Source: Begonia masoniana (lineage: Eukaryota > Streptophyta > Magnoliopsida > Cucurbitales > Begoniaceae). From it: a stretch of 64,000 bases of DNA. The DNA lies in NCBI GenBank assembly GCA_022432975.1, contig CM039510.1, positions 8,272,408 through 8,336,407 on the forward strand, written 5' to 3'. This document shows, piece by piece, positions 1-64,000 of this stretch. The position numbers and the translations under genes were made by a program. The notes under the pieces are model-generated. The model ran no database searches, was not told the DNA's origin, and saw only the letters and a program-made list of their open reading frames with translations. Numbering within the stretch: position 1 is the stretch's first letter; each line of letters begins with the position of its first letter.

Positions 1-1351
1 ACTTTTAAACTAATATAAGTTTAATTTCAAACTTCCCGCATGGACTAGAATAATGAAATTAGATCTGACTCCCTAAATTACACAGAAATAAGCTTGGATT
101 TCAAGCACAGAGAACCTAAACAAGAAAATCAGATCATTTTCCCTACTAAATCACGTAACAAATGCCAAATCAAAAAATTATATTTTGAAAAATTAAAGGG
201 AAATGAAAAAAAATCAACGTTTACAGGGGAGAACTTGGTGAAACTGCCATGAGTCTCTCAAGAACAATCTTGTCGAGGAGAAGCTGAAAAAGCTGCAGAA
301 GCAGGTGTTTTTGGATTGGGTTGAATTTTTCAGAAATTACTGATGAATGTGAAAGAGCTAGGAAAAGATTTGCAAAACTTGTGCCCCATTGAATGTTGAT
401 TCCCACCACATCACCTTAATTTGAGTAAATCTATGAACCATTGAAATTATTGATAGTGAGGAAGACGAGCTCGATGCTTTCCACTTTGCCGGAACTACTA
501 TGGAAAAACTCCAAATAATTTGCTTAAGACTAGAAAAATGACCAAAGTAACAAATTTAAAAAACAAATGCTAACTCTGCATCCAGGAAATTGACTACTTT
601 TGCTTCGTCAGAGACGATCCAGAAATGTCAGCAATGGTGAGCAAATAGCTCCACCAACAAACTTGCAGAAACGAAAGTAGTTTTCCTTAAGCATGAAACT
701 ATTTTATTTCGATCATACTCTCTTCTTCGCTCTTCGTTTTTCTTCCATCAACGTCAAATTTCAAAATTGCTTTGTTTTTTAAGCAAAAGGCTTCTAACAT
801 TCTCACCATAAACAGCAGGCATTAAGTTAGCTCACTAATTGTAGAACATTTCAAGACCGAGGGCGAGGAATCCTACCGTCACAACGCCGGAGGTTGGCAA
901 CTCAATTGTGGGGAGACGATTGGATAAGCGACGATATGGAGCGTTCCCTGAGCGCTCTAACGCAAAGACGATCAGCGTCAAATACGGTAAAAAGTCGGAA
1001 GTGTGAGGAACGCCTAAATTTCTTCCAGCTTTCGCTGAGTACGGAGGTTAGGGCAGAATTGCCGAAGTCCGAGTTTCAAAGGCAGAAAGGGCCAACCAGT
1101 AGTCCACTCAATGTTCGATGGCGTGGTGAGGTGCTTCACTGGCCGAAGCTGAAAATCGATCGATCGAGGCACACACCGCACAGCTCAGGTTTCTGCAAGA
1201 ACGATGAAGCTCGATACTCCGACGCCATTAATATTGAGACTGTATCGCTTTGGAAATGCCCTTATCTGCCCAAAAAAGATCAATTTTTGAAATTTAGTTT
1301 TGTTAACTCGAAGTTTGGATATCAAACAATCCGAGAGATAATAGATTGAAC
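1..1351. repeat. left arm of a 1.3-kb inverted repeat
   Basis: This arm reappears in reverse complement at 2946-4269. The first bases of the window pair with 4260-4269, so the arm may extend left of the window. Both arms carry the same blocks in mirror order, and differences are scattered substitutions and small deletions; for example, part of 465-490 is missing from the other arm. A 151-codon frame at 894-1349 begins MATQLWGDDW and is mirrored in the other arm with a changed C-terminus. Around 280-410 there are coding-like patches (such as DECERARKRFAKL) broken by stops. I do not recognise the source gene. Confidence 0.85.
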
Positions 1352-1834
1352 CGACCCGGAACCGAACCGAAAGTTTCAGTTCGGTTCCGGTTCGGTTTCG
1401 GTTCTACAACTTATTTTCTAAAAATTTAAATAATATAAATTTAAATTGGAGGAGATAAAAAACAATTAGATATATAGTCAAATATAAAAAAAAAAAATGT
1501 ATTAGAAGAATAAAAAACGAAAAGTAAAGTCAAAATTACAATAAATCCTTTTAGGAAATAAAAATAATATCATAACAAAAGTAATTTTGATTATTAAAAA
1601 GATTCTTTATTTTTTTTTAATTTTTTTAATAATTAAAATTTTTTTGTGCAAAACCGGTTCGGTTCGGTTTGTATCGGTTTTGACCGATCCAAACCGAAAA
1701 CCGAACCTAATTAAGCGGTTCCTACAAAATGAAACCGAAGATCGGCTTCTAAATGGTCAAAACCGATCCGAACCGAATCTATTTCACCGGTTTCGGTTCG
1801 GTTCATCGGTTCCGGTTCGGTTTGCACACCCCTA
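1352..1834. mobile_element. remnant of a non-autonomous hAT-type element
   Basis: Both ends are rich in GGTTCGGTTC/GAACCGAACC repeats, and the right end finishes TTTGCACACCCCTA. That is the same terminus seen on the two better preserved hAT elements at 11857-13232 and 13464-14879. No matching TAGGGGTG left end or 8-bp target duplication is visible, so the left end is probably lost or fused to the inverted-repeat arm that stops at 1351. Confidence 0.45.
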
Positions 1835-2459
1835 CTTTTATCAACAATTTTTTTAAACCCTCATTTTAAAATTACCAAACAATATTAAATTCAGTTGAAA
1901 TTTTTACCACATGTTCACTACTTAGTGAGAAGATAATCTGAAAAGTTTTGTTACTTTTTAACACATGTAAAATTTATTGTAATTTTATTTTAATATTTTA
2001 TAAAACTATTATAATAAATCATACAAGTTTTAAAAAATTACGACAATTTGTCTATTATCTACCCATAATGTAGTAAACATGTTAAAAAAGTTTCAAATAA
2101 ATCCAATATTCTTTGATATTTGTTTAAATTAATCTCAGTTTCTTCTTTACTTTAAAAATTAATTTTTTTAAAAATACCAACCGATATTGGATTTATTTGA
2201 AAACTTTTCCACATGTTCAACCTATCATGGATAGATAATAGAAAACTTATCGTGTTTTTCTAAAATTTGTATGATTTATTATAATATTTTTATAAAATAC
2301 TAAAATACAATTACAATAAATCGTACATGTTTTAAAAAATCACGAAAATTTTCAAATTATTTTTTCATTAAGTAGTGAACATGTGGTAAAATTTTCAATT
2401 GATTCTAAGATCATTTGGTAATTTTTTAAATGAGGGTTTAATAAAATTGTTGATAAAAG
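1835..2459. repeat. nested AT-rich foldback (MITE-like)
   Basis: The sequence from 1835 (CTTTTATCAACAATTT) to about 2110 pairs with the reverse complement of about 2163-2459 (ending AAATTGTTGATAAAAG), leaving a loop of about 50 bp. Matched landmarks include ACCACATGTTCACTAC on one side and GTAGTGAACATGTGGT on the other. There is no coding content. It lies in the loop of the larger inverted repeat. Confidence 0.7.
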
Positions 2460-2945
2460 ATCAAAAATGATAACAGAATCAAAGTACGGGGTTTGGTTTG
2501 CCGATTTTTTTTGTACAGGGGGCGAATTGAAAAAAAATGTATAGTACAGGGTTCAAATCAATAATTACCTTTTATTTTAATTGGGTTTTGGTTTTTTGAT
2601 TAAATTTTTTTCCAAATAAGTCCCTTCAATAAATTCTGACGTTATTCTCCTATGAATTTAATTCACTTTGAGACGTACTAATGTCAACTTAAAATTTTAT
2701 TTCAATATTCAAATATTGTTCACTAGCACCCAACCGAGCACCAACCTAGCATATTCGTGGGTCGTACACGGACCCCCTTTCTAGGGGCCCCCGTGTCATC
2801 AAGGTTTCTTTTTTGGTTCGAAAAGGAAATTAACAATACCCAAGAATTAACTGAGAAAAGGAAATTCTTTACGCAGGAAACTCTGCTGAGAAAGTCGGCT
2901 CGTTCCCGATGAGGTGAAAAAAGATATATATGAAAGTTTACCAAA
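2460..2945. other. spacer in the large inverted-repeat loop, no gene seen
   Basis: This is AT-rich DNA with two TACAGGG-type motifs near 2514 and 2550. No reading frame here resembles a known protein. Confidence 0.5.
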
Positions 2946-4269
2946 GTTCAATCCATTATCTCTCGGATTGTTTGATATCCAAACTTCGAGTTAACAATAC
3001 TAAATTTCAAAAATTGATATTTTTTGGGCAGATAAGGGCATTTCCAAAGCGATACATAGTCTCAATATTAATGGTTTCGGAGTATCGAGCTTCATCGTTC
3101 TTGCAGAAACCTGAGCTGTGCGGTGTGTGCCTCGATCGATCGATTTTCAGCTTCGGCCAGTGAAGCTCCTCACCACGCCATCGAACATTGAGTGGACTAC
3201 TGGTCGGCCCTTTCTGCCTTTTAAACTCGGACTTCGGCAATTCTGCCCTAACCTCCGTACTCAGCGAAAGATGGAAGAAATTTAGGCGTTCCTCACACTT
3301 CCGACTTTTTACCGTATTTGACGCTGATGGTCCTTGCTTTAGAGCGCTCAGGGAACGCTCCGTATGGTCGCTTATCCAATCGTCTCCCCACAATTGAGTC
3401 GCCAACCTCCGGCGTTGTGACGGTAGGATTCCTCGTCCTCGGTCTTGAAATATTCTACAATTAGTGAGCTAACTTAGTGCCTGCTGTTTATGGTGAGAAT
3501 GTTAGAAGCCTTTTCCTTAAAAAAAAAAAAAACAATTTTGAAATTTGACGTTAATGGAAGAAAAACGAAGAGCGAAGAAGAGAGTATGATCGAAATAAAA
3601 TAGTTTCATGCTTAAGGAAAACTACTTTCATTCTGCAAGTTTGTTGGTGGAGTTATTTGCTCACCATTGCTGACATTTCTGGAACGTCTCTGAGGAAGCA
3701 AAAATAGTCAATTTCCTGGTTGCAGAGTTAGCATTTGTTTTTTAAATTTGTTACTTTGGTCATTTTTCTAGTCTTAAGCAAATTATGTGGAGTTTTTCCA
3801 TAGTACTTCCGAGCTCGTCTTCCTCACTATCAATAATGTCAATGATTCATAAATTTACTCAAATTAAGGTGATGTGTTGGGAATCAACATTCAATCGGGC
3901 TCCAGTTTTGCAAATCTTTTCCTAGCTCTTTCGCATTCATCAGTAATTTCTGAAAAAATCAATCCAACCCAAACACCTGCTTCTGCAGCTTTTTCAGCTT
4001 CTCCCCGACAAGATTGTTCTTGAGAGACTCATGACAGTTTCACCAAGTTCTCCCCTGTAAACGTCGATTTTTTTCATTTCCTTTTAATTTTTCAAAATAT
4101 AACTTTCTAATTTGGCATTTGTTACGTGATTTAGTAGGGAAAATGATCTGATTTTCTTGTTTAGATTCTCTGTGTTTGAAATCCAAGCTTATTTCTGTGT
4201 AATTTAGGGAGTCAGTTCTAATTTTCATTATTCTAGTCTAAGCCGGAAGACTTATATTAGTTTAAAAGT
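2946..4269. repeat. right arm of the 1.3-kb inverted repeat
   Basis: This is the reverse complement of 1-1351. The minus-strand frame 3405-3007 mirrors the 894-1349 frame and starts with the same MATQLWGDDW. The match stops sharply at about 4269, where flanking DNA (TTGTTGCAATTGC) begins. A transcript crossing both arms would form a stem of more than 1 kb. Confidence 0.85.
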
Positions 4270-4810
4270 TTGTTGCAATTGCATTTTTTTGGTCGCACTA
4301 TATTGATGGATGGAATGTGAATAAGAATGGGAGAGATCTACAAAAAATGCACAATAACACAAACAATCAACACAACTGGGATCAAAGTTTGCATTCCAAT
4401 TATGAAGTCTTTGTTCTTATACTGCTGACTTGGGATGGAATAGAGGGATCCCAATGGAAGTTGTGTTAAAAGTAGGATAATGCGATGTATTGCTTAAAGT
4501 TCAGTAGTTGCATTGATTCCTTCTTTTATAAATGGTGGTTCTCATATGCATTAGGGTCTACGGTTTTCCATTTAAGAAGAAATCTCCCTCTCGAGTTCTT
4601 CAGCCAGAGAACACTTACCTCTATTCGGCCTCTAGACGTAGCAAGAGCTCTGACCGAGGAGGCAGCAACTCCGCTCGAGAAGCCAAGCTCTCCAGCAACC
4701 CACCTCTGGCGCGACGAACCTTCACCAACGCGAAGCACCATCGAAGAACAGCCGCTTCAACCGAGGAGAGAAACACATCCTCTGTGTTTCAGACGAGGGT
4801 GAAAACGCGA
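4270..4810. other. unique DNA, no gene seen
   Basis: Overlapping short frames run on both strands between 4485 and 4822, but none resembles a protein family. The end of this stretch leads into the first 178-bp flank of the 24-bp array. Confidence 0.4.
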
Positions 4811-4989
4811 GAAAGCTTGTGAAGGAGAAGAGGAAGAAAGGGTTCTGCTTCTGTTATTTAAAACAAAACCGGTTGACTTAAAGAAAGTCAAATCAAACCG
4901 GTCTAGTCGAACTGAATCGGTTCAGCCAAATCAAACTGAACCGGTCCAGCTGAACCAAATTCGATCCAAGTGAACCGGACCAACCCAAA
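4811..4989. repeat. left copy of the ~178-bp repeat flanking the 24-bp array
   Basis: It runs from GAAAGCTTGTGAAGGAG to CCGGACCAACCCAAA and is rich in AACCGG motifs. The copy at 5988-6164 is the same sequence apart from two bases missing from a run of A and G. It is a direct repeat, not an inverted one. Confidence 0.9.
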
Positions 4990-5990
4990 GCTTGAACGAA
5001 AATGAGATGGTGAGCTTGAACGAAAATGAGATGGTGAGCTTGAACGAAAATGAGATGGTGAGCTTGAACGAAAATGAGATGGTGAGCTTGAACGAAAATG
5101 AGATGGTGAGCTTGAACGAAAATGAGATGGTGAGCTTGAACGAAAATGAGATGGTGAGCTTGAACGAAAATGAGATGGTGAGCTTGAACGAAAATGAGAT
5201 GGTGAGCTTGAACGAAAATGAGATGGTGAGCTTGAACGAAAATGAGATGGTGAGCTTGAACGAAAATGAGATGGTGAGCTTGAACGAAAATGAGATGGTG
5301 AGCTTGAACGAAAATGAGATGGTGAGCTTGAACGAAAATGAGATGGTGAGCTTGAACGAAAATGAGATGGTGAGCTTGAACGAAAATGAGATGGTGAGCT
5401 TGAACGAAAATGAGATGGTGAGCTTGAACGAAAATGAGATGGTGAGCTTGAACGAAAATGAGATGGTGAGCTTGAACGAAAATGAGATGGTGAGCTTGAA
5501 CGAAAATGAGATGGTGAGCTTGAACGAAAATGAGATGGTGAGCTTGAACGAAAATGAGATGGTGAGCTTGAACGAAAATGAGATGGTGAGCTTGAACGAA
5601 AATGAGATGGTGAGCTTGAACGAAAATGAGATGGTGAGCTTGAACGAAAATGAGATGGTGAGCTTGAACGAAAATGAGATGGTGAGCTTGAACGAAAATG
5701 AGATGGTGAGCTTGAACGAAAATGAGATGGTGAGCTTGAACGAAAATGAGATGGTGAGCTTGAACGAAAATGAGATGGTGAGCTTGAACGAAAATGAGAT
5801 GGTGAGCTTGAACGAAAATGAGATGGTGAGCTTGAACGAAAATGAGATGGTGAGCTTGAACGAAAATGAGATGGTGAGCTTGAACGAAAATGAGATGGTG
5901 AGCTTGAACGAAAATGAGATGGTGAGCTTGAACGAAAATGAGATGGTGAGCTTGAACGAAAATGAGATGGTGAGCTTGAACGAAAATGAA
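4988..5990. repeat. 24-bp tandem array, about 42 perfect units
   Basis: The unit begins AGCTTGAACG and ends GAGATGGTG, 24 bp long, and repeats without a visible mismatch for about 1 kb. Because 24 is a multiple of three and the unit has no stop in the relevant frames, both strands stay open throughout. The frames encode NENEMVSL on plus and HFRSSSPS on minus. These frames follow from the repeat and I do not call them genes. The perfect uniformity means either a very recent expansion or a looped assembly. Confidence 0.95.
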
Positions 5991-6164
5991 AGCTTGTGAA
6001 GGAGAAGAGGAAGAAGGTTCTGCTTCTGTTATTTAAAACAAAACCGGTTGACTTAAAGAAAGTCAAATCAAACCGGTCTAGTCGAACTGAATCGGTTCAG
6101 CCAAATCAAACTGAACCGGTCCAGCTGAACCAAATTCGATCCAAGTGAACCGGACCAACCCAAA
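5988..6164. repeat. right copy of the ~178-bp flank repeat
   Basis: This is a direct copy of 4811-4989 that lacks two bases. After CAACCCAAA it continues into unique DNA (TTTTGACCAG), whereas the left copy continues into the array. Confidence 0.9.
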
Positions 6165-6655
6165 TTTTGACCAGAATTATACAAGTCGATCTAAGATTTA
6201 TCAGTAAGAAATTTCTACCTAAATCGTTATGAAATGAATTTATCAAAGTAGGAATTAATATCAAATATTGATTTAAGCAGAACAAACTATTTGATTTAAG
6301 CAGAACAAATCCCGGAAGTTGTCCAAATCGATCTGGTTCGACCTAAGAGCACACGTAAGAAAATTCTGCCCAAATTATTTTGAAAAATTAAATTTATTTA
6401 AGTGTGAATTAAATACCAAATATTTTTAAGTATGACATTATTGGAATATTATTGGAATATTGGAAAATTCCAATAAACTTTAACCGATCGGAATCCAAGT
6501 GAAAATACCACGTTTTAGCTATTGCCCTACATCACAAAATCTATGTTATTTTCTGATAATTATTTTGTTACGATTTTCCAATATTTGAGCATGCATTTTT
6601 AGGAATTGACATAGAATAGTATAATGCTAAAATTAGTAGAACATTTTATATGTGT
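6165..6655. other. AT-rich DNA, no gene seen
   Basis: The only structure I see is a 22-bp direct duplication around 6268-6310 (TATTTGATTTAAGCAGAACA twice). Confidence 0.4.
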
Positions 6656-6795
6656 ATGAAATGAGATGGTGAGCTTGAACGAAAATGAGATGGTTACGCC
6701 TCAACGACAATGAAATGATCATACCTGAACGAAAGTAAGATGACAAAGCCTGAACGACAATGAAATGACTGAGTCTGAATGAAGGTTGGAAAATA
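6656..6795. repeat. decayed relative of the 24-bp array
   Basis: One and a half near-perfect units (GAGATGGTGAGCTTGAACGA) lead into about four diverged units of 23-25 bp built on CTGAACGACAATGAAATGA. It lies about 0.7 kb downstream of the perfect array, has the same orientation and lacks the 178-bp flanks. Confidence 0.75.
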
Positions 6796-7105
6796 AGTTC
6801 CAACTAGTACGTAACTATTAAAAAATGCATATCATCAAACATTGAGGAATTTTCCTTTTGTTTTAATTATTTTTGGATGTCTTTTTTATACAATTAACTC
6901 GGTGCATGAATAGTAAAAAACTCACAAATAATGAAGTTAATAGTACTTATTTTTGTAAATTTATTTGTTACATCATACTGAGCACATGAATTCTATCTAA
7001 TCAACTTACATTTAAATATAGTAACTAATAAAATAAACTAATCAGAAAAATAATATACAAACATCTGCGATTAAAATGTACTAAAACTTATTCTTCATTT
7101 AAAAA

Positions 7106-7370
7106 TGTACAAAGAGTAAGAGTAGAAAGAGAAAATACATATTAAAATTCTTTTAAATGCAAAATTAAAATTGAGTACAAAGGCTCAATAACATTCCTCC
7201 TTAATTGTCTTGTTATGTAATTTAGAAGAGTAAAACGATAAAATAGATATTAAAATTCTTTTAATTGCATTGTCCAAAAGTAAGCAGAGACTTGAAATTT
7301 TAACAAAATTTGAGGACAAAGGCTCGGTAAACTTCCTCCCTTAATTGTCTTTTTATGTAGTTTAGAAAGG
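7106..7370. repeat. diverged direct duplication
   Basis: About 7106-7225 and 7226-7370 share the blocks TATTAAAATTCTTTTAA, ACAAAGGCTC and TTAATTGTCTT followed by TTATGTA, in the same order. The second copy carries extra sequence in its middle. No coding potential is visible. Confidence 0.6.
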
Positions 7371-8350
7371 GATTTTCCTATCTAGTACTCAATCTTCTAG
7401 AATAAAACGTTTGCTTCTTGAAATAAAAAAAATCTTCACAGCCCTCAGCAGTAATTAACACGCTTGTTGATTGCTTAACTTTGAAAAGACATTGAATTAA
7501 TATAACTTGTAGAACAAATAAGATATCATTTCCTATGATGCCATTCCCGAGATAACAATAATTGAGTAAAAGAACTGTAAACACATAAATTAGCATATTA
7601 GAAACGATCTTAAAAATTGACATCAGCTTACCCCACCGTAACTTCTAGGCTATCCATGGCAAGTTTAGCCTGGCATGCAATATAGAACAAGTAAATGAGT
7701 TGAAACAAATAAACTATAAAGGGAAAAAAACTATGTTAAAATGAATGCTGCTAAAAATAAACGATGGTTGAAAATAAAATTAACCTCATGATATGAAAAT
7801 CACACTATGAATGACGATATAGATTAACAGAATTAACTTGAATAATGCACTGAACACTAGAACTTTTCAGCTTCCTACTCGTCTTCATTGAAGATATCAT
7901 GTCCGCTTTCCTTTACCCACATTGAAAAACAGCAAGTTACCTTTTCACAATCCTCGGTCATAAAGACTAATACAATTGGTATTAAACCAATGACCAATAG
8001 TTTACATGTCACTGAAAAATTTATGTGAGAAAGAAACAAGACACTCCCTGCACAAGGGGGGAAAAGATGTAACCATCCAAAAATTGGCAAAGAGCCAAAC
8101 TAACATTCCAAACTTTATCTAACTTCTGGATATAAATGTTATTGTCCAATCCTCTTAAATTCAACATAAAAATAACTAAGCATCAATAGTCTGTCCTTGA
8201 AATCTATGGCATGTAAATGAGATAACTTATATTAAAAACAAATTAATACAAGTTAATAATATCTATCTTAATACCTGTTGCATGGCAAGCTCCATAAAAC
8301 CCATAGCATCAGGAGGCAAATCTTCTACAATTGAGCACATCTAAAGACAT
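7371..8350 (-). other. exon-like patches of an unidentified minus-strand gene
   Basis: On the minus strand an open stretch ending near 8276 (IVEDLPPDAMGFMELAMQQ) abuts a good donor, CAACAG|GTAT. A second patch near 7665-7625 (AKLAMDSLEVTVG) lies between AG and GGTAAG. A third frame at 8090-7875 is hydrophobic and contains GAAAAG|GTAAC. The patches do not join into a reading frame I can follow and I do not recognise the family. Either a few exons of a gene whose other parts lie elsewhere, or remnants, would fit. Confidence 0.25.
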
Positions 8351-8968
8351 AAGAAATATTGAACAATACAATCAAAAAAAAGGAAAAAACCGCCATAAAC
8401 TAGATCAACTCAAGCCATACACAATTGAATTAAAGTACTTATCGGCTGTAAGAAATAACAAACAACAATCAACCCCACCTGATACTAAATCTCTCAGCAA
8501 CACCCTTACTAAGTTTGGGTTTTGGGTGCAACCTCAATAAGGTACAACATATTTCCAAAGCTCACAGTCTTCTTTATACTATATTTTGCTAGATAAAATA
8601 TGGGGACAATGATATTACAAGGTTTGGCATATTATACAATATTCCAGCCGCATATGACATTACGGCAACAAGAACCCATTACACAAGCACATTGGGAACA
8701 AATCACTTCTAAACCCCTTTGAAGGGAAAGGTTCTCAAAATGGGTCATATAAACCAACTAATTTTAGCTAGCTGAAGTGGGACAATTAGATTGTTACAAT
8801 CCAACCTCTTGGAACCAAATTCAATCGTGACACCATTTACCCAGCTATCAAAACTTTATATGCTCAAGTTGCTCCATCGTGGGTGCCAAACTTATGAGGT
8901 CGTCCAAGAGGTAATTTGCACTTTATCATTTGTCAAATGACTCATGTATCTATTCAGTCAAGTAGAGC

Positions 8969-9143
8969 TAGTCATGTATGTATATAGCTACTTAAATCCT
9001 TCTCCATGCAAGTTAGCTCTTCAAGGATGAGTTTTGCCCATCATGTTTGTTTCAAATATAAATGGCTTGAAAGCTAGTCATGTATGCATATATCTACTTA
9101 ATTCCTTCTACATGCAAGCCAGATCTTCAAGGATGAGTTTTAC
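8969..9143. repeat. ~70-bp direct repeat
   Basis: AGCTAGTCATGTATG at about 8970 and 9072 starts two copies that both end TCTTCAAGGATGAGTTTT. Copies differ at scattered bases and are offset by about 102 bp. The second copy overlaps the 3' end of the broken MuDR transposase frame. Confidence 0.7.
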
Positions 9144-9763
9144 ATCATAGGGATGATGAGCAAGGCAGATCATCCTGTATTGGATGGGGGCGATGACGAG
9201 GGCAGCCAACAGATGTCGTTCCTTCCTTAACTTCTCGATAATAGAAGGAATTTCCCAGTCCGATTGACTTTTGAACCTATCCAAATAACGTCTTGCCAAC
9301 CATTCTGCCGAAGCGTGTCGATTATCAATTGTCCTTGCACAGCTGTGAGTTTTAAAGTAACTCTTTATTTGAAATGTCAACTCATTTTGCATGACCAAAT
9401 CATGCAGTCTCCACTTACATCCTCCTTGACACTTTGTCGTGAGTCGCGTACGTTCACTTTTAACGAATTTGATATCAAATCTATTTTTCAAAGCATAATT
9501 TCGTACTTCCTCTCTAATGGCCGTTAAAGAACTATATTGTCTACCCAAACAAAAATATCTAAATTTTCTTCCCTTACTTTTATTCTTTCCGCCTCGTTAT
9601 CATCCGACATGAACGGTGTTCGTAGCTCATCGTTTAGGGTTTGCGATGTTGAATGCACCTCTATTTCTCCAACCGCCTCTATGTGATCGAATGCTTGAAT
9701 ATCAACGTATATGAGAGCGTCCTCCTCCAGATACCACTCTGCATCAACCAATCTCTCAGCCAT
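9108..9763 (-). pseudogene. MuDR-type (Mutator-like) transposase, N-terminal fragment
   Basis: Two overlapping minus-strand frames, 9763-9524 and 9548-9108, form one protein broken by a one-base frame change near 9540. The second frame resembles the DNA-binding N-terminal domain of plant MuDR transposases. It has the pattern SSL..IREEVRNYALKN.FDIKFVK, the CQGGCKWRL zinc-binding stretch, then H-x-C in KTHSCAR, and LARRYLDRFK. The catalytic DDE domain and the SWIM zinc finger found in full-length proteins of this family are absent, so this is a truncated, inactive copy. No terminal inverted repeats could be assigned to it. Confidence 0.75.
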
Positions 9764-10360
9764 TTACGACGAATTTGTGATTTGGAAATTTCGAATTTTG
9801 AGGGCTGGGGCTCGGATTTGTGAGGTTTGCAGGATAAAAATCGAACGAAACAATTCAGAATTGAGAAAGCAATAACCTGGAGCATTGTTCAATCGATTTT
9901 CTGCCAAAAAAAATTTGCAACAGTTCCCAGAGAAACGTAGTTTTTGCGAAGGAAAACGTGCAAATGAGCTTTGGGAAACTTTCTGTTCTGATATAATCAC
10001 GAGATCGGACGCACTCAGAGATGCTAGTGACTCTCCGATCTCGTTAGATTTTAAAAAACGGATGCACTCGGCGAAGGTGGCGACCCTCCGCTCTTGCTCT
10101 AGTTTTAAAAACGGACGCACTCTCTATATACGAGTGTGTCCACTGAGGACAACAGACGAACTCTCAAAGAGAGAGTCTGTTCGTTGTCTATCTTGTTGAT
10201 CTAACATGCGTCCGTTTATATAATACACTGAAAACAGAACGGACAGACAGTGTAAAACGGAGGGTGAAGAATGAATTTAAGAGATTGAGAGAGATTGGTG
10301 AAAAAAAATGGAGAGGGAGAAAGAGAATTTATAGAAGAGGAGAAGGAGGAGGGGGAGGGG
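9764..10360. other. no gene seen; short repeated CGGACGCACTC motifs
   Basis: The motif CGGA(C/T)GCACTC occurs at about 10003, 10060 and 10113, two of them preceded by TTTTAAAAA. Overlapping frames on both strands have no recognisable homology. From about 10265 the plus strand becomes GA-rich. Confidence 0.35.
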
Positions 10361-10724
10361 GCAACGGTCACAAGACCGTTGCTTGCTGGGGAAGCAGGCA
10401 GGGCAGAGAAATCAGCAACGATTTGCTGCTGCTGCTAAAAAACAGAGAGAGAGAGCAGCAGCAACAACAACCACGGTCACATTGTTGTTGCTGCAAAACA
10501 GAGAGAGAAAGCAACGGTCACAAACCGTTGCGGCATTGCTGGGGGCCTGAGGAAGCAGGCGAGGCAATGGTCTTATGACCGTTGCTGGCTGCTGCAGTGC
10601 AACTGCTACAAAAACAGAGAGAGAGAGAGCAGCACGGCGCACTGGGCCGTGGGCAGTCATCGACTCATCGGGGTTGAGGGGTTAGCCGGGCAAGGGCCGC
10701 TAGCCGCGGAGCAACGGTCGTTGC
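10361..10724. repeat. cluster of five short GC-rich hairpins
   Basis: GCAACGGTC-ACAA-GACCGTTGC lies at 10361-10382 with a perfect 9-bp stem. GCAACGGT/ACCGTTGC lies at 10511-10531, GCAATGGTC/GACCGTTGC at 10564-10585 and the palindrome GCAACGGTCGTTGC at 10711-10724. A 13-bp stem GCAGCAACAACAA/TTGTTGTTGCTGC at 10458-10494 encloses another ACGGTCACA. GA dinucleotide runs separate them. Confidence 0.75.
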
Positions 10725-10852
10725 TCTGCAACCGGCAACCCCAGCACAGAGAGACAGAGAAGGCCAAGGGGGAAGCGGCGAAACTTTCTCCGAGAAAGCA
10801 CCCGATGGCCAATTGCCGCTGGGGAAGGGGAAGGAGAAGGCCAGGCCAGCAG

Positions 10853-11099
10853 AGAGAGAGAGAGAGAGAGAGAGGGCGGGCCAAAGGGGGAAGCGGACTG
10901 CGAGCAGCTGGGTGGGCTCGCGAGCTTGGCTCGGTCCCTAGCAAGCTCACGAGCCCAGGGGCGAGGCTCGGCTCGGCCCGCCTATTGGAACTGGGCTAGG
11001 CTTGTCTCGCTACAGTAGAGAGCCGAGCCAAACTCAGCCCGCTACAATAGTGGGCCGAGCGAGCGGGCTCGCTCGCCAGCCCGCCTGTTAGTCACCTCT
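10853..11099. repeat. GA microsatellite and GGCTCG-rich end, probable hAT-type terminus
   Basis: A (GA)n run at about 10853-10875 is followed by repeated GGCTCG/CGAGCC motifs. The block ends GTTAGTCACCTCTA at 11099. Read from the right this begins TAGAGGTGACTAACAGGCGG, the form of many plant hAT-type ends. I found no partner end to the left, so only one terminus is proposed. Confidence 0.35.
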
Positions 11100-11856
11100 A
11101 GTTTAGACGAACCTCCTTGATGAAATCAGATGATTTTCCTTGCGCGATCCACCTTCATTCATCGGCGAACACACTCTCTTGTGTGTTGGGTTGTGCACGA
11201 CACAAAAGAAGAAGGGAGGAGGAGGAAGTGAAAGAAGGGTTCGGGTCAGAAGCTTAATCCCAACCCAATCCATTAAAGATTTGGTTCATCCAACCAGAAC
11301 CGATCCAACGGAAGCAAACTTGACCCAACTTGAGCCATGTTCGATCCAGACCAAACCAGAATCGTCTCAGACACTCAAAGCCGATCTAAATCATTATGAA
11401 AATCGTCCAAGTCGATCCGAACTCAATTCTAGTAGGCCTAGAACTTAATTCGTCCACAGTCATTACATTTTGCCCTAGGTTTGATCGGGAATTTCGAAAA
11501 ATTACGTTAAGCTTGAGATTTGGGTGTTTTGTTTTGATCATCCAAAAAATTGAAAAAGAAAAACAACTAAAACAATGACGTAATATAACCACACTCGTCA
11601 CAAACAAAATCTAGCCACCAACAGTCATGAGTCACAGCTACTAAAATCAGCAATGTCGGTCTCCAGATTCAACAAAAAATGACTAAAACACCAAAATCCA
11701 GTCACCAAATACATGCATTCACCAACTGAAAAACAAACAGTCACCCAAATCAGTAAACTTATGGACTAACTATAGTTGCTGTGTGTAGTCCCAGTTTTTA
11801 ACTCGGTATTTTCATGATAATCACACATTCAATTAAGTGTTTAGTTACCAAAGAAT
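11100..11856. other. no gene seen
   Basis: Short frames at 11140-11448 and 11386-11607 lack recognisable homology. The region has scattered CAACCAGAACCGATCC-type motifs resembling decayed hAT-end repeats. Confidence 0.35.
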
Positions 11857-13232
11857 TAGGGATGATCGTGGTCCGGTTCGGTCTGGTTTTTGAAGAGATT
11901 AGGACCGGACCACTAAAATTCAGTTTTTAAATTTTTGGACCAATAAGCCCAAAATTTTTTTGAGAACCGGACCAGCAATATGGTCTCAGTTCTGGTCCGG
12001 TTTTGGTCCTCCCAAGTTAGAAAATTTTTTTTCATCCCTTCACTAATCACTTCAACCTTTGTGAACCATGTTGATTACTAAATAATATCAAGTTATGCTC
12101 TAAATCCAGTTTTTTTTTTTAAATTTTTGTCCAATTTATAGGAAAAAAAAGTACTAAGAGCACTAAAGCAGAACCAGAACCGGTTCTGAGTTCTCACTGT
12201 GAGTAGAACCGGTTCTGAGTTCTCACCCGTCACCCCTAATTCGGTCCACTGTGAGCAGAACCGGCCCTGGATAGCAATGGATAGCTAGAATAGAAGGAGA
12301 AGAAATCCCCATATAGGTATCCAGTGTGCAGTCCGATCTGGCTTTCTTGCCTCTCACCCCTGCTCCTGCTAACCGCTAAAAAGTAAAAACTATTCCACTG
12401 GTCCACTGTGAGCAGAACCAATGGATGTTCTCATCTCACTATTCAAGTATCAAACAAAAAAAATTAAACAGCACTAATATTCTGTACAGGTTCTGCACTC
12501 TCACGGTGAATCGAAGAAAAACTGTCCTGTGATTATGAATATGATGATTGCAGGAAGAAAGAGCATAGAAGCTCAAAAGAAATAGATTTTGGGTTGCTGT
12601 TAAATCAACCCAAGCAAAATTGATCCATAGGTCTCAAAATCAAGGGGTACAGAAACAATAGCTAATAGTTTTCATAACGTTGTTTCTTTATTCCCAAATT
12701 TTTCGAAACATATTCAAAAATCGATAAGGTTAGCGATTAGCAAATTAAAAAAGGAAGGGAAACCCTCTGTATCACAAAGTTCCTTCTAGTCGAAAGTCGG
12801 CATCGACGAAGGGGGGAAAACGAAAGGCGTTTTCTGATCTAAATAAAGAGAAAAGAAACTGAAAGAGGCGAACAAGAGAGCTTACCCTCCTCAGTGACTC
12901 GATTCGTCCTTCACAGGCTGACGAAGAGAGAGTGCGGGCGGCGGCATGGCGACTTTGAGAGAGAACTGCGAAGAGCGAGTGCGGGCGCGGCGACTGCGAA
13001 GTGAGAAGAGCTGCGTGCGGGCGTGAGATCTGCAAAATAGGATTTTAGGTTTAAACTTTCAATGGTCTGGTTCGGTTTTCTAGGTTTTGTATCATTAGAC
13101 CCAAAAACCGAACCGAACATTTCGGTTCTGATAAATAAAAACCAAAATTAATTTATTTTAACTGAATAATCGACCAAAACCGGACCAAATTATCGGTTCT
13201 GGTCCGGTTCTTCGGTTTTTTGCTCACCCCTA
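11857..13232. mobile_element. non-autonomous hAT element, older copy
   Basis: It starts TAGGGATGATCGTGG and ends TTGCTCACCCCTA, and both ends are rich in GGTCCGGTT/AACCGGACC. The 8 bp outside the ends are CAAAGAAT (11849-11856) and CAAAAACT (13233-13240), which match at six of eight positions, as expected of a decayed hAT target duplication. The subterminal CCAAAAACCGAACCGAA block near 13098 is shared with the element at 13464-14879. It holds no transposase frame. The short frames near 12772-13120 have no homology I recognise. Confidence 0.65.
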
Positions 13233-13463
13233 CAAAAACTTAGTAATTCAAGCGTTATCATTTCATTCGTCTCATAAGACCCCAAATACAAAAAAAAATA
13301 AAAAAATAAAAAAAAAATAATGTTGAACGGAGATTATTCAGGAGAAACTTCCTATGCAATCTGTATCTGAATCAATGGCCAGCAACACAGCAAATCTTTA
13401 CTCAATATCTGAAACGGCGTGGGAAGCTGCTTGTGGCGAGCCAGTTCCATTTAGATCTCAAAC

Positions 13464-14879
13464 TAGGGGTGTACGTGGTCCGGTCCGGTCCGGGTTTGGA
13501 CAAAATTAAGACCGGACCAATAATATTCGTTTTTCATTTTTTAAGACCGGTACCGTAAAAAAAAATTAACGGACCAGACCAGAACCGGACCAGAATTTCG
13601 GTTCCGGTTCTGGTCCGGTTCCGGTTCTTCCATCAAAAAAAAAATTTTTATTAAAAAATTTTAAACTAAAAAGTTTCAAATGAAACTTCAATTTTTGTCA
13701 ACAGCCCAGTGCATTTGCACCAACTTTCACCTCCTTTAGAAAAAAGAAAAACATAATCTAAATCATAGGCACTGGGCAGAAGAAGAGAAATCATAATCTA
13801 TTTAAAGTCAGCATTCATTGGCATCATAGTATTATCCATCACCCACTGGCAAGCATCCCAAGATCATCTAAGTTAGAGCACAACACTCAACCAGTCTCAA
13901 ACCAAAACATCATCTAAGTCACTTACCTCTTGAGCCACGTACGAACCCAATAGGAAATAGTAAAGATAATCCAAATAGTAAATAAGTGCATTGAAAGTCA
14001 TTTCCAAAAACTATGCTTAATACTGCTACTTTTAACTAAACTAATCTTGTTTGAAAACTAAAATTACCACTTACGAGATCGATAAAAACAAAGGAAAACA
14101 TCATAAAAACAACAACAAAATTAACATAACCGAAACATGCTCTCGGAAATTAACAGCAACAAAAACCAACTAAAGAAAACACCCACAAAATTAACAGCAA
14201 AAAAACATGCTCTCGAAAATTAACAGCAACACCATGAAAAATTCAGGTAAAAAGCAACACGAAAACAGCAATGAAACACCCTCAAAACAACACAACAAAA
14301 CCGCTGATTGGCAGGTTGTAGCTCAGAAAACTAACAGAATCAAATGCTCTCGGTCACGCCCGAAGAGTCTCCCAAAAACAGCAGCACAATGAACGTAAAA
14401 TGGAGAACAACGTGGAATGATACAACAGATTGTAGCTAGAGAGAATACTTGTACTTACTCAGAGTTTCAGAGAGCTTCGGCGGGTTCAGATTGAAGGCGT
14501 CGGCGTCGGCGTCGACGACGGCTGAGAGAGAATATTGAACGACAGATTGAAGGCTTCGGCTTGGGGGTTCGGGTTCGGCGAACGGCGTAGGCGAGCGAGA
14601 GTGCGAGACTGTCTCTCCACTCCTCTCCTCTCCTCTGAACTCGACAGAACGAAAATTAGATTAGGGCTTTTCAGGTTACAATTTTCTTCTGTTTTTGTGT
14701 GGTCCGGTTCTGGTTTTTCGGGTTTTTGTCATTATACCCGAAAACCGAACCGAAAATTTCAGTTCTGCTTTAGCAGAACCGAAATTCATTTTTTTTTTTA
14801 AGAAAACACTACCAGAACCGGACCAAATAGGTCGGTTCTGGTCCGGTTCTCCGGTCCGGGTCGATTTTGTACACCCCTA
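13464..14879. mobile_element. non-autonomous hAT element with perfect 8-bp target duplication
   Basis: The termini are inverted: TAGGGGTGTAC at 13464 and GTACACCCCTA ending at 14879. They are bordered by identical 8-bp direct repeats TCTCAAAC at 13456-13463 and 14880-14887. The 8-bp duplication and TAGGGGTG ends place it in the hAT superfamily. The 1416-bp body has GGTCCGGTTC subterminal repeats and no transposase frame, so it must be moved by enzyme supplied elsewhere. It is of the same family as 11857-13232, and its intact duplication makes it the younger one. Confidence 0.88.
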
Positions 14880-14887
14880 TCTCAAAC

Positions 14888-17555
14888 CAAACCTCTATTC
14901 CTCACCGATCGAAGAAGGAACTAAGGAAACTTTAGCTTTATCTCACGCCTCACTGGACTGGATGCAAGATTGAAGAAGCCAGAGAAGAACTAATCCGTCA
15001 ACTGAGGGGAGGAAGGCTCAAGGCCCAAAGCTAGCCCCGCTCTGGCGGATCAAGGGTCATGGGCTTTACGAATAGTTTGCGTAGTAGTAAGGTCTCTCTG
15101 ATGGTATTTTGGCTATTTTTAGGATTTAGTGCAATAACTCGAACCGGTTTATTGCAATTTAATATTTTTCGCTTCGGTTCATGTCGGTTTTTTTATTTTA
15201 CGAATTACAAAAACAAAACATGAAATTGGTTCTGGTTCTTCTTCTCAATATAGACTCGACCCCAAAGCGTCACCTTTACTCGATTCAACCATATCGAGTA
15301 GTAAAGGTTTTCTTTTGTCCTTAATTACATCTTAAAAACACTCTTCAAATATCAATATTAATTGCACATGATGCTTAGATTAGGGTTTGTAGTAACAAGA
15401 TCAAAGCAATGATTTCTATTCATCACACATGATTCTTGCATCTCCTCTTGGTTTGATTACATTAGAGGCCTATCCTTTTCTCTTATTTTCTAGATTTTTT
15501 GTTTTTAAATTTTAATTGAAAGTTTTTAGTTTTCTAAGACCAAATTTCCAGTCAATTCTAACTCGAGACTTAAAAACATGCTGAGCTGCTATGTAATCCC
15601 TCAAGCGATCTAATGTCGAATCGCGATCTTTTTAGTTTCTTCGGTAGATTGACATTGTAATGTACCCTTTTGTCTCGCAAAGCACACAATTATTTATGGT
15701 GCTAGGATAGTATTTTGATATATACAAAAGAATTATATGTACAATCAAATTAAGGAAAAATAAAATGATATTATTGTTAGGAAAAAAAACTCCATTGACT
15801 TATTGTAAAATCAAATATTTGATCAATTTGTGCGTCCACATGGGTAAGTTAAATTATAGTATCGCCACATTTCTTGATGTACAACTACTCGATCCTATAA
15901 AAGGTATTGATTATCGACGCTTTCTCGATTCTAAGTTTTGCAGTTTCTTATTTTGATGACTTCATTATTTGTTCTAATTGTTTTCCATTTTCTAGATCGA
16001 AATGAGAACATAACTTTCCCAAATATTACTTTAAATGAAATAATTTATACAGACACAATATTTTTCCTTACCCTTTGGTATTGATAGAACAAATAAGTTT
16101 CATATAAGAGATGCATTGTATTAAAATGTGTAGAATTATAGCTCTTGTAAATCTAGTTATAAACAACCAAAATAGAGGGTAAAATGTAATTTAAAACTTA
16201 ATGTTTGAGGTCATTTACATATTACATGTAAATTATTTTTTTGATAAACATAACATCCGTCTTTCAGTTATCAGCAATGTGGACATTATCATCAATTTAT
16301 TCATTAAATAAAGTATGTTTATACCATATTTTCTAATTAATCAGATGTTTTAAGTCGATTTTTGAGTCGTTAATAGTTTCTAACCAAATTTCAAACTCGA
16401 TATAATATTTTTCGTTGCTGAGTATAATATTTTGTATTCCATTTCTTTGATCGATCTAGTTTTCTTGTTTAATTTCTCCTATTCCAAAAGCATAGCTCTA
16501 GAAACTGGTGATACAAATAAGTGTGAACCAACGCCATTTGAGCACGAAAATTGAATTTTTAGTTGGACAAAAAAATCGAATACAAATTTTATATTTTCAT
16601 AGTCATATTAAGTTTTAAGGACATAGCATAAACATCGGAGTGTTGAAAAAATCGTATGATATTGAGACGAATAAGTTAAAGCGATAAATTGAACAAGTTA
16701 AACAATATATATTAAATGTTTTAAATGTTAAAAATGAGTTCATGATTTCATGATTTCGAGTTCCAAATTATTCGAAAGATAAATTGTTTTTTCATCCTGC
16801 TTGAAGCTATCAGTCCCTAGAGACTCTCTTTGCATTTTCCTTTACTGTGAAGATCGAGAATTAAGTCATCGTATTACTTTGATATATTATTTGTTAATTA
16901 ATTTAATATTTTTACCTAAAATTATTGGGAAAAAAAAAGAGAAGAAAAGAATGGAAACGAACTTTAAAATCTTTATTGGGCGTTGGACTAATTAACTTTA
17001 TCTTTCTCTGGTCGTGCCATCATGATCTTAGGAGGTTTAGCTTTGATTATTATTATTTATTTATTAAACTTTGATACTATAATTAACTTCGATGATCTTT
17101 AATTAGCAATAGTTTTAATATTAATCAAACTAAAAATAAACAAAGTTTAACTAATAATAAACAAAATTATCAATTTTATTTTCCCTTTTTGTGTTGACTC
17201 TTGCAATATATTTTAATTTTTTAAAATTTATTACAAGATGCAACAAATGTCAAACATTTTAAATAAACGAACTATAAAAAAGAAGAAAAAAATCGGGTCA
17301 TTAAGAGTCGATACGATCGAATTTGTCAATAGTCAAATATGTCTATTACGCACTCTTTGATTGCTCGAAGTTTACTACGATCAGAAAAGTGAAATCACCA
17401 GCTCGTATCGGAATATTTAATTTATATACATCGATTTACATGCTATTTCGCATCAAAATTCGAAAAAAAATATGCATACTCAACGTGTTATTTTTTGTAT
17501 TTTCTCACCAACTAAACACTTGAAAGTTTCTCTATTTGTACAAACCTTTCTTACC
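14888..17555. other. AT-rich intergenic DNA, no gene seen
   Basis: Only short, non-homologous frames are present. Its last few hundred bases form the upstream region of the XTH pseudogene. Confidence 0.45.
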
Positions 17556-17562
17556 TATAAAT
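17556..17562 (+). promoter_or_regulatory. candidate TATA box of the XTH pseudogene
   Basis: TATAAAT lies about 70 bp upstream of the ATG at 17633, a usual plant spacing once a short leader is allowed. The assignment rests on position and motif only. Confidence 0.4.
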
Positions 17563-17632
17563 GTACATGCTGCCATTTTTTAACATTGTCTATTAGAATC
17601 ACTCATAAAGTTTTCATTTTTAGGTATTCATT

Positions 17633-20600
17633 ATGAAGATCAAATTGGTGGTTGTTGTTTGTTTGAGCTTGATAGTGGTTGCCAATTGTTGGTTTTCTAA
17701 GTCCCTACGCATTGCGGAATTCACTATTATTCATAATAATAGTGACATGCGTTACTCCGTAACTTTAAAACTATTTTAAAATCATCAAAAAACCATAAAT
17801 TGGATCGTTAGTCTAAAAGAAATTATTTTTAAGAAATATGTAATTTTTCAAAATGTAATCAATTTACATTGAGAAAAATTATTAGATTTAGATTGTGATA
17901 TAACAAAAGAATATACCTCTTGGAGCAACGCTTTTACTCAGGTACTCCCGTCTGATCTTAACAGCTTTAACTCAGGATCAGGTGTTTTTCTGAAGATTTT
18001 GAAACCGTCGAGTCTTCTCTGAAGATTTTTACACTTAAATTTCTTGACGTGTGGGCGTCTCTCTTACAAGAATAACACACTCATATATTTGTGGAGAGAC
18101 GTGTTCTCAACACATGAGACGTCTCTCTTCGATCTTAGAAAACGTTTTTCTAAAACCGAATACGGAAAGGTCACACCTTTTCTCTCTAGGGATTTGCTCT
18201 CTATTTCTTATTTTTTTCTTTTTCGGTCGTACTCTGTCAAATCACATTTGACAATTTTATAGATCTATTATAAAATAATTTTTCAGATTTATTTTAATAA
18301 AAACTAATTTTTTAAAAAATAAATCTTAACTAATCAAATCTAATTTGATTAGCAGTTAATTTATCTGATAAATCAATTTATCGATTATTCATATAATCTA
18401 AAAACAGTTTTTAGAATGTATTTATGAAAACAGCTTTTCAAGATAATCTCATCTTATGAAATTATTCAGATCTACTTTTAAACATTTAAACAAACTATAA
18501 GTCAATTGTAGATCAAATCTAATATGATCAGATATTCCAGATCTACTTTTATTCAAATTTCAAAATTCTGATTTGATAGTCTGTTAAATAACTAACATTC
18601 AATTTAAATTTGAAGATCAAATCTCATCAAATCTTATCTAATGAGATTTTATCTCATCTGATGAGATTCTTCAAATCTGATTCAAATCCCTTAAAAATAT
18701 CTCATCTAATGAGATATTTTATTTTGAATTCAAAATATAAAAACTATTTATATATTTTGAATAACAATATATTTATCAGAGTGTCTATAAATGATTAATC
18801 ATTTATATATTTATATATTTATTCTTGTAACGTGGAAATTAAATAGTGATATAAGATGACAGAGGGACCGATGGACCTATAGTTTTAAGCTCCAATAGTA
18901 TTTGTTAATTAATATAAACTCTTTATATTAAATAATATAATTATTAACTCTAGAGTAATTCCACTAAATACCTAAAGTTGCACTCTTAGAACTACAGAGT
19001 ATATTTACACAAAATAATGTCCATTGATATAGTCATTACATATGTATTAATCCTCCATTAAGATTCGTAATAGAGCTAGGTATAAAATCCGTTAACCACT
19101 CATCAAACATCTTTATCCTTGACTACCATTAGTTCTTGATTGAATAATTAATTCATAACATTTATGAATTTGCGCGTTAATTATTCAATCCCTGAACTAA
19201 CAAATAAGGGAATCTTGTATTATGGATTTCATTGTATCAATGTTAGAATTCCCAGCTACTCATTTAATTTATTCCCAAAATACAAGGTTTATGTATTGCA
19301 ACTCATACAAAATTGTACCGAGTAAATCAAAGAATAAATTATAATGAAATAGGAGTCTACTAAATACAATGAATTAAGATCATACATATATGACAATCAT
19401 TATGATAAAATTAATTGTTCTTCATTCAATGGATATTATAAGAACAATATAATTTCATCTGATCCAGTCCTATATAATCATATTATATAAAATACAATCA
19501 CTTTATGTCACTACATATATAGTCGGGATATGACTATACGTTCTTAACGAAGTAAACTGTATTTATGACTTTATTAATTTGACGATCTTATACTTCAAAT
19601 ATAAGTCATAGACTATTGTGATTATTTCTTTTTAAATTTAATCCCACATATATCAACATATATGTAAATTTAAAATTGCACAAATAATCAAGGATTTTTC
19701 TTTGAATTTATAAAGTATATCGAATAATGCAAACATAAAAATTATTTATTAATTACAGCAATAAAAATGTTTATAACATTTGCTTGTTGGGCACATTATT
19801 CCCAACACCAATGGTGGTAATTTTTGCGATCGAGTCGATGTAAGTTGGGGCGACGGTCGAGCTCAGATTCTCAACTTTGAAAATCTTCTCAATGTAACCC
19901 TAGATAAAAGTTCAGGCTCAGGTTTTCAACCTAAAAATAAATACATTTTTGAAAAGATTGACATGCAAAGATTGACATGCAAATCAGACTTGTCTTTGAA
20001 AATTTTGCTGGCACAGACAATTACTGCATATTTTGTAAGTTTCAAAAAAAAAGTTTATTTTAGTTCGGCAACATTGTCATCTACTCTTAGTTTAGATTCT
20101 TGAGAATTTGTTATTGGTGCTTACCTCAAAAGGTCTTGTAATAGTTGGTCTCGAGTCTCACGTCTTCATCTGAGTATTTATCATCATTCCAGATTTTAAT
20201 TTCAGCGTGACATCATGCATTCTTTTTCAATGTTTCAAGTTTGGTTTTTCTCTAGCTATGCATGACATTGTCCGATGTTTTGCATTTTATTCAAATGAAA
20301 ATACGCGACTTGTTGTAGATGGCAGCATAGGGATAAATATTTTTCGATAGGGAATTCGTGTTTTGATTTAAAGTAAAGGTTTACAAGAATTTTTAAAAAT
20401 AGAAGATGGGTATGATATAGTTGTCATCAAGTGGTGAGGAGCATGATGAAATAGACTTTTGAGTTCTTGGGGAACCTAAGTGGACTGGAGACCCATACAT
20501 TATTCACACAAATATATACAGCCAAGGAGTTGGCAGCAGAGAGATGCAGTTCTATTTTTGGTTTGATCCTACTTCTGACTTCCACACCTCCAACATTTTG

Positions 20601-21029
20601 TGGAATCATCAACTCATTTTGTAAGTTTCCAAATCTCTTTGCTACTATATATATATTTTTAAAGATATTCATGCAAGGTGATCGTATTTGTAGCTTCTAC
20701 GTAGATGATTCGAGAGTTCAAGAACATGGATTCTCAAGGCATTCACTTTCCACAATATCAACCGATGAGAATGTATTCAAGTCTTTTGGAGGCCGATGAT
20801 TGGGCAACGAGAGGTGGTCTCGTGAAGATCAATTGGATGCAAGCTCCATTTCGAGCGTCCTTTTAGAATCTCAGAGCCGACAGATGTCTGGTAGGTGGAT
20901 ATTCTTATTGCAGCTCGAACTCGGGATCATGGCTATGGTAGGAGCTCGTTGATGCAAAAAGAGGACAAATATTGCAATGATTCTTATAGGTTCCCCCAAG
21001 GCTTTCCTCTAGAATGCTATACTACTTGA
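17633..21029 (+). pseudogene. xyloglucan endotransglucosylase/hydrolase (XTH), broken
   Basis: XTH enzymes (GH16) are secreted to the cell wall, where they cut and rejoin xyloglucan. Exon 1 begins at 17633 with a hydrophobic signal sequence (MKIKLVVVVCLSLIVVAN). It is cut at codon 18 by a 2121-bp insertion and resumes at 19813 with GGNFC and SWGDGRAQILN, then SGSGFQPKN and KIDMQ. A 14-bp tandem duplication near 19957-19985 shifts the frame. Exon 2 (about 20430-20620) carries the catalytic motif region DEIDF, but one extra T there puts a stop inside the motif. A second frame break follows within 30 bp. Exon 3 resumes at about 20690 (FYVDD) and continues with [21 protein letters not shown] and RFPQGFPLEC before TGA at 21027-21029. 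The family is certain, and the gene cannot make enzyme. Confidence 0.92.
17687..19807 (-). mobile_element. solo LTR (probably copia-type) inserted in XTH exon 1
   Basis: The insert starts TGTTGG and ends CCAACA, the TG...CA inverted termini of an LTR. It is flanked by identical 5-bp repeats CCAAT at 17682-17686 and 19808-19812. Removing the insert and one CCAAT makes the XTH reading frame continuous from the signal peptide into the mature domain. There is no internal domain, primer site or protein frame, so it fits a single 2.1-kb LTR left after recombination. Read on minus, it begins TGTTGGGAATAATGTGCC, typical of plant copia LTRs. Confidence 0.85.
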
Positions 21030-21177
21030 ACAATTCTTTGTAAGAGTTGGTTTTCTATTTCAAGAATTGGTATCAAAATTTATGACACTCTGTTCCGAAG
21101 ATTACAATTTATTTTCTTCCTCGTTAATCTTTCATTAATATTTAGTCTTTTATTAATGAATTTTTTTTTTTTTTTTT

Positions 21178-22634
21178 GGGAAAAGTTCAATTTAGACCCC
21201 AACGTATGAGGTCAGTGGCCATTTGGTACCTAACGTATTTTTTTGATCAAATCAAACCCTAACGTATAAAACGTTTGCAATTCAAACCCTACCGTCAATT
21301 TTTCAATTAAATTTAACGGATGCTCTTTCAAAATGACTAAACTACCCCTCTCTTTCTCTCCCTCTCTTTCTCTCCCTCTCCCGCTCCCTCCCTCCCTCCC
21401 TCCCCGACTTCCATTTCTGCTGACATTGTCTCCCTTCTTTCTCTCTCTAAATATATAAACTACATGGCCATTAAGAACCAAAATCCATCTCAGATATCAT
21501 GTATCACAATCTTCTCTCTTGATGGAGTTCACAAGCCCACCCATTTAAAATAGAGCTTTGTCTTTCCCTCTGCAACCGAAAACTGATTTCTTCTAGACTT
21601 CTAATTCTTTCTCTGATCATTCCTAAGTAGATTTTGTCCATTTTTTATTTTACTTATTCCCAATGATGTCGCCGGAAAACATGGCTGCAAAGCCCATGAT
21701 GAAACATGAAAAGCAGGTTGGCAGGAATCGAAAATTCTCTCTCTCCCTCTCTCTCTCTCTCTGCGGTACTAGAAGAATTTAAAGTTGTCTAGATCTGCTC
21801 TGAATTCAGAAATGAACGATGAGAAGTCAACAAGAATCTCAGAACCTCACATAAGTCAAAATAAATTTATATTCAGATTCTAAGAACCCAATTGAGCGAG
21901 GGTGATTGAAAATCAACAATAAAAACAGATACCCAGATCTTGAACGTTGCCAAAGAGAAACTAAAAATCACCGGAGAGCCCTTCTGCAGGGTCAAATGGG
22001 GGAAGAGAGAGATAACTAGGAAATGGGTGCGACGCAAAATCAGAGAAAAGGAGGAAAAATAGCTCAAACGGGGTTTAGAAGCAGAGAAAAACAATTGCAG
22101 GAGGTGATTATTTCGTAGAGAAACAATCGTTGGACGCCATAACACCCCATTTGACAGGCTAATCGTCGAGGCTGAAAGATCGGTAGAAAAATTTGTTCAA
22201 GAAACTCGGTCGGTCTGAACACTGTGAATTGAGGAGGAGGAGAAGACGGTGTGGAAGAGGATGTAATACTTTTCGCCGGAAGAGGTCAAAGTAATGCTCG
22301 CCGGAGGAGAGGAGGGCTTCATTGGTCGTCGGCGTTCTTCGCGTGGAGGAGTCTGTCGCCTGGAGGAGAGAGCACGCAGAGAAGAGAAAGGAGGGGAAAT
22401 GGGGGAAGAGAAAAAAGAGAAAAAAAAAAAGGGAGGGTGATCCGGCGTTCCAGAGAGAGAGAGGGAAAGAGTAAGGGGTAGTTTAGAAATTTTGAAAAAA
22501 TTTAATTGAAAAATTGACGGTAGGATTTGAATTGCAAACGTTTTATACGTTAGGGTTTGATTTGATCAAAAAAATACGTTAGGTACCAAATGGCCACTGA
22601 CCCCATACGTTGGGGTCTAAATTGAACTTTTCCC
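21178..22634. mobile_element. Mutator-like element with long inverted ends, possible Pack-MULE
   Basis: The ends, 21178-21314 and 22498-22634, are inverted repeats of about 137 bp with roughly two mismatches, starting GGGAAAAGTTCAATTTAG. Long terminal inverted repeats with a non-transposase interior are the signature of non-autonomous MULEs. The flanks are T-runs (21161-21177 and 22635-22647), so a 9-bp duplication of T is possible but cannot be proven. The interior has simple CT repeats. A plus-strand ATG segment at about 21664 (MMSPENMAAKPMMKHEKQ) ends at CAG|GTTGGC, as a captured first exon would. I do not recognise its source. Confidence 0.82.
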
Positions 22635-22751
22635 TTTTTTTTTTTTTGCAGAAAGTACTGAATCTAGTGTTTGTTGTTGAAGAATTCTTGTTTAGACAGT
22701 AATATTGTGACCTAAAATTTCGTCCTTCCCCATTACATCATTAGTAGATTG

Positions 22752-23158
22752 TGATGCAGCGGGAATATTAGAAAGAAATATAGCTTCAAGATAGGAGAAG
22801 AAAAGGAGAACAAGAGGGAAAGATTATAGCAGGAGAAATATAGCTAGGAAAAGAGAGGAGAAAGGGGAGAAGCTCTAGACAGGGAGATTGGAAGAGAAGG
22901 AAGACAGAGAAAACACATTCATTTTATCATTCATTCATCAACTAACCTTCAAAGTTACAATGCAACACTTAAATAGAATAAAACCTACTTGGAAAATGAC
23001 AAAGACACTAATGACCCATTAAACAAATAACAGAAAACCATAAAAATACTAAAAACTATAATAATAAATTAGCATAATAATGCTAACCTAGAAAAATGAA
23101 AAGCTTAATACTTTTAATGTAAAACATAAATAAAAATATAATTTTGATGTCCTCATCA
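22752..23158 (-). repeat. 3' LTR of the chimeric chromovirus
   Basis: 407 bp, TG...CA. It differs from the 5' LTR chiefly by lacking a ~26-bp internal tandem duplication, plus a few substitutions. Confidence 0.9.
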
Positions 23159-23178
23159 ATTCTCCCGGGGAACGAGAA
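23159..23178 (-). promoter_or_regulatory. polypurine tract of the chimeric chromovirus
   Basis: On minus the sequence immediately before the 3' LTR reads CCCCGGGAGAAT. This purine-rich stretch is in the position where plus-strand synthesis is primed. Confidence 0.6.
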
Positions 23179-23214
23179 ATTCCCAGTCAAGTTGAAAGAC
23201 CCATAGCACAACAA

Positions 23215-24507
23215 CTAACCAACCTCCCAACCATAAGTTAAGCGGTTGTACAACCTTCTGTCGACATCCATAAACTTGTGTGACCGGGGGCCTGGATCGA
23301 AAATCTTTAGAATTGTCCCATAATTTAGTAAAGAAATATCATGATGCTCCAATAGGTTTGGATCCAAATGTTGAAGTGTCTCTTTGCAAATCCACATACA
23401 ATCACTGTTTGGCCGACCCATCCAACATACAAAGAAGTGTTGGATCTCACCTTCGTTGATAAGTACAATCTGCTCATCTAAAATATCCTCAATTTTATCC
23501 TCATGTGCTGGATCAATAGATGGAGGAAGAAATGGATCAACATATGGTTTAAAATACCACTTATAAGCTACCAAGTCGTCGACATTAAAATCACGATCAA
23601 AATTCTTGGACTGATCAATGTGTTTCCCATCCTCTTGTTTTGCTTCTTTAAAAGCTTTAGTCTTCCAAGCGACCATTTTAAGCATTATAAGCTTTTTTCG
23701 TGCAATTCTTCCTCTCCATTTACGTTGGATATATAACACAGTTGTTTGAAGACTTTTAAAATAAGAATATACCATATAGCGGCGGAAATGAGCCTGGATA
23801 ACTGTTGCAGCCTTCGAGCTTTTTCTGGATCGGAAATTTTTGCGAGCCATCATTGCTCTTAATCCAGTTTGCAAAATGATTGCAGATGACCTTAGACTTA
23901 GGTAAGATTTTCTTGCTCGATATTGTCTAAAATTCTTTGAAATTCTTAAAGCTGCTGCTTCCTTCCGCAATTGTTCATCAGTAAACTCCTTCAATGTCTT
24001 GGTAAGCCTTTCAAGACCTTGTTGAATTTTTTCAAGTTTAACTTTTCCTTCATCGAAGAACTTTTCAACAAATTCATTACGTGCGTGGGCTAGAAAGGGT
24101 GGTGGCTCCAATGTGTTTGGTGACCCTAAAAATTGCCGAGAGCCATACTTCTGTTCGTAATGTCTTGGAGCAAACTCCTTTTTCATTTGGTACTTCATTA
24201 ACTCCCATGTAAGAATTTCGCCCTTGTCATTTACTTTTCTCTTTCTCGTAAATTTTTTCCACCAGAAATTAGCATACCCTTTGAAACTCCAAGAGGCTAG
24301 CAGGATTTTTCTTCTCTCTGAATAGTCATGACATTCAAACAATATCTCCATCTTTTCTATTCAATCAAAAATTTCATAACCATTGAAATGACCACTAAAA
24401 ATAGACAGTGAAATATTATATGGGCTTACATGATCATAGTAGTCCATTGAAGTTCTTTGCAACCTAGCCTCTTGATTCTGAATATATTGAGCACCACTCC
24501 TTGTCAT
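23215..24507 (-). pseudogene. Gag - myosin XI IQ region - chromodomain chimera
   Basis: The frame starts at ATG 24507 and runs 430 codons to 23215, with one in-frame TGA at 24363-24361. Downstream of that stop it is open for 378 codons from 24351. In that 378-residue part, residues 1-70 are Ty3/gypsy Gag (LFECHDYSE, FKGYANFWWKKF, LMKYQMKKEFAPRHY). Residues about 129-238 match the neck of plant myosin XI, with IQ-type repeats ILQTGLRAMMAR, VIQAHFRRYM and YIQRKWRGRIAR. Residues about 285-345 match the chromodomain at the end of chromoviral integrase (IEDILDEQIVL, WMGRPNSDCMWI). The myosin part has no introns, implying capture from spliced RNA. Myosin IQ motifs bind calmodulin-like light chains; whether this protein is made is unknown. 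Confidence 0.85.
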
Positions 24508-25472
24508 TATATCGGTCGTGAAGATTGGAACAGAAAACTCTCCTGTATCGTTGTGTTAATCACGACCACAAGAGGCTGCTGACATAGAGTTCAATTATAG
24601 TGTGACCCGAGCAGACTGGTGTCCCCAGAAAGTGGGCAGAATGGCCCACAGAACACTTCACAATATATATGGCCCAGTAGATTGGCCCAAGAACACTTCA
24701 CAATTTAATAGTCAAACCCACGTTCACCCTAACCGTTCATACCTCAAAGACAGAACAGCGGCATATCCAGCGAATTCCCAGCCAAAACAATACCCGAGGT
24801 CAGAAATTCGAGGGAGCAACACAGAGAACTCCGGCGAAGACCAAAGCAATAAACTAACAAAGGGGTGCAGAAACTCCCTGTTTTGTTTGGCCGAGAACGA
24901 ACAACGCAGCAAAATAATGAAACAGAGAGCTGCGAACTATTGGAAAACCAGAGACCCGACGAGAGGCTTTGAAGCTGACGACGAAGGAACAGCGAAGACC
25001 TCGCGAAGACCCAGAACGACCAGTCGCCGACGCAGAGATCGCAATCCACGGAAATCGACGATATTCAGAAACGGGTCGTCGGCGAACGAGCAACAGAGGG
25101 AGCTGGACCAAGAACTCCGGCGAGCAGTGTAGTCGCAGTTCTCCGAATCCAGAAACCCGAGAACAGAGCAATGAAGATCGAATCGTCAATGATTACCAGA
25201 GAAAAGAGAAGGGCTGTTCGGGTTCGAGAGAGGGAGTGCGACAGAGCTGAACGATGAACAAGAACGAACCAGAAACCAGATTTGTTTTCTTCTGAGTAAT
25301 CATCAAAACAAAATCGCAAACCACTTCTGTTTAGAACCAGAACTGTGTTTTTTTTTTTTTTTTTGTTTGAAAAGGAGACGAACCAACCACAGACAGTGGC
25401 ACTGTAGCAGCGAAAACAGGAGAGAAAAGAAAATTTTGCCCAGAATCAATTGTTTGAGAAAACAATTGCTTT
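24508..25472 (-). other. leader of the chimeric chromovirus
   Basis: This stretch separates the primer site from the chimeric ATG. Frames on the plus strand (24602-25132 and 24969-25250) are antisense, with biased GA-rich composition and no homology I recognise. A poly-T tract lies at about 25348-25364. Confidence 0.6.
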
Positions 25473-25484
25473 GCTCTGATACCA
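25473..25484 (-). promoter_or_regulatory. primer binding site, tRNA-iMet type
   Basis: On minus this reads TGGTATCAGAGC, the standard complement of the 3' end of plant initiator tRNA-Met. It lies three bases inside the 5' LTR. Confidence 0.92.
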
Positions 25485-25487
25485 ATT

Positions 25488-25922
25488 TGATGCAGCGGGA
25501 ATATTAGAAAGAAATATAGCTTCAAGATAGGAGAAGAAAAGGAGAACAGGAGGGAAAGATTATAGCAGGAGAAATATAGCTAGGAAAAGAGAGGAGAAAT
25601 ATAGCTAGGAAAAGAGAGGAGAAAGGGGAGAAGCTCTAGACAGGGAGATTGGAAGAGAAGGAAGATTTTAGAGAAAACACATTCATTTTATCATTCATTC
25701 ATCAACTAACCTTCAAAGTTACAATGCAACACTTAAATAGAATAAAACCTACTTGGAAAATGACAAAGACACTAATAACCCATTAAACAAATAACAGAAA
25801 ACCATAAAAATACTAAAAACTATAATAATAAATTAGCATAATAATGCTAACCTAGAAAAATGAAAAGCTTAATACTTTTAATATAAAACATAAATAAAAA
25901 TCTAATTTTGATGTCCTCATCA
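25488..25922 (-). repeat. 5' LTR of the chimeric chromovirus
   Basis: 435 bp, TG...CA. The motif AGAAATATAGCTAGGAAAAG is present twice in tandem (about 25568-25619) where the other LTR has it once, which explains most of the length difference. Confidence 0.9.
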
Positions 25923-26458
25923 GATTGTTTGACAGAGCTAAGGTCTAAAATATGGAACAATCACGTGTTTTCCAAATTCTCCGCCGGGAGAGGGGTAATG
26001 TTAAGATCTAGTTGCAGATTTTGCTCCGATTCTAGCTCCGGAGCTTGAGTTCTAGTTCCAAAATCCATAATCAACCAAACTTGGTGCAGGTAGCACCTCA
26101 TTGAAATAACTTAAAACAAGCTGTGCAAGCCTTTACAATGCGCAAACATTGTTAGAATAAGCAGTGATATAACTTAAACAACTAAATAGATGTTATTGAG
26201 TGGCAAAACTTAGACAATCGACGATAAATAGCAAATAAAAACTGTGAACTAAGAAAAAGATAGAAAAACAAATCTCAAAAAATTTGATCAAGCAATAAAT
26301 AAATATAAGAGGAGTAGTACTACATAGACAAATCTTTAAGGTCTGATCAACATGGATGGCCTATAAATAGGTAAAAGAATTATCAAAATTGAGCATCACC
26401 GATCTATGCATCTTAATTCTCGATGATTTGCATTTTCTTAATTAGCCTCTGAATTCCT

Positions 26459-29400
26459 TCAACACAAAACAAAAACAACCTTGTCTGGACTCATCATTCT
26501 CTTCGTCGCTTGAGTTCCAACAATCCTCTCCAGCTACATAATGCAACCGTAAAATTATTATTCTTTGTGTGAACAGAAAAAGTAATGATACAGTGAACAA
26601 GCGATTGACAATATATATGATTGTTTAATTTTTGTTTTGTTTAACAAACATATTAGTGTCAAAGATTCAAACAGAATTACAAAATAAGTCTCAAATCACC
26701 TACATCATTCTTGACTATCAATGATTATTGACGTGGAAGAAATTATTTCCAAAAATCAAAACACCCTCTGTTTCTAGAAAACAGTTTACAGATTTATGAT
26801 TCAATTCCCAAACAAACATAATTGAGAATATAAATTAAAATTCAAAAATAGGGAATAAGAAAACTTACCCGAAGCTGATCAAATTTGGAAAAGAGGATGG
26901 TGCAGGTAGTGTCTTCAGAACCATCGAGCATATTTACAATCTGCAGTATAGGGAAAACACGTAATTGAGCAGGGTTAAAAGAAACAAACCTTTTCAAAAA
27001 AGAAACATTGCAATGAATTAAAAAAATTACAAATAAAGGATAGAAAAGCAGTATAAAAAAGAACGTGTCAGCTGGTTATTGTTTCCTTCCAATTAAAAAG
27101 GCTAAATTTCGCTAAACTTAGAACAATCAACCCACTTCTGAATCAGAAACCTAACTTTGTCTCATTCAGCTATAGAATTATTTTCTAATTCTTGAAAAAG
27201 CTTAGAATTTTGTTTTACCTAAATTGTAAAAGAAAAAAACAGCAATGATGTCACGCTGCAAAATTTGTGCAGCTTGCCAACCCAATGAAACAGAATGCAA
27301 GAATGCAAAAATTAAGACGAAGTTAGTAAATCCATATCCAAATCTTCCAAACATCACTTTAAAAAGTAAATGAAAATTTGCATTGCACACCTCAGGATAA
27401 AATTCCGATCTCTCTGGAAGGGAATAGAAAATCAAGTTCTGCATCCCACGAATCTAGCCAACAAGAGTAACATAATGAGTCAAACATTCAAGCCCTATTC
27501 TGTTAAACACACACATTGTAACATTCAAGTTCTATTAAAATGTAGAGTTATAGAAAAATTAATCAATAAATAAATCTCGTCATCAAGTAAATAATTGAAA
27601 ATGTCTGCTACTAAAGCAAAATGTACATGTAAAAAAAAACTTTATGCATAGAAACACAATAAAATATGGATATAAGTTACATTAATATTCAGCAAACTCG
27701 ACAAAAGGGAATGATTAGTATTATATCACACTACCAACAGCAATCCTTTAAAAAGTTCTCTTTTAAGGGGGAGTGCAGGCATACATTGACCGTTTGAATA
27801 TTATTTCTTTTTATGCCTGCTCCCCGTTTTGCTAGTGCACGCACACAACTCAACCAAAGTGTTATTCTTGACAATGAGAGTAAAAATGAAAATAACTTTC
27901 AAAAGCTTACGGCCAAGTCAATCCAATAAAAAGATTATGAGACACAAGATTATTCAGTAGGAAAATTAAGTCCAAAGTTGTCTATAGAACCTTGTATCTG
28001 TGGTAAAAATGAGCTCTCTCAGTATATAACATAATCTTTCTCTTTCCTTCAAAAAACCAAACTCGTGCACGAGATATATCACTCTGTTTGGTGTACCTGA
28101 ATAAAACAATTGTCAGTTATTACATGTCTAATCAATTATAAAGAATTAACCCATTGCAAAAATAGTCTTCACGTATCTCCCAGTTTTTGGACCAAGTAAT
28201 AAATTGAAGTTGAAAATGCAGATTCTTACTCGCCAATAAGACAAAAGGATGCGTTTTGCGCCTTTAAAAAGTTACGAACTCGAACAAACTCAAAGTAGGA
28301 ACTAATAAACAACATTATACCCCCCTGCATGTAGAGTCAAGAATAAAAATATTTTCAGATAATTTTTCCCCGAAAATATACATCAGCCCAAAACTTAGAT
28401 TTCAAACAGGTTAGATCTTGACCTGAATTGATTCTTTTATCTTTGGAAAAACCTGAAAATAGAAAGACGTGCAGTTAATTAAACTTCGCACTTTCAAGTA
28501 AAAGAAAGAAACAAATGTATTTTTAGTTCTTGATATGAACATTTTAAGTATTTTTTATCATCTTTAAGACATTCTCCAAAAAGGAATATTAAAAGCATGA
28601 TTTAACATATTTTACTTACCACGTACAATCAAGATTTCATGGAAAAAGTTTAAAACTGCAAGGAAACTTTTTATTTCCTAGTAACTAAAAAATTAAGTAT
28701 TTCGAATAAATGCTGAAGATCAATACAAATACATCTCTTGATTTCCTTTCAAAGAAACTTTTAAATCAAGGACAGTCACCAAAAAAATCTAATTTATTAC
28801 AGAAAAGAAACACATTTCTAACGCATTACCTAGATTTGAAAAACTAGACTCCACCTCTAGTTCAAGTACTTGATAGAAAAGTCAAATTTTAACTTGTATG
28901 AATTCTAATTTTTGTATAGTTTATCATTATATATATGAAGTTGTTGCAAGCCATAACATTGAATGGAATAAGCAATCACGAAGAAAGACAGCAAGAATCA
29001 TATTCAAACTTTCACCAAAATAATATATCCTCACTTTAAAATCAGAAAATAACCAGATCATGTTAGACAGAACTCTTACTCTTCCAACCCTATAATATTG
29101 TTCACAATTTTAATACTTGTGTTTGGAACTACACATATTCTTTAGAGAAAAAACCTTTTGGCACAACAAAAAACACCTGAAATGTTCAATCAAACCTTCT
29201 TGGAAAAATATTCAAGTCGAGTATCATTAACATTTGCAATAGAATCTGCATCATACCGCTCATATATCTGAAAGATAAATAGATCAAAAGTTAATTGGCA
29301 AATGTACAATAAGAGTGCCCATAAATCAAATTCCAATTTCAATCTACAAGAAGAAACAAGATAAGCAGGAAGCAATAAAACCTGTCGAACTGGGAGAACC

Positions 29401-32400
29401 ACTTTTGGAATAACTCCTTTGAATTCACACACCATTCGCACCTTTATAAATATAACATCGAACATCAGAAAATCAATACATGTGACTTTACTATGATTCG
29501 AATGGAACCTATTACCAATTTGGTGCAACAAGAAAATCGATACACGTGACTTTACTAAGATTCGAATAGAACCTATCACCAATTTGGTGCAACAAAATAA
29601 TTGTTTCGAAATCAAAATAGAAAAGTAAAATAATTACAAAGAATATTATCGAACAAGAAAATTATATTAAGACAACTTTCTCCAAAGCTACTAGTCAAGT
29701 CTTTAAATAGACTTGCAAATAATAAGTTAGGAAAATTAATACTTAAGTAAATAATGTAACTTAAAGAAATAAGTTATTTATAGAATAATTAATTAAGAAA
29801 TAATTAAAATACTGATAGGTTGTACTTTCTACGGGCCACGCACCACATCATATACAGCCATTCATTCTCCATAAAAAAGTCTTCCCTTTTAGTTCGTTAG
29901 TAGCCCCCTTGTAAAAACAAATAACAACTTAAAATATAATAAAATGATAGGCGCACCTTTCCTCGGTAATTAACACATTGGTGATTGAATAAAGCATTTA
30001 TATCTGAGAATAAATAATGAACAAAATTTAGAAAAACATGATAAAACCAAGAAGCAAAGTATTTTCAAAGTCTCAAGTAAATATTTTGATTAATTAAGTT
30101 GTAGAATTTCCATAAAAAATTAATGCGCATATAGAATATTAAATTTACAAGAAACTTATAAAAATATACCTTTCAAAGTTAAACCATATATACAATCTTG
30201 TGTGCTCATAGAAGAGAAAATTATTGCAGATAAATTTTTTTGAAATAATATTAATTTTATTATTGTTCTGTAGACCTATTATTCATTATTTTTTAAAATT
30301 TATCATTTTAGTCTTTTTTTTTTTTTTTTTTTGTGATTGAGTGTTTTTTATTGAAAAAAATTTTCCTCCTTCTTCTTAGTATCTTCTTTCTATCGATATA
30401 ATTTGTTTCAAATAAAAAGTAAAGAAAATATTATGGACAAAAATGTGTGCATTTGGGAACCAATAAACTAATCTATGAAATACCATATTACCTGGGTTCG
30501 TATAATGACCCAAAATAATTGACTGTCTATAGAACTTTGCATTCCCATCAAGATACCTAAAAAATGAAACATAAATTTACCAAGCATAACAAGGTAGATC
30601 AAAGAATTCCTAGAAACAAAAAATTGAATAAAAACGTGCACATTTATTTACATTTTCAATGTAGTGATTAAAGTTAACAATAAAAAAGACACAGCAAAGA
30701 AAGGAAAGAACTTTGCTTTACAAGAAAGCAATTTTATTACCTAATGCAAGACCTTCAACAAGGAAGCAATTAAGGAAAGTGCATAAAAAGACATACCAAG
30801 GTCTTATCCTCATTACGTTGGTTCCATGTTGTTTAGTTGGTATCTTGTTCACTTGTTCCAAAACAGAACTCACTAAGGACCAATTCTATAGCAAAATAGA
30901 TTAGAGAAGTTTGATAGAGGATATATAGTATGTAACACTATAGTAATTATTCTAATTAGAGCTCACTGTACCTGCATAGCTATTATATCTGCATGATCGA
31001 TAATTAGAACCTGCTTGTTCAATAGAATAATTAGTACTACAACAAAAGACAACTAGAAAATAATAGTCGTGATAAAAACTACCTCAATGGAAGAAAGATA
31101 GTCCACATCTTTTTCCTTGTTCTCCTCGGCCTCTCCTATTTTCTAGAAATTAAAAGTTCAACCAGATTAGTGATTATCAGAATAGATTAAATTGTTGGAA
31201 TTCATAACTCTCATTGTGAGAGTTCTTCTCATAATACAGAAGATAAATGAGTCACAAAGGTAAGTTAAAAGTCACCAATTACCTAAATTAATCCTAGCTA
31301 TATAAGGAATAAATAATTATAGAATGATACAAAATATCTACTATTATGATTATATGTTGAAGCACTATCTAACTGAAATTCCACCTGAAATTGATGTTGG
31401 CTGATCAAGACACAACAATTTTCCTACAAAAAACTGATGATGTAGTCTTGTCCTGGCCTTTGTTAATATATCAGTTATATTTAGATTAGTTAAAATTTGT
31501 GGGAGATAAATAATGCGAGCATCTAGGCGGGTCGAATTGTGTGACAATCAGCTTCAATAGGTATTGTGCATTCATTATGAACAAGATTAATAGTGATTTG
31601 TATGATACTAATGTTGTCAGCAAGAAAAGGAGTGGACTTAGTCGAAGGACAGCCAAGCTTGGACAAATTTTGCAAGAAGACGGATAATCTTTGAACAGCA
31701 GATGTTGTACAGTATTCAGACCCAGTTGATGATTTAGAAGCTCAATCTTGCTTCTCAATATCCCTAGAGATTAAAGAATGACCAGGAAACATGCACCCCA
31801 AAAGAAAGACCTTCAGGTATCAAGACATCTTGCCCAATCAACGTCACTATGACCAACAAGACAAAGAGGAGAACAAGCAAGAAATCCTTGGTTAGGCATC
31901 CCACAACTTATCAAATAATTTGATGAACAATAGTCAAATGTAGTTGGGTTGGGGGAGGGGAGCATAAAATTAACTGAATTGAACAACAAAAGAAATATTG
32001 GGTCGTGCAACTATCAAGTAATTCAAGCTGTCAACCAATCATCAAAAGATTGTAGGATCTTAAAGGAGATTATCCTCCTTACTATCGTAGTTTGCATTAA
32101 CTACTAATGGAGTATCCATATCAAAAGAATCTTGAAGTCTTGGCAAACAGATCAAATCTTGTTTGCAATTGTGTTGATTTAAGAAAAAGACGGTGCTTAT
32201 AAACTTCCAACACCAAGAAATTGGTAAGATGACCAAAATCTTTCATATGAAATCAGGCTCAAGATGTTGCAGCAAACTAGTAACTAAGTTGTCCTAATGA
32301 CAACAATATTATCAGCATAAACCAGAGAGAACAATCTCAATAGACTTCTTGCAAACAAACAAAGATGAGTCATATTGACTCTATTTAAATGAAGAATTAA

Positions 32401-35400
32401 GAACGCTTGAGCAAAATTCATGAACCTATGACGGAGGAGCTTGTTTCAACCAAAATAAAAACTGCTTCAAAATCTCTTATATGAAATCAGGCGTCGCTGC
32501 AAACTAGTTATTAAGATAGATTTTGTTTTAGTGATAACAATATCATCTATATAAACTAAAAGGAGAACAATCTCTATAGACATCTTGCAAACGGATAAAC
32601 ATGAATCATATTGACTGTGTTTAAAGGAGAAATAAAGAACAATTAAGCGAAACTTATCAAACCATGCATTAGAAGCTTGTTTCAACCCATATAAAAATTG
32701 CTTCAACTTATATGATCCTAGCAATATACAGTCATTATACATTGAAGCACTATCTGATCGGGATCACATATGTTTGGTACATCTCCCAATGTAGAGACAA
32801 CCAAAAGAAGAAAACCCAGTAACAATTTATTTTAGGAAAGCATATTGCATTCAACTTTTGACGAGAACAATCACATTCGTTGTCACAACAGCTGGGAACA
32901 AGATTAGATTTCATTTCTAGGAAGATACAAAGTTCCAGTTTTACAATAGATCACGATGGAATCAAATTTAAAACTTACATCTTATGGGTCCCAATTACTT
33001 GGATGGTAATTCACACAAATTGAATAAGATGGGATAATTTGATTTTTCTGGTTCAATTTTGAATTGTAAACAATTTTTGCTAAATATTTTCTTACATTGT
33101 GTTTAATCTCTAAATAAGACAAATTCTTAAATATGTAATAATGAAGATTTTTTTTCTTCTAATTACATTCAGTCAGCGGAGAATTCAATCCCCTACTTGC
33201 TCATCTTAACAACCTTTCCTCAATTTCCGTGTCTCAAATTGTCCAACAATTACTAGGGTTGAACATGTACTTGTAGATATCTCTGCCTCTAATAGGGATG
33301 GTGCCATCTTTTGCTAAGCCAAAATCCAATAGCTTTGGATTATAGTCCAAATCTTAAAAAATATTGGATGTTTTGAAGTCACAACATATTACAAGTTTCT
33401 CTACTTCATGGAGAAATGCCAATCCTTTTGCAGCGCCATATGCAATTTTCATTCCGATGGACAATGGCTAGGGAATCAACACTCTTGAAAACAATTTGTT
33501 TTCCACAGTTCCTCATTCCACGTACTCATATGTTAGAGCTCTATTTCATATTCACAGCAACATCTGATTAATTTCACCAAATTGGGATGAGAAAGCAGCC
33601 CCAAAAAGATGACTTCTGCATGACATTCTCTATGGCCTCGATAACTGTTCTCCGCATCATGAACCTCAACAGCTACAAGACGTGAAGGGATCCCTACTCT
33701 CAAATCCTTAGAAATAAAACCTTGGTTAAAATTTTTGAATCTTCCTCCTCCCAACACTCTATCAGGTCTGAAATTGGATGTCATTCTCTTCAGTTTGTTG
33801 AAGGTGAATGCAAGCAATGGATTTGCAGCAAAATCTCAACGTAGGTCTTTTATATCTTCTAGATTTGAGGTTAATTTCTTTCCTTCCTTTCTCCTGAAGG
33901 TCTTTCAAATTTTGAATATTCTAGTATGATATTGCCGATAGAAGTGGTGACTTTGCTTCATTGAAATGTTTTGCCATCTTCAAACTGTAAGGCAAGGACC
34001 CCTAAAGGATCAAGCTGAGTCGATCGTCCCCATAACCTACCTTTAAGATTGGAAGCTGTCCCAAAGTTCCAACCTATTTCCTCACAATGACGATCAACCA
34101 TGATCCGATGTTGACTCACTTTTTGAAAGAAAAATTTCAGCCCTTTGTCAAGATAGTTGGCTTCATAGGTCTTCCCAGGGAGTGGATTAAAAGGCTTGCA
34201 AAGTCTGTTTTCGGACATTACCGAGTAAAGATCACATACAAGCCCTCTTATCAGAGCTGCCCATCTTTGAAAGCCAATTAGATAACCCGGTTTCAAACCC
34301 AACATATAATTCATGTTCCCCCATGTAGTTTTGGGCTCACCAATTCACTATCACTCCATGTGCAAGGAATCCTCTTCCATCCCATGTTTAGCCAAAACTG
34401 ACTAAAACTAAGTCTAAATGAAAAAAATTTACAACCTCAACCGAACCAAAAGTAAACCTAGCAAAACCCAAAAAAAAAAAACGGTACGAGATTCATTCTA
34501 TTTACGGTGCCTAGTTCAAAATTTATTTTATTAAAAAATAAAATTCAAGATTCAAGTTGAACGAATTCTAAAGTTTGAGATTTTGTACAAAAACAAATTG
34601 TTGAATGAAACCTCAAAGTTCAGAATTTAATTTGAATTTTATCCAAAAAAAAATACCAACAAATTTTCTCTGATTTTCTTATTTCATAGCAATCACAATC
34701 TCATCTTTACAGACCAAAAAGATACAATGATTGATAACAATATGCATATGTAAAGAACAAAATTGACAGGAAAGTAGCATCCTTTATAAAACCAGAAACT
34801 TGAACTAAAATTTCAAAGAAAATCTAGAAAATAAGAGAGAAGGATAAATCTTTACCGTAATCAAACCAAGAGGAGATGCAACAATCATATCTGATGAATA
34901 GAAGTCACTGAATAGCTTTATGCTTTTCCTAAGAAATAAAAAACCAAAAAACAAATTTATGTAAGAAAATCCATAACTAAATTTTTTTATAAAGTCTTGA
35001 AACGAGACACAAGCAAACTAAAAATAATTCATCATAAATTTAAATGACTAAAATCTGGAAGTAAGTAATTATTCTATCATATAATTACATAATAAGGAAT
35101 TATAACACTTTTATATCAGTGAACTTAGAAAATTTTGCAGACTTCATCAAAATCAAATAATCTTTTGTGGGAAAACTCAAATATGAAGTACCAAAAGCGA
35201 TCAACTTCCTAACTAAATCATTGATCTGGTTATCCACTCTATGTTTTGCCTAAACAACATGAATTAACTAGAATGATCTCAATTTACACAAACGCTTTTT
35301 GAAAGGAAAAGGAAAGCTTGCTCAGTTTATTGGTCTTTCGTCCCCTTAATACCACATTCCAGAGTTGGGATCAAGAGGAGATTCCATAATCATGTCTTAT

Positions 35401-38400
35401 TTATGGAATTGTATGACACTAAAAATCTGTGTACCTTGATGTTTCCCACCAGAGCAAATGGGATTTGGGAAGCTGTCAAAGGAACTTATTCTAAGGTGAA
35501 TGTTATGCAACTTCTAGAGAGCCAAATCAATTATTTGGTAAAACTTATGCAAGGAGAAAATTTATAAATAAGGATAATCTTGATATGATGTGAGGTATTG
35601 TCAGTTTTGTGTTATTTTACCGAGAAGTTTTTTTGTGGAAGTTAGATGGTAGGAGGGGATATCATAAATGGGAAACAGATGTACAAAGGATGTTATATGA
35701 TGTTGTTAAAAAGGTGTGTTTGTAGATGATAGTTTCTACTAATAAATGTATTCTAAATTTAGAAGTGTAGAATTTCAGATTTATGATTAGATTGTAATAT
35801 CCAATTTTGTTTGTGTGAGCATTGTTTATTCAATATCGATTACTATCAAAATCTCACAATGAACTTCCATTTACGTGCAGTTCTTTTAAAACAATTCGTT
35901 GATTGAGAAATCACAGTTGAGTTTTTTTTTGCTTGATTAAACCATGATTTTGATCAAGTCATGACCCAAATTGTACGCCGACTTACCATGTAGTAATTAA
36001 GTTTTAGCCAACAAGGAGTGATGGGTGCTTTCCAAACCATTGAGAGTTCCGACAAGCTATCTAGACAAGCTATCTAACTATGTTCTAGATGGAGGATCTA
36101 AACAGTATACCAGTCATCAATATAATCACTCCAAAAGGGAATTTGACCAATCAATCTGACCACTTTAGGCACATATGGTACATCTGATGTCCATAAATGT
36201 TATATACTAAGAATTAAGGGATTGACTATCATTATTTGAATTTATTCTAAGATTAGGTATCTTAAGAAGAAATCCCTAACAAGATTAGAATGTCTACTTT
36301 ATTATTTTAAGTTAGAAAGAAATCACCTTTAGTTTTTTACCCAATTAGCAACAAGTCAAAATGGTTACTAAAATTTTTTTCCAGTCCTCCTTGGCAATAG
36401 CATTGACCATCATGGAAAATGACGAGAATGTTTTATCATAAAGAGAATCAGCATCATGTTGCGAAAAATCGTATACGCAAGTGCACGTGTCGCAAAAGTA
36501 ATAAAGTGTGTATTAAGTACGAGTGTCGATCCCACGAGGAATAATTATGTTAAATATTGAGTATCTAAATTTTAGTTTAATTTGAAAAGAAATAATAATT
36601 TTTGTGATTTAGATTTTAAAACTAAAATAATAATTCAAATAAAATTAAGCAGCAATTTAAATAAAAGATTTAAAAATAAAGAAGTAAGATTATATGATGA
36701 GAAAATCTAGGGTTTCGATTTCACTTAACTAATCCTATTTATCAGACCTAATTCAAATAGTTAAATCTTATTTCTATGTGTTGATGGCAATTTCACGAAA
36801 ATATTTATCAATCTCTCTCGAGCAAAGACAAACTTATTCAACTAACGAATTATTACCTCTCGGTCTCTAATCCTGAGAATTAATTGAATACATTAAGAAT
36901 GAGAAATTATACTACCACATGAACGCATTAGCTATCTCTAGCCTAACATCCTTTTCATGGCAAACTATTCAGTGCACGGTTAAATTCTCCGCTCTCGCAT
37001 CCCGAATCAACCCTAAAGTTCTTAGTTTTGGTGATCAATCAAACCTAAGCATTACGTTCAGAATAGATTACTCAACACAGAACAGAAACAGAAAATTAAC
37101 TAATTGAATTAAGAAAAATAAACAATCATAGAAAAGTTACGTCGAAACCCTAGAACAAACGTTTAGTTCATGCTAGAAAAATAAACAACAGTAATAATAA
37201 AGAGTTGCATAATTAAATAGTGAAATTAAAAAGAAAGGAAAAGAAAACTATGAAGAATGATCGCCCCTCCTCGTCGAAGAGTTCGCTCGGTGGTGCTCTC
37301 CGTCGCGGCCTCTAGATTTGCTCCGGATCCCTCTTTTAGGTCTGCTGCCTTAGGTTTTATAATTTTCTTTAAGCTGATCAATGGTTGAGATTAGATCTGT
37401 CTTCAATTGAACGGTTCAGATTAAAACACATCGTCTTTCCATATCTAGAGTGATAGGCGATCGATCTCTGATAAGTTACAGAAATCGATCGCGGCATCTC
37501 TTTGCTAAAGCTTGTGTAGTGATATGTGTAGCGATCGATCTCTGCATTTCATAGAGATCGATCGCTGCTGCCTTCAAATATGTGTGGCGATCGGTTTCTT
37601 TAATGTGCAGCGATCGGTTTGCTTTCTCTTCATGTACGGCGATCGATTTCTGTATTGTATAGAGATCGATCGCTGGCTGCTTTTCCATATGAATGGCGAT
37701 CGATTTCTGTTATTTGTAGCAATCGATCGCATGGATGGATGGAGTTCGATTTCCTCCTTTTTTTTCTTATCTTCAACTGTCTTTCTTCTTCAGCTTCTTT
37801 CTTTTTCCTGTTTTAATTAATTTGTCTGCACACTCACCAAATATATCAGAAGTTTCATAAACTTGAGTAAAACTCATTAATTCAAGTATTAAAAAGTACA
37901 ATAAAGTGTGTAAAATACACACTTATCACACCCCCAAACTTGAATGAAAGCTTGTCCTCAAGCGAACAACAATAAGCATAGAAATCTAACAAAGTTTATC
38001 CAGAATTTTCTAAAATTTTAAGTCTGCAAAATATTTAAAATTTCCATGGTAAAATTATCTAAATCACAGTTCGCAGTATTTTGTCTCAGCTTGATATTTG
38101 CATGCAAATAAACTATCTAAATAAATACTTTCAATACTACAATTCATGACATATCATTGAAAGAAACTAAATCAGAAATTCTTGTGTATGTATATCTGCT
38201 CAAACTCAATATCTTTTAACTGATAAATCTATAATTGTGTCTTTATGAGAAGGGAAATAAAAATAACTCTCAGGATCACTCACTCCACTCTTATTGTTCA
38301 TCAGTCTTGCCCATTATTCACTAATAACAAATATGAGTAAACAGAATAAAAGTCGATAGGTCTTTAATTAAGCTTGTAATGTAAGGCCAGGTTATAAGGT

Positions 38401-38674
38401 AGGAAATTTTTGGATTCAAACGAAACTCTAGAGCACAATCCATCCTTATGTCACCCTCACTTCTTACACTCACTTGAACTCTTTTCTAATAGTTAACTCA
38501 ATAATCCCCCCAAACTTGTCTCACTCTCTATTTTTTTCAAAACTAACTCCTTTGTCAATGTCAAACATAAATATAAATAATGATAAGAACAACAAATTAA
38601 ATAGCACATAAAAATTGTTCTACTAGTGAACAATTCAACTTTCTACTAACTTTGAATTTTTTTTTTTTTTTTTT

Positions 38675-38711
<37 letters not shown>

Positions 38712-41700
38712 CACAACTTTAATCACTGAAAATTATAAAAGAAGAATAAATAAAATCCCAAAATACTAACAACTTAGACAATTGACAAAAGAATTAGCTC
38801 TGATTCTCACCACTACTTTCTCCAACTCTCCCCATAATATGTACCCACAACCCTGTGCTCAATAAACAGGATAGTCAAAATAATTTCAGGGTAGGTTAAG
38901 TTAGGGTTGACAAAACAGTGATAAATAAAGGTTCAAATAGGAGACTAAGGGTGCCATTTAAATGACACAAATAGGGTATGTCAATAAAGGCTCAAACGGT
39001 CCAAAGATGGCCTAAGTCATTCTCTTATGTCTGCAAAAATCATAATTTATATTCATGAATGCAGGGCAAAACCAAGACAATTTAATCCTCACTAATCACT
39101 CACTAAATTTAAATGGAGTTCACTCCCTTTCAGTGTTTACACTCAAGCACTCCCTTACTGTGTTTAGGCTCTCGATCTCAAGACAACAATTTATGTCATT
39201 AACAGCTAAATTTAATCAAGCATGAGCATTTACATACAAACAAGTTTAACTTTCTAAGATTCAATCAATGCCAATGTCACAAATTATATCATCTCAGAAT
39301 CTATTCAGAAGTTAAAAACATGCAATGATCAACGGTGCAATCATCGACACTCTAAACAAATGAAGTGAATAATCATACCATAGAAGTTAAAATATGAAGC
39401 AGACTTACTGATTTAACCGTGTTTATACTTTCAATTAAAATTAAGAATAAAAATAAAAATAAAACTAATAGATCCAAATAATAAATCTCCCCCCAAACTT
39501 AAATAATACATGGTCCCCAATGTATCACATTAAACAAAACGAAAGAAAAAGGGAAGTAGTGTACCTCAATCCGAGTCGGACTCCTCATCCAATGTAGCAG
39601 CAGGTGGGTTAGCGAAAGGCCGCAGTAGATGCTCTGGAAAGTAGATGCTGCTCGCGACGCCGCGCCCTGATGAGCAGAGCGCGCCAAAAACATAGACAGG
39701 TCCAGAAAGCGCTGCTCCAGCCGGGTCTGTCGGGAGTGAAGCTGCTCAATCTGAACAGCCATCTGTGCAACCATATGTCCCACATCATTAAAGGTGTAAG
39801 CGGGGGGAGAGGGCACAGAGGATGAAGAAGCGCCCATGGTAGGTGGCATAGCAGGCTGACCCTCGTGACTGCGCTTAGTGCGGGCCTCGCGTCGCGCCTC
39901 CTCGTGCTGTGCACGCCGTCCTCGAGGGATAATATCAGGTGGAGGAGGAACGGCTGCTATGTCTGCGAGGTCATCAAAGCCTAACCCATTAGGGCGGGCA
40001 AACCCATGGGGCCAATCGGCTATCCTGACAATCTTGGATGAACCGTAAACCATTTGCTGTATCCAGGGTTCATCCGTAGAACTCATCGGGACATCAGCTG
40101 CGGCACATAACTGAGTGATAAGGACCGGATGGATATGTCCTCCCGTGTTCGATCCTCTACTACAGGTGAGAATGTTGTTGTAGATGAGATGGCCAACATC
40201 TACAGATCGACCGGTAAGAATACAATAGAGGAGCACGGCGCGGTCCTTTGTGAATTCTGTCTTCTGGGAGGTCGGCATTAAATTACCTCTGATGAACCGA
40301 CACCAAGCTTGGGCATAGCGGTTCAGACAGTTGGTGAACAAATGGAGTGGTTGAGGGGGCTGTCTCGCCGAGTAGATCCAAGTGGAGTCCCGATGCCCGA
40401 GCTCACTCAGAATCAGATCATAGTCTGGTTCAGTCATCACGGTGTGCAGCTCATCCGGGAAAGAATCTGCCAGACCGAACTTGGTGTTAATAACCGCAGC
40501 GGAGAAATCAACAACTCTGTTGCGGACTCTAACTGAACCAACCCTCCCTGCTGCCTTGAGGTTAGCATAGAATTCGCGGACCACGCTAATGTTGGCCTCA
40601 CCACCCATCACAGCTACTGACTCCCATCCTCTGCTCTGGAGCATGGCTAAAATGTCACCATCCTCTGAGGTGGGCCGAAACTGGATTTCACAAATGATAG
40701 CCTTGTCCTGGACCATAAAGTCCTGATAATAATTAGCCGCCAAGGGGTTTAGGAAGGAATGCTCCACAGGTGGGAAGGAGACGAGGCTGGTGGCAGCTCT
40801 GGCTCGTCTAGGTGGCATGTTGAAGACTAACAAAGTAGCTAACCTGTCATTGCACAGAAGAAGCAACAAATCCAACCCAGTAGACAAACATATGACAGTT
40901 TAGCACTAGGAGAAAAGCAATGAAGAAATGCGAAGAAGCTCAATGCATAAATATAAAGTAAACTTGATGCAGGCAATGCAATGAACAATTGATAGGCATA
41001 AATCATATCAGCAATACTACACTACACAATAATTGTTCTCATCCTCAAAATGAAGCAAGCGTGCAATAGATCTGGCAATTTCATGATCACAGCAAGCCAA
41101 CAGTTAATCGTATGCCAAAGAGAATTTACAGAAACTGACCAAACTGCAGCAATAATCCGAACCATCCTCCACAAATTATAATCAATGGTGCAAAATCAGG
41201 TGAAATTATTAAGCAGGTGAAACTATTTTTAAAAAAATCCCACAGGATAACCGGAAATAAATCAACGCCGAGAGCAATCGACAAAATGCAGAACATACCC
41301 AAATGCGAGGAAGAGAAAGAAGTAAGTCAGAGGCGTTTACCTGGCGTCGAGAAACAGATCGGGGTAGTGCGCGGCAGAACACAAGAGAAACGAGAGAGAG
41401 GAAAATGAGATGCAGCGATCGAGCGCAGTGGAGAAAAGAGAGGATCGCTGGTGAGGTCGCCGTGGAGAGAAAAACAGGGGTAGGGTTTTTGAATGAGAAA
41501 ATGAGGATTGTAAAAATTGATTGAGTGTTGGGTATAAAAATACCCAAGCCGCGATCGATTTCTATCTTTTCATAGAGATCGATCGCTGAATTATTTTTGT
41601 TTTTAAACGAAGCTGCGATCGATCTCTATGACTTACAGAGATCGATCGCTGTAACGATTTATATATTTATTTTATATATAATAATAAAATAAAATAAAAT

Positions 41701-44700
41701 AAAATAAAATACCTATATAAATAAGAAAAATAATAATAATAATAAAAGTGGTAGTCCTACAAACGCCCCCTTTCCCCCCTCCAAACTTAGTATAAGTATG
41801 GTCACTAACGTTGAATCAACTCCAAGAAGTGGGGGCACTCGATTATCTTAAGAAGACTCGGCTCGGTACTCCTCATCATCCTCATATAAGAGAATTAAGT
41901 GATCCATCTTCTGCTCGATGCGGCTGATGATATCTATTATTCTGTTCTGCTGGGTAGATATATTTGCCATTATGCGTTCCATCTCCGTGGTAGCGTACGC
42001 ATGCGATGACTGCGAGAAGGACGCTACAGTACCCGGTGTAGGTGGGATAGGAGAGAAATTAATAGATGTATTCCGTACCCAAACGTCAACACGCTCCTGC
42101 TGATGGTCATAATCGGTAAAATCATGTTCCATAGGATGAGCCCAACCATATACAGCAGGCCGGATCCATAACTCATCGGGGGTACTCATGTCCACCCCTG
42201 CAGCTGCACATAAACGCGTAATCAAGACAGGGTGGATGTGTGCGGACAACTGAGTTCGTCGGCAATATGATGCAATGTTCCAGTGAATTAGACGTCCGAT
42301 ATTGACCGAATGCTGGGTCAGGATGCAAAAGAGAAGAACCGCCCTATCATTGGTGAACTCGGTCGTGTGTGTGGTTGGTATCAGGTTTGTCTGAATAAAC
42401 CGGCACCATTCTTTCAAGTGTGCCCATACTATGCCGCTACCAGCCATATAACCAAGAATCATCTCATAATTAGGTCCCTCCCGTATCATATCCTCATACT
42501 CATCGTCAATAGGGGCCTCGAGTCCTAGGGCGGTGTTGATTACTTCTTCAGAAAAATCGACAGTCCGACCGCGTACCATGATCGGTCCAATATCACCGTA
42601 TGCCCTCAAATTGGCATAAAATTCACGTACCACACTAACATTGGCACCGCTTCCTAAATCTGCTAACGATCTCCAATTACGCTGCTCCAAAATATTCAAA
42701 ATATTACTTGCAGTGGCACCTGGTTGAACTTCAACTTCACAGATAATGGATTTGTCTTCCAGCATGAAATCCTGGAAATAGCTCTCAGCCAAGGCATTGA
42801 GGAAGGAATGGCGCACTGGGCTGGAGACGGAGAGGATAGAAGTCGGCTGTCTATTGGGCGCCATGAGGTAACAGTTGTTGAAAAATTATGGGAAGATAGA
42901 CAAATACACTGCCTTAAAACTTCGGGAGATTTTTGCAGAAAGAATTACGGCAAATTTCAGAAAAGGGGAGACGTGCAGGCTCGATGGTTAAGAAAGCTGG
43001 AGCTTTATAGATAAGAATCGGGGGCGAGGATCGAAAGCAATGGAATCTTTCGAGGTTTCCTTTTTGAAATTTTCACTTTCCATAGTCTGATATAGCGACG
43101 AATTTAGGAAACACGCCGCGGCTCACGATTTGGAAACTATTTAGCCGCGGCGAATGGCGATCGCTTCGGCGATCGCTATAGGCAGGGCTAAGTGATCGCT
43201 GCAAGAGTAGGCAGCAATCCTGAAGCGGTGATCGATCTTTACATTTTCCAATAGATCGATCGCTGTAGCTCCTTACGCGGCGATCGATTTCTATAACTTC
43301 AGAAATCGATCGCTGCCCCTTAATTGATCAAAGAATAATATATATATATATATATTTTTTTTTTTAGGGAATTATGTTTAAACTAAATTAAAAATTAAAA
43401 ATAAATATAAGAATAAGAATAATAAAATAGAAATAAAATAGAAAAATATGTTAATGGGTTACCTCCCACCAAGTGCTTAATTTACCGTCGTTAGCCTGAC
43501 GTTTGGCCGAATTTTATTCTTCGGGTACGAGTTGGGTGACGAACGAGTCACTGGGAATAGCACCGCCAAAATATGGCTTTACTCGTTGGCCGTTTACTTT
43601 GAATGTAGTGTCATCAGCTCCTCGTAATTCGACAGCCCCGTGAGAGAATACTTGTACCACCGTGAAGGGACCCGACCATCGTGACTTTAATTTTCCTGGA
43701 AACAATTTCAGTCGAGAATTAAATAGAAGTACCTGTTGTCCTGGTGAAAGATCTTTCTCGACGATGTGCTTGTCATGCCATGCCTTAGTCTTCTCCTTGT
43801 ATATTTTCGCGTTCTCATACGCATTGATTCGAAGTTCGTCAAGCTCATTAATTTGAAGGAGGCGTTTTTGACCTGTGGCTGTGAACTCAAAATTTAGCTT
43901 CTTCATTGCCCATAAGGCACGGTGTTCCAACTCAACTGGTAGATGACATGCTTTACCGAACACCAGCCTATATGGTGACATGCCAAGCGGAGTTTTGAAT
44001 GCGGTCCGGTATGCCCATAACGCATCATCCAACTTACTAGCCCAGTCTTTTCTAGAATTGGCAACTGTCTTCTCAAGAATCTTCTTCACCTCTCGATTGA
44101 GACTTCGGCCTGCCCATTTGATTGAGGATGGTATCCCAATGCCTTGCGGTGCTTGACCCCATATTTACTGAGTAAGGCGTCAAATTGTCTATTGCAGAAG
44201 TGAGTTCCCTCGTCACTAATGATAGCGCGAGGTGTTCCAAAGCGGGTGAAAATATTCTTCTTCAAAAATTTCAAGACTACCTTGCCATCGCTAGTTGGAG
44301 TGGCTATTGCTTCAACCCATTTAGAGACATAGTCCACCGCTAAAAGAATGTATTTGTTGTTGTATGACGATGGAAATGGTCCATAAAGTCAATGCCCCAT
44401 ACATCGAATAACTCAACCTCCAAGATATTTGTCAAAGGCATCTCATTACGGCGGGAGATATTTCCGGTCCGCTGACATCGATCACATTTTGAAACAAACG
44501 AATATGCATCTTTAAATAAAGTGGGCCAATAGAAGCCACATTGAAGTATCTTAGCTGCTGTTCGTTTGCCACCGAAATGTCCACCACATTCCATGGAATG
44601 ACAGTGTTTTAATACAGACTGTACTTCATCCTCCGGAATGCAACGTCTGATCACTTGGTCTGCACAATGTTTATATAAAATTGGCTCTTCCCAATAATAG

Positions 44701-47700
44701 CGATTGACATCGGCAAAGAATTTCTTCTTTTGGTAATGTGAAAAATCAGATGGTATGACCCTACTGGCAAGAAAATTCACGTAATCGGCATACCATGGTA
44801 ATATTTCGATTGCAATGATCTTTTCATCTGGAAATTCTTCAGCTATGTAAAAATCACTATCGGATACATGAGCTCGTGTTTCCAGTCGCGATAGGTGATC
44901 AGCTACCAAATTCTCTGTGCCCTTTTTGTCCTTGATGACAATGTCAAATTCTTGCAAAAGTAACACCCATCGAATCAGCCGCGGCTTGGCATCCTTCTTT
45001 TCCATCAAGTATTTAATGGCCGAATGATCCGTATAAACCGTGACTTTGTTTCCAATAACGTATGGGCGGAACTTGTCAAATGCGAAGACTACAGCTAGTA
45101 GTTCCTTCTCCGTGGTGGCATAATTAAGTTGGGCATCATTGAGAGTACGGCTGGCATAATAAATGGTATGGAAAACTTTATCCTTTCGCTGCCCTAAAAC
45201 TGCTCCTACTGCAAAGTCACTAGCATCGCTCATGATTTCAAAGGGTAGGTCCCAATCAGGTGCAACTATGATTGGTGCTGACACAAGTTTCTCCTTTAAC
45301 GCGTTAAACGCTGTAAGACACTCGACAGTGAAAACAAATGATGCTCCATTTTCCAATAGTTGACATAATGGCTTGGTAATCTTGGAAAAATCTTTGATGA
45401 ACCTTCGGTAGAATCCTGCATGCCCTAGAAAGCTCCGCACTCCTTTGACTGTCTTCGGCGGTGGCAACTTTTCGATAGCGACAATTTTAGCTCGGTCCAC
45501 TTCAATTCCTTGTGCTGAGATACGATGGCCTAATACAATTCCTTCTTTTACCATGAAGTGACATTTCTCCCAATTAAGCACTAGATTCGTTTCAACACAT
45601 CTTTCAAGCACCTTAGACAGATTATTTAAACATATTTCGAATGAAGATCCAAATACTGAAAAGTCATCCATGAAGACTTCTATGAATCGCTCCACCATAT
45701 CTGAGAAAATAGCCATCATGCATCTTTGAAAGGTGGCGGGTGCGTTGCATAACCCGAAAGGCATTCGGCGGAAGGCAAAAGTACCATATGGGCATGTAAA
45801 TGTGGTCTTTTCCTGATCGTCGGGGGCAATGGCAATCTGATTGTACCCGGAATATCCATCAAGGAAGCAGTAATATTTCGTGGCCGGCAAGTCTATCTAG
45901 CATCTGATCGATAAATGGCAGCGGAAAGTGATCCTTGCGTGTAGCCTTGTTCAACTTCCGATAATCAATACAAATTCTCCAACCAGTGACTGTTCTGGAG
46001 GCGATCAACTCATCATTTTCATTTTTGACCACTGTCATCCCACTTTTCTTTGGAACGCATTGTACTGGACTAACCCACGAGCTATCCGAAATTGGATAGA
46101 TAACTCCGGCGTCCAGCCACTTTAGAACTTCTTTTCGCACAACTTCTTTCATAGCTGGGTTTAAACGACGTTGATGCTCTATCGATGGTCGATGCTCGTC
46201 CTCCATTAAAATCCGATGCGTGCAGAAAGAAGAACTGATTCCTTTTATGTCTGACAGTGTCCAACCTATAGCCACTTTGTATGTCCGAAGTATATGCAAT
46301 AATTTCTCCTCCTCAGTCTTAGATAGATCATCTGCAATAATGACTGGAAGAGTGGAGTTGGCACCAATAAAAGCATATCGAAGGTGAGACGGTAGTGGTT
46401 TCAACTCCAGCATGGGTGGATTCTCAATAGAAGGCAAAACTCTCATCGTAGGCTCCCCCAAACTTTCAAAATACTTTCTTCGATTTGGCTCGAAGGAATC
46501 CATCCATGATATGTATTCTTGCGCAGAAGAGTCAAAATCGTAGGATACATCGTGGGTTAATAAAGCAACCTCGAGAGGGTCATTAGGCTGAAGAGAAATT
46601 TCGTCCACCGCAGCTTCTAGAGAGTCAACCCGAAATATGTCATCGCTGGCCTTCGGATATTTCATAGAGTTAAAGACATTAAATGTCACTTCCTCGTCTT
46701 GTAAGCGCAATTTTAGTTCTCCCCTCTGAACGTCAATCATGGCACCACCCGTAGCTAAGAATGGCCTACCCAGAATGATAGGTATGTCCCGATCCTCTTC
46801 CATGTCGAGAACCACAAAATCGGCTGGAAATATGAATTTGTCAACCTTAACCAACACATCTTCAATTATTCCTCTTGGGTGTTTGATCGATCGGTCAGCC
46901 ATTTGTAAAATTACCCTTGTTGGTTGAGCTTCACCCAGCTCAAGCCTTTGGAAAATAGAGAGAGGCATTAAATTTATACTGGCACCCAGATCACATAGTG
47001 CACGCTCGAAGATGTAATTCCCAATCTCGCATGGAACCGTAAAACTACCCGGATCTTTCAGCTTTTGTGGCAGTTTACGTTGAATTATTGCACTACATTC
47101 TTCAGAGAGTGCGATCGTACCACAGTCCTCTATTTTCCGTTTATGGGATAACACTTCTTTTAGAAATTTTGCATAAGTCGGCATTTGTTCAAGGGCTTCA
47201 GCAAATGGGATGTTGATGTGAAGCTGCTTGAACACTTTCAAAAATTTATCAAACTGTTTATCCAGCTTTGCATTTTTTAAGCGCTGTGGGAAAGGGACTT
47301 TGGGTAGGATCTCTTGTGGAATCTGAGGTGGAGTTTCCTTGAGCTTTTGATCCTTTGGTGTGGACTCGGATGATGACGAATGCACTCCGTCATGTGCGAC
47401 CACTTTCTTATTTTCTTTGGGGTCATTTTCAAGCACTGCTCCACTTCTAAGTGTGATGGCATTGCACTGGCCTCTAGGATTTACTTCAGTGGTACTGGGT
47501 AATGCGCCTTGAGGGCGACCATTTAATGCAGCTGCCATCTGGCCCATTTGAGTTTCTAAGCTTCGTATTTGAGCCGACTGGTTTTGCAGGGTTGTTCGTG
47601 TTTCAGCCATAAATTTGTTTGTGTTCCCCCATTTCAGCAATCATATTACTGGTGCGCTCTCCCATCTTGGCGATTAAATCTTCTAAATTAGATTTTCTTT

Positions 47701-50700
47701 CTGGGAAGGGAGGTCCTGGTTGGTTAGCTTGAGGTATCTGAATGGCGTTGTTCGGGTTCTTCCATGAGAAGTTTGGATGGTTGTTGCGCCCCCCATTATA
47801 GTAGTTACCTGAATTTTGATTCGTCGGTCTATTATAATTTCCCACATATTGGGCCTGTTCAGATGAACTACTAGCCATTAGGTTCCCTTGCTGACAGTGT
47901 TCACTTTCATGTGGTCCTTGGCACCATTGACATTGCATGATCGGGGAATGGATTGCATTAACTGGAGTTTGGTTTCCTTGAATATGTTGAGTGAGAGATG
48001 CGATTTGCGTAGTTAATGCTTTAATTGCTTCCATTTCTGGGGTATTTGACTGCCTTCTCAAAATCTGACGTTCAACTGGGCACTGATCATTATTGAGGGA
48101 TAACTCTTCTAACAGGTTAAATGCCTCCACTTCTGTCTTAGATAATAGTGATCCACCAGCTGCTGAGTTGACAAGCGTCCGTGTAGAACTTGATAGGCCG
48201 ATGAAGAATGTCTGTATTTGCATCCATTGTGGTAGACCATGCTGGGGGCATTTTCGTAAAAGTTCCTTGAATCGGCCCCATGCTTCGTAGACCGTCTCGC
48301 CATCGAATTGATTAAAGTTGTTAATTTCGTTGCGAAGTTTTGCCATTTTTTCAAAGGGAAAGAATTTAGATAGGAATCTTTGAACTAATTCATTCCACGT
48401 TGTAATTGAATCCGGGGGTAAGGAATTTAACCAGTTTTTAGCGCGATCTCTTAGTGTAAAGGGGAACAACCTAAGCCTAACAGCATCATCAGAAACATTA
48501 TGATATTTAAACGTGTCACAGACCTCAACGAAGCTTGCAATATGATCTTTTGGATCCTCGTTAGGCAGACCACAGAATTGATACTGCTGGATCATTTGTA
48601 TGGTTCCCGGCTTTATTTCAAAATTGTTGCACGTGATAGCAGGTTTCCGAATTGCTGATTGAATCCCGTCCATGGATGGCATAACATAATCGAGCAAAGT
48701 TCGCCGTTCGACCTCTGCCACTTCAACCCTCCGTTGTAGATTTGCGTTTTGATCATCTGCCATAATTGCTAGTTTTGTTTCCCTTCGATTTCGGCGACAG
48801 GTTCGTTCAATTTCAAGGTCGATAGGGATTAGGTTGGCAGTACCTAATTTTCGCATACACCTGTAATGTGCAAATAATATAATTTAAGCTTACAATAATA
48901 AAAGAAATAAATAATAAATAAATAATAAAATTTCAAATATAAACTAAAATCAAATAATTCAAAAATAACAAAATTTAATCCCCGGCAACGGCGCCAAAAA
49001 CTTGTTGCGAAAAATCGTATACGCAAGTGCACGTGTCGCAAAAGTAATAAAGTGTGTATTAAGTACGAGTGTCGATCCCACGAGGAATAATTATGTTAAA
49101 TATTGAGTATCTAAATTTTAGTTTAATTTGAAAAGAAATAATAATTTTTGTGATTTAGATTTTAAAACTAAAATAATAATTCAAATAAAATTAAGCAGCA
49201 ATTTAAATAAAAGATTTAAAAATAAAGAAGTAAGATTATATGATGAGAAAATCTAGGGTTTCGATTTCACTTAACTAATCCTATTTATCAGACCTAATTC
49301 AAATAGTTAAATCTTATTTCTATGTGTTGATGGCAATTTCACGAAAATATTTATCAATCTCTCTCGAGCAAAGACAAACTTATTCAACTAACGAATTATT
49401 ACCTCTCGGTCTCTAATCCTGAGAATTAATTGAATACATTAAGAATGAGAAATTATACTACCACATGAACGCATTAGCTATCTCTAGCCTAACATCCTTT
49501 TCATGGCAAACTATTCAGTGCACGGTTAAATTCTCCGCTCTCGCATCCCGAATCAACCCTAAAGTTCTTAGTTTTGGTGATCAATCAAACCTAAGCATTA
49601 CGTTCAGAATAGATTACTCAACACAGAACAGAAACAGAAAATTAACTAATTGAATTAAGAAAAATAAACAATCATAGAAAAGTTACGTCGAAACCCTAGA
49701 ACAAACGTTTAGTTCATGCTAGAAAAATAAACACAGTAATAATAAAGAGTTGCATAATTAAATAGTGAAATTAAAAAGAAAGGAAAAGAAAACTATGAAG
49801 AATGATCGCCCCTCCTCGTCGAAGAGTTCGCTCGGTGGTGCTCTCCGTCGCGGCCTCTAGATTTGCTCCGGATCCCTCTTTTAGGTCTGCTGCCTTAGGT
49901 TTTATAATTTTCTTTAAGCTGATCAATGGTTGAGATTAGATCTGTCTTCAATTGAACGGTTCAGATTAAAACACATCGTCTTTCCATATCTAGAGTGATA
50001 GGCGATCGATCTCTGATAAGTTACAGAAATCGATCGCGGCATCTCTTTGCTAAAGCTTGTGTAGTGATATGTGTAGCGATCGATCTCTGCATTTCATAGA
50101 GATCGATCGCTGCTGCCTTCAAATATGTGTGGCGATCGGTTTCTTTAATGTGCAGCGATCGGTTTGCTTTCTCTTCATGTACGGCGATCGATTTCTGTAT
50201 TGTATAGAGATCGATCGCTGGCTGCTTTTCCATATGAATGGCGATCGATTTCTGTTATTTGTAGCAATCGATCGCATGGATGGATGGAGTTCGATTTCCT
50301 CCTTTTTTTTCTTATCTTCAACTGTCTTTCTTCTTCAGCTTCTTTCTTTTTCCTGTTTTAATTAATTTGTCTGCACACTCACCAAATATATCAGAAGTTT
50401 CATAAACTTGAGTAAAACTCATTAATTCAAGTATTAAAAAGTACAATAAAGTGTGTAAAATACACACTTATCACATCACATAGTAGAAAGATTACCTTGT
50501 GAACTTGATGCCAACCATAAAATGATCTTCATTATTCCCACCAAAAAGTTTCTCAAAATCAGAAGGTTTTGAAGACTTCTTAGACTTACATTCTTCTTCC
50601 TTATTCTCATCATCAGCTGTAGAAAAATCTTCAAGTAAACGGTCCAGATGCTCTACATTAACCTAGAATAATAAAGGAAAAATTAAAAACACCATTGTGC

Positions 50701-51400
50701 TCTAGCAAGGAAAATCTAACATCAAAGTCACTACGTACACAAGACTAGCAAGCACGTTTTAACTCAGAATAATACAACTTTTGATATAATATTGGGGGTG
50801 GGTTCTTTATGATGCACACCATCCAATGAGTTGCTGGACACATAAAAACAACATCCTCGACCACAGTTTTTTTTTCCATAGATTTCATTACTATTTCAGT
50901 AAACAAACAATAAACCACTTTAAAGCATATTGAATACCTTGAAGGCTGAAGGTGTAAGCTGTATTAGCCTGTTGATCACACGTAGCATGATGCTTGCAAG
51001 AGGCAACAAAATTAAAACCTGATGCACAATTTAAAAAAGTCTCATTTTCATGAGCAAATATAAAGCCTCGTGTATTTACCAAGACGCACACAACAAAATT
51101 TTACGGGGTCTTTTAACTAACCTACCTAGTTGTCACTTATGTCCGTTGAAAAATAAAACAGCCTACTAGGATTCATATATGTTATTAAATTAATACTATC
51201 TAGGAGCTAACTTATCCATACAGTCAAGGAAAGAGGTATAAAAAGATGATTAGAAATACCAAGTGTGCTAGTTTAATACATAGTTCACTAAGTAAGATTC
51301 TTCTTTATAATACCTTAGGACGAGTAAATCCATGATCAAGGAAGCCTTCACATCCAAGAATATCCTCGCTTCCCATTTCTTGATGTTTGGCTAGCTTTGG
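26459..51400 (-). CDS. UTP25 / digestive organ expansion factor homologue (partial, 17 exons)
   Basis: UTP25 is a nucleolar SSU-processome protein needed for 18S rRNA maturation; it has a helicase-like fold. Exons, 5' to 3': 51400-51314 (cut by the gap), 51018-50938, 50662-50496, 34928-34856, 31142-31083, 31010-30972, 30885-30797, 30556-30492, 30003-29957, 29441-29382, 29267-29196, 28452-28423, 28324-28230, 28096-27991, 27453-27391, 26940-26869 and 26533-26459. All traced junctions are GT-AG and all phases agree, giving 426 C-terminal residues without a stop. Family landmarks are [118 protein letters not shown] and the C-terminal LERIVGT. The N-terminal half is missing at the gap. The intron 50495-34929 contains a 14-kb Athila-like element, and the next contains gene debris. 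Correct splicing of both is required for function. Confidence 0.93.
29469..29595. repeat. two-copy 64-bp tandem repeat in a UTP25 intron
   Basis: The unit begins AAAATCGATACACGTG and ends TTGGTGCAACAAG. The first copy (29469-29532) differs at several bases, and the second is the exact unit that appears 23 times at 57374-58844. It lies between the exons ending at 29957 and starting at 29441. Confidence 0.9.
31365..32742 (-). mobile_element. Ty1/copia remnant in a UTP25 intron (RT and RNase H parts)
   Basis: The minus-strand fragment 32742-32467 has [15 protein letters not shown] and the catalytic region [13 protein letters not shown] of copia reverse transcriptase. Frame 32010-31813 contains [10 protein letters not shown] of copia RNase H. 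Frame 31547-31365 contains [20 protein letters not shown] of its C-terminus. Stops and frame shifts separate the pieces, and no LTRs were found. Confidence 0.8.
32239..32700. repeat. ~234-bp tandem duplication within the copia remnant
   Basis: Two diverged copies start with TATGAAATCAGGC at about 32246 and 32480. Both run through GAACAATCTC and TCTTGCAAAC to AGCTTGTTTCAACC. Confidence 0.75.
33185..33817 (-). pseudogene. receptor-like cytoplasmic kinase fragment in a UTP25 intron
   Basis: The frame 33817-33533 has the N-lobe of plant receptor-like cytoplasmic kinases: [19 protein letters not shown] in place of the usual glycine loop, VAVEV where VAVKV with the ATP-binding lysine is expected, and [10 protein letters not shown]. 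Beyond 33533, past stops, further pieces remain: [16 protein letters not shown], then CDFKTSN where HRD-type catalytic residues are expected, and [11 protein letters not shown]. The lost lysine and HRD, the in-frame stops and the truncation show that it is dead. Confidence 0.82.
33958..34314 (-). pseudogene. oxysterol-binding-protein-related (ORP) fragment in a UTP25 intron
   Basis: The 118-residue frame resembles the lipid-transfer domain of plant ORPs: [32 protein letters not shown] and [19 protein letters not shown]. ORPs normally carry EQVSHHPP; here the equivalent reads QKVSQHRI, losing the paired histidines. Only the middle of the domain is present and both ends are cut off. It lies 140 bp from the kinase fragment in the same orientation. 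Confidence 0.78.
35330..35720 (+). mobile_element. copia gag-like fragment in the Athila-containing intron
   Basis: Plus-strand patches such as [20 protein letters not shown] resemble the gag (UBN2-like) region of plant copia elements. They are broken by stops and frame changes. No other part of an element is visible beside it. Confidence 0.5.
36457..37928 (-). repeat. 3' LTR of the Athila-like element
   Basis: 1472 bp, TG...CA. Compared by eye with the other LTR, the only difference I found is one base (CAACAG versus CACAG near 37187). It includes a GCGATCGAT palindrome cluster (37457-37730) and a TATA-like box at 37355-37361. Confidence 0.95.
37457..37730 (-). promoter_or_regulatory. GCGATCGAT palindrome cluster in the 3' LTR
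   Basis: Inverted pairs of GCGATCGATYTCT lie at 37457-37492, 37531-37565, 37639-37673 and 37696-37730 (10-bp stem). Two single GCGATCGGTTT sites lie at 37587 and 37610. The stems are 10-14 bp with loops of 8-14 bp. The cluster is repeated exactly in the other LTR. Confidence 0.85.
37929..37942 (-). promoter_or_regulatory. polypurine tract adjoining the 3' LTR
   Basis: On minus it reads AAGTTTGGGGGTG immediately before the LTR's TGATAAG. This is the expected plus-strand priming site. Confidence 0.85.
37943..39488 (-). other. 3' non-coding region of the Athila-like element
   Basis: No conserved frame is present. It holds a T-rich tract (38657-38711, broken only by AA) and an extra purine-tract-like motif at 38506-38518. 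Confidence 0.6.
38506..38518 (-). promoter_or_regulatory. internal polypurine-tract-like motif
   Basis: On minus it reads CAAGTTTGGGGGG, nearly the same as the tract adjoining the 3' LTR, but 577 bp away from the LTR. Confidence 0.5.
39489..39500 (-). promoter_or_regulatory. polypurine-tract-like motif at the end of accessory ORF 2
   Basis: On minus it reads AAGTTTGGGGGG and overlaps the stop codon of ORF 2 (39501-39499). Confidence 0.5.
39499..40887 (-). CDS. accessory ORF 2 of the Athila-like element
   Basis: The frame has 462 codons. The likelier start is the second methionine at 40818 ([11 protein letters not shown]), which aligns with the start of ORF 1 (MAPNRQPTS) and follows a plausible splice acceptor. 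It resembles the family annotated in plant genomes as putative plant transposon protein: [31 protein letters not shown] and [15 protein letters not shown]-terminal stretch ([20 protein letters not shown]) looks like a coiled coil. I see no signal peptide, and the hydrophobic tail is not flanked like a membrane anchor, so I do not call it an envelope protein. It is clearly a diverged paralogue of ORF 1. Its function is unknown. Confidence 0.78.
   Translation of the reverse strand: MSTGLDLLLLLCNDRLATLLVFNMPPRRARAATSLVSFPPVEHSFLNPLAANYYQDFMVQDKAIICEIQFRPTSEDGDILAMLQSRGWESVAVMGGEANISVVREFYANLKAAGRVGSVRVRNRVVDFSAAVINTKFGLADSFPDELHTVMTEPDYDLILSELGHRDSTWIYSARQPPQPLHLFTNCLNRYAQAWCRFIRGNLMPTSQKTEFTKDRAVLLYCILTGRSVDVGHLIYNNILTCSRGSNTGGHIHPVLITQLCAAADVPMSSTDEPWIQQMVYGSSKIVRIADWPHGFARPNGLGFDDLADIAAVPPPPDIIPRGRRAQHEEARREARTKRSHEGQPAMPPTMGASSSSVPSPPAYTFNDVGHMVAQMAVQIEQLHSRQTRLEQRFLDLSMFLARSAHQGAASRAASTFQSIYCGLSLTHLLLHWMRSPTRIEVHYFPFSFVLFNVIHWGPCII
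40844..41340 (-). other. candidate 5'-UTR intron of accessory ORF 2
   Basis: CGCCAG|GTAAACG (exon ends at 41341) and ATGACAG|GTTAG (exon resumes at 40843) would remove 497 bp between the proposed promoter and the MPPRR start. This is inferred from the splice motifs only. Confidence 0.35.
41533..41542 (-). promoter_or_regulatory. TATA-like box upstream of accessory ORF 2
   Basis: On minus the sequence reads TATTTTTATA inside GGG...CCC. It lies 9 bp downstream of the palindrome pair at 41551-41649 and upstream of the candidate leader intron. It is weaker than the other two TATA candidates. Confidence 0.4.
41551..41649 (-). promoter_or_regulatory. GCGATCGAT palindromes ahead of accessory ORF 2
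   Basis: Two inverted pairs lie at 41551-41586 (15-bp stem with one G-T) and 41615-41649 (perfect 13-bp stem GCGATCGATCTCT/AGAGATCGATCGC). They are the same module as in the LTR and ahead of ORF 1. Confidence 0.85.
41765..41788 (-). promoter_or_regulatory. polypurine-tract-like motif after accessory ORF 1
   Basis: On minus it reads AAGTTTGGAGGGGGGAAAGG and begins 60 bp after the ORF 1 stop. Confidence 0.5.
41848..42864 (-). CDS. accessory ORF 1 of the Athila-like element
   Basis: The protein has 338 residues and no internal stop. It shares with ORF 2 the blocks [57 protein letters not shown] and [16 protein letters not shown], over about 250 residues. Its C-terminus ([20 protein letters not shown]) is again coiled-coil-like, followed by acidic residues. 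There is no signal peptide or membrane segment. A clear TATA box lies 140 bp upstream and palindromes lie beyond that. The start at 42864 is supported by its alignment with ORF 2. Related proteins occur in Athila-type elements, but their role is unknown to me. Confidence 0.82.
   Translation of the reverse strand: MAPNRQPTSILSVSSPVRHSFLNALAESYFQDFMLEDKSIICEVEVQPGATASNILNILEQRNWRSLADLGSGANVSVVREFYANLRAYGDIGPIMVRGRTVDFSEEVINTALGLEAPIDDEYEDMIREGPNYEMILGYMAGSGIVWAHLKEWCRFIQTNLIPTTHTTEFTNDRAVLLFCILTQHSVNIGRLIHWNIASYCRRTQLSAHIHPVLITRLCAAAGVDMSTPDELWIRPAVYGWAHPMEHDFTDYDHQQERVDVWVRNTSINFSPIPPTPGTVASFSQSSHAYATTEMERIMANISTQQNRIIDIISRIEQKMDHLILLYEDDEEYRAESS
43004..43010 (-). promoter_or_regulatory. TATA box upstream of accessory ORF 1
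   Basis: On minus it reads CTATAAA in the context CTTATCTATAAAGCTCC. It lies 140 bp before the ATG and 147 bp downstream of the palindrome cluster. Confidence 0.55.
43157..43313 (-). promoter_or_regulatory. GCGATCGAT palindromes ahead of accessory ORF 1
   Basis: GCGATCGC occurs twice at 43157-43176. Inverted pairs lie at 43228-43263 (one mismatch) and 43280-43313 (perfect 13-bp stem GCGATCGATTTCT/AGAAATCGATCGC). Confidence 0.85.
43514..44089 (-). CDS. integrase C-terminal part (broken pol)
   Basis: This frame continues integrase after a one-base break near 44095. It carries [20 protein letters not shown], typical of the end of the gypsy integrase core, then the C-terminal [20 protein letters not shown] module and a short tail to the stop at 43514. 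It is part of the polyprotein, not a separate gene. Confidence 0.85.
44086..44337 (-). CDS. integrase catalytic core segment (broken pol)
   Basis: The 83-codon frame includes [11 protein letters not shown] and [11 protein letters not shown], with the second aspartate of the DDE triad, and [11 protein letters not shown] just before the catalytic glutamate region. It is cut off from upstream pol by a break near 44381 and from downstream by one near 44095. Both are single-base changes in short homopolymers. Confidence 0.85.
44340..45890 (-). CDS. reverse transcriptase, RNase H and integrase zinc finger (broken pol)
   Basis: RT catalytic FMDDF is at residues 73-77, after [16 protein letters not shown]. 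RNase H follows ([42 protein letters not shown]). The integrase HHCC zinc finger ([14 protein letters not shown], then KCDRC) is near residues 425-470, and WGIDFM brings the first catalytic aspartate. The frame is shifted near 45880 relative to the upstream RT part, so the listed start methionine is an artefact of the break. It ends early, at the break near 44381. Confidence 0.9.
45859..47640 (-). CDS. Gag C-terminus, aspartic protease and RT N-terminus (broken pol)
   Basis: Residues 10-45 continue Gag ([21 protein letters not shown]). Protease follows with CDLGASIN at about 216-223, the DLGA active-site form common in this group, and [15 protein letters not shown] starts near residue 480 ([54 protein letters not shown]). 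The frame then runs off after the break near 45880. It overlaps the gag frame because of another one-base break near 47630. Confidence 0.9.
47603..48856 (-). CDS. gag of the Athila-like element
   Basis: The 417-codon frame encodes the particle protein that packages element RNA. The retrotransposon gag domain spans about residues 80-250 ([49 protein letters not shown]). A zinc knuckle, C-x2-C-x3-H-x4-C ([13 protein letters not shown]), lies near residue 310. The start at 48856 is about 120 bp from the primer site; an internal start at [12 protein letters not shown] (residue 32) is also possible and more typical of the group. The frame leaves the pol frame at about 47630. Confidence 0.9.
   Translation of the reverse strand: MRKLGTANLIPIDLEIERTCRRNRRETKLAIMADDQNANLQRRVEVAEVERRTLLDYVMPSMDGIQSAIRKPAITCNNFEIKPGTIQMIQQYQFCGLPNEDPKDHIASFVEVCDTFKYHNVSDDAVRLRLFPFTLRDRAKNWLNSLPPDSITTWNELVQRFLSKFFPFEKMAKLRNEINNFNQFDGETVYEAWGRFKELLRKCPQHGLPQWMQIQTFFIGLSSSTRTLVNSAAGGSLLSKTEVEAFNLLEELSLNNDQCPVERQILRRQSNTPEMEAIKALTTQIASLTQHIQGNQTPVNAIHSPIMQCQWCQGPHESEHCQQGNLMASSSSEQAQYVGNYNRPTNQNSGNYYNGGRNNHPNFSWKNPNNAIQIPQANQPGPPFPERKSNLEDLIAKMGERTSNMIAEMGEHKQIYG
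48978..48996 (-). promoter_or_regulatory. primer binding site, tRNA-Asp type
   Basis: On minus it reads TGGCGCCGTTGCCGGGGAT, the complement of the 3' end of plant tRNA-Asp including CCA. It begins six bases inside the 5' LTR. This primer is characteristic of Athila-type elements. Confidence 0.92.
49900..49906 (-). promoter_or_regulatory. TATA box of the 5' LTR
   Basis: On minus it reads TATAAAA in the context AAAATTATAAAACC. It is 96 bp downstream of the palindrome cluster and about 900 bp upstream of the primer site. Confidence 0.55.
50002..50275 (-). promoter_or_regulatory. GCGATCGAT palindrome cluster in the 5' LTR
   Basis: Same content and spacing as 37457-37730: four inverted pairs plus two single sites. 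Confidence 0.85.
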
Positions 51401-51500
51401 NNNNNNNNNNNNNNNNNNNNNNNNNNNNNNNNNNNNNNNNNNNNNNNNNNNNNNNNNNNNNNNNNNNNNNNNNNNNNNNNNNNNNNNNNNNNNNNNNNNN
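51401..51500. other. assembly gap of 100 N
   Basis: Exactly 100 N, the usual placeholder for a gap of unknown size. It interrupts a UTP25 exon. Confidence 0.99.
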
Positions 51501-53892
<2,392 letters not shown>

Positions 53893-54477
53893 GATTGTTT
53901 GACAGAGCTAAGGTCTAAAATATGGAACAATCACGTGTTTTCCAAATTCTCCGCCGGGAGAGGGTAATGTGAAGATCTAGTGCAGATTTTGCTCCGATTC
54001 TAGCTCCGGAGCGAGTTCTAGTTCCAAAATCCATAATCAACCAAACTGGTGAGGTAGCACCTCATTGAAATAACTTAAACAAGCTGTGCAAGCCTTTACA
54101 ATGCGCAAACATTGTTAGAATAAGCAGTGATATAACTTAAACAACTAAATAGATGTATTGAGTGGCAAAACTTAGACATCGACGATAAATAGCAAATAAA
54201 AAAATGTGAATAAGAAAAAAGATAGAAAAACAATCTCAAAAAATTTGATCAAGCAATAAATAAATATAAGAGGAGTAGTACTACATAGACAAATCTTTAG
54301 GTTGATCCACATGGATGCCTATAAATAGGTAAAAGAATTATCAAAATTGAGCATCACCGATCTATGCATCTTAATTCTCGATGATTTGCATTTTCTTAAG
54401 TAGCCTATGAAATTCCTTCAACACAAAACAAAACAAAAACCGTGTGGGACTCATCATTCTCTTCGTCGCTTGAGTTC

Positions 54478-56164
<1,687 letters not shown>

Positions 56165-57373
56165 AGCAATGATGTCACGCTGCAAAATTTGTGCAGCTTG
56201 CCAACCCAATGAAACAGAATGCAAGAATGCAAAAATTAAGACGAAGTTAGTAAATCCATATCCAATCTTCCAAACATCACTTTAAAAAGTAAATGAAAAT
56301 TTGCATTGCACACCTCAGGATAAAATTCCGATCTCTCTGGAAGGGAATAGAAAATCAAGTTCTGCATCCACGAATCTAGCCAACAAGAGTAACATAATGA
56401 GTCAAACATTCAAGCCCTATTCTGTTAAACACACACATTGTAACATTCAAGTTCTATTAAATGTAGAGTTATAGAAAAATTAATCAATAAATAAATCTCG
56501 TCATCAAGTAAATAATTGAAAATGTCTGCTACTAAAGCAAAATGTACATGTAAAAAAAAACTTTATGCATAGAAACACAATAAAATATGGATATAAGTAC
56601 ATTAATATTCAGCAAACTCGACAAAAGGGAATGATTAGTATTATATCACACTACCAACAGCAATCCTTTAAAAAGTTCTCTTTTAAGGGGGAGTGCAGGC
56701 ATACATTGACCGTTTGAATATTATTTCTTTTTATGCTGCCTCCCCGTTTTGCTAGTGCACGCACACAACTCAACCAAAGTGTTATTCTTGACAATGAGAG
56801 TAAAAATGAAAATAACTTTCAAAAGCTTACGGCCAAGTCAATCCAATAAAAAGATTATGAGACACAAGATTATTCAGTAGGAAAATTAAGTCCAAAGTTG
56901 TCTATAGAACCTTGTATCTGTGGTAAAAATGAGCTCTCTCAGTATATAACATAATCTTCCTCTTTCCTTCAAAAAACCAAACTCGTGCACGAGATATATC
57001 ACTCTGTTTGGTGTACTGAATAAAACAATTGTCAGTTATTACATGTCTAATCAATTATAAAGAATTAACCCATTGCAAAAATAGTCTTCACGTATCTCCC
57101 AGTTTTTGGACCAAGTAATAAATTGAAGTTGAAAATGCAGATTCTTACTCGCCAATAAGACAAAAGGATGCGTTTTGCGCCTTTAAAAAGTTACGAACTC
57201 GAACAAACTCAAAGTAGGAACTAATAAACAACATTATACCCCCCTGCATGTAGAGTCAAGAATAAAAATATTTTCAGATAATTTTTCCCCGAAATATACA
57301 TCAGCCCAAAACTTAGATTTCAAACAGGTTAGATCTTGACCTGAATTGATTCTTTTATCTTTGGAAAAACCTG

Positions 57374-58844
57374 AAAATCGATACACGTGACTTTACTAAG
57401 ATTCGAATAGAACCTATCACCAATTTGGTGCAACAAGAAAATCGATACACGTGACTTTACTAAGATTCGAATAGAACCTATCACCAATTTGGTGCAACAA
57501 GAAAATCGATACACGTGACTTTACTAAGATTCGAATAGAACCTATCACCAATTTGGTGCAACAAGAAAATCGATACACGTGACTTTACTAAGATTCGAAT
57601 AGAACCTATCACCAATTTGGTGCAACAAGAAAATCGATACACGTGACTTTACTAAGATTCGAATAGAACCTATCACCAATTTGGTGCAACAAGAAAATCG
57701 ATACACGTGACTTTACTAAGATTCGAATAGAACCTATCACCAATTTGGTGCAACAAGAAAATCGATACACGTGACTTTACTAAGATTCGAATAGAACCTA
57801 TCACCAATTTGGTGCAACAAGAAAATCGATACACGTGACTTTACTAAGATTCGAATAGAACCTATCACCAATTTGGTGCAACAAGAAAATCGATACACGT
57901 GACTTTACTAAGATTCGAATAGAACCTATCACCAATTTGGTGCAACAAGAAAATCGATACACGTGACTTTACTAAGATTCGAATAGAACCTATCACCAAT
58001 TTGGTGCAACAAGAAAATCGATACACGTGACTTTACTAAGATTCGAATAGAACCTATCACCAATTTGGTGCAACAAGAAAATCGATACACGTGACTTTAC
58101 TAAGATTCGAATAGAACCTATCACCAATTTGGTGCAACAAGAAAATCGATACACGTGACTTTACTAAGATTCGAATAGAACCTATCACCAATTTGGTGCA
58201 ACAAGAAAATCGATACACGTGACTTTACTAAGATTCGAATAGAACCTATCACCAATTTGGTGCAACAAGAAAATCGATACACGTGACTTTACTAAGATTC
58301 GAATAGAACCTATCACCAATTTGGTGCAACAAGAAAATCGATACACGTGACTTTACTAAGATTCGAATAGAACCTATCACCAATTTGGTGCAACAAGAAA
58401 ATCGATACACGTGACTTTACTAAGATTCGAATAGAACCTATCACCAATTTGGTGCAACAAGAAAATCGATACACGTGACTTTACTAAGATTCGAATAGAA
58501 CCTATCACCAATTTGGTGCAACAAGAAAATCGATACACGTGACTTTACTAAGATTCGAATAGAACCTATCACCAATTTGGTGCAACAAGAAAATCGATAC
58601 ACGTGACTTTACTAAGATTCGAATAGAACCTATCACCAATTTGGTGCAACAAGAAAATCGATACACGTGACTTTACTAAGATTCGAATAGAACCTATCAC
58701 CAATTTGGTGCAACAAGAAAATCGATACACGTGACTTTACTAAGATTCGAATAGAACCTATCACCAATTTGGTGCAACAAGAAAATCGATACACGTGACT
58801 TTACTAAGATTCGAATAGAACCTATCACCAATTTGGTGCAACAA
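57374..58844. repeat. 23 perfect copies of a 64-bp unit
   Basis: Every unit is identical (AAAATCGATACACGTG...TTGGTGCAACAAG), and the last lacks its final base. The first copy of the region has only two units (29469-29595). The array is entered from an intron sequence that shares just GAAAAT with the unit. Confidence 0.95.
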
Positions 58845-60599
58845 ATAATTGTTTCGAAATCAAAATGGAAAAGTAAAATAATTACAAAAAATATTATCGA
58901 ACAAGAAAATTATATTAAGACAACTTTCTCCAAAGCTACTAGTCAAGTCTTTAAATAGACTTGCAAATAATAAGTTAGGAAAATTAATACTTAAGTAAAT
59001 AATGTAACTTAAAGAAATAAGTTATTTATAGAATAATTAATAAGAAATAATTAAAATATTGATAGGTTGTACTTTCTACGGGCCACGCACCACATCATAT
59101 ACAGCCATTCATTCTCCATAAAAAAGTCTTCCCTTTTAGTTCGTTAGTAGCCCCCTTGTAAAAACAAATAACAACTTAAAATATAATAAAATGATAGGCG
59201 CACCTTTCCTCGGTAATTAACACATTGGTGATTGAATAAAGCATTTATATCTGAGAATAAATAATGAACAAAATTTAGAAAAACATGATAAAACCAAGAA
59301 GCAAAGTATTTTCAAAGTCTCAAGTAAATATTTTGATTAATTAAGTTGTAGAATTTCCATAAAAAATTAATGCGCATATAGAATATTAAATTTACAAGAA
59401 ACTTATAAAAATACACCTTTCAAAGTTAAACCATATATACAATCTTGTGTGCTCATAGAAGAGAAAATTATTGCAGATAAATTTTTTTGGAATAATATTA
59501 ATTTTATTATTGTTCTGTAGACCTATTATTCATTATTTTTTAAAATTTATCATTTTAGTCTTTTTTTTTTTTTTTTTTTGTGATGGAGTGTTTTTTATTG
59601 AAAAAAATTTTCCCCCTTCTTCTTAGTATCTTCTTTCTATCGATATAATTTGTTTCTAATAAAAAGTAAAGAAAATATTATGGACAAAAATGTGTGCATT
59701 TGGGAACCAATAAACTAATCTATGAAATACCATATTACCTGGGTTCGTATAATGACCCAAAATAATTGACTGTCTATAGAACTTTGCATTCCCATCAAGA
59801 TACCTAAAAAATGAAACATAAATTTACCAAGCATAACAAGGTAGATCAAAGAATTCCTAGAAACAAAAAATTGAATAAAAACGTGCACATTTATTTACAT
59901 TTTCAATGTAGTGATTAAAGTTAACAATAAAAAAGACACAGCAAAGAAAGGAAAGAACTTTGCTTTACAAGAAAACAATTTTATTACCTAATGCAAGACC
60001 TTCAACAAGGAAGCAATTAAGGAAAGTGCATAAAAAGACATACCAAGGTCTTATCCTCATTACGTTGGTTCCATGTTGTTTAGTTGGTATCTTGTTCACT
60101 TGTTCCAAAACAGAACTCACTAAGGACCAATTCTATAGCAAAATAGATTAGAGAAGTTTGATAGAGGATATGTAGTATGTAACACTATAGTAATTATTCT
60201 AATTAGAGCTCACTGTACCTGCATAGCTATTATATCTGCATGATCGATAATTAGAACTGCTTGTTCAATAGAATAATTAGTACTACAACAAAAGACAACT
60301 AGAAAATAATAGTCGTGATAAAAACTACCTCAATGGAAGAAAGATAGTCCACATCTTTTTCCTTGTTCTCCTCGGCCTCTCCTATTTTCTAGAAATTAAA
60401 AGTTCAACCAGATTAGTGATTATCAGAATAGATTAAATTGTTGGAATTCATAACTCTCATTGTGAGAGTTCTTCTCATAATACAGAAGATAAATGAGTCA
60501 CAAAGGTAAGTTAAAAGTCACCAATTACCTAAATTAATCCTAGCTATATAAGGAATAAATAATTATAGAATGATACCAAAATCTACTATTATGATTATA

Positions 60600-63371
<2,772 letters not shown>

Positions 63372-64000
63372 CTTCTAATTACATTCAGTCAGCGGAGAAT
63401 TCAATCCCCTACTTGCTCATCTTAACAACCTTTCCTCAATTTCCGTGTCTCAAATTGTCCAACAATTACTAGGGTTGAACATGTACTTGTAGATATCTCT
63501 GCCTCTAATAGGGATGGTGCCATCTTTGCTAAGCCAAAATCCAATAGCTTTGGATTATAGTCCAAATCTTAAAAAATATTGGATGTTTTGAAGTCACAAC
63601 ATATTACAAGTTTCTCTACTTCATGGAGAAATGCCAATCCTTTTGCAGCGCCATATGCAATTTTCATTCCGATGGACAATGGCTAGGGAATCAACACTCT
63701 TGAAAACAATTTGTTTTCCACAGTTCCTCATTCCACGTACTCATATGTTAGAGCTCTATTTCATATTCATAGCAACATCTGATTAATTTCACCAAATTGG
63801 GATGAGAAAGCAGCCCCAAAAAGATGACTTCTGCATGACATTCTCTATGGCCTCGATAACTGTTCTCCGCATCATGAACCTCAACAGCTACAAGACGTGA
63901 AGGGATCCCTACTCTCAAATCCTTAGAAATAAAACCTTGGTTAAAATTTTTGAATCTTCCTCCTCCCAACACTCTATCAGGTCTGAAATTGGATGTCATT
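63372..64000 (-). pseudogene. second copy of the kinase fragment (runs off the window)
   Basis: This matches 33156-33783 with very few differences, including the same lost catalytic residues. Confidence 0.85.

Follow-up and report, generated by a model that had tools for sequence, protein, structure and literature searches.

Structure of the element in the window

The window, a stretch of 64,000 bp from Begonia masoniana (C9:8272408-8336407 of the 795-Mb host genome, which is assembled in 308 contigs), contains a minus-strand element that is recognizable as an LTR retrotransposon by its paired LTRs, primer binding site, polypurine tract and short target site duplication (TSD) (Table 1). Its two LTRs differ by 5 substitutions in 407 aligned bases; a further 28 gapped positions mainly represent one short duplicated block in the 5' LTR. 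The primer binding site is presumably complementary to the 3' end of the initiator tRNA-Met, and a tract resembling the polypurine tract also precedes the LTR of a candidate autonomous partner (L055; see below). A single coding frame runs from the Gag start codon to the stop downstream of the chromodomain; its sole break is a TGA at 24363-24361, and its open part comprises 381 codons. An earlier note on this DNA had described a myosin neck fused in frame to Gag on one side and to a chromodomain on the other, with an in-frame TGA after the Gag ATG, and the frame bears out both points.

Table 1. Coordinates of the element, its parts, and its second image in the window
Feature	Position	Strand	Remarks
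LTR element, whole	22752-25922	minus	intact ends
TSD adjoining 5' LTR	25923-25927		GATTG on the plus strand, CAATC on the element strand; shifted-flank control
5' LTR	25488-25922	minus	starts TGATGAGG, terminates TGCATCA
Primer binding site TGGTATCAGAGC	25473-25484	minus	three bases past the 5' LTR end
5' untranslated leader	24508-25472	minus	read from sequence
Partial Gag (covers the first half of Retrotrans_gag)	23986-24507	minus	frame and Pfam; ATG at 24507; in-frame TGA 24361-24363
Captured myosin XI-K neck, IQ3-IQ6 and start of coiled coil	23635-23976	minus	host introns absent
Chromovirus integrase end, chromodomain and family-specific C terminus	23218-23592	minus	Chromo match ~23347-23493; stop 23215-23217
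Polypurine tract CGGGAGAAT adjoining 3' LTR	23159-23167	minus	named from position and make-up
3' LTR	22752-23158	minus	starts TGATGAGG, terminates TGCATCA, like the 5' LTR
TSD adjoining 3' LTR	22747-22751		GATTG on the plus strand
Error-rich second image of the same insertion	51859-54483	minus	same upstream flank, beside N gap

In the open part, the Pfam IQ profile matches four stretches above its curated cut-off (6.5e-13). The Chromo match of the window copy (5.7e-5) lies under the curated cut-off, and that of the sibling copy L039 (5.2e-6) lies above it; similarly, Retrotrans_gag stays under its cut-off in the window copy (0.0017), where it spans positions 2-46 of the 97 in the profile, and passes in the sibling L054. 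The earlier description of a complete element holds for the ends alone and not for the coding part, in which Gag covers only about half of its profile. The view that the enzymes have been lost is upheld: protease, reverse transcriptase and integrase core have no Pfam match in the open part, an RNase H match is likewise absent from the element, and seven further frames between the LTRs (62-175 residues) gave zero Pfam matches at 0.1. Since matches to protease, reverse transcriptase and integrase core are missing, the element is classified as a non-autonomous chromovirus derivative rather than an autonomous member. The defining trait of Ty3/gypsy chromoviruses, a chromodomain at the integrase end, is present, and the relatives of this end include P0118, a database protein comprising a chromovirus integrase end. 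Visual inspection found two of the three cage residues (1 and 3) missing from the chromodomain, as in plant group II chromodomains (PMC3350952). A single-sequence structure model of the ORF was discarded as unreliable (mean pLDDT 35.4).

The captured myosin XI-K neck and its donor gene

Residues 126-247 of the window ORF align without gaps with the IQ region of a Camellia myosin (57% identity). A protein search restricted to the neck returned 108 proteins, all of which have a myosin head or DIL domain in their record, and wherever the organism is named it is a plant. The top ranks are held by Myosin-17 (XI-K) types with 60-61% identity at full or near-full coverage, values that are exceeded by two partial-coverage matches; animal myosin Va is a far weaker match (7.1e-8 in a PDB search). 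The closest relatives of the neck are class XI myosins, the class to which the earlier note had assigned it and in which we place Myosin-17, -5, -6, -9, -11 and -12. The head itself has no Pfam match in the window ORF or in L039, which do show IQ motifs.

With Vitis Myosin-17 as query, myosin exons were located in the host genome on C7, C15, C2 and C9; in the neck, the C7 gene is 72-82% and the C15 gene 55-61% identical to the query. The C7 gene, the myosin XI-K gene of the host itself, is the donor; it lies on a different contig from that of the window element. The captured stretch of this gene starts at position 5832 of L051 and consists of four exon parts (up to 6005, 6497-6702, 6864-6983 and from 7089 onward); the introns between them measure 491, 161 and 105 bp and have GT/AG ends. 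In the copies L039, L040, L048 and L042 the four exons are directly joined, with nucleotide identities to the C7 gene of 83-94%, depending on the exon; the clean absence of all three introns at the splice sites, which agrees with the intron-free neck described earlier, indicates that a spliced mRNA was captured. Over approximately 114 codons, 31 copies share 72-84% protein identity with the C7 gene; the window copy stands at 72%, as compared to 63-64% with the best other plant myosins. Because the introns are lost and the copies are nearer to the C7 gene than to other plant myosins, the origin of the neck from a spliced XI-K mRNA of this plant lineage is well supported. The copies share the IQ-repeat sequence of Myosin XI-K but have neither its motor nor its tail. 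A few bases are common to the Gag and myosin sides at the 5' joint, as would be expected if template switching had joined them. The synonymous distances (dS) between the copies and the C7 donor, 0.20-0.39, are several-fold larger than the LTR distances, so that the capture would be older than the insertions, provided that the rates are comparable.

A mobile family with independent insertions

A search of the host genome with the fusion ORF found at least 165 matches, and one with the Gag part at least 150, of which 130 have at least 60% identity; these counts are lower bounds, as the best candidates were scored, and one copy may yield more than one match. Thirty-seven fusion-ORF matches span at least 300 of 378 residues; 13 contain stops, and 24 are stop-free within the match, including the window copy, which counts as stop-free because its TGA sits upstream of the matched part. 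Stop-free siblings of the window copy exist, though the window copy itself has the premature stop. Among 50 loci (L001-L050), 34 of which extend far enough in the 5' direction for the test, an exact 5-bp TSD closes 19, the window copy among them, with 17 different sequences; when the flanks were shifted by 6-59 bases as a control, a mean of 0.22 loci and a maximum of two were closed. The LTR distances (K) of the closed loci range from 0 to 0.0354, with four loci free of substitutions; if 1.3e-8 or 7e-9 substitutions per site and year are assumed, the window insertion (K = 0.0124) would be approximately 0.5-0.9 million years old. The element thus belongs to a mobile non-autonomous family, in which several cargo-bearing copies each have their own TSD, and many independent insertions exist besides that of the window copy.

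The idea of a lone odd copy, produced by the chance read-through of two nested insertions or by an assembly artefact, could appeal to the damaged second image of the element beside an N gap in the window; given the genome matches, the many copies of the same structure at different sites with TSDs of their own, and the outcome of the shifted-flank control, it was rejected as next to impossible.

Exchange of the captured cassette

The captured segment varies among the copies, and the earlier single-element view is too narrow; the family carries several different captured genes. IQ1-6 together with the end of the converter is found in L039, L040, L042 and L048; IQ1-4 in L033, L034, L041 and L049; IQ3-4 in L031, L050 and the second frame of L044; and IQ3-6, as far as read, in L001-L030, which were picked as best scorers against the window ORF and are biased toward open frames and this very form. 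In the short IQ types, GCTCGT or ACTCGT is fused to GATTTTAATG. L044 (C6:1577000-1586000) holds two forms, IQ3-6 and IQ3-4, as neighbors at a distance of about 2 kb.

In L035, L036, L037 and L054, the family Gag is followed by UBP14-like pieces instead of myosin. The piece in L035 matches UBA_7 (5.5e-12), the solved structure of USP5 (2.6e-22) and Arabidopsis UBP14 (2.6e-18); that in L054 matches UBA_7 at 4.6e-18. A UBP14-type search of the host genome found nine places of the family among the 75 scored, and the host UBP14 gene was absent among these 75. Beyond its UBP14 piece, L054 has an armadillo-like region with weak matches. In L038 and L045, Gag leads into IQ3-6 and then into two further pieces, the first resembling SEC31 (E 0.0014, a weak match) and the second matching TAF2 (3e-18 and 5.3e-22); in L038, the entire series forms one open frame of 659 codons. 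Since L035 and L038 have no Chromo match, the chromodomain is not strictly required. Different parts of a copy can have different closest relatives: the window copy shares 95% of Gag and 80% of the IQ part with L011, and 80-81% of Gag and 92-93% of the IQ part with L005 and L007, which indicates mosaicism among the copies.

Selection on the parts of the fusion ORF

Median pairwise dN/dS was 0.44 for Gag (607 pairs, 36 copies), 0.54 for the IQ part (361 pairs, 29 copies) and 0.32 for the chromodomain part (409 pairs, 30 copies); the IQ part compared with the host gene gave a median of 0.39, host branch included. With omega 1 requested, codon-model log-likelihoods dropped by 10.1 (Gag), 2.8 (IQ) and 27.3 (chromodomain part); these fits are known by their log-likelihoods alone, and the null is omega 1 as requested, not as confirmed in the output. 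Parsimony counts on inner branches gave 67 nonsynonymous and 36 synonymous changes for Gag (omega 0.57, p = 0.005), 65 and 29 for the IQ part (omega 0.77, p = 0.15), and 90 and 57 for the chromodomain part (omega 0.49, p = 2.7e-5); on the tips, omega was 0.64, 0.95 and 0.54, respectively. As a caveat, the site numbers behind these branch values were obtained with transitions weighted 2, and a different weight would move omega; recombination between copies disturbs the counts, and the compared set is rich in best scorers. The near-equal constraint on tips and inner branches in Gag and the chromodomain part may come from the choice of open copies. Relative to the host gene, 17% of the IQ core positions differ, as against 23% of the remaining positions.

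The earlier proposal to look for purifying selection among the copies met with a divided result. The substitution patterns point clearly to purifying selection on the Gag and chromodomain parts, but the IQ part would be at best weakly constrained. This weak constraint, together with the absence or replacement of the cassette in other copies, suggests a spacer kept in frame and not a calmodulin-binding arm; the IQ segment is probably a tolerated in-frame spacer.

A candidate autonomous partner

P0118 matches many places in the host genome; six of these matches, with 73-75% identity, sit in open frames of 1,610-1,681 codons. The partner sequence was read as two 1-kb pieces of one copy on C15 (L055 and L056). 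Its 3' end and LTR are 80-84% identical to those of L050 and L030; the window element aligns at 72% along 305 bases, up to about 40 bases into the LTR. The gag of the partner is a clear Retrotrans_gag (7.9e-17) and a distant relative of the family Gag (L056: 19% over 62 residues, E 0.1). The C15 chromovirus is accordingly named as a candidate autonomous partner, whose enzymes are predicted from the length of the frame and its integrase end.

Origin of the family and alternative readings

The reading favored here, with a probability of roughly 0.86, is that the window copy represents a recent insertion of a multi-copy, non-autonomous Ty3/gypsy chromovirus family that carries a captured XI-K neck, presumably obtains its enzymes from a partner, changes its cassette, and is under selection in the Gag and chromodomain parts. 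In an ancestor, the RNA of the element would have taken up a spliced XI-K transcript, placed after a truncated Gag and ahead of the integrase end with its chromodomain, possibly by template switching during reverse transcription inside a shared particle. The chimeric element would then have been copied many times to separate sites, leaving 5-bp duplications and LTR pairs 0-3.5% apart; the enzymes would presumably have been supplied in trans by an autonomous chromovirus with a related 3' end in the same genome. The cassette continued to change along the way, with IQ1-2 or IQ5-6 absent in some copies, and with UBP14 pieces, or IQs continued by SEC31-like and TAF2 pieces, in others. A more far-reaching version, in which the family acts as an exon-shuffling platform with a constant Gag start, a swappable cassette slot and a chromodomain or family C-terminal end, where spliced host mRNAs are repeatedly exchanged in frame, open-frame cassettes are selected and new fusions are expressed, is conceivable but considered doubtful.

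Two other readings concern the reason why the frame is open. Young copies of a few masters could retain it passively, with no part of the ORF under selection; the small LTR distances (0-0.035), the stops in 13 of 37 long matches, the fact that the best scorers were looked at first, and the similar tip and inner omega of Gag and the chromodomain part are all compatible with such a process. It is nevertheless unlikely in view of the inner-branch omega values of Gag and the chromodomain part (0.57 and 0.49) and the corresponding drops in model fit with omega 1 requested (10.1 and 27.3 log units); moreover, the capture seemingly predates the insertions, yet many copies are open. Conversely, the entire chimera could be a selected working protein, whose neck would bind calmodulin or myosin light chains and whose chromodomain would bring it to chromatin, to the benefit of the element or the host, a combination that the earlier note had considered striking if expressed. 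Many open copies keep IQ3-6 or IQ1-6, strict IQ matches occur in the window copy (LQTGLRAMMAR, IQRKWRGRIAR) and its siblings, the IQ part has a pairwise dN/dS under 1 both among copies and against the host gene, and its model fit drops by 2.8 log units with omega 1 requested. Against these points, the branch counts of the IQ part yield an omega of about 0.77 for inner branches (p = 0.15) and 0.95 for tips, the IQ core differs from the host gene almost as often as the rest, IQ motifs or the entire cassette are absent in some copies, and the window copy combines an upstream stop with an altered IQ3 (IS for IQ). With selection on the IQ part failing to support it, and two of three cage residues absent from the chromodomain, a functional protein of this kind appears improbable, more so than passive retention of the frame.

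Relation to known gene-capturing elements

The captured segments of the maize element Bs1 are reportedly fused to Gag. In a review, Bs1 is described as an LTR element that acquired parts of three host genes and whose chimeric gene is transcribed and translated; other cases of capture are given beside it (PMC13317346). The Begonia family resembles Bs1 as an LTR element bearing host-gene segments, but differs by the genes involved, its many copies, alternative cargo sets within one family, and the chromodomain end. The earlier note had regarded transduction of plant genes into LTR elements as rarely documented; this cannot be maintained, as surveys count 425 LTR elements with gene fragments, from at least 189 captures, in maize (PMC2774510), and 672 and 1,343 captured genes in rice and sorghum, respectively (PMC3726574). 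Host gene fragments inside LTR elements are common to these surveys and the present family. Under the conditions of the maize survey, no element was found to contain more than one nuclear gene (PMC2774510), whereas a single frame of L038 combines pieces of myosin, a SEC31-like sequence and TAF2; in contrast to the surveyed LTR elements, one capture is here carried through many insertions. With plant group II chromoviruses, the family shares the integrase end and chromodomain, and the 3' end and LTR of L050 and L030 resemble those of the host's candidate chromovirus; it departs from plant chromoviruses by its partial Gag and by the missing matches to protease, reverse transcriptase, RNase H and integrase core.

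No protein combining gag, IQ and chromodomain was found among the 7,997 best word-sharing candidates within the length range of the search; the 27 proteins returned are myosins and chromovirus ends. Titles and abstract openings of the literature on gene capture, on this combination, and on myosin XI or IQ motifs with retrotransposons, in a collection with few subscription journals, contained no account of the family. Gene capture by plant LTR elements is already known; new are the many-copy family, its changing in-frame cargo from several genes, and the identified donor. As an example of a retrotransposon that builds fusion genes, the family is unusually clear-cut. The family provides a datable multi-copy series of one lineage with successive captures, in which donor, exon joints, changes of form and candidate partner lie within one genome; counting and comparing its copies can test how captures arise, which frames are selected and which merely carried along, and at what rate fusion genes are born, questions that are usually argued from single cases.

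Second image of the element and other features of the window

The second image of the element differs from the first by 75 mismatches and 87 gap openings over 2,700 bases and runs on into the same flank as a series of collinear blocks. Overall, 23870-33785 and 51859-64000 are collinear duplicates, with three blocks of 98-99.7% identity and a first block of 92.7% with many gaps; an N gap (51401-51500) and single-base runs of 339, 1,685 and 1,461 bases lie in or around the second duplicate. A second transposition was rejected because of the shared flank, the density of errors, the adjoining N gap and the long single-base runs. The second image is most likely an assembly duplication, and the second duplicate stretch as a whole is probably one with uncorrected read sequence; a true recent segmental duplication is a less likely source of the second image.

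Elsewhere in the window, self-matches reveal tandem arrays at 4989-5989 and 57360-58844 with periods of 72 and 64 bases, the first of which is open in several frames. Direct repeats at 36457-37930 and 49003-50475 are 99.9% identical over 1,474 bases and might be the LTR pair of a further, very young element; between them, frames at 43.5-48.9 kb resemble, by eye, gypsy-type gag-pol. Beside the assembly gap, minus-strand segments at 50560-50720 and 51310-51400 appear coding-like and resemble, again by eye, a host gene of the UTP25/DUF1253 type.
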